64,000 nucleotides of DNA from Mycolicibacterium goodii (GTDB taxonomy: Bacteria > Actinomycetota > Actinomycetes > Mycobacteriales > Mycobacteriaceae). Of the stretch, positions 1 through 64,000 are shown piece after piece (the stretch's first letter is position 1; each line of letters starts with the position of its first letter). Under the pieces are notes generated by a model, which had not been told where the DNA came from, made no database searches, and saw nothing but the letters and a program-made list of their open reading frames with translations. The stretch spans positions 6,916,048-6,980,047 of the forward strand of contig NZ_CP012150.1 in NCBI RefSeq assembly GCF_001187505.1, given 5' to 3'. The position numbers and the translations under genes are program-made.

Positions 1-1132
1 CGGCGGGGTTGTCGCCTCGGACATCCCAGGCGCCGAGCCAGTCGTCGAGGGTGGCGGCGTGGATCGCGTGGACATCCTTGGCCAGCATTCCGGCGCGGTG
101 CAGTTCGCCGAGGATCGCGGGGATGCCGCCGGCGCGGTGCACGTCCTCCATCAGATAGGAACCGTTCGGCGCGACCTTGCACAGGCACGGGATGCGCCGG
201 GAGATGCGGTCGATCTCGGCGAGGGGAAAGTCCAGTTCGGCCTCGTGGGCGGCGGCCAGCAGGTGCAGCACGGTGTTGGTCGATCCACCCATCGCGATGT
301 CCATCGCCATCGCGTTCTCGAACGCCGCGCGCGATGCGATGGCCCGCGGCAGCACCGAGCCGTCACCGCCGCCGTAGTACCGTTCGGCGAGCTCCATGAT
401 GGCGCTACCGGCCTTCTGGTACAGCGCTTTTCGTGCGGTGTGGGTGGCCAGCAGCGAACCGTTGCCCGGCAAGGCCAGGCCGAGGGCCTCGACGAGGCAG
501 TTCATCGAGTTGGCGGTGAACATGCCCGAACACGATCCGCACGTCGGGCATGCGGCCTCCTCGATGCGGACCAGGTCCTCGTCACTGGTGGTGGGGTCGG
601 CGGCGCCGCTCATCGAGTCGATGAGATGCAGGCCGGTGCGCATCCGGCCGTCGACGAGGGTGGCGCGCCCGCCTTCCATGGGACCGCCGGAGACGAACAC
701 CGTCGGCACGTTGAGCCGCAGCGCCGCCATCAGCATGCCCGGGGTGATCTTGTCGCAGTTCGAGATGCACACCAGCGCATCGGCTTTGTGCGCCTCCACC
801 ATGTACTCCACCGAGTCGGCGATGAGGTCGCGCGACGGCAGCGAGTAGAGCATGCCCGAGTGGCCCATGGCGATACCGTCGTCGACGGCGATGGTGTTGA
901 ACTCGCGCGGGATGCCGCCCGCGGCGCGGATGGCGTCGGAGACGATCCGGCCAACCGGCTGCAGGTGCGTGTGCCCCGGCACGAACTCGGTGAAGCTGTT
1001 GGCGACCGCGACGATCGGCTTGCCGAAGTCTTCGCGGGCCACCCCGGCCGCGCGTAACAACGCCCGGGCACCCGCCATGTTGCGACCGTGCGTCACCGTC
1101 CGTGACCGCAGTGGAAGGGAGGAAGCTGCCAT
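1..1132 (-). CDS. ilvD: Dihydroxy-acid dehydratase, N-terminal part (runs off the window)
   Basis: This enzyme dehydrates dihydroxy acids in valine, isoleucine and pantothenate synthesis, using an Fe-S cluster. About 377 residues are present; the family is usually near 560-620, so the 3' third lies outside the window. The N-terminus reads [20 protein letters not shown], typical of IlvD. Cluster and active-site signatures [11 protein letters not shown] and [17 protein letters not shown] are intact. The ATG at 1132 is chosen because it precedes the conserved [10 protein letters not shown] block. The gene is divergent from the MmyB-type regulator at 1209, with 76 bp between them. Identification is from conserved motifs and is firm. 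Confidence 0.95.
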
Positions 1133-1174
1133 GCGAACACTGTCGGCACCGCCAAGTCGCACCGGAAGACGGCG

Positions 1175-1200
1175 TCACCACTAGTAGTGACAGCACTAGT
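1175..1200. promoter_or_regulatory. Overlapping dyads in the ilvD/regulator intergenic region, candidate operator
   Basis: ACTAGT occurs twice, at 1180-1185 and 1195-1200. An imperfect 16-bp palindrome spans 1175-1190, and a perfect TAGTG-ACAG-CACTA dyad spans 1185-1198. The block ends 9 bp before the regulator's ATG, so a protein bound there would block its transcription. Autoregulation by the adjacent XRE protein is an inference. Confidence 0.4.
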
Positions 1201-1208
1201 CTCGGGGC

Positions 1209-2003
1209 ATGGCGACCCTGGAAAAGCACCGCGGCGAACTCGGCGCGTTCCTGCGTGCGCGCCGTGAACGCCTGAACCGCGCTGACTTCGGCCTGCCGCC
1301 CGCCGGCCGCAACCGCACCGTCGGGTTGCGCCGCGAGGAGGTCTCGTACCTGTCGGGGGTCAGCGTCACCTGGTACACCTGGCTCGAACAGGGCCGCGAC
1401 ATCAACCCGTCGCGGCAGGTGCTCGACGCGATCAGCCGCACCCTGCGCCTCACCGCAGCCCAGCATCGCTATGTGCTGACACTGGCCGGCTTCGCACCGG
1501 TCTCGGCGGCTCCCGTCGACGACGTCAACGACGTTCCCGCGCACGTGCAGCGCCTGCTCGACGCGATCGGCGACAACCCCGCCTACGCGCTGACCCCGGA
1601 GTGGGGTATCGCCGGCTGGAACGCGGCATACCAGCGCCTCTACCCCAATGTCGCGTCGACGCCACCGGCCGAGCGCAACCTGCTGTGGGCGGTTTTCACC
1701 GATCCCGCGGTCCGCACGCTGCTCGACGACTGGCAGGTGACCAGCCAGCGGTTCCTCGCGGAGTTCCGTGCCGAGATCGGCCCGCGCCTGGGCAATCCCG
1801 CGCTGCTCGGGTTGATCGAGCGGTTGTCGGAGGCCAGTGACGAGTTCCGGGCGGGTTGGGAACGGCACGACATCCGCGGCTTCGAGTCGCGTGAACGGGT
1901 TTTCCACCACCCCGAGTTCGGTGTGGTGACCTACGAGCACCACCAGTTGCGCCCGTCGGATCAACCCGAACTTCAACTCGTCGTCTACACCCCGACCGGA
2001 TGA
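1209..2003 (+). CDS. MmyB-like XRE-family transcriptional regulator
   Basis: A 264-residue DNA-binding regulator. Residues about 10-75 form an XRE helix-turn-helix (RREEVSYLSGVSVTWYTWLE), and residues about 100-260 match the MmyB-type ligand-binding half common in actinobacteria. The start ATG follows a G-rich stretch directly after the candidate operator at 1175-1200. It reads divergently from ilvD and is followed after 4 bp by the SRPBCC gene, so the three plus-strand genes look like one operon. The ligand is unknown. Family assignment is strong; targets are inferred. Confidence 0.85.
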   Translation: MATLEKHRGELGAFLRARRERLNRADFGLPPAGRNRTVGLRREEVSYLSGVSVTWYTWLEQGRDINPSRQVLDAISRTLRLTAAQHRYVLTLAGFAPVSAAPVDDVNDVPAHVQRLLDAIGDNPAYALTPEWGIAGWNAAYQRLYPNVASTPPAERNLLWAVFTDPAVRTLLDDWQVTSQRFLAEFRAEIGPRLGNPALLGLIERLSEASDEFRAGWERHDIRGFESRERVFHHPEFGVVTYEHHQLRPSDQPELQLVVYTPTG

Positions 2004-2007
2004 GCCC

Positions 2008-2526
2008 TTGTCGACCATACCGGCGACGCGGCGCGGCAGCCTGCCCGATTTACCGGCGCCGAGCACCGCGTTCGTGTTACATGGCCGTGTGGGACAGGCA
2101 AGCCGCAGCCGGGTGATACCCGCTCAGCAGCAGGCGATCTGGGATGTCCTGGCCGATTTCGGTGCGCTGAGCTCCTGGGTCGACAAGATCGATCATTCCT
2201 CCGTGCTGAACGCGCACCCCGAGGTGCTGGGCACGACGCGTCGCGTCCAGGTCGGCCGCACCGTGCTGGTGGAGCGCATCACCGAGTTCGAGCCGCCGAC
2301 GGTGTTGGCGTACGCGATCGAGGGACTACCGGCGCGGATGGGCAGCCTGACCAACCGTTGGACCCTGCGGCCCACCGGGGCGGGCACCGAGGTGACCGTC
2401 ACCAGCATCGTCCGCACCGTCGGCGTCGTCTCGGCCCTCACCTCCGGGGTGACCGCCCGCGTGCTGGCCAAACAATCCGACGCCATGCTGGCCGGGCTGG
2501 CCCGGCAGATGGGAGCAGCGACGTGA
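2008..2526 (+). CDS. SRPBCC (START/polyketide cyclase-like) family protein
   Basis: A predicted small hydrophobic-ligand binding protein of the SRPBCC fold, up to 172 residues. The fold is suggested by VIPAQQQAIWDVLADFGALS near the start, a WVDKIDHSSVL strand-helix segment, and a TNRWTLRPTGAGTEVTV strand before the long C-terminal helix. A TTG at 2008 lies 4 bp after the regulator's stop; a GTG at 2089 is an alternative that removes about 27 non-conserved residues. The stop overlaps the GTG of the sulfatase (GTGA), implying coupled translation. The substrate cannot be told from sequence. Confidence 0.75.
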   Translation: MSTIPATRRGSLPDLPAPSTAFVLHGRVGQASRSRVIPAQQQAIWDVLADFGALSSWVDKIDHSSVLNAHPEVLGTTRRVQVGRTVLVERITEFEPPTVLAYAIEGLPARMGSLTNRWTLRPTGAGTEVTVTSIVRTVGVVSALTSGVTARVLAKQSDAMLAGLARQMGAAT

Positions 2527-4286
2527 CCGACCGTCCCGACATCGTCATCGTGATGACCGACGAGGAACGCGCGACCCCGCCGTACGAGTCGGCCGAGGTG
2601 CTGGCCTGGCGGCAACGCACCCTGGCGGGCCGGCGCTGGTTCGACGAGCACGGCGTCAACTTCACCCGCCACTACACCGGGTCGCTGGCCTGTGTGCCGA
2701 GCCGGCCGACGCTGTTCACCGGCCACTACCCCGACCTGCACGGCGTCACCCAGACCGACGGGCTCGGCAAGCGTTACGACGATTCCCGGCTGCGCTGGCT
2801 GCGCCGCGGCGAGGTCCCGACCCTGGGCAACTGGTTCCGCGCCGCAGGATACGACACGCACTACGACGGCAAATGGCACATCTCCCACGCCGATCTGGAA
2901 GACCCGGCCACCGGCGAGCCGCTGGCCACCAACGACGAGCACGGCGCGATCGATCAGGCCGCCGTGCAGGCCTATCTGGAGGCCGATCCGCTGGCGCCGT
3001 TCGGGTTCTCCGGCTGGGTGGGTCCCGAGCCGCACGGAGCGGCCATGGCCAACAGCGGTTTCCGGCGCGACCCGATCGTCGCCGACCGGGTCGTGGCGTG
3101 GCTGCAGGACCGGTATCTGCGCCGGCGCGCCGGGGATCCCGACGCGTTGCGGCCGTTCCTGTTGGTGGCGAGCTTCGTCAACCCGCACGACATCGTGCTG
3201 TTCCCGGCGTGGGCGCGACGCATGCCGTTCGGCCCGTCGGCCGAGCTCGACCCGCCGCACGTGCCGGCCGCGCCGACGGCCGAGGAGGACCTGCGCCACA
3301 AACCGGCCGCCCAGATCGCGTTCCGCGAGGCGTACTACACCGGGTACGGCCCGGCGCCGGCCGTCGCACGCACCTACCGTCGTAAGGCGCAGCAGTACCG
3401 CGACCTGTACTACCGGCTGCACGCCGAGGTCGACGGCCCGATCGACCGTGTGCGCCGCGCCGTCACCGAGGGCGGCTCCGAAAACGCCGTGCTGGTGCGC
3501 ACTTCCGATCACGGTGAGCTGCTCGGCGCGCACGGCGGGCTGCACCAGAAGTGGTTCAACCTGTACGACGAGGCCACCCGGGTGCCGTTCGTGATCGCCC
3601 GCATCGGTGCCCAGGTGACCGCCGCGCGCACCGTCGACGCCCCGACCTCGCATGTGGATCTGGTGCCGACGCTGCTCGGCGCGGCCGGGGTGGACGTCGA
3701 CGCGGCCGCCGCGCAGCTGCGCGAGTCGTTCAGCGAGGTGCATCCGTTGCCGGGCCGCGACCTGATGCCGGTGGTCGACGGCGCGCCGGCCGACGGGCAC
3801 CGGCCGATCTATCTGATGACCCGCGACAATGTGCTCGAAGGCGACACCGGCGCGTCCGGGGCCGCGCGTCAGCTCGGCCGCGAGGCGAATCCCCCTGCGC
3901 CGCTGCGGATCAAGGTGCCCGCGCATGTCGCCGCGAACTTCGAGGGGCTGGTGGTGCGGGTCGATGACGCCGACGCGCCCGGCGGCGCCGGGCATCTGTG
4001 GAAGCTGGTGCGGACCTTCGACGATCCGGGCACCTGGACCGAGCCCGGCGTGCGCCATCTGGCCGCCGACGGGCTCGGCGGTGAGACCTACCGCAGCGAT
4101 CCGCTCGATGATCAGTGGGAGCTCTACGACCTGACCGCCGATCCGATCGAGGCGGTAAACCGTTGGGGTGATGCGGCATTGCACGAGCTGCGGCAGTATC
4201 TGCGCACGCAGCTCAAACAGGTTCGCGCGGCGTCGGTGCCGGAGCGCAATGTGCCGTGGCCGTATGCGCGGCGTAGGGGTGTTTGA
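2523..4286 (+). CDS. Type I sulfatase (formylglycine-dependent)
   Basis: A 587-residue enzyme predicted to hydrolyse a sulfate or phosphonate ester. The formylglycine motif C-V-P-S-R starts at about residue 57 and is followed by PTLFTG. Metal and substrate elements are visible as VIVMTDEER near the N-terminus, YDGKWH near residue 118 and TSDHGELLGAHGG near residue 325. No signal peptide is seen, so it is probably cytoplasmic. The GTG at 2523 overlaps the stop of the SRPBCC gene. Activity would need a formylglycine-generating enzyme, which is not in this window. The natural substrate is unknown. Confidence 0.9.
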   Translation: MTDRPDIVIVMTDEERATPPYESAEVLAWRQRTLAGRRWFDEHGVNFTRHYTGSLACVPSRPTLFTGHYPDLHGVTQTDGLGKRYDDSRLRWLRRGEVPTLGNWFRAAGYDTHYDGKWHISHADLEDPATGEPLATNDEHGAIDQAAVQAYLEADPLAPFGFSGWVGPEPHGAAMANSGFRRDPIVADRVVAWLQDRYLRRRAGDPDALRPFLLVASFVNPHDIVLFPAWARRMPFGPSAELDPPHVPAAPTAEEDLRHKPAAQIAFREAYYTGYGPAPAVARTYRRKAQQYRDLYYRLHAEVDGPIDRVRRAVTEGGSENAVLVRTSDHGELLGAHGGLHQKWFNLYDEATRVPFVIARIGAQVTAARTVDAPTSHVDLVPTLLGAAGVDVDAAAAQLRESFSEVHPLPGRDLMPVVDGAPADGHRPIYLMTRDNVLEGDTGASGAARQLGREANPPAPLRIKVPAHVAANFEGLVVRVDDADAPGGAGHLWKLVRTFDDPGTWTEPGVRHLAADGLGGETYRSDPLDDQWELYDLTADPIEAVNRWGDAALHELRQYLRTQLKQVRAASVPERNVPWPYARRRGV

Positions 4287-4303
4287 CGGCTGGTCTCACG
4301 GCA

Positions 4304-4309
4304 TACAGT
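4304..4309 (+). promoter_or_regulatory. -10 box TACAGT for leaderless transcription of the SEC-C gene
   Basis: TACAGT fits the mycobacterial TANNNT -10 consensus. Seven bases separate it from GTG at 4317, which puts the predicted transcription start on the G of the start codon. It overlaps the alternative upstream GTG at 4308 and so argues against that start. Confidence 0.5.
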
Positions 4310-4316
4310 GGCTACC

Positions 4317-6713
4317 GTGACCGACGCCGTGACTCGCATTCTGGCCGAGCAGGGACCGCTGCACACCGACGAGATCGAGCAGCTGCTGCATCGCAGCGGG
4401 GAGCCGGTGCCGGAGCCGGTGGTCGACGAGGTCACTCACCCGGTCGGCACGCTCGTCGACGACCGCTGGGTGTGGTTGCCCACCGTACTGGACGGTCGGG
4501 TGTTCACGCACCGCCTCGGCCCCCACGAGGTGGCCTACGACATGCTCGACACGACCGCGGACCTCGACCCCCTCAGCGATCTGTTCCATCACGACGAGTA
4601 CCTCCGCCTGGCGGACGGTTCGCCGGTGAGCTTCGCCGTCGCAGACTACGACGACGAGTTGCTGGAGGAACGCGGGATCCCCTTGGAGTTGGCCGGTGAG
4701 TCGGGCCTGCTGTTGCTCGCTTCGGGAACGCTGGCGGCGCTGGGGGTCGCCGAGGGCGATCTGGTCGGGCTGCGGCTGACCGACCGCGGGCTGGCGCTTG
4801 AATCCGTGGAAACCGTCGTGGATGCCGATATCGGTAACCGATTGGCCGGTGTGCTGCCCGGCGATGAGCCGACGTTCATCGACGCCGCGGCGTTGACGCT
4901 GTGCGTCGAGGACCCCACAGTGTTCGTCGAGGCGACGGCGCCGCTGAGCGAGATCATCCGCGATGCCGGCCTTGCGTACAGCGATGGGTTCATCGCGCCG
5001 GCCGGGTTCGACTTCGGACGCTGGCGTTTTGAGATCGCCTGCCGCGGGAACGCCGATGCGCACGGCCTGGATCCGGACGACGCGACGGCGCTGCAGATCC
5101 TCATCATGGCGGTGGAGCAGTTGACGATCGACGCCGACTCCCTGACCCTGCCGCGGGAAGCGGGTGCGGCGCTGGAAAATCCGGTGGTCGCCAAGGCGCT
5201 GGTCGAGGAGACGGTCGACGCGGGGCGCGGTTCACCGGAGACGCTGAGCCGGCTTGCCGAGGCGCTGGGGGCGCAGGTGCCGCGGCCGGCGCGGGCGGCC
5301 GCGCGGTGGTTGCAGGCCACCGCGCTGTTACGCGCCGGTGAGATCGCGGCGGCCGAACGCGAACTGCTGGCCGCCGAGTCGATGGACACCGAGTGGCCGC
5401 TGACGCTGATCGATCTGGCACATATCGCATCCGACCGGGGTGACGCCGAGCGCGCGCTGGCCCTGCTGCGTCGCGCCGGGCTCCCACCGGACCATCCCAG
5501 TATCGAGTTCTTGCAACAGTATCGAGTCGAGCCGCGGCCGGAGCTCGGACGAAACGAGCCATGTTGGTGCGGATCCGGCCGCAAGTACAAGAAGTGCCAT
5601 CTCGGCAATGAGCAGCTTCCCTTGGAGGAACGCGCGGCCTGGCTGTACAGCAAGGCGTCCCGGTATGTGTCGGAAACCCATTGGTACGGAATGCTGCTGG
5701 AGTTGGCTCTTGAACGCAGCCGCTACGCGGATGACCTCCACGACGGAATTGCCGAGGCGATGGCTGACCCGTTGGCGGTGGATGCGCTGCTACACGAAGG
5801 TGAGGCGTTCGCGGATTTCCTGCGGGTACGTGGTCCGCTGTTGCCGGACGATGAGCGCGCGCTGGCCGAGCAGTGGCTACTGGTGGATCGCTCGGTGTTC
5901 GAGGTGGAATCCGTGCGCCCCGGCGAGAGCGTGACCGTCCGCGATATCCGTACCGGTGACCGTCACGAGGTGCGGGAGCGCCTGGCCAGCCGGCAGGTGA
6001 AGGAAGGTCAGCTGCTGTGCACGCGGGTGCTGCCGGCCGGGAGCATCATGCAGTTTTTCGGTGGGATCGAACCGGTTTCGCTAGGTGAGCGGGATGCGCT
6101 TATCGAACTGCTCGACTCCGGCCCCGACAAGGTGACGTTGGTGGCGGCGCTCACCAGGCGGTTCGCACCGCCGACGTTGACCAACACCGAGGGCGACCTG
6201 CTGATGGTGTGCGAGGCGGCGGTGCGGTTCGCCGACCCGACAGCGCTCGACAAGGTGTACGTGCGCGCCGACGTCGATCCACCGCAATGGTTCGAACATG
6301 TCCCCGGCAAGCCGCAGATCCGCGCGACGCTCAAGCTCGACGGCGACATCTTGCGTGTGGAAACCAACAGCGAGGAGCGCATGCACCGGGTGCTGGCGGA
6401 GCTCGGCCGGCTCGACCCGGCGATGACGGTGCTGGAGGATTCCCGTCGGCCGATCAGCGAGGTCGGTCCGCCCTCCCGAGAGTTGCTCGAGCCGGACGAT
6501 CCCAAAATGATCGCGGCCATGGACGAATTCATGCGCGACTACGAAACCCGCTGGCTCGACGAATCCATCCCGGCGCTTCACGGTCTGACACCGCGGCAGG
6601 CCGCCGACGACCCGACGCGCCGGGGTGATCTGATCAAGCTGCTCGACAGCTTTCCCACCAGTGAGCGGGGTATGAGCGCCGAACGGGTGCGGGCGGCGTT
6701 GGGGCTGGACTGA
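4317..6713 (+). CDS. SEC-C motif zinc-binding protein, function unknown
   Basis: A protein of about 798 residues with a SEC-C zinc knuckle near residue 415 (RNEPCWCGSGRKYKKCH), as found at the C-terminus of SecA and in many uncharacterised proteins. The first 90 residues look like a small winged-helix or coiled segment (TRILAEQGPLHTDEIEQLL). The region before the knuckle has TPR-like helices (LARAGEIAAAERELL pattern). No enzyme motif is recognised in the C-terminal 350 residues. The GTG at 4317 is preferred over 4308 because of the -10 box at 4304-4309. It stands alone between the sulfatase and the HNH gene. Domain call is firm; role is unknown. Confidence 0.85.
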   Translation: MTDAVTRILAEQGPLHTDEIEQLLHRSGEPVPEPVVDEVTHPVGTLVDDRWVWLPTVLDGRVFTHRLGPHEVAYDMLDTTADLDPLSDLFHHDEYLRLADGSPVSFAVADYDDELLEERGIPLELAGESGLLLLASGTLAALGVAEGDLVGLRLTDRGLALESVETVVDADIGNRLAGVLPGDEPTFIDAAALTLCVEDPTVFVEATAPLSEIIRDAGLAYSDGFIAPAGFDFGRWRFEIACRGNADAHGLDPDDATALQILIMAVEQLTIDADSLTLPREAGAALENPVVAKALVEETVDAGRGSPETLSRLAEALGAQVPRPARAAARWLQATALLRAGEIAAAERELLAAESMDTEWPLTLIDLAHIASDRGDAERALALLRRAGLPPDHPSIEFLQQYRVEPRPELGRNEPCWCGSGRKYKKCHLGNEQLPLEERAAWLYSKASRYVSETHWYGMLLELALERSRYADDLHDGIAEAMADPLAVDALLHEGEAFADFLRVRGPLLPDDERALAEQWLLVDRSVFEVESVRPGESVTVRDIRTGDRHEVRERLASRQVKEGQLLCTRVLPAGSIMQFFGGIEPVSLGERDALIELLDSGPDKVTLVAALTRRFAPPTLTNTEGDLLMVCEAAVRFADPTALDKVYVRADVDPPQWFEHVPGKPQIRATLKLDGDILRVETNSEERMHRVLAELGRLDPAMTVLEDSRRPISEVGPPSRELLEPDDPKMIAAMDEFMRDYETRWLDESIPALHGLTPRQAADDPTRRGDLIKLLDSFPTSERGMSAERVRAALGLD

Positions 6714-6846
6714 CGGTCGACGGCCACGGCACCCTCAGGCGGCGGCCGCCGTCATGACACGCACCCGGTTGAGGCGCCCGATCGCGCCGTGTCGCGATAA
6801 TGCTTCCGTACGGTTGTAGCGCAGTGCACCGGCATGTGGAGGTGGC

Positions 6847-7926
6847 GTGGCTGAGACACCCGACCCGCTGCTGCTCGGGCAGCGCGTGGTTGCCATCCTG
6901 GAGACCGGGCTGCGCACTGCCACCTACAAGCTCGCGACGTTGATGGCCCTGATCGAGCACTGCGTCGAGAACCTGCCCACCGACCCCGCCGATACGCTGG
7001 CCGTACCCATCCCCGCGCTGGCGCACCGCGTGCTGGAGATCTACTGGCAGCAGGTGCGGCCCTTCGACGGGCACGAGCTGCGTCAGTCCACCCAGCCGAA
7101 GGCCCGGATCCTCGCCGCCACCAAGGCCTTACGCGACGCTGCCGCGACCCGCCGCGGCGGTCTGTCGGTCGACATGGCACGTCTGCGTGCTCCGGAGGCC
7201 TATCAGCGGGCCATCGACGACATCACCCTGTGTCTCGCGCAGCAGCCGCTGCACCGCCTGCAGAAGCTGCCGGGAGCGTCGAGCAGCGACGCGTTCCTCT
7301 ACGACGACTCGTTCCTGCACGACCAGGTCAGCCGCAAGACGCTACGGGACCATGGGGACACGATCGTCCTCAAACCGGGTGTTGCGCACGGGCTCGCACG
7401 GTTGGCAGGTCTGCTGAAACCGGCGTTGGAGATCATGTGGGTCGAGGACGTGCGGCGGATGAACCGATTCCTCGACGCCGACGTGCCCGATGTCGCCGGG
7501 CACCTGTTCGGCCGTGAACGCACCGCGCTGGCCGTGGTCCGCGAGCCGTTCAAGGAAGCCTTTGGCCCGCACTGCTTTTACTGCGGGACCCATTTGCCCG
7601 CCGACAATCCGATCGATCACGTGCTGCCCTGGTCGCTGGTCGGCATCGACGGGTTGGCCAACCTGGTGCTGGCCTGCGCGCGCTGCAACGGCGACAAGGG
7701 CGGTGCGCTGCCGGCAGTAGCGATCGTCGACCGCGTGCTGGAACGCGACCTGACCCTGCTCGAAGAGATCGCGTCGGAACTGCAATGGCCGACCCAACAT
7801 CCACGGGTGGTCGCCGCGGCCCGGGGGATTTACCGCGGCCAACCGGTCGGGGTGCCGACATGGGCGGGTTACCGACGCAGCGAGCGGCTCGATATCAGCT
7901 TTCCGCCGTGGTGGGCCGACCGGTAA
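6847..7926 (+). CDS. HNH endonuclease domain protein
   Basis: A 359-residue protein. The HNH core is at residues about 240-290: CFYCGTHL, then the catalytic-type IDHVLPWSL, then NLVLACARCNGDKGG. The two CxxC pairs would bind structural zinc. The N-terminal 230 residues are helical and unassigned. A GGAGGT Shine-Dalgarno sits only 3 bp before the GTG start. HNH proteins of this layout are common in actinobacteria, and it is not embedded in an obvious restriction operon, so cleavage of DNA is predicted but the biological role is open. Confidence 0.85.
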   Translation: MAETPDPLLLGQRVVAILETGLRTATYKLATLMALIEHCVENLPTDPADTLAVPIPALAHRVLEIYWQQVRPFDGHELRQSTQPKARILAATKALRDAAATRRGGLSVDMARLRAPEAYQRAIDDITLCLAQQPLHRLQKLPGASSSDAFLYDDSFLHDQVSRKTLRDHGDTIVLKPGVAHGLARLAGLLKPALEIMWVEDVRRMNRFLDADVPDVAGHLFGRERTALAVVREPFKEAFGPHCFYCGTHLPADNPIDHVLPWSLVGIDGLANLVLACARCNGDKGGALPAVAIVDRVLERDLTLLEEIASELQWPTQHPRVVAAARGIYRGQPVGVPTWAGYRRSERLDISFPPWWADR

Positions 7927-8106
7927 TCCCAGTCAGGCCCGAAAACCGCGCTGCGACTGTTTCGTTCGCGCTCGAGCTTCACCGGCGGATCAATACCGGG
8001 GCGGTATCGATCCATGTCGGAATGGGATTAGACCCACCTGTGTATCGCGCGTAATTTCACGCTCAGCACCAGAGCCGGTGCTAGGTGCGGGCTGAAAAGA
8101 GAGTCG

Positions 8107-9236
8107 ATGTACACGACGCGGCGCAACTTACTTTTCGGGACGGCGGCCACTGTGGTTGCGGCCATGGCCACGAGCGCATGCTCATCATCCTCGGCCCAGC
8201 AGCCCCAGGCCCAGCCCACCGCGCCGCCCACCCCGCCGTTCCAACCGAACCAGCGATACCCCGATCCGGCGATCGAGATCCTCGACCCGAGCTTCACCAA
8301 GTACCGCCTGTTTTCGAGCACGCTGGAGCGGGTGGCCACCGGCATGCGCTGGGCCGAGGGCCCGGTGTATTTCCCGGACGGCGGCTACCTGTTGTGCAGC
8401 GACACCCCGAACAACCGGATCATGAAGTTCGACGAAAAAGACGGCAGCTTCACGGTATTCCGCCATCCGTCGAACTACTCGAACGGGAACACCCGGGACC
8501 GCCAGGGCCGGCTGGTACGTGTGAGCACTCCGAGACGCGGCGCATCACCCGCACCGAGGACAACGGCGACATCACGGTGCTGGCCGACAGTTTCGAGGGC
8601 AAGCGGCTCAATGCGCCCAACGACATCGTGGTGAAATCCGACGACACCATCTGGTTCACCGATCCGCTGTTCGGCATCAACGGCGAGTGGGAGGGCAGCC
8701 GCGCCGAGCCCGAGCAGGCCACCACCAACGTCTATCGGCTCACCCCCGATGGTGAGATGACGGCGGTCATCACCGACCTGGTCAACCCGAACGGGTTGGC
8801 GTTCTCCCCCGACGAGAAGAAGCTGTATGTCATCGAGTGGCGAGGCACCCCGAACCGCAGCCTGTGGAGCTTCGATGTTGCCGACAACGGCACCGTCGCC
8901 AACAAGACCAAGCTGATCGACGCCGCCGACCAGGGCGCGCTCGACGGGTTCACCGTCGACCGCGACGGCAACCTGTGGTGCGGCTGGGGCAGCAACGGTC
9001 TGGTCGCCGACCAGCCGACCGACGTCGGCGGGCGCCAGGTGTACGAACTCCGCGGCAAGCCCGAAGATCTCGACGGCGTCAAGGTTTTCAATCCGCAGGG
9101 CAAGCCGATCGGTTTCATCCGCCTGCCCGAGCGCTGCGCCAACCTCACCTTCGGCGGGCCCGAGAACAACCGCCTCTACATGGCGGCGTCGCACTCGCTC
9201 TACGCGCTGTACGTGGAGGCGTTCGGGGCGACGTGA
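8107..9236 (+). pseudogene. SMP-30/gluconolactonase/LRE-family lipoprotein, frameshifted
   Basis: The product would be a secreted beta-propeller of the SMP-30/regucalcin type. A twin-arginine start (TTRRNLLFG) and lipobox (ATSAC, Cys about 25) are in the first frame, which is good to about 8515. From there the homologous sequence continues in another frame (CEHSETRRITRTEDNG, NAPNDIVVKSDDTIWFTDP, GLAFSPDEKKLYVIEW) to the stop at 9236. One base appears missing near 8516-8517: the second propeller half is otherwise uninterrupted. Either a recent null allele or a sequencing error. It ends 24 bp from the convergent defence-like operon. Confidence 0.85.
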
Positions 9237-9260
9237 CTGTTGTGCGAGTTACGTCCCGCC

Positions 9261-10286
9261 TTATCGCGAGCGCTCCCGCCGAAGCCAATCGAGGTCGCTC
9301 TCCCAGTCTGCGATCGCCGCAGACATATCCGCGTTTTTGCGTTTCGCGATACTGGCGAACCCGCTGAGACAACGTTCGATCTTCGCTGCGCGCTGCCGGC
9401 TGTTCGGAGGACCCCACTCCTGTATGTACGACTCAGCATCTGCTGACACAGCAACCAACTCAATCATCAACGCGTTACGCAGAATACGCCGCCGATGCTC
9501 GACGCCGAGCCCGTTCTTTCCTACTCGGTAACCTAGTTCACTTAGGACACCCGACTCTGGCCAATGACCAACATCGAAGTCAACGACGAGTTGGTGAATC
9601 GGCCGGTTGCTGATTTCGTCGTCCCACTGCGCCGTTACATCGCGCTCGTTGCCTTGCCCAGCAGGCGGTGGCCCTGGCGACTCTTTTCGCGACGTGGCGG
9701 CTTGGGCGGTTTTCAGATTAGGTTCGTCGTGCACCCACGGCAATATGGATACGATCCGCTGCCAAAAGGGCTTCTCCGCAGGACGAGGGGGTGCGACGTC
9801 AGTCAGTAAGTCCACGGTCGCGAGTGCCTCATCCATATCGGCATCGAAATCGGTGAAGAACCGGCGGTTGCGCTCGATGATCAAAGATGTCTTCTTGCCG
9901 TTGCTGCGGTAGCAAAGATCTGCGACTTCGTCGAGTAGCGGCGAGAGGCCAGTGACGAAGATCTGATAGCGCCCCGTCACATCCACTGTGGAGACTGCGC
10001 CGTCAGTTTCAACGCCGAACATTGCGGGCCGAGCGGTCGGTGAGATCGCGCGCAGGATGTAAAGCTCCGCAGGATCACACTCCAGCGCAACTGGATAACC
10101 CATCGGGAGGTTCTCGGCGAACCTGCTTACCGGCGGAAGCGCGCCTCCCCACCAGGTCGCAACACGCGATTCAAGCTCAGCTAATGCGCGTTTCCGCACG
10201 GCGTCATCTGCGTTAGGCAGTTGCTGGAGCCTATACACCATATGCTTACGTTGCGATGCAATGTCGGCGAAAGGCAACCGCTTCAC
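9261..10286 (-). CDS. Conserved protein of unknown function, fourth gene of the ATPase operon
   Basis: A 341-residue protein with no recognised catalytic motif. Two blocks are visible. Residues about 1-150 are mixed alpha/beta (ALECDPAELYILRAISP, GRYQIFVTGLSPLLDEVADL). The C-terminal 110 residues form a helical domain with YIQEWGPPNSRQRAAKIERC and AIADWESDLDWLRRE, a pattern that recurs at the end of many actinobacterial hypothetical proteins. A proline-rich linker separates them. Its ATG overlaps the stop of the preceding 124-residue gene by 4 bp, so it is translationally coupled to the HEPN-like protein and the ATPase. Function is unknown. Confidence 0.75.
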   Translation of the reverse strand: MKRLPFADIASQRKHMVYRLQQLPNADDAVRKRALAELESRVATWWGGALPPVSRFAENLPMGYPVALECDPAELYILRAISPTARPAMFGVETDGAVSTVDVTGRYQIFVTGLSPLLDEVADLCYRSNGKKTSLIIERNRRFFTDFDADMDEALATVDLLTDVAPPRPAEKPFWQRIVSILPWVHDEPNLKTAQAATSRKESPGPPPAGQGNERDVTAQWDDEISNRPIHQLVVDFDVGHWPESGVLSELGYRVGKNGLGVEHRRRILRNALMIELVAVSADAESYIQEWGPPNSRQRAAKIERCLSGFASIAKRKNADMSAAIADWESDLDWLRRERSR

Positions 10287-10657
10287 GTACTCGCGTCTCC
10301 TTTCGCTTGTTCTATGACGGCGTGCAGGTCCCTCAACAAACTCCGCACCTCGGCCACGGACGGCTGGAGCTCATAAGCGTGGTGGTGCACCGCCCTACTC
10401 AGTCCGTGCCACACCCGTTTGGCGGTCTCACCAAGCTCCTCTCCGCGAAGAGCTCCCAGCACCACCAGCTTCGAGCTGGTGGTCGGCGCCCGGTCGCTAT
10501 TGGCATGCACCGCCCACGACCGGCTGGTCTCGTCGAGCCAGTCTTCGAAAGCCCGACGCGCCAGCAGAGCCGCGGTGCGCGGACCCCGCACCCCTAGGTC
10601 GACGGTGCCGTTCAGTACCTGGTCAGCGTGGGCCAACAGTGCCGCGCGGTCGGTCAT
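10283..10657 (-). CDS. Small HEPN-like protein of the ATPase operon
   Basis: A 124-residue, all-helical protein. RRAFEDWLDE in the first half and LSRAVHHHAYELQPS in the second resemble HEPN-family nucleases. The R-x4-H arrangement in RAVHHH fits the HEPN RNase active-site pattern (Rx4-6H), but the family assignment is by eye. Start and stop each overlap neighbours by 4 bp (ATGA), between the SMC-like ATPase and the 341-residue gene. In known systems such as PrrC and RloC, an ABC ATPase controls a HEPN RNase, so this could be the effector. A structural or antitoxin-type HEPN is the alternative. Confidence 0.7.
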   Translation of the reverse strand: MTDRAALLAHADQVLNGTVDLGVRGPRTAALLARRAFEDWLDETSRSWAVHANSDRAPTTSSKLVVLGALRGEELGETAKRVWHGLSRAVHHHAYELQPSVAEVRSLLRDLHAVIEQAKGDAST

Positions 10658-13095
10658 GACGACAGCTTTGCAAGATCAGCGACGGCCAGTCGGGTGGCGT
10701 GGACAACCTCACGGTAGTTGGTGATGCCGTTGTGGGCGCCGGCTGTCGCTGTCTTCAGAGCCTGTCGGCGGGCCGACCCACCGGACAACCACCGGTCCAC
10801 GGCTGCGTCGTTGTCGGGATCCACCGCCAGCCCGAGCCGCCGTTTGGTCAATCGCGCGTTCTCCCAGGCCTGTTCGACGTCGGCATGCGCATGTCCCTGC
10901 CCCAGTCGGCGGGCACTGAACACGTCCCACGCCGTCGATTCCAACGCATCTCGGCATAACACCGGTACGGCGACCCGTTTGATCGCCTCAGGCACCGCAT
11001 CATCGGCGGCGATGGCGAAGGCGTCGTCGAGCATCCTCATCGCCGGTCGGCTCGCTTCCGTCACGCTGACAACGGAATTCACGCCACGGACCACCTCGAC
11101 CACACGCGCGGGTACGCGTGACCGACGGATGGCGGCGGGCAGCCGGTCGTCGTGTGTAAACACCACCACCTGACGCGTCTCGGCGAGTCTCGTCAGCACC
11201 TGCAGCAGCCCGTCAATCTTCGACGGGTCCATCGCCTGGATCGGGTCGTCGAGCACCAGGAACCGGAACGGGCTGGCCGGCGATGTCGCACGCGGAATGA
11301 ACACCGCGAGCGCAAGAGCCTGCAGTTCGCCTTGGCTCATGACACCGAAGGCTTCGGTGTCGGACCCGTCGACTTCGGCTTTGAGCAAGACCCGTCGGCT
11401 GGTTTTCTGGCCCACCAGCTGAATGGCGCCGAGTTCGACGTTGCTCTCCTGCCGCAGTGCCGCCCAGATCTGCCGGGATTGTTCGGCAAGCGGTGCGATG
11501 CGCTGGTTGCGCAGTTCGGCGGCGTTGTCCTGCAACCACTTCAACGCCTCCGACGCCACCGTGAGCTGCGGTTCGACCTCGTTGGCGAGTTCTGCCTTCC
11601 GAACCCACGCCGCCAGTTCCACGGCGATCGGGCTCCACGCGTCTTGGCGTGCCTTGATCAACGCGGCAGCTTCCTGCTTCAGCGCGGTGTAGGCGTCACG
11701 CAACTGTGGCAGTTTCTGCTCGACGTGGTCGGCAAGTGCATGTTGCCCGTCGACCGGAACGTCGGAGAACTGCGTGTACGCGGCCTGCGCTGTTGGCAGC
11801 GTGGAGAGCGCACCGTCCTCGGCCGCCGGCGGTGCATCGACTGATTCCACCAGATTGAGGACTCTGGCGCGCGCCTCGGCCGTCGCGCGCCGAGCCTCCG
11901 TCAACGTCTTTACCGACCGCTGATCCTGCTCCAGGACGGTCCGCGCTGCTGCCGCCCACTCGGCGGTGAGATCACCTTGCCCACACACCGGGCACTTCTG
12001 ATCACCATGGGCAGCATGGAACTCCAACCCCATCGACAACACCCGGCCCCGATCGGCCGCCAACGCATCCGCGTGTTCGACTTCCCGCAACTCCGCATCG
12101 GCCGCCGCTCGAAGCGCTTCGCAGGCCGCCGTTACTTCGTCGTCGGTCGGGGTCGACAGTTCGTCGGCCTGCCTCCAGGCTGCCGGAACATCGCCACCGG
12201 CTCCGCCGGTGATCAATGGGCGTAGAGCGTCGAGGTCGGGACGGTGCTTCTTCACCTGGATCAGAGCCTGGGCGGCACGCGGGTCCTCATGTGACTCCAG
12301 TTTGGCGCGCAACACGCTGCGCGCCTTCCGCCGTTCCTCCGATGGTTGTTTGAGCTCCCTGACCTCCGCGTCCAGGCGCGCCATCGCCTCGGTCAGCTGC
12401 TCCAGGCCGAGCAGCTTGTGCAGCTGGTCGTAGAACTTGCTGGGCGCGCCTTCGAGGATGCCGCCGAGTTCGTCGTAGCTCAAAAGAGGCCGGTACATCT
12501 CGAGTGCGCCGGCCCACCCCAGCACGCTGACGTCTTCCCGTTTGCGTGTCGGCCGCTGCACCCAGCATGAGCAGTCGTCGACTTCGACCTCGTCACCGGC
12601 GGGCCAGTCCACTCCGATTGTGGTTGCGCCCGAGCCTTCTTCGGCCAGAACCACACGGAGCTGCGCCGGTTCCCCGGCGTGCAGGTTGCGCCAGCTCTGC
12701 GACCACACTCCGGGCTTGTCGCCCCACCGGGAGTTCTTGCCGGTAAGTGCGAGCTCAAGCCCTTCGGCGAGTGTGGACTTGCCGGAACCGTTTCGTCCGG
12801 CGACGACGGTCAGGCCGGGCCCGGGTTGGAAGTTGAGCGTGACCTCGGGCCCGATTCCCCGAAAACCCTGCACGGTGATCGAGCGTAGATAGGCCCCGAC
12901 AGGTTCTGTCGTGTCTTCTTGGGCGGTGGTCAGTGACTCCACCAACTCGGGCCGGGTTGCGGTGTCCCCCAACACCTCTGTGAGGTCATCGGACCCTTCC
13001 AGCGCGGCAAGCACCACGAGCTTCGCCTGCTCACTCAACGTGTCATCGCGGTCGGCCAGCGACAACACGAAATTCTTCAGACGGTCATCCGACAT
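10654..13095 (-). CDS. Rad50/RloC-like ABC ATPase with a CxxC zinc hook
   Basis: An 813-residue SMC-type ATPase. Walker A is GRNGSGKST near residue 103. A coiled coil runs either side of a zinc-hook motif CPVCGQ at about residues 367-372. The ABC signature appears as SQGELQALALAVF near 585, and Walker B as FLVLDDPIQAMD near 612. After the D-loop a helical domain of about 150 residues remains (CRDALESTAWDVFSARR), possibly a HEPN-related docking or sensor domain. It follows the OGG-like gene after 39 bp and overlaps the HEPN-like gene by 4 bp. Single hook and partner genes recall RloC, PrrC and Lamassu, but it matches none of them exactly. Confidence 0.85.
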   Translation of the reverse strand: MSDDRLKNFVLSLADRDDTLSEQAKLVVLAALEGSDDLTEVLGDTATRPELVESLTTAQEDTTEPVGAYLRSITVQGFRGIGPEVTLNFQPGPGLTVVAGRNGSGKSTLAEGLELALTGKNSRWGDKPGVWSQSWRNLHAGEPAQLRVVLAEEGSGATTIGVDWPAGDEVEVDDCSCWVQRPTRKREDVSVLGWAGALEMYRPLLSYDELGGILEGAPSKFYDQLHKLLGLEQLTEAMARLDAEVRELKQPSEERRKARSVLRAKLESHEDPRAAQALIQVKKHRPDLDALRPLITGGAGGDVPAAWRQADELSTPTDDEVTAACEALRAAADAELREVEHADALAADRGRVLSMGLEFHAAHGDQKCPVCGQGDLTAEWAAAARTVLEQDQRSVKTLTEARRATAEARARVLNLVESVDAPPAAEDGALSTLPTAQAAYTQFSDVPVDGQHALADHVEQKLPQLRDAYTALKQEAAALIKARQDAWSPIAVELAAWVRKAELANEVEPQLTVASEALKWLQDNAAELRNQRIAPLAEQSRQIWAALRQESNVELGAIQLVGQKTSRRVLLKAEVDGSDTEAFGVMSQGELQALALAVFIPRATSPASPFRFLVLDDPIQAMDPSKIDGLLQVLTRLAETRQVVVFTHDDRLPAAIRRSRVPARVVEVVRGVNSVVSVTEASRPAMRMLDDAFAIAADDAVPEAIKRVAVPVLCRDALESTAWDVFSARRLGQGHAHADVEQAWENARLTKRRLGLAVDPDNDAAVDRWLSGGSARRQALKTATAGAHNGITNYREVVHATRLAVADLAKLSS

Positions 13096-13134
13096 GACAC
13101 CCTCGATCCCCCGAGCCGCAACGCTTCCGGCGAA

Positions 13135-14088
13135 TCATCCCGGCGCACCTGCGTGAGCGAACAGCGCATACTCCACGACGTCGGGTGCCTGGTTCCACGC
13201 CGGATTGGCTGCCCACGTTTCGGCGAGATCCAAGTACCTCAAATAGTCGTCTCTGCGCACCCAGCCGCGTGCAGGCACCGTCCCCGGCGCCACGACTGCC
13301 AGGGCAGCTCGTACGCGTTCGTCGAGCACCAACGGCCGCCGGTGTTGGTGGCACGTGTAGCCGGCGTAGTACAGCAGCTTCGTCCCGAACGACATGCCCA
13401 GCCCGCGGATCTTGTGGGTGTCCAGCAGTGCGCTCCAGCCCGCGGCCGCCCCTTTTCTGCGGGTGGCCTCGACGATCGCATTGATCTTTTCCACCGCCCC
13501 GTCCTGCGCCAGCACGGCGGCGGTGCGCTGCGGGCCATAGTCCTTGGGCTGGTATCCCCACGCCATCGTCATCAGGAACAGATCGACGGGATCCCGTTCG
13601 GACTGGGCGTGCAAGAAGCTGCGCGCAATACCGCCTGCCTCTTCGACGTGCTCGCGCAGATCGGCGTGAGCCTGCTCGTGGCCGACGAATACACCCGCCC
13701 AACGTTCGGGAATCCAGCGGTTGCGCTGGGAGTCGACGTGGACGGAGGTGTACCGCCGCACGATATGTGGAATCTCGCTGACAAGCCAGGTGCCCGAGTC
13801 AAATCCGCCAAGTTCGGAGAGGGTGCGGTGAATCTTTGCGTCGATGTCGGCCTGATCGATGCCTTGGCATTCCACCAGGGTCCTCAGCATGTCGGTGACT
13901 TCAGCGAGACCACAGATCAGCTGCTGACGATCGTCGACCACCTGCTTGAGTTGGTCGACTTCTTCGCTCAGCTTGTTGACCAGCGCCCGCGCGAAGTCCC
14001 CGCCCGATAATCGACGTGCTTCAACAGACCGGCCCGCCCCGCGAAGCATCTCCGGTACGCGTTCACGGACAAGTTCTCCGTCAGTCAC
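13135..14088 (-). CDS. MazG-like / OGG-like glycosylase fusion protein
   Basis: A 317-residue fusion. Residues 1-105 resemble the phosphoribosyl-ATP pyrophosphohydrolase-like MazG branch: GELVRERVPEMLR, then KLSEEVDQL and LAEVTDML. The canonical ExxE-(n)-ExxD motif is degenerate, with Q replacing one acidic residue, so NTP cleavage is doubtful. Residues about 160-317 match the actinobacterial 8-oxoguanine glycosylase (OGG)-fold family: MAWGYQPKDYGPQRT, the helix-hairpin-helix KIRGLGMSFGTKLLYYAG near 231 and RPLVLDERVRAAL. It is the first gene of a four-gene operon with an SMC-like ATPase, suggesting a DNA or nucleotide damage sensor. GTG start; no clear Shine-Dalgarno. Confidence 0.75.
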   Translation of the reverse strand: MTDGELVRERVPEMLRGAGRSVEARRLSGGDFARALVNKLSEEVDQLKQVVDDRQQLICGLAEVTDMLRTLVECQGIDQADIDAKIHRTLSELGGFDSGTWLVSEIPHIVRRYTSVHVDSQRNRWIPERWAGVFVGHEQAHADLREHVEEAGGIARSFLHAQSERDPVDLFLMTMAWGYQPKDYGPQRTAAVLAQDGAVEKINAIVEATRRKGAAAGWSALLDTHKIRGLGMSFGTKLLYYAGYTCHQHRRPLVLDERVRAALAVVAPGTVPARGWVRRDDYLRYLDLAETWAANPAWNQAPDVVEYALFAHAGAPG

Positions 14089-14371
14089 CTTTTGCTACTC
14101 CCACGACTTAACGACAAATAGATAGCACATATAACCATGCTGGATCACGCGTCGGGGTGCACTTTGAGATTTCCAATGGTTTTGCGACATAAGGTTCCCC
14201 AACGTTTCTCCGTTTCACTCGACCACCACAGCGTGGGAGCCGCAACAGAATGGCAGAGGTGTTCCTTGCCGCGCAGTCGGTCGAACGTCCATTCTTTGCT
14301 CAATTTCATCCGCGGCGACAGTGGTGTGTTCCGGTTGAAAGAGGCCGGCAAGTTCTGATGAATGGGGTCCA
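14089..14371. other. Intergenic region upstream of the OGG-ATPase operon
   Basis: AT-richer than its surroundings. It must hold the promoter of the minus-strand operon: reading leftwards, TATCTATTTGTCG near 14115-14130 is a plausible -10 region. No convincing gene is seen on either strand; short open frames there lack Shine-Dalgarno sites and recognisable sequence. Confidence 0.4.
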
Positions 14372-14533
14372 ATGAACGATTCGGTAGGACGCGGGTACGA
14401 CGTCATCGGTGACGTGCACGGATGCGCGTCCCAACTCGGGGGCTGTTGCACAAGCTCGGAGCTGGGTCTGCTGCACGTATGGGTGACATCTGAGTTGGCT
14501 TGCCCAGGATGGGCGGGCTGGAAGGATGTCCCT

Positions 14534-14842
14534 ATGGCAAGGCCTTATCCCCGCGAGTTCCGCGACGATGTCGTGCGCGTGGCCCGCAACCGTGACGACG
14601 GGGTGACGATCGAGCAGATCGCCACCGACTTCGGTGTCCACCCGATGACCCTGCACAAATGGCTTCGCCAGGCCGATATCGACGAGGGCACCAAGCCGGG
14701 CAAGAGCACCAGCGAGTCCGCTGAACTGCGGGAACTGCGTCGCCGCAACCGTCTGCTGGAACAGGAGAACGAGGTGCTGCGCCGGGCCGCAGCCTATCTG
14801 TCACAGGCCAACCTGCCGGGAAAAGGCTCTACCCGCTCGTAA
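14534..14842 (+). CDS. IS3-family transposase OrfA
   Basis: A 102-residue helix-turn-helix protein: YPREFRDDVVRVARNRDDG, then IEQIATDFGVHPMTLHKWLR, then a leucine-zipper segment (ELRELRRRNRLLEQENEVL). It binds the IS ends and regulates transposition. The slippery GGGAAAAGG near 14818-14826 lies before its stop, so part of the product should fuse with OrfB. Confidence 0.9.
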   Translation: MARPYPREFRDDVVRVARNRDDGVTIEQIATDFGVHPMTLHKWLRQADIDEGTKPGKSTSESAELRELRRRNRLLEQENEVLRRAAAYLSQANLPGKGSTRS

Positions 14843-15699
14843 AAGAGCTCGCCGCCGACGGGATCCCCGTCGCGGTGACGTGCCGGGTACTCAAGCTCGC
14901 CCGCCAACCGTATTACCGCTGGCTGGCCACCCCAGTCACCAACGCCGACCTCACCGAGGCATACCGCGCCAACGCCCTGTTCGACGCACACCGCGAGGAC
15001 CCCGAGTTCGGGTACCGCTACCTGGCCGAAGAGGCCCGCGACGCCGGCGAACCGATGGCCGAGCGCACCGCGTGGCGCATCTGCTCGCAGAATCGCCTGT
15101 GGAGCGTGTTCGGCAAGCGCAAACGCGGCAAGAACGGCAAGCCCGGCCCACCAGTCCACGACGATCTCGTCGAACGTGACTTCACCGCAGAGGCGCCGAA
15201 TCAGCTGTGGCTGGCCGATATCACCGAACACCGCACCGGTGAGGGCAAGCTCTACCTCTGCGCCATCAAAGACGTGTTCTCCAACCGCATCGTGGGCTAT
15301 AGCATCGATTCGCAGATGAAGTCCCGACTGGCCACCACCGCGTTGGCCAGTGCGGTGGCCCGTCGCGGTGAGGTCGCCGGGTGCATTCTGCACTCGGATC
15401 GCGGATCTCAGTTCAGGTCAAGGAAATTCGTACACGCGCTGCACCATCACGACATGGTCGGCTCCATGGGCAGAGTCGGAGCGGCCGGAGACAACGCCGC
15501 CATGGAGAGCTTCTTCAGCCTGCTGCAGAAGAACGTCCTGAACCGCCGCCGTTGGGACACCCGCGAGCAGCTACGCATCGCGATCGTCACCTGGATCGAA
15601 CGCACCTACCACCGCCGACGCCGCCAGGCACGCCTCGGCCGGTTGACCCCCATCGAATTCGAAGCCATCATGACCACACCGGCCAGTCAGGTCGCGTGA
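14821..15699 (+). CDS. IS3-family transposase OrfB (DDE integrase), -1 frame
   Basis: The catalytic part of the transposase, read after a -1 frameshift at the A-run near 14821-14824. The frame continues without interruption as KRLYPLVKELAADG. The integrase core has the DDE triad: first D in LWLADITEH, second in ILHSDRGSQF and E in NAAMESFFSLL. An internal start at 14875 is possible. The frame is intact to 15699, so the element may be active. Confidence 0.9.
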   Translation, partial: KRLYPLVKELAADGIPVAVTCRVLKLARQPYYRWLATPVTNADLTEAYRANALFDAHREDPEFGYRYLAEEARDAGEPMAERTAWRICSQNRLWSVFGKRKRGKNGKPGPPVHDDLVERDFTAEAPNQLWLADITEHRTGEGKLYLCAIKDVFSNRIVGYSIDSQMKSRLATTALASAVARRGEVAGCILHSDRGSQFRSRKFVHALHHHDMVGSMGRVGAAGDNAAMESFFSLLQKNVLNRRRWDTREQLRIAIVTWIERTYHRRRRQARLGRLTPIEFEAIMTTPASQVA

Positions 15700-15882
15700 C
15701 CGAAACTGTCACCTATACGTGCAGCAGACCCGCTCACCCAAGTACCGCCGTGGCTGGACGGACTACACCGCGTGTGTGGATTTCAGCGCGGTGAAGGGCG
15801 GAAAACTGGCCGCTACCGCTGGTCGGGGGAAACGACGATCCGTGCCAAGAACTACGTGACCACAGATTGAGGGTCACGCGCG

Positions 15883-15913
15883 TCGAGCCCACCTAGCAGC
15901 CAGGTGGGCTCGA
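15883..15913. terminator. Strong hairpin after the metallophosphoesterase remnant
   Basis: A perfect 12-bp stem TCGAGCCCACCT / AGGTGGGCTCGA with a 7-base loop, 13 bp after the remnant's stop codon. There is no T-run, as is usual in mycobacteria. Confidence 0.6.
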
Positions 15914-15952
15914 AACATGCCCGCGGACAACGGACGTGTCGGCGGGGGCGAC

Positions 15953-15958
15953 TATACT
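15953..15958 (+). promoter_or_regulatory. -10 box TATACT upstream of the Cys-rich gene
   Basis: A near-consensus TATACT in otherwise GC-rich sequence about 150 bp before the ATG at 16110. It would give a 5' leader of roughly 145 bases. No -35 is obvious. Confidence 0.35.
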
Positions 15959-16109
15959 GAATTCAGCTCACGAGCGGACGACTGTTCGGGTACCTGGCCC
16001 GTCGTCCCGGCAACCGCGCGACCACCGCACGGTGCCCCAGGGGAAGAGCAGGCACGCAGCGCGTGCAAGCGGTGGGCGCCCGACCGTGGCGTCGCCAGAA
16101 CGGCGAGAA

Positions 16110-16709
16110 ATGACAGATCACGAACTCAGCTCAACGGATGCTGCTGTGCGCCAACGGCTGACCGAACTGTGCGTTCACATCCCGTGCGGCGGAATCCGCG
16201 GACCCATCCAGCGAGGCGCCTACGGCCCCACGGTCTGGCAGTCGTGCCGTTGCGAGGACCGCCCAGCGAGATGGCCGGGAGCCGACGTCTCGCGGTTGAA
16301 AGATTTGTGCATCATCTGCTTTCGGGGGACGGCAGGCGGAGTCTCCCGGTGGTCGTGGTTGGCCTGCGAGGATTGCCGCGCTGTCAATTCGACCATCGGT
16401 CAGAGTTGGGGCGTCAAGCCGTTCCGGCTCGGCCGACACAGCCTGATGAACGGCGTCGGCGTGCAGGGAGGCACAGCACCGGAGATCCGCGCCGAACAAC
16501 TGGCGCGCCTGGCCGAGTTCGCCCGTGGCGATGGCCGACTAAATGAGTGGCGTCGTACCGAATACTCGCGGCTGGCAGCATCTTTCGATCCGCTGGCCGA
16601 TGTTCCACTGCGCATCTGGCAAGAGACGCACCCACCGAGTCGGGCCGCATCCTGGGATGCTTTCAGCCGGGTGATCGGCCCGGATGTGCCGATCAGAGGT
16701 CCGCGGTGA
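16110..16709 (+). CDS. Hypothetical cysteine-rich, probable zinc-binding protein
   Basis: A 199-residue protein with no recognised family. Cysteines are grouped in the first half (CVHIPC, CRCED, CIICF, CEDC), which suggests one or two zinc ribbons. The C-terminal half is Arg- and Trp-rich (LAEFARGDGRLNEWRRTEYS). The ATG at 16110 is preceded by a weak GGCGAG. Its 3' end overlaps the convergent NrtR-like gene by 17 bp. A promoter-like TATACT lies at 15953. Confidence 0.6.
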   Translation: MTDHELSSTDAAVRQRLTELCVHIPCGGIRGPIQRGAYGPTVWQSCRCEDRPARWPGADVSRLKDLCIICFRGTAGGVSRWSWLACEDCRAVNSTIGQSWGVKPFRLGRHSLMNGVGVQGGTAPEIRAEQLARLAEFARGDGRLNEWRRTEYSRLAASFDPLADVPLRIWQETHPPSRAASWDAFSRVIGPDVPIRGPR

Positions 16710-17388
16710 TGCCGCGCCGACGACCGGACCGGCCGCCGTCGCGGCGGCGGAACAACTCCGCCGGCCGTCCTCTGCCGCGGGACACCGTGGCACCGGTCGC
16801 GGCGAGCTGCGGTTCCATCGACCGCCGGAAGGTGTCCCGTTGCAGCTCGTGTCCGGTGATCGCTTCGTGGGTCAGTCGAAGGTCACGCAGCGTGAACTCG
16901 TCGCCGAGCAGATGGTCCGGATCGGGCCTCGACTCGTAGCGGGCCCGCACCTCGGCGACGGCCAACGCGATGATGTCGGCGTGGTCATAGATGAGTCTTC
17001 CCGGTGTGTGCGTCGGTACCAGTCGGGTGGACTCGGGAAAGCGGCTCGCCACCCGTTCCGGCGGGACGACGGCGACGTGCGCCACCGACAACACCCACCC
17101 GCGGTCGTCGCGGCCCGGGTCGTCGAACACGTGTAACTGCCGTGGCCGCAGCCCATCCACGTTGGCCTTGGTCGACAGTGCCCGGTTCACCGCGTCGGTC
17201 AGGGTCTCCCCCGGATGCAGGAAGGTACCCGGCAGAGCCCACCCACGGCCCCCGGCCCTGCGGACTTGCAACACCGACAACCCGGCTGCGGGGTCGATGG
17301 TGAGCACCGCGGCGTCCACGGCGACCGACGGCCGCGGATAGTCCGCCAGAATCCGCCCGCCGGTGTCCCGATAGCCCTTGTTGTCCAT
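16693..17388 (-). CDS. NrtR-like Nudix-related transcriptional regulator
   Basis: A regulator of about 231 residues. The N-terminal 140 residues are Nudix-like (AAVLTIDPAAGLSVLQVRRA, GRGWALPGTFLHPGETL); the Nudix box is degenerate, as is usual in NrtR proteins that bind ADP-ribose rather than cut it. The C-terminal part is a winged helix (FTLRDLRLTHEAITGHELQRD). ATG at 17388 is preferred over TTG at 17418 because conserved sequence begins there. It is divergent from an ADP-ribosylglycohydrolase, whose product fits the likely ligand. The shared intergenic region has a palindrome at 17422-17435. Confidence 0.8.
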   Translation of the reverse strand: MDNKGYRDTGGRILADYPRPSVAVDAAVLTIDPAAGLSVLQVRRAGGRGWALPGTFLHPGETLTDAVNRALSTKANVDGLRPRQLHVFDDPGRDDRGWVLSVAHVAVVPPERVASRFPESTRLVPTHTPGRLIYDHADIIALAVAEVRARYESRPDPDHLLGDEFTLRDLRLTHEAITGHELQRDTFRRSMEPQLAATGATVSRGRGRPAELFRRRDGGRSGRRRGITADL

Positions 17389-17421
17389 GTCGGTATGCCA
17401 GCGTACAGTTATCAACAATTA

Positions 17422-17435
17422 GCGCAATAATGCGC
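17422..17435. promoter_or_regulatory. Palindrome GCGCA-ATAA-TGCGC, candidate NrtR operator
   Basis: Perfect 5-bp arms around a 4-bp spacer, placed between the divergent NrtR-like gene and the ADP-ribosylglycohydrolase, 6 bp before the latter's Shine-Dalgarno. Position fits repression of both genes. Binding is inferred. Confidence 0.45.
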
Positions 17436-17456
17436 AAAATAAAGGAGGTGGCCGCG

Positions 17457-18908
17457 ATGGCATCAGTCAATGATCGGATCGAGGGCGTCCTGCTGGGCAC
17501 GGCAACCGGTGATGCGCTCGGCGCGCCCTACGAGTTCCAGCCGGCACGAGGCCCCGAGCTGCCCGTGGACATGGTGGGCGGCAGGCCATGGGAGCCCGGC
17601 GAATGGACCGATGACACCGACATGGCGATCGCGATCGCCGAAGTCGCCGCCACCGGGGCGGATCTGCGCGGGGAGGGGGCCCAGGATGCGCTCGTGGCGC
17701 GCTGGCACGAATGGTCGCTGCGCGCCAAGGATGTCGGCATCCAGACGCGATCGGTGTTGTCCGGCGCCGCTCGCGGCGGCGACATCTCGGGTGCGCGTGC
17801 CCGCGCCGCGTCCGCTGTATTGCACGAGCAGACCGGCCGAACCGCCGGCAACGGTTCACTGATGCGGACCGCGCCGGTCGCACTGGCCTATCTCGACGAC
17901 GAGGACGCCCTCGTGGTCGCCGCCCGAGCCATCAGCGAGCTCACCCACTTCGACCCCGATGCCGGTGATGCCGTGGTGCTGTGGTCGTGCGCCATTCGCC
18001 ACGCAGTGCTGACGACCGAGCCCGACGTTCGGATTGGCCTCCGCCACCTCGACGTTGATCGCCGCAAGGTCTGGACAGAGCGGATCGAGCAGGCGGAGTC
18101 CGCGCACCCGTCGGACTTCGCCAACAACGGCTGGGTGGTTGCGGCACTGCAGGCGGCCTGGTCGGCAATCACCACGACGGCGGGGCGGGCCACTACGTCG
18201 CGTGCCGAGCATCTTCGCCTCGGCCTCGACGCCGCGGTCCGAGCCGGAAACGACACCGACACCGTCGCCGCGATCGCCGGCGGTCTGCTCGGTGCGGCGT
18301 ACGGCGCCTCGGCGGTGCCGTTGGAGTGGCGCCGCCTGCTGCACGGGTGGCCCGGCATGACCGCACGTGACCTCGTCGCGTTGGCGAACACCGTGGCGAG
18401 CAAGGGCAAGCCCGTTCGTGGGCCGGTCTACTCGGGCTTGCGGATCGACACCCTTGCGAGCCACCCGCACGATCGGAATGTGCTCCTCGGCGGTGTGGGG
18501 ATCCTGCGCAACCTGCCGCCCGAAGTGGACGCGGTGGTGTCGCTGTGCCGCGTCGCCGATGATGATGTCCCCCAGCAGATGCCACATGTTGAGGTCCGGT
18601 TGATCGACAGCACGGACCCGGAGGAGAACCCACACCTGGACTTCGTGCTGACCGAGGCCGTGCGTGCCGTCGAGCGGTTGCGCGCGGAGGGCCATACGGT
18701 GCTTCTGCACTGCGTCGAGGCCTACAGCCGCACCCCCACCGTCGCGGCGCTCTATGGTGCGCGTCTGCGCAACATCAACATTGACGACGCACTGCAAGAT
18801 GTCTTGGCTGCGCTACCGCACGCGAAACCGAATCCCGTGTTCCGCGACGCGTTGCGCCGGCTGGGTAGTGTGCGCCTCATGCACGAAGGGGCATACCGCC
18901 GTGACTGA
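17457..18908 (+). CDS. ADP-ribosylglycohydrolase fused to a dual-specificity phosphatase domain
   Basis: A 483-residue bifunctional protein. Residues about 5-310 are a DraG-type ADP-ribosylglycohydrolase: EGVLLGTATGDALGAPYEF, metal-binding WTDDTDMAIAI and GNDTDTVAAIAGGLLGAAYG. Residues about 330-475 are a dual-specificity phosphatase-like domain with HCVEAYSRTP, a C-x5-R active site. The protein could remove ADP-ribose from proteins or nucleic acids and dephosphorylate a linked substrate. The start is fixed by an excellent AAAGGAGGTG 6 bp upstream. The divergent NrtR-like gene probably controls it through ADP-ribose. Confidence 0.88.
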   Translation: MASVNDRIEGVLLGTATGDALGAPYEFQPARGPELPVDMVGGRPWEPGEWTDDTDMAIAIAEVAATGADLRGEGAQDALVARWHEWSLRAKDVGIQTRSVLSGAARGGDISGARARAASAVLHEQTGRTAGNGSLMRTAPVALAYLDDEDALVVAARAISELTHFDPDAGDAVVLWSCAIRHAVLTTEPDVRIGLRHLDVDRRKVWTERIEQAESAHPSDFANNGWVVAALQAAWSAITTTAGRATTSRAEHLRLGLDAAVRAGNDTDTVAAIAGGLLGAAYGASAVPLEWRRLLHGWPGMTARDLVALANTVASKGKPVRGPVYSGLRIDTLASHPHDRNVLLGGVGILRNLPPEVDAVVSLCRVADDDVPQQMPHVEVRLIDSTDPEENPHLDFVLTEAVRAVERLRAEGHTVLLHCVEAYSRTPTVAALYGARLRNINIDDALQDVLAALPHAKPNPVFRDALRRLGSVRLMHEGAYRRD

Positions 18909-18963
18909 CGGCGCAGGGCCTATGTGTGGAACGGCGTGCTGGGTACGAGGCACTCAGCGAATC

Positions 18964-19257
18964 ATGATTGGTGATGTGGCGGAGCCTTGGAGTTTGGAAG
19001 AAGTTCTACGGAATGAAGATCGGTCATTCGACCGACATCGGGATGAGGTGGTGGCAACGTATCGTGCAGCTGCACGCGTCATCAGGAGGCACCATGCAAG
19101 CCCGGAATTGTTCATTGCCATGGTGACATCAGCGACTTGCGTGGAGCGACTCAGGTACGCAGGCGATCGGAGTCGCGCAGTCCTCGATGGGCTACCCCTG
19201 ATGTGTAGCGGGCAATACACATGGGAGCCGTACACAGCCGACTTACCCACGAGCTAA
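18964..19257 (+). CDS. Hypothetical protein, 97 residues
   Basis: An open frame with mixed composition and a long helix (RHRDEVVATYRAAARVIRRHH). No family is recognised and no good Shine-Dalgarno precedes the ATG. It lies between the ADP-ribosylglycohydrolase and a secreted DUF4189 protein. Could be a small real gene or chance. Confidence 0.4.
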   Translation: MIGDVAEPWSLEEVLRNEDRSFDRHRDEVVATYRAAARVIRRHHASPELFIAMVTSATCVERLRYAGDRSRAVLDGLPLMCSGQYTWEPYTADLPTS

Positions 19258-19314
19258 CAGAACGACGTTCGGCGATTCCCGCACTGACGACGTCACAACC
19301 GCCGAGGAGCCAGT

Positions 19315-19713
19315 GTGAAGTTGTGCCAGGTGATTCTTCTCGTGACAGGCCTTGTCATCGGGGCCATGCCCGCCACGACGATTCCTGCGGCGGCTGATGT
19401 CGGGTGGATCGCCGTCGCGAAGTCGCCCAGCCACGAAGCGCTGGATTGGGGTGGCGGTCCGGGCAGCTCAAAGGCTGATGCGGAAGCCGCAGCCCTTCAA
19501 CTTTGTGCTCGATTGCAACCGGCTGGAAACTGCTATGTTGTGGCCAGCGGACCTGCGTGTGTCGCCGTGGTGTGGGATGTCTCAGAACCGTTGAACCTCG
19601 CGTTCGGCGGAGTCGGGGCCACACCGGCCGCAGCGCTCAGTGCCGCCGAAGCCGCCGCAGGTCCCTTCGCCAACAGCCCCGAGGTGCGCTGCACTTACCT
19701 CAGCCGGGGATGA
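19315..19713 (+). CDS. Secreted DUF4189 family protein
   Basis: A 132-residue exported protein. A signal peptide covers about the first 28 residues (LLVTGLVIGAMPATTIPAAA). The mature part has the DUF4189 pattern: WIAVAKSPSHEALDWG, SSKADAEAAALQLC and NCYVVASGPACVAVV, with paired cysteines likely forming disulfides. Start GTG is preceded by GAGGAG. The domain is common in mycobacterial secreted proteins; function is unknown. Confidence 0.85.
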   Translation: MKLCQVILLVTGLVIGAMPATTIPAAADVGWIAVAKSPSHEALDWGGGPGSSKADAEAAALQLCARLQPAGNCYVVASGPACVAVVWDVSEPLNLAFGGVGATPAAALSAAEAAAGPFANSPEVRCTYLSRG

Positions 19714-19771
19714 ACCGGTTTCCGCGACGGCGGGAGAGGACGCCCAGTTCCTCGCGCGTGGATGAACGACA

Positions 19772-20179
19772 TCATTGATCACGGCGCAGTTCATCGGCAA
19801 CGCGTGTGCCGAGGAGTTTTTCGGCCGAGTGCCGGTCCAGCTGGTCGAACGACAAGCACCGTTCCGGCCGTAGAAGACGAGCCAGATCTTCGGCAGAAAC
19901 CTGCGGTACCTGTAGAGCGATCTCGCGGGCTTCGTAGATATCGATGTTCTCGAAGTTCCAAATTCCAGGCTCACCATCCTGACGGTGGTAATCCTCGGTG
20001 ACGATCCAGTTCGCCAGGAATATCCGCCGGTGGGGAATCAACGTCCATACCTTGTATCGATCGATCTTGGCGCGGGCCTCGGGCCGGGTGAAGGCCAACC
20101 ATTGAAGACTGCCGTCGTCGATCCGATTCAGCCGCCAGTGCTCCCAGCCTAGGTTGACCGCCCTGCTGGTGGTCTTCAC
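19772..20179 (-). CDS. Hypothetical protein, third gene of the DUF3320 helicase operon
   Basis: A 135-residue protein with no recognised family. It starts with GWEHWRLNRIDDGSLQWLAF, then has IFLANWIVTEDYHRQ and a C-terminal helical region (SAEDLARLLRPERCLSFDQL). The GTG at 20179 overlaps the stop of the 98-residue gene by 4 bp and has GGAGAGG 11 bp upstream. Its linkage to the large helicase-nuclease suggests an accessory or immunity role, which is inference. Confidence 0.6.
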   Translation of the reverse strand: MKTTSRAVNLGWEHWRLNRIDDGSLQWLAFTRPEARAKIDRYKVWTLIPHRRIFLANWIVTEDYHRQDGEPGIWNFENIDIYEAREIALQVPQVSAEDLARLLRPERCLSFDQLDRHSAEKLLGTRVADELRRDQ

Positions 20180-20472
20180 GGCGTCGTGATCCTCTCCAAG
20201 ACCGTCGGGCGGTGTTGCCGGACATGAACATCGGGAAACCGGGCAAGTAAGGCACAAACGAAGGCGGATCGCTTGACGTTCAGTTCGTTCAGCAGCTCGA
20301 CCTGGCTCACGTTGCGCCCACCCCGGTCGTCGTAGTGAGCGGCAGGCTGGCTGCCGAGCTTCTGGAGCTTTTTCGCACCAGCGGGCTTGGATGCCGGTAC
20401 CGCAGGAATCTCAAGAATGCGAACCGCTTCGGCACCATCATCTGCTCTTGATCGGCAGTCACAACACCACAA
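20176..20472 (-). CDS. Hypothetical protein, second gene of the DUF3320 helicase operon
   Basis: Up to 98 residues. The C-terminal half (SQVELLNELNVKRSAFVCAL, then ARFPDVHVRQHRPTV) looks genuinely coding; the N-terminal half is low in structure (PAVPASKPAGAKKLQKL). Only a TTG at 20472, overlapping the 3' end of the large helicase gene, can start this frame, so the N-terminus is uncertain. Its stop overlaps the next gene by 4 bp. Function is unknown. Confidence 0.5.
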   Translation of the reverse strand: MWCCDCRSRADDGAEAVRILEIPAVPASKPAGAKKLQKLGSQPAAHYDDRGGRNVSQVELLNELNVKRSAFVCALLARFPDVHVRQHRPTVLERITTP

Positions 20473-23400
20473 GTCCCGACGGCGATATCTTCAACACTCC
20501 CCTATCGACGGCGGACTTCAGCGCGTCGTCGAGCCGAGCGCCAATCGCCTGGGTGACGCGGCGACCGCCAAACAACGCAAGCGCTTCGCGCTTGAGTTCC
20601 TCGCGCTCGATGCCGCCGGTCTGCTCGACGACAATCGACATGGCGTTGCCGATCTCGAGCAGGCTGACCTCATCGAGAGGTCGGCTCGCGCCTGCTTCGG
20701 GCTGACGCACAAACCGCCATTCGTCGGGGTTCACGCCCGCGGCCCAATAAAACTCGTCGCGTTCGCGCCGGTATTCGGCCGGCACGACTTGTTGAATCGA
20801 CCTGCGGCGGTCGTCGTTGACCCGGCCCAGTTCGAATGCCCCGGCGACGAGCTTGGCCAGCCGGTCCCGGTGAATCGGCGCCTCGGCTTCGATGATCTCG
20901 CGAACCACCGTCAGCACCTGACTCTTGGCCCACTGACCCGGAAGCGCATCGAGCACCGATTTGTCGCCGGCGATGCGCGGCGACCATTCCCGGAACGGCT
21001 GAATGTTGGGGTGTCCTTTGGGTTTCGGCGGCGCCACGGTGGGTGCCGTTTTCATCGGTCCGATCGTCACGGACTCGCGCTCTGACTCAGAAGCCGGCGG
21101 GGGGATCACGAGAGTCGGAATTTCCACAGGCTCGGACGGCTTCTCCACTGGCTGCGTCAGCCGGTGCTTGGCGTCGCTGACCGCTTGGCGAATCCGTTCG
21201 ATCGTCGCCTCCCGGTAGTTGAGCCACTCCGGCATCCACACGCGTTCGACGGACGGCCAGTGCATGAGGTTCGACAGGACGTCGATGGGCAGCCCGTCGC
21301 GGTCGGCGACGGTCCTGCGGCGGTACCACTCTGCGCCATCCAGCAGGACGGCGACGAGCGCGCGGTCGGGCTCGTCGGGATCGGCGATCACCAGGTCGAC
21401 GCGGAACTCCGACAACCCGACGTCGGTGCGGACGACGAAACCTTCGCTGCGCAGGGCATCGGCGATGTCGTCGCGATGCCGGTCGATCACCGGTTGGCGC
21501 TTGCCGCCGTCGATGATGGCCTCCACGCCGCGCGCCGCGAGCTCCAGGTACGCCTTGAGATGTTTGGTGCCGACCTGCGTGGTTTCCTCCGCGCGCAGAT
21601 CCGCGGGATCAAAGCTGGCGTAGAGCACCACTTCCCGGCGCGCACGCGTGACGGCCACGTTGAGGCGACGCTCCCCACCTGGTCGCGACAACGGGCCGAA
21701 GTTCAACGGCAGGACACCGTTTTCCTTCTTGCTGAACGCCACCGAGAACAGGATGGTGTCGCGTTCGTCGCCCTGCACGTTCTCCAGGTTCTTGACGAAC
21801 AACCCATCAGGTTCGTCCAGCGCCGCCAGCAGGCGCTCGTCGCGAGTGTCGCGCAGCATGTTCTCGATCAGGTCACGCTGCTGCGCGTTGAAGGTGATCA
21901 CACCGAGCGACGGCGCTTTTTCGGGTGATTCGGCGAATCGACGCCGGATGTCCTCCACGATGCGTTCGGCCTCGACCCGGTTGGTGCGCAGCGTCTTTCC
22001 TTTACCGGACCGGTCGAAGTGCCCGTCGACTCGCACCAGCGAGATGCCGTGCCCCGCGGTGCCGGCGTGCGGTGCGGGGAACGACGCCAGCTGGCCGCCG
22101 TAGTAGTGCATGTTGCTGAACGCGATCAGCGCTTCGTCCTGGCTGCGGTAATGCCAGGACAGCCACTGCTGCGGAACCCGCGCGTGCACACACTCGGTCA
22201 GGATCGACTCTTCGTCGGCGACCACCTCGGGGTTGTACTCCTCGTCGTCGTCGACGGTGGCGTTCGCCTCGGCGAAGCTCGTCGGCGGCATCTGCTTACT
22301 GTCGCCCACGACCACAACCGATTTCGCGCGTCCCATGGCGCCGATCGCGTCGGCGACCCGGATTTGCGATGCCTCGTCGAATACGACGATGTCAAAGATG
22401 TCCGAGCGCGCGGGGAAGAACCGTGCGACCGAGTCCGGGCTCATCAGCGTGCACGGCAGAATCTGGGTGATCAGTTCCCCGAAGTTGTCCATTAACGCGC
22501 GCACGCTCATTCCGCCGCGCTTGCGGTCAAGCTGACGGCGCAAGCCACCCACCTGCCCGGTGTCGGCGGCGGCGTCGAACTTGCGGCTGCTCAGCAACTC
22601 CGCGGGGATGGCCCGACGGAGCTCTTCGCGGATCGCGCTGGCACTGGAGGTGAAACGCTGAATCGTCTTGCTGTGGGCGGTGACATCGAAGTCGCCGAGG
22701 GCGCTGGCTTCGAGACGTTCGGTGACCGACGCCCGTGCCGCACCGTGATCGAACGCCAACGGCGCGTCCTCGGGCACCACCATGCCCTTGAGGATGTCGA
22801 CCCGGACGTGGTCCATACCGGCCTTGCGCAGCGGCTCGACATGGGTGACCAGATCAACCCAGCGTTCCGCCGAGGCCGGCGTCTGCAGCTTGCGGTCGGC
22901 ACGTGTCGTCCACCACTGCTCCAGAAACGCGCCCTCGCCCGCCCACATCCGCTGTTGGTTCTCGGAGGTGCCGGTCACCGCGCTCAGCCGTTCCCAGGCG
23001 GACGCCAGCCGCTGCAACGGCTGCGCCAACACACCCTGGTGGGTGTCTCGGTAGAAGGTGCGCATCGCGCTGACCCGCGGGTCATCCGGATGCTCGGCGA
23101 GGATCGTTCCGACGCGACGCACCGCGGCCAGAGATCCAGCGAGGCGCGCGGCATCCTCACCGACAAGCGGATTCCAGGACGTATCGATCAGCTGGGCGGG
23201 CAACATCGCGACACGGCTGCGGAGATCCGACACGTCGCGATACGTCGCCTCGATGTCGGCGGTCAGCGTGGACAGTGTCTTGAGCTTCACCGTCGACGGG
23301 TCGACCGCCAGCACACCGGCGAGCTGCTCACGCACGGCGCGCCGCCGCTTCTTGCGGCCGAAGAAGCCGGACTCGTCCGCTTCGACCGCGGACTTGTGGA

Positions 23401-26400
23401 TCGCCGGGATGTCGAGGTCCATCGCTGCCGGCGTGGCGGTCGACAGCCAGTCCGGTTGCGTCGCAGCGATCTTGGCCGACAGCTGCTCGATGCCGTTGAG
23501 CTGGTGCTGGCCGTTCGCCGCGTGCAGGCTGTCGACGGCCTCCAGTGGGAACCGGGGTTCGGCCGCCAGCCGGGCCCAGGCGTCCACGGCGATGGGGCTG
23601 TGCGCCTTGGCGAGCTGCTCGAGGGCCAGTCCGCCCTCCAGCACGTCTTCCAGCGCCGCATCGAACTCCACCGCGGCGGTGTAGACCTCCGCCGCGTCGA
23701 GACCGGTGGCGGGAACCGCGTCGATGAATCCCCACGCGTGCTCGCGGCGGGGCCGCGCCAAGTCGACCTTCTCCGGCAGTCCGCGCATCACCTCGTCGAC
23801 GGCGTCCAAGATCGACGGGTCCGCGCTGGCCACCAGGGATTTCGGCACCTCGAACGGCTCGACGTCGGGATCGGCGGCAAGCTCACGCGAGCGTGCGGTG
23901 TAGAGCGAATGACCGACGGCGTTCATCTCGTGCAGACGCTCGGCGTATCGCGCGAGGCTGCGGCGGCTGGATTCGGCGGACTGCAGTTTGGTGCGCAACA
24001 GGTCGGCGTCGTGGCTGACCCGCAGCTCCAGGGCCTCCTTGATCTGCGCTCGCACCGCGGCCGGCCGCGCCGACTTGTCGTGCAGATCCAAGGACAGTTC
24101 GCCCAGGCCAACACTTTCCAGACGTTTCTTCACCACGTCGAGCGCGGCGCGTTTCTCCGCGACGAACAACACCCGCCGCCCGGCCGCCATGGCGTGGGCC
24201 AACAGGTTGGTGATGGTCTGCGACTTGCCGGTGCCGGGAGGGCCCTCCAGGACGAAGGTCCGCCCACCGACGGCCTCCGCCACGGCCCGCAGCTGCGAGG
24301 AGTCCGCGGGAACCGGGACCGACGCCCCCAGTTGGTCGAGGTCGACGTCTTCCGACGCGGGCACCGGATCGTTGAACTGATTGGTCGGGGTCTCGATCAG
24401 GTGCTTCACCAAGGGGTTGCGCGACAGCACTTCCCAGGAGTCGTCGAGGTCTTTCCACAGTGGGAACTTGGCGAACTGCAAGATCGACAGGTGCACGGTG
24501 TCCTCGACGCGGAAGGCCAGACCGGCGTCGGCGATCGCGCGGCGCACGGAGGTGAAGGTGCCGGCCAGGTCGATGCCGGAGGCATCCTCGTCGGGGTTGG
24601 CCAGGCCGGGAATCTCCAATCCGAGTGCGGTGCGGAGCTTTTCGACCAGGCAGTAGTTGGGGGTGGACACGCCGGCTTCGTCGATGGTGAGCACGTAGCT
24701 CTGGCCGCGGTTGGACGTGTTCAGCGACACGGGCACCAAGATGAGCGGTGAGCGCAGTTCCCGGTCATTGAGGTGCCAGCTGAGCATCCCGAAGCCGAGG
24801 TAGAGGTTGTTGGCCCCGGTCTCTTCGCGGATCGTTCTCGCCTTGTACGCGAGGTTACGCAGTCCGCGTTGGTAGGACGCGTCGGTGATGTCGATGTAGG
24901 CGCTGTGCTTGTCGGCGAGCAGCAGTTCGCGTTCCTGCTCGGGCAGGTCGCGGCCGAATCGGATGCCGCGGGCCTGGTCGACGCTTTTCACCGCATCCGA
25001 GGCCAGCAGCGTGATCTTGTCGCCGGCGTTGATGGCGTCCTCGAACCGGGCGAGAGCCGGGCCGGGGATGTCGATGCGGAAGCCGGCACGGTCGGTGAAG
25101 TTGATCAACCGGTTACGCAGGCTGAGGTCGAGCAGGGCGTTCTTCCACTGGGTGATCCGAGCCGGGACAGCACCCGGCGTCACGGCCGGCTTGGTTTCGG
25201 TGGCCACGTACGGCATGATCACCGGGCCGTTGGCCGGTTTGTACTCGGTGACAACGACATTGCCCTGGTCGTCGACCGCGCGGCTCGGCAGCGGATAGAT
25301 CCGCGCCTGCCGGGCCTGGCGGATGTCGGTGATGCCGATGACGTCGCTGAGCCCGTCGGACAGGTGTTTGATCCGTGGGAGAGCGCGGGCGTCGGCGAAG
25401 GTCGCGCCGTCGGCCGACTGGGTGACCATCGTGGTCTCGATCAGGCCGATGGCGCAGAGGTCGACCTGGTTGGCCACCTCGACCGCCTCGGTCGTCGACA
25501 CGGTGCTCAACGCCGAGTTGGTCCGCCAGTAGCCGAGGAAGGCGTGGCCGCGCAGCACCCAGATGGTGGTGTTGATGCCGGCCTGCTCCAGCACGGCGGC
25601 CATCGTCAGGGTGGTGTCCAGGCAGGTCCCGAGTCGACCCTCGAGGACTTCCGCTGGGGTGCGGACCTTTTGGCCGTCGTCGCCCCAACTGGCCGGGGGT
25701 TCGGCGTAGCGGATGTCGCAGGCGCGCATCGCCTCGAACACCGCCCGGGCGATCGCGTCGACCCGGTCGGGATTCTCACTCTGGTAGCCGTCGATTGCCG
25801 AGTTCCCGGTGGCCTGCAGCAGGCGGTCGGACACCTTCGGCATGAGGGCCGCGACGGCCGCGGAGTTCGGCTGGACGTAGGCGGCGAGCATTTCCAGCGC
25901 GAGCTGCGTCGGCGACGCTTTCCACTGGTTGGCGGCCAGCACGTTGACCGGGTGCGCCGCCTCGGCGAGGGCGGCGCCGGCGGCGTCGCGGACGACGACG
26001 CGGATGTCGGCGGGTCGCTGCTCGTCGACGGTGAGCATGGAGGCGGGGTCGAGTTTGAGGTCGACATCGCGCAGCGTGGTCGGCCGGCCGGGTGACAGGT
26101 CGGCGTGGACTTCGCGCGGGCCGCCGTGCGAGCCTTCGGCACTGACGACGTCGATCTCGATCGTGGCGCCCAGCAGATCCCCGAAGGTGTTGTCGATGGT
26201 GATGTGGTCGATCACCGGGATGCGGCAGTGCGCCATCGCGTAGCTGAGGTCCGGGATGGCGGCGATGTCGATGCGCGGTGCACCGGGCTGCGGAGGTCGC
26301 GGTGGGGTGGGTACGCGGGGTGCGGTTTTGGTGGCCGTGTTCGTCGACACCGGTGTCTCGGAGGTGGCCGGCGTGTCCGTTTTGAGCGGTGAGACCGCGG

Positions 26401-26821
26401 ATTTGAGCTGGGCCAGCGCCGCGGCCGGTTCGGACGCGCCGATGGCGCGCAGCAGCAGCTCCGCGGAGTCGATGGCGCGGTAGGCCTCCGGTGCCGTGAA
26501 CGCGCCGGTGTGCGCCCACTTGTTGCGGACTTCGCGCAGCTCCTTGGCGTAGATCTCGGCCTGCCGGGGCATGCTGCGGTTGAACGGATAGCCGACATCA
26601 CCGAGCCGTTCGGTCATGGCGCGCAACATCATCGCCACGTCGGTGCTGCGGTATTCACCGCCGCCGCGGCCGTTGGCGGCATCTTTGCGACGGAGCAGCT
26701 CCGGCCATTCCGTTCCCGGCGGTAACGCCTTGGCCAGAACATGGTTGACGAACGGGGACAGGCCGCGGGCCAGCACGGTCAGCGCCTGCCCAACCAGAGA
26801 ATGGTGATCGCCGGTGTCCAT
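20459..26821 (-). CDS. Giant SF1 helicase-nuclease with HEPN, transglutaminase-like, DUF4011, Vsr-fold REase and DUF3320 domains
   Basis: A 2120-residue protein. Residues 1-145 resemble the Swt1-type HEPN (LREVRNKWAHTGAF, ELLLRAIGA). About 330-460 is transglutaminase-like (GTCLDTTLTMAAVLEQAG). DUF4011 begins near 555 (WKNALLDLSLRNRLINF). SF1 helicase: Walker A GPPGTGKSQ near 860, Walker B VVFDEASQ near 1480 and the late motif LNVAVTRARREVVLYAS. About 1763-1890 is a Vsr-fold nuclease of the REase_MTES_1575 type (VDLVIADPDEP, VAVLLDG). DUF3320 fills about 1940-2120. The start has GAGGGGGAG upstream. Such proteins occur in defence islands; action on foreign nucleic acid is inferred. Confidence 0.88.
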   Translation of the reverse strand: MDTGDHHSLVGQALTVLARGLSPFVNHVLAKALPPGTEWPELLRRKDAANGRGGGEYRSTDVAMMLRAMTERLGDVGYPFNRSMPRQAEIYAKELREVRNKWAHTGAFTAPEAYRAIDSAELLLRAIGASEPAAALAQLKSAVSPLKTDTPATSETPVSTNTATKTAPRVPTPPRPPQPGAPRIDIAAIPDLSYAMAHCRIPVIDHITIDNTFGDLLGATIEIDVVSAEGSHGGPREVHADLSPGRPTTLRDVDLKLDPASMLTVDEQRPADIRVVVRDAAGAALAEAAHPVNVLAANQWKASPTQLALEMLAAYVQPNSAAVAALMPKVSDRLLQATGNSAIDGYQSENPDRVDAIARAVFEAMRACDIRYAEPPASWGDDGQKVRTPAEVLEGRLGTCLDTTLTMAAVLEQAGINTTIWVLRGHAFLGYWRTNSALSTVSTTEAVEVANQVDLCAIGLIETTMVTQSADGATFADARALPRIKHLSDGLSDVIGITDIRQARQARIYPLPSRAVDDQGNVVVTEYKPANGPVIMPYVATETKPAVTPGAVPARITQWKNALLDLSLRNRLINFTDRAGFRIDIPGPALARFEDAINAGDKITLLASDAVKSVDQARGIRFGRDLPEQERELLLADKHSAYIDITDASYQRGLRNLAYKARTIREETGANNLYLGFGMLSWHLNDRELRSPLILVPVSLNTSNRGQSYVLTIDEAGVSTPNYCLVEKLRTALGLEIPGLANPDEDASGIDLAGTFTSVRRAIADAGLAFRVEDTVHLSILQFAKFPLWKDLDDSWEVLSRNPLVKHLIETPTNQFNDPVPASEDVDLDQLGASVPVPADSSQLRAVAEAVGGRTFVLEGPPGTGKSQTITNLLAHAMAAGRRVLFVAEKRAALDVVKKRLESVGLGELSLDLHDKSARPAAVRAQIKEALELRVSHDADLLRTKLQSAESSRRSLARYAERLHEMNAVGHSLYTARSRELAADPDVEPFEVPKSLVASADPSILDAVDEVMRGLPEKVDLARPRREHAWGFIDAVPATGLDAAEVYTAAVEFDAALEDVLEGGLALEQLAKAHSPIAVDAWARLAAEPRFPLEAVDSLHAANGQHQLNGIEQLSAKIAATQPDWLSTATPAAMDLDIPAIHKSAVEADESGFFGRKKRRRAVREQLAGVLAVDPSTVKLKTLSTLTADIEATYRDVSDLRSRVAMLPAQLIDTSWNPLVGEDAARLAGSLAAVRRVGTILAEHPDDPRVSAMRTFYRDTHQGVLAQPLQRLASAWERLSAVTGTSENQQRMWAGEGAFLEQWWTTRADRKLQTPASAERWVDLVTHVEPLRKAGMDHVRVDILKGMVVPEDAPLAFDHGAARASVTERLEASALGDFDVTAHSKTIQRFTSSASAIREELRRAIPAELLSSRKFDAAADTGQVGGLRRQLDRKRGGMSVRALMDNFGELITQILPCTLMSPDSVARFFPARSDIFDIVVFDEASQIRVADAIGAMGRAKSVVVVGDSKQMPPTSFAEANATVDDDEEYNPEVVADEESILTECVHARVPQQWLSWHYRSQDEALIAFSNMHYYGGQLASFPAPHAGTAGHGISLVRVDGHFDRSGKGKTLRTNRVEAERIVEDIRRRFAESPEKAPSLGVITFNAQQRDLIENMLRDTRDERLLAALDEPDGLFVKNLENVQGDERDTILFSVAFSKKENGVLPLNFGPLSRPGGERRLNVAVTRARREVVLYASFDPADLRAEETTQVGTKHLKAYLELAARGVEAIIDGGKRQPVIDRHRDDIADALRSEGFVVRTDVGLSEFRVDLVIADPDEPDRALVAVLLDGAEWYRRRTVADRDGLPIDVLSNLMHWPSVERVWMPEWLNYREATIERIRQAVSDAKHRLTQPVEKPSEPVEIPTLVIPPPASESERESVTIGPMKTAPTVAPPKPKGHPNIQPFREWSPRIAGDKSVLDALPGQWAKSQVLTVVREIIEAEAPIHRDRLAKLVAGAFELGRVNDDRRRSIQQVVPAEYRRERDEFYWAAGVNPDEWRFVRQPEAGASRPLDEVSLLEIGNAMSIVVEQTGGIEREELKREALALFGGRRVTQAIGARLDDALKSAVDRGVLKISPSGLVVL

Positions 26822-27012
26822 GGCTAAAACTCCCCCTCGTGTGACCTCGTGCGGACGGCCGCTACCCGCCTGACGCAGCGCGAGCTGGTGGGAAGGAAGT
26901 CCGACTCAATTGACAGCAATGAAAACATGCTTAGGCAGTCTTTGCTAGTACTGCAGACCGACGGATTGTATTGCGACATTGGTTACCTCGGGATTTCCCA
27001 CAGACCGAGGCG

Positions 27013-27378
27013 CTACGCGTCGGCGGTGGAGCCGCCGCCGAGGAACGCCCGGACAGTCGGCAGCACGTCCGGGCACATGTTCATCGCGGCCGAGGCCACC
27101 ACGACCGCCGTCTCGTACGGTGCGTAACCGCCGCCGGCGACGTAATCCAACGTCGTCGGCATGCCCGCACCACTGCGCAGCATGCGGCACGCCATCTTGC
27201 CTTGATCGATCACGTCGGTGATCGACGAGTAGTACACGCCCTCGTTGTCCAGCATCGCCACGAAGTCGTACTGGTCGGCGCGCGCCGGGGCGGCGAGCGC
27301 GGTGGCGGTCGCGGTCGTCGCGGCCAGACAGAGCGCTCCTGCTAGCGCACGCAGGTGCGCGGGGTGAGTGGCGATCAT
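27013..27378 (-). CDS. Secreted DUF732 family protein
   Basis: A 121-residue exported protein. The signal peptide ends near residue 34 (ALAAPARADQ). The mature part matches DUF732: DFVAMLDNEGVYYSSITDVI, then GKMACRMLRSGAG and a C-terminal MCPDVLPTVRAFL, with two conserved cysteines. AAGGGAG precedes the ATG. This family is typical of mycobacteria and not of defence systems, so it probably marks backbone sequence between two acquired operons. Confidence 0.88.
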   Translation of the reverse strand: MIATHPAHLRALAGALCLAATTATATALAAPARADQYDFVAMLDNEGVYYSSITDVIDQGKMACRMLRSGAGMPTTLDYVAGGGYAPYETAVVVASAAMNMCPDVLPTVRAFLGGGSTADA

Positions 27379-27456
27379 CAGACGCTCCCTTCGTCATTCC
27401 GTAGCCCGCACATGCGAGCCGGACAGAATGACACAAGGCACCGACATGTGCCGCGG

Positions 27457-27609
27457 ATCGCGATCGTCACCCGGATCGAACGGACCTGCCATCGCCGCCG
27501 GCGCTAGCCGGACTCGGGCGATTGACCCCGATCGAATACGGAGCCAATCATGACCAAGCCGGCCAGCCCGGCCGCGAGACCGAAACTTCCACCCGATCAT
27601 CCAGCAGAC
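27457..27609 (+). mobile_element. Decayed right-end remnant of an IS3 element
   Basis: About 150 bp align by eye with the 3' end of the orfB of the element at 14464-15731 (15580-15731 there), including ATCGCGATCGTCACC, GGATCGAACG, ATCATGACCA and the final CAGCAGACC. The frame carries in-frame stops and indels. It abuts the 3' end of the large DUF1998 helicase gene (stop at 27619). Confidence 0.75.
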
Positions 27610-27618
27610 CTGGCGGTG

Positions 27619-30600
27619 TCATTTGAGGTATCTCCAGATCGAGATCGGGTTCCGACGAAACTCCCGTAGATCGTGAGTGGCAACGTACGCATATTTGCCT
27701 CGCGCCAGCTCGACGGCCGAGTGCTGTAATTTCGTGAAGAAGTGCTCTTCCTGCCTCCACAGCGGGTGGCACAGGACAACACACTTGTCCTCGCGAACAA
27801 CCGCGGGGACACCGTCGATCTCGATCTTCGACGAGCCGTTGAGAGCGTCCGCTGCAGCGTCCATCCATTCACCGCGTGCCGGGAGGGACCGGGATACTGT
27901 GAGTTGCTCCCCGACCACGAGTTCCAGAATATCGAGCGCCAAGCGCCAGTCGAGCAGTGCATGCCGCTGCGCATTGTTGTAGGAACGTAAGCAGTCTGGG
28001 CAGGACGTGTCGCAGTTCTCCGCGTGCTCTTTGCGCTCCCAGACCTCCCGAAGCTCGTCCAGAGCCTTCTTTAGCATGTTGGTGAACAGTTCTGTGCGGC
28101 CGAGCTCAACGGCGTAACCCGCACCATTCTCAGCCGTGTCTGCCAGGAACACCGCCGCGCCTACTTGGGTGCCCTGCTGGCTGCCGTCCTCCAGATATGT
28201 TGGCACGCGCAGAGGCAGAACGCCGGCAGTAATCTCGAGGGGGTCGAGGTCAAGGTACGCCTGCGCGGCTCGCTTCAGCGCCTCTGCAAAGGAGGTGTAA
28301 GCGGCGCGGCCCGAAGGGATGTCATGTAGCGCTACGGAGCCGGTCCCGATCTCCAGCCGTCTGGGGGTGATGAGGAGAGCATCTGTCACACGCACCTCAC
28401 CAATGGTTTTCATCGGGCTAGCGCCGGGTGGCGCGGTATCCGCCAGGACGGTGTTGTCTCCCTGTGGACGGAAGACGTAGCCGCGTCCAAAGTTGTCATT
28501 GATCGAGATGAGCTGACTCTGGGAGTAGAGCTCCAGACTGAGATTCATCGCCTCGTCCGCGCTTGTGGGTGCGCCGGCGGGAACCAGGCTCGGCGGTGAC
28601 ACGCTGCTCAGCACCTCTTGATCGTCGTCGAAGGCTCGTGGCTGATAGTTCGTGCGGAAACCCCGTGGCTCATACAACTCGATGCGCTGTTCGGGACTGC
28701 CGCACACCGAGCAGATCAAGTCCGAAGTGAGTTCCATGCGCTCACAGTTCCCGCAGCGCCCAACTATTCTCGGAGTACCCAGCGGGTCCACAGCTCGGAC
28801 GGTGTTGCCCATCGGCTTGTAGGCAGCGAATCCCGCCACCGTATGAACCAGTCCATCCTTAACCACCTCAGCTGACGGAGCGAAACTACGGACAGCCTGT
28901 TCGAGTGACCGATCGCTAATCGCATAATCCTGCATACCCGACCTGCTGGTGATCGAGCGTCCCCAGAGCGTTCTGACGCGTGTTGGGAAGCCGAACATCG
29001 GCACAACACCGTATCTGGCCAGCGCCGCGCTCAGCTCTGTGTCCGTTGAGTCCTTCTCTTTCTCGACAACCCAGTCGATTTGCGCGACAAGCTGCTGCCG
29101 AATGCTGTCCTTGAGCGCCTCAATTTGGTCGTGGGGCAATGGAGTATGCGCAGTGAGTCGATCCGCGATGGCGTCGACCTGATCAGCAACCGAAAGCCAT
29201 GCTGCGATCTCATCGCGGTAGCCAGCCCACTCGCTGATCTGCCCGAACGTCCCATGGTTACTGTTCGGGGTCCACTTGGGGCCCTGTCTCAGCGACGCGA
29301 ACGCTTCGAAGAGACATTCGCTCGCAACGACACGCTCGACGATGCGCCTCCTGCCCAAGTCCAGGAACGGCTGCGGAGGAACATCACCGGTGATCCGCTC
29401 CGGGCGGTTGAAGTAGTACTCGTCGTGAGTTCGGTCCCGGCAGATGGTGACCGCGTAACTCAGCACTTGGCCCGCGCGTCCCGCACGGCCGACGCGCTGT
29501 TGATAGTTGAACCGCTGGGGCGGCATATTGGCCATCAGCGTAGAGCGCAGCGACCCGATGTCGACGCCGACCTCCATGGTGGTCGTGACGGACAGAACAT
29601 CAAGTTCGTGCGTCAGTTCGTTCTCGGCAGGCGTGAACGCACCCTTGAACCATCTCTGGCGGTCACGTTGCACAGCAAGCGGTTTCGTCTGGCCAGTCAG
29701 CTCGGCGATGGCAAGCCGGCGTGGTTCTTGGTGTGCCAGCCAGGCGTAGTAGTCGGTCTCGTCAGTAGCCGGCATGACGGTCAAGTGCGGCGCGTGGCAC
29801 TGCCGATTGGCGCACACTCCGAGGCTCTCGTGGAGGTGGGCGAAGTTGCACCGTTTGCATCGCCAGATTCGGCCCTCACCTGGCTGGAACACCAGCGATG
29901 TGTCCACTGCGGTGGTGCGCAACAGCCAGCCGGCGACTGCACGCTGCAGCGCCTCACCGTTCATGATTGCATTCAGCTGATGCTGCAATTCACTGACGTC
30001 GATACTGTTTCGAGCGGCAACTGCTTCGATGAAGCGGCGGATTGCCGGCGGCGTCACCGCTGTTTCCTGCACGCCTGCGCGGCTGCTGCCTTCCGTCCTG
30101 CCCATTAGTCCGAGGACCCGCAGGACGCTGCCGACGAGTTGATACTGGGCTTCTTCTCCCAGCGGGCCGTCGACTGGTGCCCATCCATCGACGTGAACCA
30201 GCGCAATACCAACGGACTCAAGATCACGCCGCGCCCTGTCGAACGTCGCGTCGATAACCGAACCGCGGAGCGCAGACTTCAGCTTGGCCTGCCCTTGAAC
30301 CAGCGGCGGTGTCGGCCACAGACCCGAGCGCGGCGGCTCGAACGCCCGGTACCAAGGTGTTTGAGCGTTCGCGGAGTCCTCCAGCCACTGGTTGTCGGGA
30401 TCCGGGCCGCCAGGATTGGCGCCCAAAGAAACCAGGACGTCAGTCACTTTCTGGCACATGTCGGCGAAGCCAACCGTCTTGACACTGCCCAGCTTTACCA
30501 GCGCCTCGTCCAGCGCCGCCTTGTCAGCGTCATCGAGAGGCATGCCGTTCTTCTGCTTGAACCGTGCCATGGCGGCTTGTGCAAAGCCCTTCTCGGCCGC

Positions 30601-32880
30601 GCCGCCCGACGAATTGAAGACAATCGCATCCAGTTTGTCGTAGACGTCAGGGCCAGTGGAAATCTCTCGGCGCAGCACCTGACGCACCAAGTCACGATGA
30701 TGGTTCCGCGCTACGCCCGCGGCCGTCCGTGCCGCGTCGTCGCGGCTGTCGGTGAAGACGATGGTCTTCGCGTCGGCAACACCCTCAGTGCCAGACCGTC
30801 CCTCGGCAAGGGATCGGATCAGCTGCGACAGATACAACTGGGTGGCAGCCGCAGCACCCGAAGTGTGTGCCCTGATCGTCGACGAGACCTGGCCGGCACG
30901 GAAAGCGCCCTTACTCAGTGGGCTTCGAGGCGCGTAACCGCAAGCTGGGCAGCGGTCCGGCAGGCCCGGTATGCGGTCCTCGGCCCCCGCACCCTTGAAG
31001 CGCAGGGTCACCCCAGTGGGATTTGGCCCGTTGACGGTTGCCATTCCCAGCGCGGGGTTCCAGTTTGTGGGGGCGAATGCCAGCTCAATCTTGTCTTTAG
31101 TCCAGGTAGCGAGTTCAGCGGGAATCCCAGGCCGATACCACACGAATTCGTCTGCGGGCCGAAGAAAGACCGGCTTACCGCCCTGAGCCTCATTGATTGC
31201 GGTCGGTGACAGCAACACCTCGTTGCCCGTACGCGCCACCACGAACCCACCGAGGCTAATGTCACCGCATTCGTAGCAATACAAGAGCTCCAGCACTCGT
31301 GAGCCGCAGTCGATGCACGAGGTGACGGGGGTGTTATAGATGCGGCCAACGCGGCGATCCGGCCCCCGCTGAGCGACACCCTTGCACTGAGGGTTGCTGC
31401 ATGCCCACACGCCGCGCGGGACCCGCACGAATGCGTGTGCGCGCAGCGCGATCACCGGCTCCTGTGTTTTTTCGGTGTCGGCCGCAGCAAGTTGCTCTAG
31501 TACGGTCTCGAAAAGTGAGTCTGCCTCACCGCTGTCGGGGAACAAGCGACGCGCTATGACGTCGGCAGCAGTAGCCCGAAGCCGATCTTCCTCGGGATCG
31601 TGGCAATGCGCCGCTACTGCATGCGACAGCTCTGCTGGCGAGATTGTCCCAGCGCGAAGTGCATCCGGGTCGATTCGCGTCGGGGGATTGAGTGGGATCT
31701 GCTTGCCGGGTTGGATGGTGAAGCTCTCCCCCGCCAGTCCGAAAAATTCCTCGAGGTACTTCCGCCCGTCCGAGGAGTCGGTGAGCGACGCCGACGTGGC
31801 GATCGTCCTCAGCTGGGGACTGTCCGGCGTCAGTCCCAGCCGTCGAAGCAGCGCTCTCAGAATCATCGCAACTTCGCTGCCCTGCGTGCCACGGTACAGG
31901 TGGAGCTCATCCACCACGAGTGTGAACGCATTCCTGTCATCGCTCCGAAGCCAGCTGGCGGTCTGTTCGAACATCGGAGTCTCGATGTGGCGCATCATCA
32001 TCGTGTTGAGCATCGAGTAGTTGGTGACCAACACATCGGGCGCGTGACTAATCATGTCCCATCGGGTGAGCATCTCGCCCGATTTCGGGTCAGGAAACTG
32101 GCTGAGGTCGACATCCTGCCCGCGGTCACGGGCCTTCAGGAGTTCTTCGTATTGACGGCCATACCCGCGCAGGTCCGCGGCGGCCTCCGCCACCGCTGCC
32201 CGCGAGCGTGAGGCGGTGCCCATCGTATTGCCCGTGTATCTCCCGAACCAAATCGGATGGCGCGGGTCTTTGCCCCGCAATACGCGGACCGCGCGGCGCA
32301 AGCGAGTCATCTGGTCTTCGACCAGCGCGTTCGTCGGGTAAAGAATCAATCCCCGGATGCCTGGCTGCCGGGTTTCTGGGCCCCGCAGCGGTTTCCAACC
32401 GTCCTGAGCTTCCCACCACCAGTCTTCGGCGGGCTGTGGGGCCCAGGTCTTCGCTTCGGCCGCAATTCTCAACAGCAACGGGAGCAGGAAGGACTCGGTC
32501 TTACCGGACCCTGTGCCCGAGGTGACGACGATATTTCGCCCGTCGGATCGGCCATCGCGGAAATGGTGCAGTACCGACTTGGCTTGATGTTCACGCAACG
32601 CCAGGTCCTCGGGGGCAACCGAGGGGAACAACGCCGCACCGACCGCCGCCGTAACCTCGGCAGTCAGACCCGCCTCGCGGCCGACCTCCATCAGTTTCGC
32701 TGAGTTTGCGTAGGGAACGATCGGCTCAATCATCAGGCGGCCCAGAAGGGCACCCGGCAGCTCCAGCAGACGGCGCCGCTCCTCCATCACCGACTCGTCG
32801 TTGAGCCAGAATGCCGTGTCGAAATACCGCAGGTATGCGTCCCGGAGTCCTTCGGCGAGTGAAATCGGAGTTATAGTCAT
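27619..32880 (-). CDS. druE: DruE-like DUF1998 DEAD/DEAH-box helicase
   Basis: A 1753-residue SF2 helicase. Walker A SGTGSGKT is at 121-128, the DEAH-type box is DELHLYRG near 323, and the helicase C-terminal motif [10 protein letters not shown] is near 1100 with QQRVGRAGR after it. The C-terminal part is the DUF1998/MZB domain, with cysteine cluster [14 protein letters not shown] near 1625. Two further CxxC pairs lie mid-protein. Size and layout fit DruE of Druantia; DISARM splits these parts into two proteins. It follows the 1031-residue gene after 17 bp and shares its transcript. Role in blocking foreign DNA is known for Druantia and inferred here. Confidence 0.8.
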
Positions 32881-32897
32881 TTGTGTTCAAAGCCTCT

Positions 32898-35800
32898 TTA
32901 GGTCGAAAGTAGAGTGACAAGAAGATCGGCGGATGGCCGGTCAATAGCCCTGTATACGAGGCACTTTCGTTTCCGGCCTTTCAATGGTACGTCTCTCGGG
33001 ACTGGGAGATGGCCCGCCATTGCGGCAGCCGCACGCCCGAACAGACCCGGGAGGTCGCACCCTTGCGGCACTATGACCAGTTCGGGCTTCTCGTGGTAGC
33101 TGACCAGCGACTTGCCGCGACCATTGGCGGCAAGATGTTTGACGAGGTGCACGGGTGCGATCGCGGCTGTGCCGTTATCAACGTCCGCGTCCGAACGGTA
33201 GATGTAGATGGTTTCGAAGCCACGACGGATGCGGTAAGCGCCGCTCTTGTGAACGTCACTTGTTGGCACCCAGCAAGCTGACGCAAGATCGAATCGCGCT
33301 GCGGTCTGGAAGCCGGGCATGGTGATCCTGGGCATTGCGGCACCCACCTCCGACAGCCTCGGCAGCGCCTGGAGAATCGACCAGCCGGCCTGCACGGCGA
33401 CGGCGACCGGGGAATCGAGTGCGAACTCCTCGGCCGTCTCGCCAGCCACACCCCTCAGAATCGTGGTCTCAAGATTTCCCGCCGACCGATGTCGGACCAG
33501 TTCTCCACCGCTTGCCGCCGCGAACTCCTTGAGGTCTCTGCGCAATGTGGACGGCCAGAACCCAGTCAGACGAAACGCACCGTCGGCCCGCTGACTGAGA
33601 CACGACGGAGAAATTTCCCAGCGGGTCGGGTGCCATGTTGTATCGCGTTCGATTGAAACATGTCCCAGCGCTTCCATCGCACGAATGAAGTTGTCGACGA
33701 ACAGTGCGGAACCTTCGAGCTGCATCGCAATTGACTGCAGCGAGCTGATGGGCCCCCCGCCTAGATGCATCAGGGCATCCAGTGCCGCGCCCCAGTTGAC
33801 ATCGTGGTCGTGGACGTCCTGCAGATCTTCGACTCGAACTGTGGGCGCATCGTCCACAGCCTGTTGCGCACCGGCACGGCGCTGTCCATTTTTGGGAAGC
33901 CAGCCGGGATACCGTTTCACCAATCCACACGAAGTGCATTCGCCCTGTATGAATTTGGGTGCCCACCCTCCGAGTGCTGGGGGGAGCTGGATACGGTGGG
34001 CTCCAGTGACGACGCACGACTTGGGGTCTGGGCTGCCGATCTCGACCTTTTGGGTCGAAACAGCGACCTTGGGCTCACTCCAGGTGATCTTCGCGGTCGC
34101 ACTTTCCGAAGGAGCTACATCTGAAGTGCCTTCTGCAGCAAGGCCGTCGACGAAACGATTGCCGTGATCGTTCTCACTCGCCGTCATCACGCCAAGCGGG
34201 TTGCCGAGGGAATAGACTAGCCTCGGCGCATCGTCCCATTGAGCGTCGACGTTGTTGCTTGAGCGCAGTCGTATGGTCGCCTGCTGAACCGGTGTGGTCT
34301 TGGTACCGCAGTACAGGGCGACCTGGTAATCGTCTTCTGGGAGTGAGAGCTCATCCAGGGAAATCACCAAAGCACCTGAATCCGAGGTGCATTCGGCAAT
34401 CATCTCTTCACCCAAGGCCCCGCTCAGTATGACTTTGAGGCGAGTGTCGCTCTGCGCTGTCGCACGAATCTCCGGCGGGCTCAGGCTCGACCACTTCCGG
34501 ATCCTAGATGGGATTCGCAACCCTCCCGCGATCGTGAGTTGATTGCGGGCCATCGGGACGAGTTCGTTGAACCTGGTGGATACCGACGGCGCGCCAAACA
34601 GCTGCACGTCAGTGAAGAGCACCCATCCCTCAGGGAGGCCCGAGATGGAATCCACTTTCCTGTACCCGGGACGCGCGAACTGCCGAAGGATGCCTTCAAC
34701 CTCTTCCACGGCTCCGGCGGCCAACTTGCTTGTGCCAGCGCTCCGTACTAGCAACAGCGCGTCGACACCGAGCTGTAGCCGTTCCGCCTCGACGAACGCC
34801 GACTGCAGCTCGTCATAGATGAGCGGCATCACCATTCGAGGGGGATGGCGATAGCTCTGCCCTTGATCGTCGCCCGCGTGGCGGATCTGGACGACACCCT
34901 CCAGCATCGAACGAAAGTCGATCACCTCGGTGTAAGCCGTTCGCCAGAGCCCGGCCGTGCCGGGCGCGAATCCCAGCGGGAGCCACGTCCCGTTGACTGC
35001 GCGAACCTCCATGGAGCCATCCATGTCGCTTTTGTACGGGCGTAGCCCTAGAAAGAGATCCAGGGATTCCCCTAGGAAACCGCTCCGCAGGTTCGCCACC
35101 ACTAGAGCACGGGCGCCGACCGAACTCGAAGTCACTGCGATCTCTGAGCCGAATGTGCCGTCCCAGTTCGCCAACTCGACTGCAGCGATGGACGCGAGCC
35201 GCTCGTGGGACTCCTGCTGAGCCCACAATTTGCGTAGGTTGGCTGTCGCCGATGTCCCCTCGGTGGTCAGCCAGGCATCCAGATACTGGATCAGATCCTC
35301 TGGAGCCAACCGCATACCCGCGCTCAGACCGTACTGGACGAACATCGACGGAAACTTGCGCCGGTCGTGATGGCGGACGAGTGCCTGCGACATCGGCAGA
35401 CCGACGAAGCGATAGTTGAGCGCATATGCCGTCGGCAGGCCCCGAATGCCGTCGAGGTCTTCGAGCCACCGATTCAGGCAGCGCCATAAGTACTCCGCAT
35501 GCCGCGAGTACTGATTCCGCAGCGAATTGTCACTGTCTGGTAGCTGCAACAAGCGGGCCAGCCGCGCATAGTAGGCATTGGCTGCAAGGTCCTCGTCGGT
35601 GCCCATTTCCTCTGCCGCCAGCACCGTGACTGCGAGGAACGCCAGGCACGGAGGCGGCTCCTCACTCGGTTTCTTCAGGTTACGTACTGCCCATCCCCGA
35701 GTACGAGCGTCCAATATCTGCAGCGAGAACTTGCCGCCCATCCCGACCGTGACCGCGCGAACGACACGTGCAAGCTCCGCAGCAATGTTCGAGCCGGAGT

Positions 35801-35993
35801 ACCCGGCCGCCGCGGCGATCTTCTCAAGCTCCTCGTCCTCCAGGTCCATATAAGCAGGCTCTGGACTTTCGGCGGCAGGGTAGATTACATCGGCTATGGC
35901 GTGGTTCCACAAAAGGTACTGCGACCAGGCCTTAGTTACGCTGCCGACGGCATACACCGCGCCGCCCACATTTCGCTGAGCTTCGACCGCCAT
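32898..35993 (-). CDS. Large partner of the DUF1998 helicase (DruH-like candidate)
   Basis: A 1031-residue protein without a recognised catalytic motif. The N-terminal 300 residues are helical (QYLLWNHAIADVIYPAAES). The centre is beta-rich (LTIAGGLRIPSRIRKWSSL). A CTSCG pair near residue 690 may be part of a zinc site. The C-terminus ends in RKRKCLVYRAIDRPSADLL. ATG at 35993 is chosen because GAGGGGG lies 7 bp upstream; 85 codons of open frame before it look non-coding and overlap the divergent promoter. Size and position next to the DruE-like gene match DruH of type III Druantia, but similarity could not be tested. Confidence 0.7.
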   Translation of the reverse strand: MAVEAQRNVGGAVYAVGSVTKAWSQYLLWNHAIADVIYPAAESPEPAYMDLEDEELEKIAAAAGYSGSNIAAELARVVRAVTVGMGGKFSLQILDARTRGWAVRNLKKPSEEPPPCLAFLAVTVLAAEEMGTDEDLAANAYYARLARLLQLPDSDNSLRNQYSRHAEYLWRCLNRWLEDLDGIRGLPTAYALNYRFVGLPMSQALVRHHDRRKFPSMFVQYGLSAGMRLAPEDLIQYLDAWLTTEGTSATANLRKLWAQQESHERLASIAAVELANWDGTFGSEIAVTSSSVGARALVVANLRSGFLGESLDLFLGLRPYKSDMDGSMEVRAVNGTWLPLGFAPGTAGLWRTAYTEVIDFRSMLEGVVQIRHAGDDQGQSYRHPPRMVMPLIYDELQSAFVEAERLQLGVDALLLVRSAGTSKLAAGAVEEVEGILRQFARPGYRKVDSISGLPEGWVLFTDVQLFGAPSVSTRFNELVPMARNQLTIAGGLRIPSRIRKWSSLSPPEIRATAQSDTRLKVILSGALGEEMIAECTSDSGALVISLDELSLPEDDYQVALYCGTKTTPVQQATIRLRSSNNVDAQWDDAPRLVYSLGNPLGVMTASENDHGNRFVDGLAAEGTSDVAPSESATAKITWSEPKVAVSTQKVEIGSPDPKSCVVTGAHRIQLPPALGGWAPKFIQGECTSCGLVKRYPGWLPKNGQRRAGAQQAVDDAPTVRVEDLQDVHDHDVNWGAALDALMHLGGGPISSLQSIAMQLEGSALFVDNFIRAMEALGHVSIERDTTWHPTRWEISPSCLSQRADGAFRLTGFWPSTLRRDLKEFAAASGGELVRHRSAGNLETTILRGVAGETAEEFALDSPVAVAVQAGWSILQALPRLSEVGAAMPRITMPGFQTAARFDLASACWVPTSDVHKSGAYRIRRGFETIYIYRSDADVDNGTAAIAPVHLVKHLAANGRGKSLVSYHEKPELVIVPQGCDLPGLFGRAAAAMAGHLPVPRDVPLKGRKRKCLVYRAIDRPSADLLVTLLST

Positions 35994-36155
35994 CCCGAAC
36001 CCCCTCGTCGAACGAGTGAACTTTGGCAAAGCGTAATTTACCCATGCGACATAACGTGACTTTTTCACCTTGGCCCGCGAACTGCCTGGCAGAGGTGGTT
36101 CACCGGCGACGTCAGGACGATCGCTTGGGGCCCGCTCACGTCTATTGAGTCGGGT

Positions 36156-36161
36156 TAGAGT
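36156..36161 (+). promoter_or_regulatory. -10 box TAGAGT for leaderless transcription of the NaeI-type gene
   Basis: TAGAGT fits TANNNT and is 7 bp before GTG at 36169, the same spacing as at 4304-4317. This supports the GTG start and a transcript without a 5' leader. It lies in the divergent region shared with the helicase operon. Confidence 0.5.
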
Positions 36162-36168
36162 CCCGCTT

Positions 36169-37095
36169 GTGGACATCAGCCAACCGGACAATGCCCGCGA
36201 CGAAGTCGCTGCGACCGTGCTCCAACTGGACCCTGACGGACAACGCACCGGCGCCGCCTTACGCCGAACGTTCGACCAGCTTTACGACGGCGGACGCACC
36301 GGCCGATATAAGTGGAGCCAACTTTACAAGACCGAGAAGACCCATTTCGGCACCCTGATCGAAATCAATCTCCAACGCGAGTTCGAATTCGCCGACGGGG
36401 TAAAACTTGACTACCGCATCGCTGGGCACGAAGTGGATGCGAAGTACAGCCAGACAATATGGGCGTGGATGCTACCGCCGGAGGCAGTCGGCGAGTTGTG
36501 CCTGGTTTTGTCCGCGAGCGATGAGGACAGCCAATTCTCAATGGGTGTCGTCCGGGCTGCAGCAGACCTTCTCAATCTCGGAAACAACCGCGATTCCAAG
36601 AAAACGCTGTCCGCAGCCGGACGAGAGTCGGTGGTCTGGCTGTACCGCGACCATCCGATGCCACCCAATGTTCTGCTCCAGTTGCCCGAGGACGATGTCA
36701 ATGCGATTTTTGCGCTGCGGTCGGGGCAACAGAAAGTCAACGAGCTATTCCGCAGAGCGACCGGTCTTCTCGTAAGCCGAGCAGCGGTCGAAACAGTTGC
36801 ACAGCAACTTGACCCCATGAAACGAGTTCGAGCCAACGGCGGCGCCCGTCAGCATCTTGCACCGGAAGGGTTAGCAATCTTCGGTGGCGACTACCTATGG
36901 CAGCGCGAAGCCGCGGAGGCACTGGGATTACCCGTACCGTCGCACGGTCAGTTCGTAAGCGCCTACCTGAGGTCGGTGGATTCGGGGACGCAGATGCGGG
37001 GTGTCCGATGGGCCCTCGCGGACCCAGAAACGGCCACCCCGATCCCTCCGTCGATGTACACGGCCGGACCATCAGCCCACTTGTCGGAGGTCTGA
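36169..37095 (+). CDS. NaeI-type type II restriction endonuclease
   Basis: A 308-residue endonuclease, close to the 317 of NaeI. The catalytic core D-x8-D-x-K is LDYRIAGHEVDAK (D81, D90, K92), matching NaeI D86, D95 and K97 with constant offset; E65 matches E70. DQLYDG keeps the Leu (L38) that in NaeI (L43) replaces the lysine of the ligase KxDG motif. The C-terminal half carries the effector-site-like RVRANGGARQHLAPEGLAI. It precedes the C5 methyltransferase by 91 bp. NaeI cuts GCCGGC after binding two sites; the specificity here is inferred only. Confidence 0.88.
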   Translation: MDISQPDNARDEVAATVLQLDPDGQRTGAALRRTFDQLYDGGRTGRYKWSQLYKTEKTHFGTLIEINLQREFEFADGVKLDYRIAGHEVDAKYSQTIWAWMLPPEAVGELCLVLSASDEDSQFSMGVVRAAADLLNLGNNRDSKKTLSAAGRESVVWLYRDHPMPPNVLLQLPEDDVNAIFALRSGQQKVNELFRRATGLLVSRAAVETVAQQLDPMKRVRANGGARQHLAPEGLAIFGGDYLWQREAAEALGLPVPSHGQFVSAYLRSVDSGTQMRGVRWALADPETATPIPPSMYTAGPSAHLSEV

Positions 37096-37186
37096 GTCAA
37101 GATGTCGTCAGCGCTAGGGCGTGGCACCAAGTAACCGCGTCGGCAACTGGCAAGATGACACGAAAGTCCGCGAGGGGGAGCAGCAG

Positions 37187-38482
37187 ATGACCGACCTTAG
37201 CGTCGTTGAGATCTGTGCTGGTGCTGGCGGCCAGTCCCTCGGTCTGCACTTGGCGGGATTCCGACATCGGCTGGCCATAGAACTCGACACCGACGCCGCG
37301 GACACCCTGCGCCGCAATCTCACACGGCTGGCGAAGAAGGCCGGTGATCCCCCGCCCGAGATCGCTGTTGGCGATGTTGCGGCCGACGCTGTCTGGCGGC
37401 CTGAGGATTACAAGGGCGTGTCCCTACTCGCCGGTGGTGTCCCCTGCCCGCCGTTCTCGATCGCGGGCCAGCAGAAAGGCGCCACCGACGAGCGGGATCT
37501 GTTCGCGTGGTCAGTGGAGGCCGCCGGACGCATGATGCCCGACGCGGTTCTGCTGGAGAACGTGAGAGGGCTGTCGATGCCCCGGTTCGCCGGCTACCGG
37601 CAAGCTGTCCTCGATCGCTTTGCTGAGCTGGGCTACCGGGCTGACTGGCGGCTCCTCGAAGCGAAAGATTACGGAGTCCCGCAGCTTCGCCCTCGCTTCA
37701 TTCTCGTGGCCTTGCGCGAAGAGTTCGCTCCCTATTTCTGCTGGCCAGAAGCCACGCCGTCAGCTCAGACAGTCGGCACTGCACTGTACGACCTCATGGC
37801 TGCAAACGGCTGGCCAGGGGCGGAGGCGTGGTCAGAGCGAGCGAACCGGGTCGCACCTACGATCGTCGGCGGTTCAAAGAAGCATGGAGGACCGGACCTC
37901 GGTCCTACACGGGCCAAGCGCGAATGGCGACAGATCGGTGTCGATGGCCTCGGCATCGCTGACTCGGCGCCCGGGCCTGAGCATCCGGTGAGCCACGTCC
38001 CGAAACTGACTAATGCGATGGTGGCACGCCTGCAGGGCTGGTCTGGCCCGGCTTTCAAGTGGGATTTCGGTGAGCGCAAAGGGAAGAAGACCACTACTTA
38101 TAGGCAGATCGGTAATGCATTTCCTCCCCCAATGGCTCGCGCCATCGGCGCATCGATCGCAGCCGCCCTCCGCAAGGAGGGCGAGGCGAACGGAACTCAT
38201 GGTACGGCGGAAACCTTCCACGATGAGGTGTACCGCGTTCTGAAAGAAAAGGGTTCCTTCATGTCGGTCGCCGGCATAGGTCGTGCTTTGGGCGGGTCAA
38301 TAAGCCGGAAGGAAATTGAGCGGCGGATCGAATTCATAAAACGCGATTTCGAAGTAGAAGAACGCAGTCGTGCAGGCGCGCCAACCTACAAACTGGGGCC
38401 GTGGCGGGCATTCCGTGGGCAGGACGACCACGAGCGGCACCTCGTATTTGCCGAGCGAAAACTTCGGTCGCGCGTCAGCTGA
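37187..38482 (+). CDS. DNA cytosine-C5 methyltransferase (M.NaeI-like)
   Basis: A 431-residue enzyme making 5-methylcytosine to protect host DNA from the upstream endonuclease. Motif I is ICAGAGGQSLGLHLAGF, motif IV is GGVPCPPFS with catalytic Cys 87, motif VI is LENVRG, motif VIII is QLRPRFILV and motif X is YRQIGNAFPPPMARAIG. About 90 residues after motif X form a winged-helix-like extension (SVAGIGRALGGSISRKEIER), not needed in minimal enzymes. ATG at 37187 is chosen for the GAGGGGGAG upstream and because motif I begins 6 residues later. Confidence 0.93.
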   Translation: MTDLSVVEICAGAGGQSLGLHLAGFRHRLAIELDTDAADTLRRNLTRLAKKAGDPPPEIAVGDVAADAVWRPEDYKGVSLLAGGVPCPPFSIAGQQKGATDERDLFAWSVEAAGRMMPDAVLLENVRGLSMPRFAGYRQAVLDRFAELGYRADWRLLEAKDYGVPQLRPRFILVALREEFAPYFCWPEATPSAQTVGTALYDLMAANGWPGAEAWSERANRVAPTIVGGSKKHGGPDLGPTRAKREWRQIGVDGLGIADSAPGPEHPVSHVPKLTNAMVARLQGWSGPAFKWDFGERKGKKTTTYRQIGNAFPPPMARAIGASIAAALRKEGEANGTHGTAETFHDEVYRVLKEKGSFMSVAGIGRALGGSISRKEIERRIEFIKRDFEVEERSRAGAPTYKLGPWRAFRGQDDHERHLVFAERKLRSRVS

Positions 38483-38778
38483 GCAGCAATGATCGTAATG
38501 TCGGTGCAACTCATCCTCTGCTGGCCCAGAAATTTTGGGATTACCGAAAGACCATCGGCAGGCGCCCAGTCGGCCGGCCACCCGGTTAGATGCCTCCGCA
38601 ACGGACCGTCAGTACGCCTTCCACTGCACTCACCTCGCGGACTGACGTCGTCGAGCGCACATCCCCATTGAGGCAAGCCATGATGTTTGGAACCTAAAGT
38701 CATTGCCAGCACTAGAACAGTATCCGCCGTTTAGCGTAAGCCACTTGCACAGTTAGAGTGCCAACAGAGAACTAAGAG

Positions 38779-39567
38779 ATGACGATAATGAATTATCCAC
38801 CAGAAGCGTATGCACCTAACGGAAAATTGTGGTGGGAGATCGATTTCTTACCGGGCAGTAATACGAAATTCGGCGTCGAGCGCAAACTTGCCGCATGGCT
38901 TCGATTCAATAAGAAGCCAGGCGATACATTTACGACGAGAGAAGCTCGGGCTGCACTCGGGGAACCCGACATGCCGAACGCTGACGAACATTTCCAACGC
39001 CGCCTTCGCCAACTTCGCAGCCAGGACGGCTGGGAAATCCCTTCATGCAAGTACGACGGTAGCTTGGCGCCGGAACAGTACCGAATTGACAAAGTTGGAT
39101 GGCACCCAGGATGTGGAACTCCTCGCCCAAAAAAGTCGGTCATTAGTAGAGCGAAGCGACGAGCTGTCTTTGATCGCGACGGGTGGACATGCGTTATCTG
39201 TGGCGCCCGAAGCGGTGAGCCCTCAATTGATACTCCCGGGAAAACTGTGATCCTGACGGTGGGCCACGTATTGTCTAACGAATACGGCGGCAGTACGGAC
39301 ATCAGAAACCTGCGGACTGAATGTTCCGACTGCAATGAGCCGATCAGGTCGGAGAGTAGAAAGCCGGAAAGCCCAGAGGAGATCGCCACCGCGGCACGGA
39401 AATTAGGAAAGGCGGACCGGGTTCGCCTCGCAACGTGGGTCCAAGCCGGCCACCATATCCGCGACTCCGCCCAGGAAGTGTTCGATCGATACCGTCAGCT
39501 CTCGCCCGGCGACCAACAGATTGCCAAGGTACAAATCATGATGATCGCTGGAATCCGCGACGCATGA
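38779..39567 (+). CDS. HNH endonuclease of the restriction module
   Basis: A 262-residue protein. Residues about 30-95 look like a small winged-helix or DNA-binding region (TREARAALGEPDMPNADEHF). The HNH core spans about 120-200: CVICGARSG, then LTVGHVLSNEYGGSTDIRNL with the catalytic His, then CSDCNEPIR. It lies between the methyltransferase (296 bp upstream) and vsr, in visibly AT-richer DNA. It may be a second endonuclease cutting the same site or modified DNA. The family is clear; target is unknown. Confidence 0.82.
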   Translation: MTIMNYPPEAYAPNGKLWWEIDFLPGSNTKFGVERKLAAWLRFNKKPGDTFTTREARAALGEPDMPNADEHFQRRLRQLRSQDGWEIPSCKYDGSLAPEQYRIDKVGWHPGCGTPRPKKSVISRAKRRAVFDRDGWTCVICGARSGEPSIDTPGKTVILTVGHVLSNEYGGSTDIRNLRTECSDCNEPIRSESRKPESPEEIATAARKLGKADRVRLATWVQAGHHIRDSAQEVFDRYRQLSPGDQQIAKVQIMMIAGIRDA

Positions 39568-39646
39568 CGCGCTAGGACCGTTCGGGCCCCAGGAGGAACG
39601 TCCGAAGGCAAGCAGCCCGTTCATCTCACGGGCCGGAGGCCTTACC

Positions 39647-40111
39647 TTGATAGGTATGAGGCATTCTGAAGTGGTCCACTCACCGCAAAATCCACCCGGC
39701 CGATCCGAATACGTGACGTCAGTCGGCCGGTCACGCAACATGTCCGCTATACGTCGACGCGATACCAAACCAGAAATTCAGTTGCGCTCAATGCTGCATC
39801 GCAAAGGCTTCAGGTTCCGCAAAGATCACGCGATCCGCGTCGACGGCCATCTAGTGCGGCCGGACATAGCTTTCACGCGGCAACGTGTGGCAATATTCAT
39901 CGACGGGTGCTTTTGGCACAGTTGCCCTCAACACGGCCGGAAGCCGAGCGTAAATCAAGATTATTGGACGCCTAAACTCCAAGGAAATACAAAACGCGAC
40001 ATAGAGCAAACCAAAGCCCTTGAATTTGCTGGATGGACAGTGCTCCGGTTCTGGGAGCACGAAGATTTAGTGGCTGTCATAAATTCCATTTCCGACGCCC
40101 TAGCTAAGTAG
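39647..40111 (+). CDS. vsr: Very short patch repair endonuclease
   Basis: A 154-residue T:G mismatch endonuclease. It nicks 5' of a T mispaired with G, the product of 5-methylcytosine deamination, and so limits mutation at sites methylated by the linked methyltransferase. Motifs: NMSAIRRRDTKPEIQLRSML, VRPDIAFTRQRVAIFIDG with the catalytic Asp, CFWHSCPQHG with the metal-associated His and Cys, and GWTVLRFWEHE. TTG at 39647 is 7 bp from GGAGG; ATG at 39656 is an alternative. Its end overlaps the convergent 110-residue gene by 12 bp. Confidence 0.93.
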   Translation: MIGMRHSEVVHSPQNPPGRSEYVTSVGRSRNMSAIRRRDTKPEIQLRSMLHRKGFRFRKDHAIRVDGHLVRPDIAFTRQRVAIFIDGCFWHSCPQHGRKPSVNQDYWTPKLQGNTKRDIEQTKALEFAGWTVLRFWEHEDLVAVINSISDALAK

Positions 40112-40432
40112 CTTAGCGAGCACAGGTTGGTGGTGGGTAACATAACCAACGGAGCCAGACCGATTATTCTGTTGCTTCAGCCCAGCCGCCTCGTTTGCGA
40201 TTCTGACCTTCGGTGCCCAGCACCCTCCCGTTCTAAGGACGCGGGGTCGTGACCAGCATTCTTCAAGAATCGACGGGCGCACGGCCCACGGCGGTACGAG
40301 CACCCCATCTTCAACCCGTCGGCTGCGAACTGCCTGAACGAGCGCCTTAGGGGTGACAACGGATCTACCTACGAGTCGGAGCTGCTGTCTCCCTTTCGAC
40401 CACATCAAGACACTTAACTGATGTGCACTCAT
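40100..40432 (-). CDS. Hypothetical protein coupled to the RusA-like gene
   Basis: A 110-residue basic protein with no recognised family (QQLRLVGRSVVTPKALVQAV, then GGCWAPKVRIANEAAG). Its ATG overlaps the original stop of the RusA-like gene (ATGA), so the two were a coupled pair before IS copy 1 separated them. With the element 48 bp upstream, its native promoter is cut off. Confidence 0.55.
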   Translation of the reverse strand: MSAHQLSVLMWSKGRQQLRLVGRSVVTPKALVQAVRSRRVEDGVLVPPWAVRPSILEECWSRPRVLRTGGCWAPKVRIANEAAGLKQQNNRSGSVGYVTHHQPVLAKLLS

Positions 40433-40558
40433 GGCGTCAACCGCGCACGGCACGTTCCGCACGGAGTCACAGGTGCCCCTGGCGTGTTCCCGGTGAATGA
40501 GTCCAACCAGTTTTAGAGTCCTGTAGCCCGATGTCGGGCGAGAAGGGACGATGAACGA

Positions 40559-40840
40559 ATGGCTGGTCGGAAGCGGCACTCCGCTGAGGACATCGTGCGC
40601 AAACTACGGCGTGCAGACGAGTTGGCCGCGGCAGGCAAGACCGGCGAGGAGATCGCCGCCGAACTCGAGGTGTCGCCGGCAACGCTCTACAACTGGCGCC
40701 GTACCTACGGCGGCATGGACACCGACGCCGCCAAAGAGCTCAAAGAACTGCGCGAGCAGAACGCCCGGCTCAAGCGACTGCTCGCCGAGGCTGAGCTGGT
40801 CAAAGACGCACTGCGGGAGGTCGCGAAGGGAAAATTCTGA
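40559..40840 (+). CDS. IS3-family transposase OrfA, copy 1
   Basis: A 93-residue helix-turn-helix protein: RHSAEDIVRKLRRADELAA, then IAAELEVSPATLYNWRRTYG and a coiled tail (ELREQNARLKRLLAEAEL). The A-run at 40831-40834 just before its stop is the likely -1 frameshift site for making OrfAB. Identical to 59884-60165. Confidence 0.9.
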   Translation: MAGRKRHSAEDIVRKLRRADELAAAGKTGEEIAAELEVSPATLYNWRRTYGGMDTDAAKELKELREQNARLKRLLAEAELVKDALREVAKGKF

Positions 40841-41704
40841 GCCCAGCTGCCAAGCGCCGCGCCGTCGACATGCTCACCACCACGTTGGGCATGTCGGAAC
40901 GGCTGGCATGCAAAGCCGTTGGGCTGGCCCGCTCCACCTGCCGCCGCCTGCCATTGTCGCAGACCCCCGCCGATCCTGATGCCGAGATGCGGGCCTGGCT
41001 GCGTTCCTACGCCACCAAACATCCCGTGCCATGGGTTCCGGCGTGCCTGGGCGGCGTTGCGCTACGACGAGCGCCGTGAGGTCAACAAGAAGAAGATCCA
41101 CCGCCTGTGGCGTGAGGAGGGACTGCAGGTGCGGGTGCGCAGCCCGCGTAAGCGGGCAGGGGTGTCCTCGATACCACCGATTGAGGCCGACGCGCCGAAT
41201 GTGGTGTGGGCGATCGACTTCCAGTTCGACTCCACGACCGACGGCAAGGCCATCAAGATCGCCTCAATGATCGACGAACACACCCGGGTGTCGCTGTTGA
41301 ACATCGTCGAGCGCTCGATCACTGCCGACCGGGTCGTCGACGAGCTCAAGAAGGTGTTCGCCGCAGCAGGCGGGCCACCGAAGGCGCTGCGGATGGACAA
41401 TGGTCCAGAGTTCATTTCCCAAGCACTGCAACAGTTCTGCGACAGTAGGGTCGGTATGTCCTACATCCCGCCGGGCACGCCGTGGAACAACGGACACATC
41501 GAATCGTTCAACAACCGACTACGCAAGGAGTGCCTCAACCGCAACCACTGGAACACACTGCTCGAGGCCCGCGTGGTCATCGGCGACTTCAAGGAGGACC
41601 ACAACCACCGACACCGACATTCAGCCCTGGGTTACCGCACACCGGCCGAGTACGCTGCGGTCTGCAGGTGCACCCACACCCCGATGTCCTGCAGCATCAA
41701 CTGA
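40831..41704 (+). pseudogene. IS3-family transposase OrfB, frameshifted, copy 1
   Basis: The catalytic transposase part. It begins in the -1 frame as SPAAKRRAVDMLTTTLGMSE, but at CCC 41023-41025 one extra C moves the rest into another frame (CHGFRRAWAALRYDERREV). After it the DDE core is whole: VVWAIDFQFD, LRMDNGPEF and NNGHIESFNNR. The same extra base is in copy 2 (60348-60350). Either the enzyme is inactive, or a second slip restores it. Confidence 0.75.
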
Positions 41705-42926
41705 ATCTGGATCACACCAACCCGACTCCAAGACCGGGTGGACTCAGAAACGGGGACTCGCCACCCCCATGGTAGTAACCGCCCACTGTTGCAAATCCGA
41801 TAGCCGTGGTGCGCAAATCTTCACATATGGCCCGGTCCACGGGCCATTGTGTGGGTTCTGGCCACTGATGGTCCGGCAACTGGCATGGTGCACGCGGGCT
41901 TGGTTCAAGCTATGCCGGCGCGCGACGTTGGCGACGTACCCATCGGGATTGGCGGCGAGCCAGGCCAGGTAGCCGGCGTCGTCATCGCGAAATTCCCGTG
42001 TGCCATTGGCGTGAACGCCGCCCGATCGTTTCGCCACAAGCGCGTAGTCAGGAGCTTTCTCCGCTCCGCCTGGCGTTGAATTCGAGGCGGCACTACGCAT
42101 TCGGCTGTCGTTCCTCTCCACGGGACAGGCGTGAATGCCGACCCTGATTTCGTTGCGGGCAGAGGACTCAACCATGACGTGCATACCAAGTTCGGTGATC
42201 CTGCCGTCGCGTGGATGCCACGGACGATGAGGATCGGTGCGCCCCAAGAGTGGATCGAGCGAGTCTATTGTTGGCTTCCACAGGTTCAGCCAATTCCGAG
42301 TTGGACCGACGACGAAAGAAAGTTCGAGTCGGACGGCTCCGGGTGACAATTCAGTCATTTGCGCGACGGCAGCGTGAACCTGTTCCTTGTACCCGACAGT
42401 CGACGCCGAGGCGGTTGTCGCCGCGACGACCACGTGCTGTGACGGCGGAGAAACTTGGACGGCGGGCGCGATTCGAACCAGAGAGTGATCGCGGTGCCCC
42501 TTCGTACACCACACTGACACCAGAGCAGAGTCCCCTACTCGCCTGGCGAGTGGATACGCATAGTTGTCGAGATCTCCGGCATCGAGTAGGTCTCGTGATT
42601 CAGGCAGTCCGACGTCGAGGCACAGCGCCCACGGCCCGTCGATCCGCGAGTCCGCCAGAAGCGCCTAGCTGTCGTCCAGATACTCCTTCAGCCGGACTTG
42701 GTCCGGGTCGCTTGCCTTGTTCCACGACGCCAACCGCGGCGCAGCCCTTAAGTCAAGCGGGCGGCCTTCAGGACGTGCATACCAGCGCATTGCCATAAGG
42801 TAGCGCGGCGCACCGCCACATTGTTGAAATCAATGTTCCCAGTCGGGGTTCGGGTCCAGGCCACTCACCTGACCAACCCCGTGTCCGCGCCGCGCAACCA
42901 ACCACGGCGCGAACCCGGGCGACCGC

Positions 42927-43244
42927 CTACGGACACTCCTCCGACACCCGCACCACCCCGAAGTCGATGTCGGTGTCGGCGGTGAAGCGCGCCCCGGGCG
43001 GCGGAGTGGAGCTGCACACCTGCCAGTTGCGGTCGCTGAACTGGGCACGTCCCTGGCCGGTGAGGTCGGTGGAGCTGCTGAACCACACCTGCCCGCGGGT
43101 CAGGGATTGAATCGCGTCCTGGGCACCCTGCAGATCCATGCCGATCAGGTTTGGCATCGTCCACGACGGCTCCGCGGACGCCGGCGGGCTCGCCACGAGT
43201 CCGAGCCCCGCCATCAGCACGGCCACACCAACGACTGTCTTCAT
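42927..43244 (-). CDS. Secreted single-PASTA-like domain protein
   Basis: A 105-residue exported protein. The signal peptide ends near residue 25 (LGLVASPPASAEP). The mature 80 residues look like one PASTA domain (WTMPNLIGMDLQGAQDAIQS, then SSTPPPGARFTADTDIDFGV), with two cysteines that could pair. PASTA domains bind peptidoglycan in kinases and penicillin-binding proteins; lone secreted ones occur in mycobacteria. AGGAGG lies 5 bp before the ATG. Confidence 0.8.
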   Translation of the reverse strand: MKTVVGVAVLMAGLGLVASPPASAEPSWTMPNLIGMDLQGAQDAIQSLTRGQVWFSSSTDLTGQGRAQFSDRNWQVCSSTPPPGARFTADTDIDFGVVRVSEECP

Positions 43245-43412
43245 CACTACCTCCTGATTTGAGTGAGCCGGACAGCTTCGCATGGCCCACCGACAAGTCG
43301 CCGCGACGACAGCACCGACCGAAGAACGCACACGAGGTTGTCGGTGCCGAGTTGTACGTTCGCCTGTTCGCCTGGCATGGGGCCCGGCGCAGGACACGAA
43401 GGAACGATCACG

Positions 43413-44072
43413 ATGACCACCCCTCAGCCGTATCCCGGCATGCCGAGTCAGCCTGCCCCGCAGGGGGTTCCCTACCCGCCGCAGCCGCCCGCCAAGAAGA
43501 AGCGCAAATGGCCGGCAATCGTCGGCGCCGTCCTCGCCCTGCTGATCGTGGGGTCGATGTTCAACGACGACAAGAAAGACACCAAAGCGGAGAGCACCAC
43601 CACCGTCGCCCAGGCGCCGGCAGCGGCACCGACCGAGCCGGCGCCGACGGAAGTGGCACCGAAGACCACCGCAACGCTCAACACCCCGGTGCGTGACGGC
43701 AAGTTCGAGTTCGTGGTGCGCTCGGTGCAGCCGGGCCTGTCCGAGGTCGGGGACAACCCGTTCCTGAACCAGAAGGCGCAGGGCCAGTTCGTCATCGTCA
43801 CGCTCAGCGTGCAGAACATCGGCGACCGGGCGCAGGGCTTCAGCCCGTCGAACCAGAAGCTGGTCGACACCGACGGCCGCAGCTTCGAGACCGACACCTC
43901 AGCGCAGATCGCGCTCGACAACAACGACATTGCGGTGTGGGACAACATCAATCCCGGTAACACCGTCGACGTGTCGCTGGTCTACGACATGCCGGCCGGC
44001 GCGGCCCCGGCCAGCATCGAGCTGCATGACTCGATGTTCTCCGGCGGGGTCACGGTGAACCTGACGCCGTAA
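43413..44072 (+). CDS. DUF4352 membrane-anchored protein
   Basis: A 219-residue protein. Residues 1-30 are Pro-rich and end in KKKRK; about 33-50 form a single membrane span ([18 protein letters not shown]). A Thr/Ala/Pro linker follows. From about 95 to 219 is a DUF4352 immunoglobulin-like domain ([49 protein letters not shown]), outside the membrane. AAGGAA lies before the ATG. Followed by a strong terminator at 44079. Confidence 0.85.
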
Positions 44073-44078
44073 CAGCAC

Positions 44079-44109
44079 ATGCGGGGCCGCCCACAGGGCG
44101 GCCCCGCAT
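44079..44109. terminator. Perfect 14-bp hairpin after the DUF4352 gene
   Basis: ATGCGGGGCCGCCC / GGGCGGCCCCGCAT with an ACA loop, 6 bp after the stop codon. No T-run. Probably the terminator of the DUF4352 gene. Confidence 0.75.
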
Positions 44110-44211
44110 CCACACCGATCACACCCCCAACCGCCCCGACATCCGGTTGAGACGGTCGAGGCTCTCCCCGCGCGAGCGCCACGTGTCACACCCTTCCGCC
44201 AGAATCCGGAC

Positions 44212-45501
44212 ATGAGCCGCCGCAACCGCCAAAAACGCGCCGCCAAGCAGAAGAACCGCCGCCGCGCGTCATTCCGACAGGGACACTGGAACACCGATCC
44301 CGGGTACGACCGGGCCGCCGTACTCGAGCACCTCATCGCGCGGTTGCATCACTGCGCGATGTGTCCTGACCACGACGCGGAATCCCACGCCGCTGAACTC
44401 CTCGACGAATGCCGCGACCGGGCGCAGGATCTCGACGTCGCTGCCGATGTCGCGATGACCGGCGCCATCGGCAGGGCGTGGCAGGCCGGTTGGGCGCCGA
44501 ATGATCTGCACGAGTTCGCTCGTCGCCGTCTCGACGCATCGAGTGCCGGATACCTGGCCGAGGCAATCGTTCTCGAGTCCCGGCAATATGCCGTCACCGC
44601 ACTGCATCCACGATGGCGCGCGGAGGTTGCGGCGCTGTCCGAGGGCGCCGTCGGCGGCACTCCACAGATGTGGGGCTGGGCGGCCAGAATTGGTGTCGAC
44701 GATCGCGCCGCGCTGACGGTGGTGTTGACGGTGTTGCGGTTCTTGGGGACCCTACCGATCCTGGAACCACTGCTTCCGCTGCCGGGTGCAGACCAGCACG
44801 CTGCTGTCGCGACGAATGAGGCCGACGCCAAAGTGCTCAGCCGGGTGCGCGGTCTGCTGGCCAAGGCAGAGGCCACCGAGTTCGCCGAAGAAGCCGAAGC
44901 GTTTTCGGCCAAGGCTCAAGAGCTGATGAGCAGATACTCGCTTGACCATGCGATTCAAGACCATCGACGCAGCGGCGGAGCCCAAGCCGTCGCCCGGCGG
45001 ATCTGGATCGACAGTCCCTACGTCGCCGCGAAGGCGACGCTGGTGCAGTCCGTGGCGACGGCCAACCGGTGTCGCCTGGTGTGCGCGGAGAAGATCGGAT
45101 ACGTCGCGGTCATCGGCGCCGACTGCGACGTGGATTTCGTTGAGCTGCTGTCCACCTCACTGCTGGTCCAGGCCAACCGGGCGATGTTGGCGGCGGGCCG
45201 CGGGACCGACGGCCGGCACGCCCGCACCCGCTCGTTTCGCCAGTCATTTCTGCTCGCCTACGCCGCCCGCATCGGTGAACGCCTCACGGCCACCTCAGCG
45301 ACTGTGGCCACGGGGATGGATCGCGATGCGCTGCTTCCGGTACTGGCCGCACGCAGCCAGGCCACCGATGACCTCACCGAGCGGCTCTTCCCACGGGCAG
45401 TTCCCCGGGAAATGTCGATATCCAGCGGCGCAGGATGGTCGGCCGGACGCACCGCAGCCGACCTTGCTCTGTTGGATGTTCATCGGCCGATCGCGGGGTG
45501 A
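44212..45501 (+). CDS. DUF2786 domain protein
   Basis: A 429-residue protein with a basic N-terminus (RNRQKRAAKQKNRRRASF). The DUF2786 core is at about 205-245 (KVLSRVRGLLAKAEATEFAE, then EAFSAKAQELMSRYSLDHA). The C-terminal part has VAVIGADCDVDFVELLSTSL, a pattern seen after DUF2786 in other actinobacterial and phage-linked proteins. Function is unknown. It is followed 135 bp later by an ERCC4-type nuclease gene in the same direction. Confidence 0.85.
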   Translation: MSRRNRQKRAAKQKNRRRASFRQGHWNTDPGYDRAAVLEHLIARLHHCAMCPDHDAESHAAELLDECRDRAQDLDVAADVAMTGAIGRAWQAGWAPNDLHEFARRRLDASSAGYLAEAIVLESRQYAVTALHPRWRAEVAALSEGAVGGTPQMWGWAARIGVDDRAALTVVLTVLRFLGTLPILEPLLPLPGADQHAAVATNEADAKVLSRVRGLLAKAEATEFAEEAEAFSAKAQELMSRYSLDHAIQDHRRSGGAQAVARRIWIDSPYVAAKATLVQSVATANRCRLVCAEKIGYVAVIGADCDVDFVELLSTSLLVQANRAMLAAGRGTDGRHARTRSFRQSFLLAYAARIGERLTATSATVATGMDRDALLPVLAARSQATDDLTERLFPRAVPREMSISSGAGWSAGRTAADLALLDVHRPIAG

Positions 45502-45636
45502 TCACGGATTCAGGTGTGCGTCCACCGCGATACGAAGGCGCGCAAACTCACTTGGTCCCTCGCCTCGCCGCTTGAACGCACACCTCGATGGCGTGGCAGC
45601 TTGGCGGGCCATCGCGCCACCGGGCACACTCGAACC

Positions 45637-46620
45637 GTGGCAGAGTTGCTCATCGCGCTGAACCCGGACGGCGGCTCCCGCCTGGGCTACCTGCTGCGGG
45701 TTCCGCTGCCGAGCGGCGATCTGTTGTTCCGGACCTCGGACACGTGGCCGCGAGTCAAAGCCCTGTACTGCCACCCGGTCGGCCTCGACGAATGGCCATC
45801 AGATCCAGAGATCGTCGAACGACTGCCGCTGCGCTCGTGCCAACGTCGGGGCGCCTCGATCGACGTGATCTTGCAGCGAGGTCGAGAAAATCGCTCCCAG
45901 TTGGTGTTCACTACAGCGCGTGGCCGCGACGCGGTGTTCTGGCAGTCGCCGCGCACCCGCAAGCAGGCCCGTCCGAACGTGCGGACCCCTACCGCTCGCG
46001 CCCAGGGCGTCGAGGATTTGCAAATTCTCGTCGACACGCACGAGCGCTACGCCTACCGGTTCGCCACCCAGCAGGCCACCACCGTGGCCAGGGCCTTGCC
46101 GTGCGGGGACTACGGTGTGGAGGTCGACGGTCTGCTGGTCGGCAGCGTCGAACGCAAGTCCCTGGCCGATCTGGTCGCCAGTCTGATCAACGGCCGACTC
46201 AGGTATCAGGTCGCTGATCTGGCCGCCCTGCCACGCGCAGCACTCGTCGTCGAGGACCGCTACTCGCAAGTGTTCAAACTCGACCGTGTCAGGCCCGCAG
46301 TGATCGCCGATGGGCTGGCCGAACTGCAGGTCCGCTGGCCCAATGTGCCGATCGTGTTCTGCGATGCCCGACCCCTGGCCGAAGAGTGGACCTACCGCTT
46401 CCTTGCCGCGGCACACGCCTGGGCTGTCACGGAATCAGCAGCAATACAACGTATTTCACCAGTCAAAGCCGACACCACCGCACCCGCCACAGCAACCGAA
46501 CCCAATACCGCTGAGGTCCGTGCCTGGGCTCGGGAAGCGGGAATGCCGGTCCCCGACCGCGGCCGACTGCGACCGGAGATCTGGCAGGCATGGCACGACG
46601 CCAACAACGCCGCACGATAA
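45637..46620 (+). CDS. ERCC4-type nuclease with C-terminal Lsr2-like DNA-binding domain
   Basis: A 327-residue fusion. The ERCC4/XPF-type nuclease core spans about 130-260: ILVDTHERYAYRF, ALPCGDYGVEVD and the catalytic-type VERKSLADLV, then INGRLRYQVADL. The C-terminal 35 residues (EVRAWAREAGMPVPDRGRL) match the Lsr2 AT-hook-like DNA-binding domain. GTG at 45637 is chosen as the first start before conserved sequence. The fusion would target a structure-specific nuclease to AT-rich, often foreign, DNA; this role is inference. Its end is 1 bp from the convergent hipA end. Confidence 0.82.
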   Translation: MAELLIALNPDGGSRLGYLLRVPLPSGDLLFRTSDTWPRVKALYCHPVGLDEWPSDPEIVERLPLRSCQRRGASIDVILQRGRENRSQLVFTTARGRDAVFWQSPRTRKQARPNVRTPTARAQGVEDLQILVDTHERYAYRFATQQATTVARALPCGDYGVEVDGLLVGSVERKSLADLVASLINGRLRYQVADLAALPRAALVVEDRYSQVFKLDRVRPAVIADGLAELQVRWPNVPIVFCDARPLAEEWTYRFLAAAHAWAVTESAAIQRISPVKADTTAPATATEPNTAEVRAWAREAGMPVPDRGRLRPEIWQAWHDANNAAR

Positions 46621-46621
46621 C

Positions 46622-47902
46622 TCAGCGCGTCAGGTTGGGCTTCCACTTTCCGGCGACATGCTCAACAATGCGCTCGGCCATACGTTTGGCTTCGGGCTGG
46701 AGGCTTTCGGGCAGAGCCCTGATACCGCGTTCGAAAGCGCCGGGCAGCTCCTCGCGGAGCTCGTCGACCCACGCCACCGCCTGATCGGCGGGGATGCCCA
46801 GGCGCCGTCCGACCTTGGTCCAGTCGGATGTGTTGACATCGAGCATCTTCCAGTGGTCACCGATTTTCATCGAGGACTGCAGACGCTCACGCTGGTCGTA
46901 TGGGGCCGCTGAGGCGACGTCATATAACGGAGCCACCTGAGCCCGCGATCCGATCAAGACCACCGAATAGTTCTTGGCGTGAGCGTCGGTGCCGCCGATG
47001 AGGACATTGAAGGCCACGGCCTTGAAGAAACGCTCGGCGTTCACCGCGCGATCTTCTACGGGAAGCCTGTTGAGGAGGTCGGCGACTTCACCGATGCCCG
47101 GTCCCCCATCGGACTGGTACTTCAAAGCGGGATGGACCGATAACGCCTGACACATGTCCTCTTGATGAACTCGACGCCACTCAGCGCCATCGTGAAACCG
47201 GTCGTAGCGAGCCAAGATCAACACTTCGGTCTCGGCGAGTTCCAGCACCTCGGTTCTGGCGGCGAGCAACCCCGCTTCGCTCGCCGCCCGCAGGCACAGC
47301 GCCTCGTTGATGTGGTGTCCCGCATAGCCGGCGAGTGCGGGCTTGACTATGACGTTCGTCGGCGTGGCATCGCGCGGAATACCGAACTGTCCTGACTCAG
47401 GGTCCCGGAACAGGGCAATCTTCGGTTGAGCGCCGGCGAGACTCCATCGTCCACCGAATCTACCTGGATCCCAGTCGGTTTGGTGAGTAGCCAAGTCTTG
47501 CGCGAGAACAACCAGATCGGGCCCGCTCAGCCATTCGATATCGCCGGTTCTGTCGTTGGCATCCGCGGAGTCACATTCCGGAGAGAGGATCTGGACCGCG
47601 CCCGCCGCATCTCGACCCACATGGGTTAGCAGCGCGAAGGGATTGTTCGGCGAAACGTTGTACTCACGTGCCCACCGTTGTCGTGTTCCTTCGCTGTCGG
47701 GAAGGAGCCCCTCCAGGTAGGCGCGAACAGCCTTGTCCCGGTGCCGGTCCGCGAGAAGCGGCATCGACAGCGACAGCGGTGTCGGATCCGGTTGCGCGAC
47801 GTAGTCGCTGTCGTAGCCGAAACTCAGCGCACCCTGGCTGGACTGCGAAAGCGTACCGACCGGAATACCGTCCAGATAAACACGCAACGTTCTAACGGCC
47901 AT
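46622..47902 (-). CDS. hipA: HipA-family toxin kinase
   Basis: A 426-residue Ser/Thr kinase of the HipA type; in E. coli HipA phosphorylates glutamyl-tRNA synthetase and causes dormancy. Motifs: VRTLRVYLDGIPVGTL in the N-terminal subdomain, SLAGAQPKIALF in the ATP-binding segment, the catalytic GGTDAHAKNYSVVL and the metal-binding PLYDVASAAPY. Its start shares one base with the stop of hipB, so the pair is coupled. The family is clear; the target is unknown. Confidence 0.92.
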   Translation of the reverse strand: MAVRTLRVYLDGIPVGTLSQSSQGALSFGYDSDYVAQPDPTPLSLSMPLLADRHRDKAVRAYLEGLLPDSEGTRQRWAREYNVSPNNPFALLTHVGRDAAGAVQILSPECDSADANDRTGDIEWLSGPDLVVLAQDLATHQTDWDPGRFGGRWSLAGAQPKIALFRDPESGQFGIPRDATPTNVIVKPALAGYAGHHINEALCLRAASEAGLLAARTEVLELAETEVLILARYDRFHDGAEWRRVHQEDMCQALSVHPALKYQSDGGPGIGEVADLLNRLPVEDRAVNAERFFKAVAFNVLIGGTDAHAKNYSVVLIGSRAQVAPLYDVASAAPYDQRERLQSSMKIGDHWKMLDVNTSDWTKVGRRLGIPADQAVAWVDELREELPGAFERGIRALPESLQPEAKRMAERIVEHVAGKWKPNLTR

Positions 47903-48225
47903 CAGTCTTGCCTCGTGCCAAACAGCGCATCGAAGGGGTCGGAGGCCTTCGACGTGGGCGCAGGCCTCTGAACACCGGCTTTCCGTGTTCGTTTACGCGG
48001 ACCGCTCACCTGCGCTTCAGCCACTGTCGCTTCAAGGCCCACACCGACAACGCGCAGCGCGTCAAGCACGCGTTGCGCTTCAAGGCGGGGGTGTCCCTTC
48101 TCCAATCGAACGACCCAATCCCGGCTGATGTGCAATCGCTGGGCGAGCTCCGCCTGCGTCATCCCCCGCGCAGTCCGGGCGGAGCGGACGAGCGCACCGA
48201 CGTCACCCATCGTCTTGATCTGCAT
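47902..48225 (-). CDS. hipB: HipB-family antitoxin (XRE)
   Basis: A 107-residue DNA-binding antitoxin. Helix-turn-helix: GALVRSARTARGMTQAELAQ, then LHISRDWVVRLEKGHP. The C-terminal tail is basic (GPRKRTRKAGVQRP). ATG at 48225 has AAGGTGG upstream; longer frames lack such a site. It should repress its own operon through the direct repeats at 48237-48281, and neutralise HipA. Confidence 0.9.
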   Translation of the reverse strand: MQIKTMGDVGALVRSARTARGMTQAELAQRLHISRDWVVRLEKGHPRLEAQRVLDALRVVGVGLEATVAEAQVSGPRKRTRKAGVQRPAPTSKASDPFDALFGTRQD

Positions 48226-48236
48226 CCCGCACCACC

Positions 48237-48281
48237 TTGTAGCCGTTCGACAACAATGCCGATTGTAGCCGTTCGACGACA
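48237..48281 (-). promoter_or_regulatory. hipBA promoter with two direct repeats, probable HipB operators
   Basis: TTGTAGCCGTTCGACAACA (48237-48255) recurs as TTGTAGCCGTTCGACGACA (48263-48281), 26 bp apart, so on the same side of the helix. Read on the minus strand, the upstream copy contains TACAAT (48262-48267), a good -10 for hipB. Repressor binding would cover it. Confidence 0.6.
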
Positions 48282-48458
48282 TTCACAAAAGATGTCGAGC
48301 GGCGACTTTCCCCAGTTCCCACGCCTCGCGTGCGTCGGCGCTGCGACCACAACAACACCGGATCGCACTGCTCAGAGACCTGAGGTATAAAGCAAATCTA
48401 TGACGTACCACTCCCGAACCCGCGAATAGAATTGCTTCAGCAGTCTGGAGGGGGAACT

Positions 48459-48766
48459 ATGCCTGAGCCGTTACGTGTCAATGTCGACAGTCTTCATCAC
48501 GCTTCAAACGCCATGCTCGATCACATGGACACGTCACGACGTGAGCACTCCAACCACGATGACGATCTTGTGAGCGCCGCTGGAAAGTGGAACGGCGAGA
48601 TCGCTGCAGCCCTCGCACACGTGGCCACGTCTTGGGCGGACAAACGAGCAGTTTTGCACACCGAGGGGGGCGGATCAGTAACGCGATGTCCGACGCGGTT
48701 GCGGGATACCTCGCAACGGACCGGAACGCCTCCGACGAGATTCAGAAGTCCGAAACGTCCCTGTAG
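48459..48766 (+). pseudogene. WXG100-like ESX-type protein, frameshifted in a poly-G tract
   Basis: About 102 residues when repaired: a helical hairpin with W-x-G-like WNGE in the turn (LVSAAGKWNGEIAAALAHVA) and a second helix in the other frame (SNAMSDAVAGYLATDRNASD). Six G at 48665-48670 where seven would keep the frame. Start has GGAGGGGGAA upstream; the repaired stop is 3 bp before the toxin gene. Such proteins partner toxins for type VII secretion. May be a true mutation, phase variation or a sequencing error. Confidence 0.65.
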
Positions 48767-48769
48767 CCC

Positions 48770-50512
48770 GTGGTCTCGATTCCGGACATCGAGCAGTGGG
48801 ATGTCGGCGTTCTTCAACAGGTCAGAGACACCGTCGTCAACGCCGGTCATAGCCTCCGGCGGCTAGGCGACGGCCTCGATGCAACCAAGAGAAGCTTGGA
48901 CGACTGGCACGGAGATGCAGCCGAGGCGTGGCGCACCGAGCATGGTAAAGCGGTAGTCGAAGTCGACCGACAGCATCGCGAAACGAACGCAGTCGTCGGC
49001 GTCATCGACAGCGCGATCGAGGACGTGCGCTGGTGTGTCAACGAATTGGACTCCGCACGCGCCGAGCCGGAGTCGATGGGCATGCAGGTTCAACCGGATG
49101 GCTCGGTGGTAGATCCTCGGGCCGCGAACGTCACTGACGAAGACGAAGCCGCGGAACGAGAACGGGTGCGAGTTACAGCAGAGGAGCGGCTCAAAGCTCT
49201 GCTGGTCAAGGCCACTGCCACCGATGTCGAAATAGGGAACGCGCTACGAGTTGCAGTCGCCGACAAACCAATCCAGGTGCCCGATGGGGCGCCGCACACA
49301 GACCCCGCCGTTCTGCTCGCAGAGCTTCAAGAGGCGACCAACCAGGCGGTCATCGACCAGATGGCCAAAATTCGCGGCATACAGAAACAACTCGATGAGG
49401 CCATGAGCGCCGCATACACAGGTGGGGCCGGCAGCCCTGCGCTCGAAAAAGTGCGCAAGCTCAAGGCCGAACTGACCACTGCCCTCAACGACCTGGGAAA
49501 CATCCCCGACTACTCGAACATCGACCCGAAGTCCGTCACGGTATCTCCAGACGGACACTTCCTGATCAACGGGGTCGACAAGGGCATGCCCTTCCAGATC
49601 TATGGACAGTTGAAGAACGGTACGGGCGAGTTCTTCGACCAGGCGAAGGGCACCAATTACAGCTTCAAAGACGGGAAACTGGTTTCCACCAACACACCGG
49701 ATCCTGGCCGCGTCACCCCAGACGATGAGCTTCTCTTCAACGCTGTCACTCTCGCCGTCGGCGCGCCCGAGGCTGCGGCCATGGTCAAAGGGGGCGGCGA
49801 AGCCGCCATCCACGGTTTGAAGACCCTCCTCGGCCGCGAAACCTTCGAGGGCGCTGCCGGGCTCACAGGTGAAAACGTGCTCCCGAAAGCCCTTGCCGCG
49901 GCAGAGGCTCGAGCCGACGATGCGGCAGCCAACCTTGCCGGCCATCACCCACCGCCTACTCTTGATCGGCCTGGGATTGCACCGGTCGACCATCCGACAG
50001 CCCGGTCGCCCGAACATCCCCAGCCGTCGGGTCCTGCTGCGGAATCGCCAGCACGTATCGAACACCCTGACAGCGTTCCCACACCGCATCACCACTCGTC
50101 GTCCATGGCTGACGGCGACGTATCCTTCCCAGATTCATCCCGGCCAATGTTGGGAAGCGATGACAGATACCACATCCCAGATGGAGCGACGGAAATACAG
50201 ATCGACAAACCCGGGGATTTGGGGACAACGATCACAGACATCGACCGCGTAGAGAATGGGGTCCTGTGGGAAGAGAAGTCTGCGACGTCCGCAGGGAACC
50301 CCGACCAGTGGGTCGAAAAACAGTTCGTAAACAAGATGGAGAAGTATATCGAATCTCAGCAATATATCGCCGGATTGGAAGACGCGCCGATCGGGATCAG
50401 ATTTACCAACCCAGGCGTGGACGCTGCGCTAAAGGCTGCAGTTGAGCAGGCTGCAGTCGAGCTGAGAGCGAAGCACCCTGGCGTAACAATTCTGATAGAT
50501 TGGACGTCGTGA
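48770..50512 (+). CDS. Type VII-linked polymorphic toxin with REase-fold nuclease tip
   Basis: A 580-residue toxin. The N-terminal 100 residues form a WXG-like helical hairpin (SLDDWHGDAAEAWRTEH). A coiled middle (to about 240) and a Pro/His-rich linker (about 400-450) follow. The C-terminal 130 residues carry VENGVLWEEKSATS, an E-x-K core near residue 500 typical of restriction-endonuclease-fold toxin tips, then QWVEKQFVNKMEKYIES. GTG at 48770 directly follows the WXG gene. The stop overlaps the immunity start (GTGA). Secretion by an ESX system and DNA cleavage are inferred from family features. Confidence 0.75.
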   Translation: MVSIPDIEQWDVGVLQQVRDTVVNAGHSLRRLGDGLDATKRSLDDWHGDAAEAWRTEHGKAVVEVDRQHRETNAVVGVIDSAIEDVRWCVNELDSARAEPESMGMQVQPDGSVVDPRAANVTDEDEAAERERVRVTAEERLKALLVKATATDVEIGNALRVAVADKPIQVPDGAPHTDPAVLLAELQEATNQAVIDQMAKIRGIQKQLDEAMSAAYTGGAGSPALEKVRKLKAELTTALNDLGNIPDYSNIDPKSVTVSPDGHFLINGVDKGMPFQIYGQLKNGTGEFFDQAKGTNYSFKDGKLVSTNTPDPGRVTPDDELLFNAVTLAVGAPEAAAMVKGGGEAAIHGLKTLLGRETFEGAAGLTGENVLPKALAAAEARADDAAANLAGHHPPPTLDRPGIAPVDHPTARSPEHPQPSGPAAESPARIEHPDSVPTPHHHSSSMADGDVSFPDSSRPMLGSDDRYHIPDGATEIQIDKPGDLGTTITDIDRVENGVLWEEKSATSAGNPDQWVEKQFVNKMEKYIESQQYIAGLEDAPIGIRFTNPGVDAALKAAVEQAAVELRAKHPGVTILIDWTS

Positions 50513-50862
50513 GTTACGTCTTCGACGTCGGTGACGACACCGTATGGAGTCCCGCTTTACGCGTGGGCGACTTATATGTGCGGTTCATGACTCAACTTGG
50601 CGATCTCTTCAACCTTTCAACTGGGTTGAGGGCCATGGCCTCGGACTACTACTACATCGATCCCGACACCTTTGAAGCGTTCGTCAAAAAAGTGTTCGAG
50701 GAGAACTTCCGTAGTTCGCACCCAGTGGGACGCGCAATGATGGAGTCCGTGCTCGCGCCGTCGGTGGTTATTCTTGATCGTATCAACAGACCGCTTTCAG
50801 CAGGCACCCCCGAGCAACGTGAATTCCTCGAAAAGGCGCGCTCCTTATCGATGGCACGTTGA
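50509..50862 (+). CDS. Probable cognate immunity protein
   Basis: A 117-residue protein starting VSYVFDVGDDTVWSPALRVG. Its GTG overlaps the toxin's stop by 4 bp, the usual arrangement of toxin and immunity. Composition is acidic at the N-terminus, as expected for a protein masking a nuclease. No family is recognised; assignment is by position. Confidence 0.65.
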   Translation: MSYVFDVGDDTVWSPALRVGDLYVRFMTQLGDLFNLSTGLRAMASDYYYIDPDTFEAFVKKVFEENFRSSHPVGRAMMESVLAPSVVILDRINRPLSAGTPEQREFLEKARSLSMAR

Positions 50863-51060
50863 TGCGTTTTGTTTTCGCCGACAGTTGAAGCGGATCAACT
50901 GGCCGCTCGGACCGTGCCTATACCACATCCCCGGTACGATCGCAGAATGCCAACGCTTGAACATTTATTCACGTTTCCTTAGAAACTCTAATCGTCGGCA
51001 ACACGCCTGCAGTCAACCCATTTGCCGCCAGGGACGCACTGCGGAGGCACAAATATTTGA

Positions 51061-51411
51061 AATCCGGTTCGGCGGCATAGAGGAATCTACCTTGATACAG
51101 GCGACGCCACGTGGGAGGCCGTTGAACACGGACTTAGCCAAGCCGACGCGAAGGCCCTCGGCTGGCAAGTAAACGAACAGTTTCTCCGCACGCAGTTGGA
51201 AAACCACGTCCCTCGGATCGACTACGTGCTCGACCACCGAAGATACGATTCACTCGAAGATATCGTAATCCACCGTCCAGGGTTTTTCTCTGCGATGGAG
51301 GTAGATTTTCTCGATAGAGAAGCCGCATCTTACGGATATCAGCGGATCGGCGAATCTTGGATCTATGTTGGGATGGAGGACGATGATGCAAAACTTCTTT
51401 ATGGAAGTTGA
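51061..51411 (+). pseudogene. Second toxin C-terminal tip fragment
   Basis: An open frame of about 116 codons without a proper start: HRGIYLDTGDATWEAVEHGL, then VPRIDYVLDHRRYDSLEDIV and REAASYGYQRIGESWIYVG. It looks like a C-terminal toxin domain that lost its N-terminal part; upstream pieces in other frames (ARDALRRHKYLKSGS) suggest decay. It overlaps the next immunity gene by 26 bp, as a toxin would. A displaced cassette is the likely explanation. Confidence 0.5.
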
Positions 51412-51850
51412 AGCCGTAGTAGGCCCACTGCTGGCCGAACTTGGATTCAAGCTTGACGAGACGGACGACACCCCAGATAGAGGGGGCAACCGATACTTCG
51501 CGTATTACCGCGGGAAAGATTGCAAACTCCAGGTTTACCAATCGTCCCGCGAAGGCGAGACAAACTGCATGATTGCCCCGTTGGACGCACCAAATGAATT
51601 TGGTCTGCTTAGCGAAAAATGGCAATACCTCACGCGATTCACGGAACGACCAAACCTGCCAGCGACGGAACTCATCCAAAACGCAAGGCGCGAGTATGAG
51701 TCCTACTCAAATCCATTGGAATGGGTCCGCGACCGTATCCGCACGAACTATGAATCGGCCCACGCCAGTATCCCCAAAATGCGGGGACGACTAGGTGTAC
51801 TGACCACGGACGTTACGCAGTCCCCGATGAGTATCGACACCAAGCACTGA
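51386..51850 (+). CDS. Orphan immunity protein of the second toxin cassette
   Basis: A 154-residue protein with CKLQVYQSSREGETNCMIAP and LDAPNEFGLL, shared with the next gene's product. It is probably an immunity protein, kept after its toxin decayed. ATG at 51386 follows GGAGG by 6 bp; ATG 51383 is also possible. Confidence 0.65.
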   Translation: MQNFFMEVEAVVGPLLAELGFKLDETDDTPDRGGNRYFAYYRGKDCKLQVYQSSREGETNCMIAPLDAPNEFGLLSEKWQYLTRFTERPNLPATELIQNARREYESYSNPLEWVRDRIRTNYESAHASIPKMRGRLGVLTTDVTQSPMSIDTKH

Positions 51851-51963
51851 TACCGGAGCGCACCGTTGCACCGCCTGTCGAGCGTCCAGCAGACTCCGAT
51901 GAGCCACGCCGCTACGCCGATCCGACGCGACTCTGCCCCTCAACGTCAGGAGCAATCGTCGAC

Positions 51964-52377
51964 GTGAGCCATACGAGACTCCATCGGCGCCTGGGAACAA
52001 CATTGACAGATCTCGGCTTCACGTTGGAAGCCGTCGACAGCTCAATCGTGGACGGATACCGTCCTGCATGGGCGGTCTACTACCGAAGCTCCGACTGCAA
52101 GTTACAGGTCTGCTGGTCAGCGCGTGAGGGTGGCATCGAGTTCATGCTCGCTCCCCTCGACGCCCCTAATAGCTTGGGCCTCACCGGTTCGTCCGACGGA
52201 TGGCGTTACCTGTTGACGCTCAGCCGGTCTGGCGATGACCTGCCGACCCCACCAGTCGATGCCGACAAGGAATCATGGTGGAACTGGCGAAAAGCCCTGC
52301 TGTCGGCCCATATTGACGAGGCGCGCGCCACCCTGGCCGCGTGGGCCACCGGTCGAGGTGGATGGCAGTGTCCATGA
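51964..52377 (+). CDS. Orphan immunity protein, paralogue of the preceding gene
   Basis: A 137-residue protein. YYRSSDCKLQVCWSAREGG and MLAPLDAPNSLGL align with YYRGKDCKLQV and MIAPLDAPNEFGL of the gene at 51386, so the two are diverged copies. No toxin remnant precedes it. Its stop overlaps the next start by 4 bp. Confidence 0.65.
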   Translation: MSHTRLHRRLGTTLTDLGFTLEAVDSSIVDGYRPAWAVYYRSSDCKLQVCWSAREGGIEFMLAPLDAPNSLGLTGSSDGWRYLLTLSRSGDDLPTPPVDADKESWWNWRKALLSAHIDEARATLAAWATGRGGWQCP

Positions 52378-52643
52378 GCAGCGTCCTCAGTGCGATCCCA
52401 GACGATGCCCGTGCAGTCATCGAAGATGAACTCGCGCGACGAAACCCGGAACTGTTACGTCTGCTTCAAGGGTCTCAGCGACCCACCATCGAACAGAGCC
52501 ATGCGCTCATCGATGCGCTCTCAGACGCGTTGAGCGAGAACTACGAGCCCGGACACATACCCAACGAACGCGGCAGGGCGATCGACCACGCCATCGGCGC
52601 CTACCTTCTGGCGTGGCCGATCGATCGGCGTCGGCCAGAATGA
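52374..52643 (+). CDS. Small hypothetical protein of the immunity array
   Basis: An 89-residue helical protein (IPDDARAVIEDELARRNPEL, then IEQSHALIDALSDALSENYE). Its ATG overlaps the previous stop (ATGA), so it is coupled to the immunity paralogue. A bidirectional hairpin follows at 52663. Probably another immunity or partner gene; no family is recognised. Confidence 0.6.
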   Translation: MSSVLSAIPDDARAVIEDELARRNPELLRLLQGSQRPTIEQSHALIDALSDALSENYEPGHIPNERGRAIDHAIGAYLLAWPIDRRRPE

Positions 52644-52662
52644 CGACACACGTCCTCAGCGA

Positions 52663-52687
52663 GGGGTGTTCAATACCTGAACACCCC
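52663..52687. terminator. Bidirectional hairpin between the immunity array and arr
   Basis: GGGGTGTTCA / TGAACACCCC, a perfect 10-bp stem with a 5-base loop, placed between two convergent genes (ends at 52643 and 52714). Confidence 0.7.
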
Positions 52688-52713
52688 CAATCGGGAGACC
52701 CGCCCATCCCCAC

Positions 52714-53145
52714 CTAGTCGTAGATCACCGCCAACCCCTGACGCCGCAGCTCCTCAAGCCCCTCCCGCATCGCGGCGATCTGCTCCGGCGGGTGCCCCAC
52801 CCAGTCGGTGAGCTCCCCGACGATCCGCACGGGCTGCCGGGTCCGGTAGGAGCGGGTCGGGTTGCCGGGGAGCTTCTTGTCGGTCACGTTCGGATCATCC
52901 TCGAGCTCGCCCTCGGGCTCGACGAGGTAAATACGCCCGCGACCCTGGCCGGCGGCCAGCTCGGCGCCCCACACCGCGGCGTCCAACGTCTGGGTGACGT
53001 AGACGTGGTTCATGATGCGCCCGGCCTCGAAGTTCGACTCCCGGCCGGGCACCAGCCGGTCCCCCACCTTGAGGTCGGCCTTGGTGCCGTGCAGATACGC
53101 CCCTGACTCGTGCACTTCGAACGGTTTCGGCGGATTCGCCACCAC
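52714..53145 (-). CDS. arr: Rifampin ADP-ribosyltransferase
   Basis: A 143-residue enzyme that transfers ADP-ribose from NAD+ to a hydroxyl of rifamycins, inactivating the drug. The sequence is very like that of M. smegmatis Arr: EVHESGAYLHGTKADLKVGD, PGRESNFEAGRIMNHVYVTQ and the end RRQGLAVIYD. Length matches. GTG at 53145 has AGGGGGA upstream and matches the MVANPPKPF start of the known enzyme. It lies between the immunity array and the amino acid transporter, and is between two directly repeated IS copies, though the differing target duplications argue against a composite transposon. Confidence 0.96.
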   Translation of the reverse strand: MVANPPKPFEVHESGAYLHGTKADLKVGDRLVPGRESNFEAGRIMNHVYVTQTLDAAVWGAELAAGQGRGRIYLVEPEGELEDDPNVTDKKLPGNPTRSYRTRQPVRIVGELTDWVGHPPEQIAAMREGLEELRRQGLAVIYD

Positions 53146-53224
53146 AGTTCCCCCTGTTCCGCGTGATCGGAACGCCGATTGTGCACCCGACACCGGGCCT
53201 TGCCGCAAGCCCCACCTGCACCCG

Positions 53225-53230
53225 TATAGT
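53225..53230 (+). promoter_or_regulatory. -10 box TATAGT upstream of the transporter operon
   Basis: TATAGT in GC-rich sequence 139 bp before the permease start, with TTGCCG 19 bp upstream as a weak -35. It is a candidate promoter for the five-gene operon. Confidence 0.4.
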
Positions 53231-53368
53231 GAGAGTGGGAAGCAGCGCCGATGGACGCGAATCAACCCAATCCCCATAGCGCCCAGCAATTTCTGTCAAT
53301 CCGCAGATAGTGTCCGCATGCCGTGGATACGCTGCGAAGGGTCCTGACCGCCCAGTCGAGAGGACCCT

Positions 53369-54244
53369 ATGACCGGACTCGTGCAAGCGCTTGTCGGCGG
53401 AATCCTCATCGGAGGGCTGTACGTCGCCATCAGCATCGGGTTCTCACTGTCGTTCGGTGTCCTTGACGTCGTCGACCTCGCGGTCGGGATGTGGGTGGTC
53501 ATCGGCGCGTTCGCCGCGATCGTGGTCAGCGACGCCCTCGGCATCGACGCGTTTGTCCTGCTCCCGGCGGTGTTCGTGGTGTTCGGGATCGTCGGCTGGA
53601 TCATCGCGCCGCTGATCTACCGGGTGCGGATGAGCAAATACGCGCTGCCCGCGCTGATGGGCCTGGCGTTCACGTTCGGGCTCGCGACACTGATCCGGGG
53701 CGGCCTGCTCACGGCGTTCGGCTACAACCCGCGCACCGTGCCCACCAGCCTGTTCCCCGGAAACGTCTCGATACTCGGCATCACGGCCCCGATGATCCGG
53801 GTGGCCGGTTTCGGGTTCGCGCTGATCGCGACGGCGCTGTTCCTGGCGTTCCTGTTCTACACCCGCACGGGCCTGGCGATCCGCGCCACCGCGCAGAGCA
53901 AAGAGAACGCCGGGCTGATGGGCATCGACGTCAAACGCATCAGCAGCCTGGTCTACGCGATCTACACCGGTCTCACCGCGATGGCCGGCGCGCTGCTCGG
54001 CGCGATCTACGCCATGACCCCCGAAGTCGGCCTGCGCTACACGCTGTTCGCGTTCTTCGTCGTGGTGCTGGCCGGCCTCGGCTCGGTGGTGGGCGTCATG
54101 GTCGCCGGGCTGTTCCTCGGCATCCTGCAGTCCCTGGTGACGACGTACGTCGGCGCCAACTACACACTGCTGGTGGTGTTCGCGGTGCTGTTCGTCGCGC
54201 TGCTGCTGTTCCCGCAAGGCATCTCCCGGCGGGGGATCGCATGA
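53369..54244 (+). CDS. livH: Branched-chain amino acid ABC transporter permease (LivH-type)
   Basis: A 291-residue inner-membrane permease with about eight hydrophobic segments (GGILIGGLYVAISIGFSLSF first, LLVVFAVLFVALLLFPQGI last). The cytoplasmic loop GLAIRATAQSKENAGLMGID is the EAA-like contact with the ATPases. AGAGGA precedes the ATG. It starts an operon of H, M, G, F and binding protein with overlapping ends. Substrate may be a branched-chain amino acid, urea or an amide; it cannot be told apart here. Confidence 0.9.
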   Translation: MTGLVQALVGGILIGGLYVAISIGFSLSFGVLDVVDLAVGMWVVIGAFAAIVVSDALGIDAFVLLPAVFVVFGIVGWIIAPLIYRVRMSKYALPALMGLAFTFGLATLIRGGLLTAFGYNPRTVPTSLFPGNVSILGITAPMIRVAGFGFALIATALFLAFLFYTRTGLAIRATAQSKENAGLMGIDVKRISSLVYAIYTGLTAMAGALLGAIYAMTPEVGLRYTLFAFFVVVLAGLGSVVGVMVAGLFLGILQSLVTTYVGANYTLLVVFAVLFVALLLFPQGISRRGIA

Positions 54245-55254
54245 GCAAGCGCCCCGCCTCCGGCGGTAACCCCTACCTGAATCTCGGCGTGCTGGCCGTC
54301 GTCGTCGCCGTCATGTGCCTGCTGCCGATGATGACGTCGCCCTACTATGTGCGCGTCGCCACCGGCGTCGCGCTGTGGGCCGGAATCGCGCTGTCCTGGA
54401 ACGTGATCTGCGGCTACGCCGGCTACATCAGCTTCGGCCACGTCGCGTTCTTCGGCATCGGCGCCTACACCACCGCGATCCTCATGCAGCCCCAGCACGA
54501 TTGGGACTTCTGGGCCACGCTGCCGGTCGCGGCCGTCATCGCCGGTGCGGTCGCCGCGCTGGTGGGCTGGCCCGCGCTGCGTCTGAAAGGCGCGTACTTC
54601 GCGATCGCCACGTGGGCGCTGGCCGAGGCGGTGCGCGAGCTCACCACCGTCGTCGAATTCACCGGAGGCTCGGGCGGTCTGAGCACGCCGATCCGCGCCG
54701 ACGACAACTTCTTCTTCTACACCATGCTCGCCGCCGCGGCCATCGCCTACGCGGTGTGCTACCTGCTGCTGGAACGCTCGAAGTTCGGGTTCAAGGTCAA
54801 AGCCGTGCGCGACAACGAGATCGCCGCACGCGCCCAGGGCATCAACACCAACCTGGTGAAGATCCAGGCGTTCGTGCTCAGCGCGGTCATCCCGGCCGTG
54901 CTCGGTGGCATCAACGCCTACTGGATCACGTTCATCAACCCGCAGAGCGTGCTGAACACGCTGATCACCGACCAGCTGGTGGTAATGGTGCTCGTCGGCG
55001 GGCTGGGCCACGCCTGGGGCCCGGCGCTCGGCGCGACCGCGATGTTCCTGCTGCAGGAACAACTCCGGGTGAGCTACGGCGAGACCACGGCCTACATCAT
55101 CGTCGTCGGCGCGATCGTCATGCTGATCGTGCTGTTCCTGCCCGACGGGCTGGTCAGCCTGGGCCGACGCGCGCGCCGAATGCGCCTGATACGCCAACTC
55201 CTCGGCCGCGCCGCGAAAGACGTCGCGCCGCAGAAGGCGGAGGCGCACCAGTGA
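54241..55254 (+). CDS. livM: Branched-chain amino acid ABC transporter permease (LivM-type)
   Basis: A 337-residue second permease. Typical LivM blocks: WNVICGYAGYISFGHVAFFG, RLKGAYFAIATWALAEAVR and FKVKAVRDNEIAARAQGIN, the last being the ATPase-contact loop. About nine membrane spans. Its ATG overlaps the LivH stop (ATGA). The stop overlaps the GTG of the LivG-type gene. Confidence 0.9.
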   Translation: MSKRPASGGNPYLNLGVLAVVVAVMCLLPMMTSPYYVRVATGVALWAGIALSWNVICGYAGYISFGHVAFFGIGAYTTAILMQPQHDWDFWATLPVAAVIAGAVAALVGWPALRLKGAYFAIATWALAEAVRELTTVVEFTGGSGGLSTPIRADDNFFFYTMLAAAAIAYAVCYLLLERSKFGFKVKAVRDNEIAARAQGINTNLVKIQAFVLSAVIPAVLGGINAYWITFINPQSVLNTLITDQLVVMVLVGGLGHAWGPALGATAMFLLQEQLRVSYGETTAYIIVVGAIVMLIVLFLPDGLVSLGRRARRMRLIRQLLGRAAKDVAPQKAEAHQ

Positions 55255-55967
55255 CCGTACTGAAGGTGAAAAACCTGTCCCGCTCGTTCGGCGGCATCCA
55301 CGCCGTCAACGACGTGTCGTTCGAGGTCGACAAGGCCGAGATCGTCGGCATCATCGGACCCAACGGCAGCGGCAAGAGCACGCTGTTCAACCTGCTCACC
55401 GGCGCGATCAAAGCCGACGGCGGCAGCATCGAACTGTTCGGCCGCAACACCACCAAACTCGCGCCGTACAAGATCGCCCGCGTGGGTCTTGGCCGCACGT
55501 TCCAGATCCCGGCGTTGTTCGTGAACATGACGGTGCGCGAGAACCTCTGGACCGCCGCGGTGCAGTTCGACTGGGACAACGCCCGCGCCGACGCCGAGGC
55601 CGTCCTGGAGCAACTGGAGCTCACCCGCGTCGCCGACGACCTCGCCAACACCCTGTCCGGCGGGCAGCAGCGGCTGGTCGAGATGGGCCGCGTGCTGATG
55701 CAGAAGCCGAAGGTCGCGCTGCTCGACGAGGTCGCCGCCGGCGTGCACCCGCGACTGCGCCAGATCATGCTCGACGCCATCCGCACCCTGCGCGACGCGG
55801 GCACGACGTTCCTGATCATCGAGCACGACATGGAACTCGCGCAGGACATCTGCGACCGCATCATCGTGATGGACGCCGGAAAGATCGTGGCGCAGGGCAG
55901 CTTTGACGAGATCTCCCACGACCCGCACGTCATGGAGGCGTACCTGGGGGTGCCGACCAATGAGTGA
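55251..55967 (+). CDS. livG: Branched-chain amino acid ABC transporter ATPase (LivG-type)
   Basis: A 238-residue ATPase. Walker A GPNGSGKST, Q-loop region GLGRTFQIPALFVNMTVREN, signature LSGGQQRLVEMGR, Walker B VALLDEVAAGVHP and switch His in LIIEHDM. The GTG start overlaps the stop of livM (GTGA). The end overlaps the LivF-type gene by 8 bp. It powers transport with the LivF-type ATPase. Confidence 0.92.
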   Translation: MTVLKVKNLSRSFGGIHAVNDVSFEVDKAEIVGIIGPNGSGKSTLFNLLTGAIKADGGSIELFGRNTTKLAPYKIARVGLGRTFQIPALFVNMTVRENLWTAAVQFDWDNARADAEAVLEQLELTRVADDLANTLSGGQQRLVEMGRVLMQKPKVALLDEVAAGVHPRLRQIMLDAIRTLRDAGTTFLIIEHDMELAQDICDRIIVMDAGKIVAQGSFDEISHDPHVMEAYLGVPTNE

Positions 55968-56682
55968 GCCGAGTGAGATCACCGTCGAGAACCTCGACGC
56001 GGGCTACGGCAGCGTGCAGATTCTGCACCAGGTGTCGATGACCGCGCGCACCGGCGAGGTCACCTGCATCTTCGGACCCAACGGCTGCGGCAAGAGCACG
56101 CTGCTCAAGGCGATCGTCGGGATGATCGACCCGTGGGCCGGCACCGTGAAGATCGACGACGAGGACATCACCCACCTGCCGTCGAACAAGACGCTGGGCC
56201 GCGGCGTGGCGATGATGCCGCAGGGCGGCGGTGTGTTCCCGCAACTGTCGGTGCGGGAGAACCTGCGTATCGGCGGCTACACCCTGCGCGACAAGAAGGA
56301 ACTGGACGCAAGGATCGAGACGCTGCTCGATGAGTTCCCGCGGCTGCGTGAGCGTTACACCGTGGCGGCGGGTCAGCTGTCCGGCGGCGAGCAGATGATC
56401 CTGTCGATCGCGCGTGCGCTGGTGCTGAACCCGCGCTTTTTGCTGTTCGACGAACCGTCGGCGGGCCTGTCCCCCAAGCTCGTCGGCGACGTGCTGGTGC
56501 GCGCCGCCGAACTCGCACAGCGCGGTGTCGGCGTGCTCATGATCGAGCAGAACATCCGCGAGGCCATGCGGGTGGCCGACCGGATGTATGTCCTTGTGGG
56601 CGGACGCAACCGGTTCGACGGCACCCCCGCCGACGTCGCCGACGACCGCGAACTCATGCACCTCTATCTGGGAGGCCGCTGA
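55960..56682 (+). CDS. livF: Branched-chain amino acid ABC transporter ATPase (LivF-type)
   Basis: A 240-residue ATPase. Walker A GPNGCGKST, Q-loop MMPQGGGVFPQLSVRENL, signature LSGGEQMILSIARAL, Walker B FLLFDEPSAGLSP and switch region LMIEQNIREA, where Gln-Asn replaces the usual His-Asp, as in LivF proteins. It forms the second half of the ATPase pair. Confidence 0.92.
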   Translation: MSEPSEITVENLDAGYGSVQILHQVSMTARTGEVTCIFGPNGCGKSTLLKAIVGMIDPWAGTVKIDDEDITHLPSNKTLGRGVAMMPQGGGVFPQLSVRENLRIGGYTLRDKKELDARIETLLDEFPRLRERYTVAAGQLSGGEQMILSIARALVLNPRFLLFDEPSAGLSPKLVGDVLVRAAELAQRGVGVLMIEQNIREAMRVADRMYVLVGGRNRFDGTPADVADDRELMHLYLGGR

Positions 56683-56720
56683 ACGGCCTTCACCTGCACC
56701 GCAACCGGAGAGGAATCATC

Positions 56721-58005
56721 ATGTCCAACTACATCAACCGTCGGGTGTTCCTCGCCCGAGCCGGCCTGCTCGCGGGCGGTGTGGTGGCCGGCCCCAGCCT
56801 GCTCGCCGCGTGCGGCGGCGACACCGGCGGCGCAGGCGGGTCCAGCGACACGTTCAAGGTGGGCGCCGTGCTCGAGCTCTCCGGCGAATCGGCCACCGGC
56901 GGCCAGATCGCCCAGCGCGGCTACCAGCTGTGGGCCGACACGGTGAACAGCAAGGGCGGCTTGCAGATCGGCGACCAGAAGTACAACGTCGAGCTGATCG
57001 TGCAGGACTGCAAGAGCGATCCCGGCACCGGCGCCGACGCGGCGTCGCGCCTGGCGACCGAGGAAGGCGTCAACGCGATGTTCGGCGCCTACACCAGCGG
57101 TGTGCAGCTCGCGATGGACCCCATCTGCGCCAAGTACCGCATCCCGTGTATCGCCGGCTCGGCCGAATCCCCCAACGTGTGGAAGAACCAGCCCGCCTTC
57201 ACCTACGGCGTCATCCCCGCCGTCGACACCACCGCGGCCCGCGCGATGCAGGCCATCGTCGACACCGCCAACCCCAAACCGGTCACCGCGGCCGTCGTCG
57301 GCGCCAACGAACCGTTCTCCGACAACACCGCCGAGGGTTTCCGCTCGGGCGCGGAGGCCGCCAAGCTCAATGTGGTCCACTACTCGCTGTTCCCGCCGAA
57401 CGCCGACCTGGCGCCGGTCGCACAGGTGGTCGCCGCGCAGCGGCCCGACATCGTCGCGGTCGGCGGACACGACGTGCTGCTGGTCGACTTCGTGCGGGGC
57501 CATGGCCGCGACGGGCTACACCCCGAAAGCGATCATCGAGCACTACGGCATCACCGACGCCTCGTTCTCGCAGGCCCTGGGCCGCCAGGCCGACGGCGTG
57601 ATGGGCATCTCGGTGTGGCTGCCGAACGCGGCGTTCAGCGACGACCTGTTCGGCTCGGCCGCCGACTACGCCAAGGCGTTCCAGGACAAGTACGGTTCCG
57701 CGCCGGACTACACCGCCGCGGGCTGCAGCGCCGCCGGGCGCGTGCTGCAGGCCGCCGTCGAGAAACTCGGCGAGTCGCCGTCACTGTCGGAGGACGCCCG
57801 CGGCAAACTCAACGACCTGATCGCCCAGACCGACATGCAGACCTTCTACGGCCCCATCAAGTTCGCCACCGAAGGCGACCACTTCCACAACAACACCGCG
57901 CTCGACCCGATGCTGGTGCAGATCCAGGGCGGGCAGGTCAAGGCGATCGCCCCGCCGGATTCCGCGCAGGCGCAGATCATCTACCCGCTGCCGCCGCTGA
58001 CCTGA
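56721..58005 (+). pseudogene. ABC transporter substrate-binding lipoprotein (LivK-type), frameshifted
   Basis: A periplasmic binding protein of the amide/branched-chain amino acid type. The N-terminus has a twin-arginine motif (RRVFLARAG) and lipobox LLAAC. The first frame is good to GHDVLLVDFVR near 57495. After a run of four G (57496-57499) the family sequence continues one frame away (TPKAIIEHYGITDASFSQAL, GDHFHNNTALDPMLVQIQGG) to 58005. Removing one G repairs it. Loss would disable the transporter above, so a sequencing error should be excluded. The repaired protein is about 427 residues. Confidence 0.85.
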
Positions 58006-58012
58006 GCGCAGG

Positions 58013-58678
58013 TCAGTCCGACACCCGCGACAGCCAGTTCGAGTTCCCGTCGAACGGCTGGCCGCCGAGCACGACGGTCGGCACACCGCGGTCGGGGAAC
58101 TGGCGCAGGGCGGCACGGTTGCCGTTGGCGATGGCGATCGGGTCGTAGCCGACGAACAGGCCGAGCCGGATCAGGTCCTGCGCCAGCCGGGGCGCACCGG
58201 CACGGTCGGCGAGACCGGCCAGCTGGTCATTCGTCAGATCGGAGGGTCCACGTTCCTTCGGCTGCTGCTCGGCCGAGAAGATCTGCTCGACGAAGCGCCA
58301 CGTCACCTCACTGGACCGGGAGTAGCCGGCCACGGCGAACGCGGCGTAGATCGCGCGGCTGTCGTATGTGCCGCTGGCGGAGAGCCCTTCGAGGAAGTTC
58401 ACGAACCGGAGGTTGACGTGCAGCGAGCCGTTCTCGATGCGCCTGCCGATCTCGGCGCCCTGCTCCCGGATCATCTTCCCGCTGAACGGGCACAACGGAT
58501 CGACGTAGAGGTCGATCTGGCCGGGTGCGCCGGGGTGGCCGATGGAGATCACGTCCCCGGCGGTCGCCGCCGGGGCTGCCTGCGCGACGCCTGCGGGCCC
58601 GCACGTCAGCAGCGCCATGACCGTGCCCACGATCACCGCGAGGGCACGCACTGGCCGGGTCACCCGTGTTGTGTCCAT
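58013..58678 (-). CDS. Exported DsbA-like thioredoxin-fold protein with CPFS motif
   Basis: A 221-residue protein with a signal peptide to about residue 35 (CGPAGVAQAAPA). The DsbA-like fold is shown by QIDLYVDPLCPFSGKMIREQ and the cis-proline segment GVPTVVLGGQ. The active site is C-x-x-S, so disulfide exchange by the usual two-cysteine route is not possible; it may act as an isomerase, a mixed-disulfide reductase or a binding protein. Convergent with the binding protein gene, 7 bp apart. Confidence 0.82.
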   Translation of the reverse strand: MDTTRVTRPVRALAVIVGTVMALLTCGPAGVAQAAPAATAGDVISIGHPGAPGQIDLYVDPLCPFSGKMIREQGAEIGRRIENGSLHVNLRFVNFLEGLSASGTYDSRAIYAAFAVAGYSRSSEVTWRFVEQIFSAEQQPKERGPSDLTNDQLAGLADRAGAPRLAQDLIRLGLFVGYDPIAIANGNRAALRQFPDRGVPTVVLGGQPFDGNSNWLSRVSD

Positions 58679-59883
58679 GAACCCATCATGTCGTACCGCA
58701 CAAACCGTTGCCTTTTGGTGAGCGAATGTGAGTTCGCTTGCTCCATTAGGCAGCCTCGCCTTGCGGTGAGGCGGTCCCCGTCTGATCCACCGGGTGGTGG
58801 TGCGGGGTTGACGTTTCACGGCCTGCTGCGTCGCCCGCTGGTGCGGGTTCGGTCTCATGCGTGGCTCCACGTCCTGCCGCCGGGCCACTCCCGGCGGGAC
58901 TCTGTTCACCCCAGCAGGGTTCGCCGAGTCGGGCGAGGTTGATCGCAGCACCCAGATCACGATCGATCCGCACACCGCAGTGCTCGCAGTCAAAGACACG
59001 ATCGGCCAGCGTGAGGTTTGGCTTTCGCCTCCCACAGCCCGTGCACGTCTTCGACGACGGAAAATACCGGTCGGCTTCGATCAAATCGGAACCGTACCAA
59101 CGCGTTTTGTAACTGAGCATGCGCCGCACCTCAGCCAGCGCGGCATCAGCCAAGGCTCGGTTCAGACCCCGCTTGCGGGCGCCTCCCTTGGCACGCATGC
59201 CAGCAGCGTGCAGCGTTTCGACCACGATCACCTGGTGGTGTTGGGCCAGCGTGGTGGTGGCCTTGTGCAGCACGTCACGGCGCACCGCCGCGGCATGAGC
59301 ATGGGTGCGGCCGATGCGCGCCTGGGTGCGCAGCCACCGCTTCGACGGCACCTGCTTGGTCTTGGTGGCCGGGTCGTAGGGGCCGTGTTGGCGGGCAGCG
59401 CGGCGCTGCAAAGCCCGCAGCCGGGCGTGCGCGGCGGTCAGCGACTTCGGCGCCGGAATGCGGTCAACCTCAACACCATCGGGGGTCGCCACCACCAGCA
59501 GCGCGTCGGCTTTGACCCCGACGTCGACACCGACCACCGGATGCGCCGACCGTTGCGCGTGGGCGGGCCGCGCCTTCGCCTCGACAATCACCTGCAGGGC
59601 GCAGTGCCAGCGCCCGGCGCTGTCCTGGCGCACGGTCGCCGACAAGATCCGCGCCGTGCCGGCCTCAATCCGGCGGGCCAGCTTACGGGTCGACTCATGG
59701 GTGCGGATCGGGCCCAGCCGCGGCAGGGTGACGTGGCGGCGGTCAGCCTCAACCCGGATGGCACCGGTGGTGAACCGCACCGCCTTGCCCGCCCGGGCCG
59801 ACTTTGGCGTGTTCCCGGTGAATGAGTCCAACCAGTTTTAGAGTCCTGTAGCCCGATGTCGGGCGAGAAGGGACGATGAACGA

Positions 59884-60165
59884 ATGGCTGGTCGGAAGCG
59901 GCACTCCGCTGAGGACATCGTGCGCAAACTACGGCGTGCAGACGAGTTGGCCGCGGCAGGCAAGACCGGCGAGGAGATCGCCGCCGAACTCGAGGTGTCG
60001 CCGGCAACGCTCTACAACTGGCGCCGTACCTACGGCGGCATGGACACCGACGCCGCCAAAGAGCTCAAAGAACTGCGCGAGCAGAACGCCCGGCTCAAGC
60101 GACTGCTCGCCGAGGCTGAGCTGGTCAAAGACGCACTGCGGGAGGTCGCGAAGGGAAAATTCTGA
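59884..60165 (+). CDS. IS3-family transposase OrfA, copy 2
   Basis: Identical to the 93-residue OrfA of copy 1 at 40559: helix-turn-helix LEVSPATLYNWRRTYG and coiled tail. The frameshift A-run before the stop is at 60156-60159. Confidence 0.9.
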   Translation: MAGRKRHSAEDIVRKLRRADELAAAGKTGEEIAAELEVSPATLYNWRRTYGGMDTDAAKELKELREQNARLKRLLAEAELVKDALREVAKGKF

Positions 60166-61029
60166 GCCCAGCTGCCAAGCGCCGCGCCGTCGACATGCTC
60201 ACCACCACGTTGGGCATGTCGGAACGGCTGGCATGCAAAGCCGTTGGGCTGGCCCGCTCCACCTGCCGCCGCCTGCCATTGTCGCAGACCCCCGCCGATC
60301 CTGATGCCGAGATGCGGGCCTGGCTGCGTTCCTACGCCACCAAACATCCCGTGCCATGGGTTCCGGCGTGCCTGGGCGGCGTTGCGCTACGACGAGCGCC
60401 GTGAGGTCAACAAGAAGAAGATCCACCGCCTGTGGCGTGAGGAGGGACTGCAGGTGCGGGTGCGCAGCCCGCGTAAGCGGGCAGGGGTGTCCTCGATACC
60501 ACCGATTGAGGCCGACGCGCCGAATGTGGTGTGGGCGATCGACTTCCAGTTCGACTCCACGACCGACGGCAAGGCCATCAAGATCGCCTCAATGATCGAC
60601 GAACACACCCGGGTGTCGCTGTTGAACATCGTCGAGCGCTCGATCACTGCCGACCGGGTCGTCGACGAGCTCAAGAAGGTGTTCGCCGCAGCAGGCGGGC
60701 CACCGAAGGCGCTGCGGATGGACAATGGTCCAGAGTTCATTTCCCAAGCACTGCAACAGTTCTGCGACAGTAGGGTCGGTATGTCCTACATCCCGCCGGG
60801 CACGCCGTGGAACAACGGACACATCGAATCGTTCAACAACCGACTACGCAAGGAGTGCCTCAACCGCAACCACTGGAACACACTGCTCGAGGCCCGCGTG
60901 GTCATCGGCGACTTCAAGGAGGACCACAACCACCGACACCGACATTCAGCCCTGGGTTACCGCACACCGGCCGAGTACGCTGCGGTCTGCAGGTGCACCC
61001 ACACCCCGATGTCCTGCAGCATCAACTGA
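60156..61029 (+). pseudogene. IS3-family transposase OrfB, frameshifted, copy 2
   Basis: Same as copy 1, including the extra C at 60348-60350 that changes frame ahead of the DDE core (VVWAIDFQFD, LRMDNGPEF, NNGHIESFNNR). Because both copies share it, the base was present before the last transposition. Confidence 0.75.
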
Positions 61030-61483
61030 ATCTGGATCACACCAACCCGACTCCAAGACCGGGTGGACTCAGAAACGGGGACTCGCCAACTTGAACCGGG
61101 GGAAGCCGACCGCACGCCCTTTGCGTTGACCCGTCCGGGACTTCGACCACGCGTCCAGCCCGCGGGCCAACGCGTCCATGCCGGTGTTGTAGGCCTCCTT
61201 GGAGTTCTCGCCCCACCACGGCGCACACCACTGTTTGCGCTGATTCCACACCCGCCGCAGCGCCGGCAACGACCACCCCAACACCGGCGTCAACTCTGCT
61301 TCGGGGATGCCGTAGCTGCGCTCAGCAGCCCGCTGATCCATCACCGCCTTGACCAGGGCGAGCATGTGGTTGTGGGCGAACCGTGCCGCACCAGCATGAG
61401 AAGCCAACCCGCGCAGCTGTGTTGGTGTGGGATCCAGGGCGAAGCGGTAGGCCTGCACCACCCAACCCTCGGGTACCTCGAAC

Positions 61484-62077
61484 CTAGCCACCGTTACCGG
61501 CCTCGATGGGCTCGGTCTGCTTGGCCGCGGTCACCGCCCGCATCGCCCTGTTGCGCGCCCCACGGCGCCCATACAACCGCGCGCACATCGAGGTCAACAC
61601 CTCGATCATGTCGCGCACCAGATCATCGGTGGTCTCGCCCTGGCCGGCAACCAGGATCCTACGGCCCTGCGCGGACAACGCGGCTTCGAGGTGCTCCACA
61701 CCCAAGCGCGCCAACCGATCCCGATGCTCCACAATCACCACCGAAGCAGACGGGTCCGACAAAATCCGGCGCAACTTCGGCCGTCTCCCGTTCACACCCG
61801 ACCCCACCTCACACACCACCTCGCCGACCACATGACCATTCGAGGTGGCCCAATCAACAAGTCGCGCGACTTGGCGGTCCAGATCCTGCCGTTGATCATG
61901 CGAGGACACCCGCGCATACACCACCGTGCGACCGGCCTGCCCAGCTGCTGGGGCCTCGACCCAAATCGTCCCCGACTCCAACCGGCGAGCCGGCACCGGC
62001 ATCCGGTCCTCACGAAACCACCGATACGCCGTCTGCGGATGCACACCATTCGCACGCGCCCACTCAGACAACTTCAC
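61484..62077 (-). CDS. tnpA: IS607-family serine recombinase TnpA
   Basis: A 197-residue transposase. An N-terminal MerR-like helix-turn-helix (KLSEWARANGVHPQTAYRWF) precedes the resolvase domain. The catalytic Ser is in VVYARVSSHDQ, followed by DLDRQVARLVDWA and EHRDRLARLG. GTG at 62077 is chosen because the conserved KLSEWA begins there. It inserts circular DNA with little target specificity. Confidence 0.9.
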   Translation of the reverse strand: MKLSEWARANGVHPQTAYRWFREDRMPVPARRLESGTIWVEAPAAGQAGRTVVYARVSSHDQRQDLDRQVARLVDWATSNGHVVGEVVCEVGSGVNGRRPKLRRILSDPSASVVIVEHRDRLARLGVEHLEAALSAQGRRILVAGQGETTDDLVRDMIEVLTSMCARLYGRRGARNRAMRAVTAAKQTEPIEAGNGG

Positions 62078-62152
62078 ACACCCAGTAAAACACACATTCG
62101 ATCACGTTTACTCACATACAATCGAACAGTTCACAACCCCGCGAGGCACGGA

Positions 62153-63211
62153 TCAGGGCCGCAACTGCAGAATCCGGTCGTCACCGGCGCGAACACTGCC
62201 CCGCCCGTCGCGGTTGCTGGTGGTGAACCACAGCGTGCCGTCGGGGGCGGGCACGACGGTGCGCAGCCGCCCGTACTGCCCGACGAACAGCGGCACCGGG
62301 GCGCCGACCGACCCGTCACCGGTGACGGGAATCTGGAACAACCGCTCCCCGCGCAGCGCCGCGACCCACAGCGACCCGCCGTAGAACGCCAACCCGGACG
62401 GCGACGCCTCACCGGTGCCCCACTCGATGACCGGGTCGACCAGACCGTCGATCCCGGCGCGCCCCTCGGCCTGCGGCCACCCGTAGTTGGCGCCGGGCCG
62501 GATCAGGTTGAGCTCGTCGACCCGGTTGGCGCCGTATTCGGTGGCCCACAGCCGGCCCGCCGCGTCCCACGCCAGTCCCTGGATGTTGCGATGCCCGTAC
62601 GACCACACCGGTGAGCCGGCAAACGGGTTGTCGTCCGGGACCGTGCCGTCGGGGTTGACGCGAAGAATCTTGCCCGCCAACGATGTTCGGTCCTGCGCGA
62701 GCCGTGGGTCGCCGACCTCGCCGGTCGCGACATACAGCCTGCCGTCCGGGCCGAAGGCGATACGCCCACCGTCGTGACGGGACCCGGCGGGGATGCCGGT
62801 GAGGATCGGCGTCGGGTTGCTCAGTGCACCGTCCGCGTAGCGCATCTGCACGACGCGGTTGTCGCCGCCGGTGGTGAAGTAGGCGTACACCGTCGGGCCC
62901 GCGGTCGCCAGACCGAGCAGACCGCCCTCGCCGCGCGGTGCCACGCCGGCAACCGCGCCGATCTGTTCGACGACACCGGGCGCGGTGAGATGTTTGATTG
63001 CGGCACTGTCGCGTTCGGCGATCAGCGCGCTGCCGTCGGGCAAAAACGCAATCCCCCATGGCACATCGAGGTCGGTGGCGATGGCCGCCGGGCCCGGGGG
63101 TTCACCGCGCGATTCGACGTCCTGCGAGCAGGCGATCACCAGCAGCACGCTCGCGGCGACCGCAAGCATGGCCCGGGTCAGCCCGCTCCACATGGATCGT
63201 CGAATGGCCAC
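62153..63211 (-). CDS. PQQ-dependent sugar dehydrogenase family lipoprotein (glucose/sorbosone type)
   Basis: A 352-residue exported beta-propeller. Lipobox LLVIAC is near residue 28. Family blocks: LDVPWGIAFLPDGSALIAER, EGGLLGLA, SRHDGGRIAFGPDGRLYVAT and GHRNIQGLAWDAAGRLWATE, with a catalytic-type His in RHDGG. It would oxidise an aldose outside the membrane if PQQ is available; the cofactor is assumed from the family. The IS607 element lies just past its 3' end. Confidence 0.88.
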   Translation of the reverse strand: MAIRRSMWSGLTRAMLAVAASVLLVIACSQDVESRGEPPGPAAIATDLDVPWGIAFLPDGSALIAERDSAAIKHLTAPGVVEQIGAVAGVAPRGEGGLLGLATAGPTVYAYFTTGGDNRVVQMRYADGALSNPTPILTGIPAGSRHDGGRIAFGPDGRLYVATGEVGDPRLAQDRTSLAGKILRVNPDGTVPDDNPFAGSPVWSYGHRNIQGLAWDAAGRLWATEYGANRVDELNLIRPGANYGWPQAEGRAGIDGLVDPVIEWGTGEASPSGLAFYGGSLWVAALRGERLFQIPVTGDGSVGAPVPLFVGQYGRLRTVVPAPDGTLWFTTSNRDGRGSVRAGDDRILQLRP

Positions 63212-63230
63212 ACCGAAGTATCGCTCGCCG

Positions 63231-63335
63231 TCAGTAGCGATACCGGGCCTTCAGAATTTTCACCCCGCTGTCGTCGGCGCGATACACCAGACGGTGCTCG
63301 TCGTCGATGCGTCGCGACCAGTAGCCCGACAACTC
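63231..63335 (-). pseudogene. YoeB/Txe toxin C-terminal fragment
   Basis: The frame reads [20 protein letters not shown] and ends [10 protein letters not shown], the C-terminus of YoeB, whose catalytic His and Tyr near the end are kept. An in-frame TAG precedes it at 63336-63338 and no N-terminal half or YefM antitoxin is seen. It is about 34 of the usual 85 residues. Confidence 0.75.
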
Positions 63336-63433
63336 CTAAATCGTCACATAATCGTACAACTTTCCTGTACCACCAGCTGGGGCGTGTCACCGCGCCTTGA
63401 CAGTCCGGCCGCAGGACCCGTGAACCGGAAAAA

Positions 63434-63463
63434 GGGCCCGGACCCTGGTGTGGGTCCGGGCCC
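63434..63463 (-). terminator. Rho-independent terminator of the small secreted-protein gene
   Basis: GGGCCCGGACCC / GGGTCCGGGCCC, a perfect 12-bp stem with a 6-base loop, followed on the minus strand by five T (63429-63433). It lies 30 bp after the gene's stop. Confidence 0.85.
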
Positions 63464-63493
63464 AATCCCCCCGGCTCGGCGCTCTCCCCCGGG

Positions 63494-63703
63494 TCAGCGC
63501 CCGCGGTTGTACTGGTGGTGGTGATGCTCGGCGGTTCCCGGGGTCGGCACGTGATCCTGGTGCGGGAAGGGCTCGTGCTTGGTGACCGTGGGCCCGAAGT
63601 TGCTCGCCGAGGACTCCGCATCGGCGGTCGCGGCACCCAGCAAGATCAGGGCGGGGGCGGCGAAAGCGGCGGCAAATCCGGCGGCGCGGGCGGTGATGGT
63701 CAT
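63494..63703 (-). CDS. Small secreted histidine-rich-tailed protein
   Basis: A 69-residue protein. The signal peptide ends near residue 29 (PALILLGAATADAES). The mature 40 residues are rich in His, Pro and Thr (HEPFPHQDHVPTPG, then EHHHHQYN), which might bind metal. GAGGAG lies 6 bp before the ATG, and a strong terminator follows. No family is recognised. Confidence 0.75.
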   Translation of the reverse strand: MTITARAAGFAAAFAAPALILLGAATADAESSASNFGPTVTKHEPFPHQDHVPTPGTAEHHHHQYNRGR

Positions 63704-64000
63704 GTCGACTCCTCTGTCGGTCAAGGCTTTTCGTTATCCGTTAGGTGCCTGTGTGGCGTGTTGAGACAACAATGCCGCCTCGGAGTCGTCGGCCATATCC
63801 GACGACCGGACCGTCCACCGGACGAAACCCGTGTCCCCCGATCGGGGGAACGTTGACACCGTGCGCCCAGAGGCGTTGACTGGGGACAGCGGTTGACGCG
63901 CATGGGCATCAGACCAGGGCACGCCACCACACGGCAGAGCACTTCTCCCTGTTCTCCCCCGAGGTCCACAGGGACAACAGAAGTTGCGTTCCCTTCTGGG
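63704..64000. other. Window end without a firm gene
   Basis: No gene can be supported. A 62-codon minus-strand frame (63734-63922) ends SQHATQAPNG, but has no Shine-Dalgarno. The promoter of the small secreted-protein gene should lie near 63710-63760. Confidence 0.4.

Follow-up and report, generated by a model that had tools for sequence, protein, structure and literature searches.

A conserved gene pair encoding a Rad50-type ATPase and a HEPN-fold protein, a candidate defence cassette in a four-gene operon of Mycolicibacterium goodii

The operon and its coding sequences

The operon described here lies on the minus strand of Mycolicibacterium goodii contig NZ_CP012150.1, in a window of 64,000 nucleotides (positions 6,916,048 to 6,980,047 of the contig) that sits in a 7.1-Mb single-contig genome. 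The four minus-strand open reading frames listed in a preliminary description of the locus, made from the sequence alone, are all present. They encode a MazG-OGG fusion, a zinc-hook ATPase, a small HEPN-fold protein and a 341-aa protein, and their features are given below by position in the window and by residue.

14089..14313, minus strand: region upstream of the operon, conserved by nucleotide similarity with another genome of the genus (G077, locus L112)
14088-13135, minus strand: MazG-OGG fusion gene, 317 aa (ORF)
13774..14088, minus strand: MazG-like (NTP pyrophosphohydrolase) N-terminal domain, residues 1-105 of the 317-aa protein
13153..13737, minus strand: OGG-like DNA glycosylase domain, residues 118-312 of the 317-aa protein (PF21790, E 1.2e-41)
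13095-10654, minus strand: zinc-hook Rad50-type ATPase gene, 813 aa (ORF; SMC_N, AAA_23 and AAA_21 Pfam matches)
12775..12798, minus strand: Walker A GRNGSGKS, residues 100-107 of the ATPase (seven of eight positions invariant in 40/40; S104 in at least 90%)
11983..11994, minus strand: zinc hook CPVC, residues 368-371 (C368 and C371 invariant, 40/40)
11326..11337, minus strand: ABC signature SQGE, residues 587-590 (S587, Q588, G589 and E590 invariant, 40/40)
11224..11262, minus strand: Walker B and D-loop, residues 612-624 (D616, D617 and P618 invariant, 40/40)
10657..11028, minus strand: C-terminal helical extension of the ATPase, residues ~690-813 (missing from partner-less ATPases, 17/17)
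10657-10283, minus strand: HEPN-fold protein gene, 124 aa (ORF; AlphaFold prediction and structure comparison)
10379..10387, minus strand: HxH motif of the 124-aa protein, residues 91-93, where the fourth predicted helix ends and the last loop begins
10286-9261, minus strand: accessory gene for a 341-aa protein (ORF)

The first gene lies 39 bp upstream of the ATPase gene, as had been described. The last three genes had been said to overlap by ATGA, which is correct for the 4-bp overlap of the ATPase and 124-aa genes; that of the 124-aa and 341-aa genes, also 4 bp, reads GTGA, the latter gene starting with GTG. Conservation indicates that the first three genes are truly coding, and the 341-aa gene is backed by two full-length relatives with 56-61% identity. 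The conserved upstream region may be the location of the promoter; a search for a sigma-70-like site within positions 9000-14500 found none. The nearest named relatives of the ATPase belong to Mycolicibacterium and Mycobacterium.

A conserved pair of ATPase and HEPN-fold genes

The CPVCGQ hook (C368, C371) and the SQGELQ signature previously noted in the ATPase are both there, and its identity as a Rad50-like zinc-hook protein is supported by the retention of both cysteines throughout the family alignment of 40, on which motif conservation was scored. The Walker B motif is Asp-Asp in all 40 aligned relatives; Rad50 proteins carry Asp-Glu at this position. A profile search of the PDB gave 18 matches at E < 0.001 to entries of SMC or Rad50 type, including two titled just "uncharacterized protein". 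The best PADLOC match was mad3 (1.2e-25, best stretch 471-652), which is the likeness of this ATPase to MADS; the match spans ATPase parts, however, and reaches 19.2 bits against an NCBI cut-off of 420 bits for MAD3. No match to the ATPase was found in phages, and viral contigs yielded short pieces only.

The 124-aa protein gave no Pfam match above the cut-off, no PADLOC or NCBIfam match, and no match below E 0.49 when the PDB was searched by sequence with its profile. Its proposed HEPN-like nature is nevertheless upheld at the level of predicted structure. The AlphaFold model (pLDDT 91.9) has the four-helix up-down HEPN fold, in which an extra element often stands between helices 2 and 3, and a structure comparison, run with VIA-align on the 1000 chains ranked highest by Foldseek, returned HEPN or HpeT in the titles of 14 of the first 28 matches, with HepT-MntA toxin pairs among the closest folds. 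Compared with the Swt1-type HEPN of a neighbouring 2120-aa protein, it scored below shuffles.

Three residues, E38, H91 and H93, are invariant in all 88 aligned relatives of the 124-aa protein, and R27 and R34 are each found in 87 of them. According to the available extracts of PMC3710099, HEPN domains have an acidic residue in helix 2 and histidines before the last loop, and the positions of E38 (within helix 22-49) and of the histidines agree with this arrangement. The Rx4H motif reported earlier exists as a string in the window protein, R88-x4-H93, but R88 is kept in just 28 of the 88 relatives; counting any arginine spaced 4-6 residues before the histidine gives 33/88 for H91 and 28/88 for H93. 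A catalytic Rx4H was accordingly rejected as a conserved motif of this protein. The same extracts mention HEPN families that retain the histidine without the arginine.

The conservation of the two genes as a unit was assessed in three sets of loci. A scan of genome contigs listed 80 of 83 loci, 78 of which (L003-L080) were kept and two (L081, L082) left out as short, weak matches at 27-30%; nine further regions of the genus were chosen from the top ATPase matches, not at random; and a class-level set used 40 of 68 places, leaving out window-genus places, fragments and some repeats. A small gene found with profiles was counted as adjacent when it shared the strand of the ATPase gene and lay -60 to 400 bp behind it. 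By this measure it directly follows the ATPase at 78 of 78 loci among the matches listed, several of them with broken ATPases (e.g. L044, L067), at all nine further regions, and at 23 of 23 class-level loci with an ATPase that extends into the C-terminal part; the three sets overlap, the first and third sharing genomes such as two of Jiangella. Of the 78, plain tblastn missed the small gene only at L014. All 110 entries with a HEPN-fold protein encode it separately from the ATPase. At 94 of 105 loci among the matches listed, the 4-bp overlap includes a start codon, and the first set without repeat genomes gives 67 of 76; these counts are upper figures because the start closest to the overlap was picked by the script. 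Pairwise distances of the ATPase and the small protein correlate with r 0.88 over 76 loci among the matches listed (999 permutations reached at most 0.119), a value that is expected for co-inherited genes. Chance pairing was rejected, the pair being kept across ATPase identities of ~38-88%.

Overlapping genes, strict co-inheritance and the HepT-MntA pairs among the closest folds would also fit a pair of toxin-antitoxin type, with the ATPase merely restraining the HEPN protein. With its invariant hook and full complement of ATPase motifs, however, the ATPase looks more like an active machine that binds DNA than a simple inhibitor, and we consider the toxin-antitoxin explanation very unlikely.

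In the remaining 17 class-level loci the ATPase ends near model position 685, and the small gene is absent from all 17. This joint absence suggests, from gene content, that the C-terminal domain of the ATPase and the small protein are in contact; all 17 loci belong to one family and one genomic setting, so they may go back to a single event or form a separate branch. The C-terminus also has a weak profile similarity to the 124-aa protein itself (P 0.015-0.028; at P 0.015 the score exceeded all 30 column shuffles), which would point to only weak homology between them, and no conserved Rx4-6H was found in the aligned block of the C-terminus.

The C-truncated relatives, which lie in surroundings conserved across the 17 genomes, with neighbours that we read as MaoC- and MurB-like, speak for a role in DNA repair instead of defence, with an SbcC-like ATPase and a structural partner. 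The SMC- and Rad50-type entries found in the PDB speak for such a role as well, but the paired form is patchy in the genus, its surroundings vary and include defence genes, and the partner is of HEPN fold; a repair pair is in our view unlikely.

The MazG-OGG and 341-aa genes as neighbours of the pair

The OGG domain recognised earlier in the first protein is confirmed by its Pfam match, and two of its residues, K237 and D256, do not vary in any of the 18 aligned rows. The available part of PMC13160076 gives K249-D268 as the corresponding pair of OGG1, to which K237-D256 would be equivalent by motif position in our reading. The MazG-like domain fared less clearly: the window protein itself has no Pfam match there, and it is the relatives that match PF01503/PF03819. 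The consensus block EELADVTEV is CGLAEVTDM in the window protein, and the E-x-x-D core is lost in it and in P0244, while the other 16 of the 18 rows keep it; counted by distinct sequences, 14 of 16 do. The conserved acidic metal-binding residues of a MazG site are degraded in the window protein and in P0244. At E 0.001 the fusion family counts 105 relatives, and 35 cover at least 90% of the query; the protein had no PADLOC or NCBIfam match, and phages gave one partial match and viral contigs none. Two relatives, P0005 and P0244, are ~87-88% identical to the window protein, and their similarity suggests further strains with these genes.

The preliminary description had treated the four genes as one system: the MazG-OGG protein would excise modified bases, the ATPase would respond, RNA would be cut by the HEPN protein, and the 341-aa protein would also play a part. 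The single operon with its short spacings speaks for it, as do the known defence DNA glycosylases Brig1 (PMC11078745) and Brig3 (PMC13160076), both taken from partial texts. The locus comparisons do not bear it out, however: all four genes occur together at no other locus examined, and what is conserved is the combination of the ATPase and 124-aa genes. The four-gene operon was rejected as a conserved unit on these comparisons.

The closest counterpart is L112 in G077, where the ATPase is 88% identical to that of the window. The first three genes are present there, and other genes replace the 341-aa gene; nucleotide similarity is 83.5% over 10337-14313 and breaks off within the last part of the 124-aa gene. 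The MazG-OGG gene of this locus, the sole other copy seen in context, is split by a frameshift, which counts against a four-protein system. Separately, we note that this frameshift could be a sequencing error.

OGG-like genes at E < 1e-8 lie near the ATPase at seven of the 87 other loci among the matches listed, two Jiangella species included: four of the 78 (L023, L044, L050 and L053, among the matches listed) and three of the nine further regions (L112, L113 and L120). Matches at E 6e-6 to 5e-5 in L018, L020, L021, L024 and L065 were excluded from the count. The distance to the ATPase ranges from adjacent to ~7 kb, L053 and L113 have the opposite orientation, and the ATPase of L044 is broken. 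The expectation by chance is ~0.06 in 1.74 Mb (47 OGG places in 249 genomes, assuming genomes of ~5.5 Mb), and this excess favours a four-protein system, as do the Jiangella loci L023 and L050, in which the OGG-like gene stands behind the small gene in the same orientation. Against it, 80 of the 87 loci, among the matches listed, have no OGG match at E < 1e-8 within the DNA fetched, and the enrichment may be mere clustering in defence islands; a control of 20 type IV mREase islands (0.36 Mb) contained no OGG match, and its size is insufficient to tell such clustering from a specific link.

At L113, L114 and L115 the end of a stand-alone MazG-like gene and the start of the ATPase gene are ~60 bp apart or less, again in favour of a four-protein system; these MazG-like genes keep the acidic pattern bar one change in L114. 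The ATPases of these loci are ~65% identical to that of the window, so the placement may be one recruitment, and a MazG-like gene was also present in one of the 20 control islands. The degraded MazG site of the window protein weighs on the other side, as does the association of the MazG-OGG gene in G185 and G218 (L151, L152), where it overlaps an HNH-type gene by 4 bp instead; the HNH match in G185 is slightly under the Pfam cut-off, and the G218 gene was read as a homologue of that in G185. Other OGG-like genes adjoin genes for GmrSD_N (L155), HNH_2 (L170), UDG (L175) and DUF4268 (L190). These neighbours were hand-picked, others being without match or unrelated, e.g. a kinase and a cyclophilin.

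The 341-aa protein had no match in Pfam, PADLOC or NCBIfam. Any match to it was found in 11 of 297 genomes of the genus, its own included, and full-length relatives in two of the 296 others (G020, G135), far from the ATPase and, as we read them, beside type I restriction genes, a further point against a four-protein system. A partial relative follows the ATPase/124-aa pair in G270, and another lies 8 kb from the pair in G199. The ATPase occurs in six of the 11 genomes with a 341-aa match and in 45 of 297 across the genus (matches of at least 400 bits, window genome included), a comparison that favours the four-protein system and may reflect a loose link of this gene to the ATPase. Judged from sequence comparison, the 341-aa gene is an add-on to the pair, and we regard the four-protein system as a whole as distinctly improbable.

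Defence setting and interpretation

The defence setting proposed earlier is supported by the island in which the operon lies. Druantia II DruE and DruF (both E 0), PDC-S37 (5.2e-288) and a C5 methylase stand ~6 to 23 kb from it, and the flanks are rearranged in relatives. The pair recurs across actinobacteria, frequently with defence genes around it. Elsewhere, six of seven proteins picked near the ATPase match PADLOC models (type IV mREase, type IIG RM, MkoA and PDC-S37); these six are the large ones, and the seventh, OGG-like, has no PADLOC match. The ATPase is found in 10 of 28 genomes with a type IV mREase, against the genus-wide 45/297, a frequency by which the cassette is accessory. The pair is not named as a system in the 2023 PADLOC-DB, Pfam or NCBIfam, and no title or abstract opening describing it was found in literature mostly outside subscription journals.

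Among known systems the pair resembles RloC and PrrC in its composition: these too combine a Rad50-like ATPase, which in RloC bears a zinc hook, with a partner of HEPN fold. According to the available extracts of PMC3710099, RloC combines a Rad50-like region with HEPN and is activated on DNA damage, the same logic as that proposed here for the pair. In RloC and PrrC, however, the HEPN nuclease is fused in the same chain, whereas the pair consists of two separate genes, its Rx4-6H arginine is not conserved, and its ATPase bears a C-terminal helical extension of its own.

A divergent Lamassu (ABC-3C/Ddm) system, with the 124-aa protein in the role of LmuC, would account for the match of the ATPase to the PADLOC LmuB model (1.3e-20, best stretch residues 222-657). 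Like Lamassu and DdmABC, the pair has an SMC-like ATPase and a small partner, and its CPVCG corresponds to the CPxCG hook that many, not all, LmuB proteins carry, as stated in the accessible portion of PMC10586767. That portion also explains that LmuC owes the name of middle component to its position in the operon, while the small gene here follows the ATPase, and describes a Glu-to-Gln change in Walker B as general in LmuB, in place of which the aligned family has Asp in 40/40. The ATPase is also longer (813 aa against about 650), no LmuA-type effector gene is conserved beside the pair, no upstream gene family is shared across loci, and the small protein lacks any PADLOC match. Pfam includes ABC-3C models, and none was among the Pfam matches. 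Membership of Lamassu is, on this evidence, quite unlikely.

The pair is real and conserved, and it is probably a split defence cassette of Rad50-HEPN type. In its full form, to which we assign a probability of about 0.5, this reading describes a two-gene cassette of a split, RloC-like DNA-damage sensor and a HEPN effector with exchangeable DNA-attacking neighbours. We infer DNA sensing, complex formation, toxicity, an RNA target and the link between the OGG-like protein and the ATPase, which might combine as follows. The zinc hook would dimerise the Rad50-type ATPase, which would monitor DNA ends or damage, and the C-terminal helical domain would hold the HEPN-fold partner. On engaging DNA in its ATP state, the ATPase could release or rearrange this partner, which would then cut or bind host RNA and lead to a growth stop, as RloC does within one chain. 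In the present operon the OGG-like glycosylase may attack modified or damaged bases of incoming DNA and so create lesions detectable by the ATPase; elsewhere, other DNA-attacking systems nearby might supply the lesions in place of the OGG-like protein.

A further reading, which we hold to be unlikely, is a base-excision alarm, in which the OGG-like protein would remove modified bases, the ATPase would recognise the abasic sites or breaks, and the separate HEPN protein held by its C-terminus would shut the cell down. On this view the pair would serve as an all-purpose alarm for DNA damage, with OGG, HNH, GmrSD-type and type IV modules plugged in according to the neighbourhood. The partial texts on Brig1 (PMC11078745) and Brig3 (PMC13160076) describe DNA glycosylases that act in defence, the latter with an operon partner, BapA, that extends its range. 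What the operon has in common with them is a DNA glycosylase gene in a defence setting; its glycosylase differs in being OGG-like, fused to a MazG-like domain and placed beside a Rad50-like ATPase.

If the pair defends its hosts, it would be an actinobacterial immune unit that resembles RloC but comes in two pieces, and its sensor and effector could be tested separately. The OGG-like genes found beside the pair and beside HNH and GmrSD genes may likewise point to DNA glycosylases as weapons.

Other genes in the window

Immediately upstream of the operon, the sequence reads as carrying IS3-like transposase genes, and further genes lie beyond these as follows.

14372-15699, putative IS3-like transposase genes (sequence reading alone)
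16693-18908, interval holding an NrtR-like regulator and an ADP-ribosylglycohydrolase/phosphatase gene
20459-26821, PDC-S37 protein of 2120 aa (PADLOC match and domain matches)
27619-32880, DruE of Druantia type II (PADLOC, E 0)
32898-36248, DruF of Druantia type II (PADLOC, E 0)
37121-38482, C5 cytosine methylase, on the strand opposite to DruE and DruF
45514-47902, protein combining an ERCC4 domain and an Lsr2 DNA-binding domain, adjoining a HipA-like gene

The Druantia type II stretch including the methylase spans 27619-38482, and the PDC-S37 protein combines a Swt1-type HEPN domain, DUF4011, a helicase and an MTES_1575 nuclease.

Neighbours of the ATPase cassette elsewhere

Among the 78 listed loci of the zinc-hook ATPase, the NrtR-like and ADP-ribosylglycohydrolase/phosphatase families were found again near the cassette of ATPase and 124-aa genes in 7 and 8, respectively. 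A relative of the 2120-aa protein was close to the cassette in 6 of the 78, one of which (locus L045) was verified as PDC-S37.

Surroundings of other relatives

Relatives of the 341-aa operon protein in two further loci (L247, 5166-8134; L248) lie close to what we read as an Hsp90-like ATPase gene, with genes that we assign to type I restriction also nearby.

The gene setting around the C-truncated ATPase relatives is conserved across their 17 loci (L216 and L220-L235), all in genomes belonging to one family. Upstream of the ATPase in 16 of them is a protein of about 1500 aa, SMC-like by our reading.
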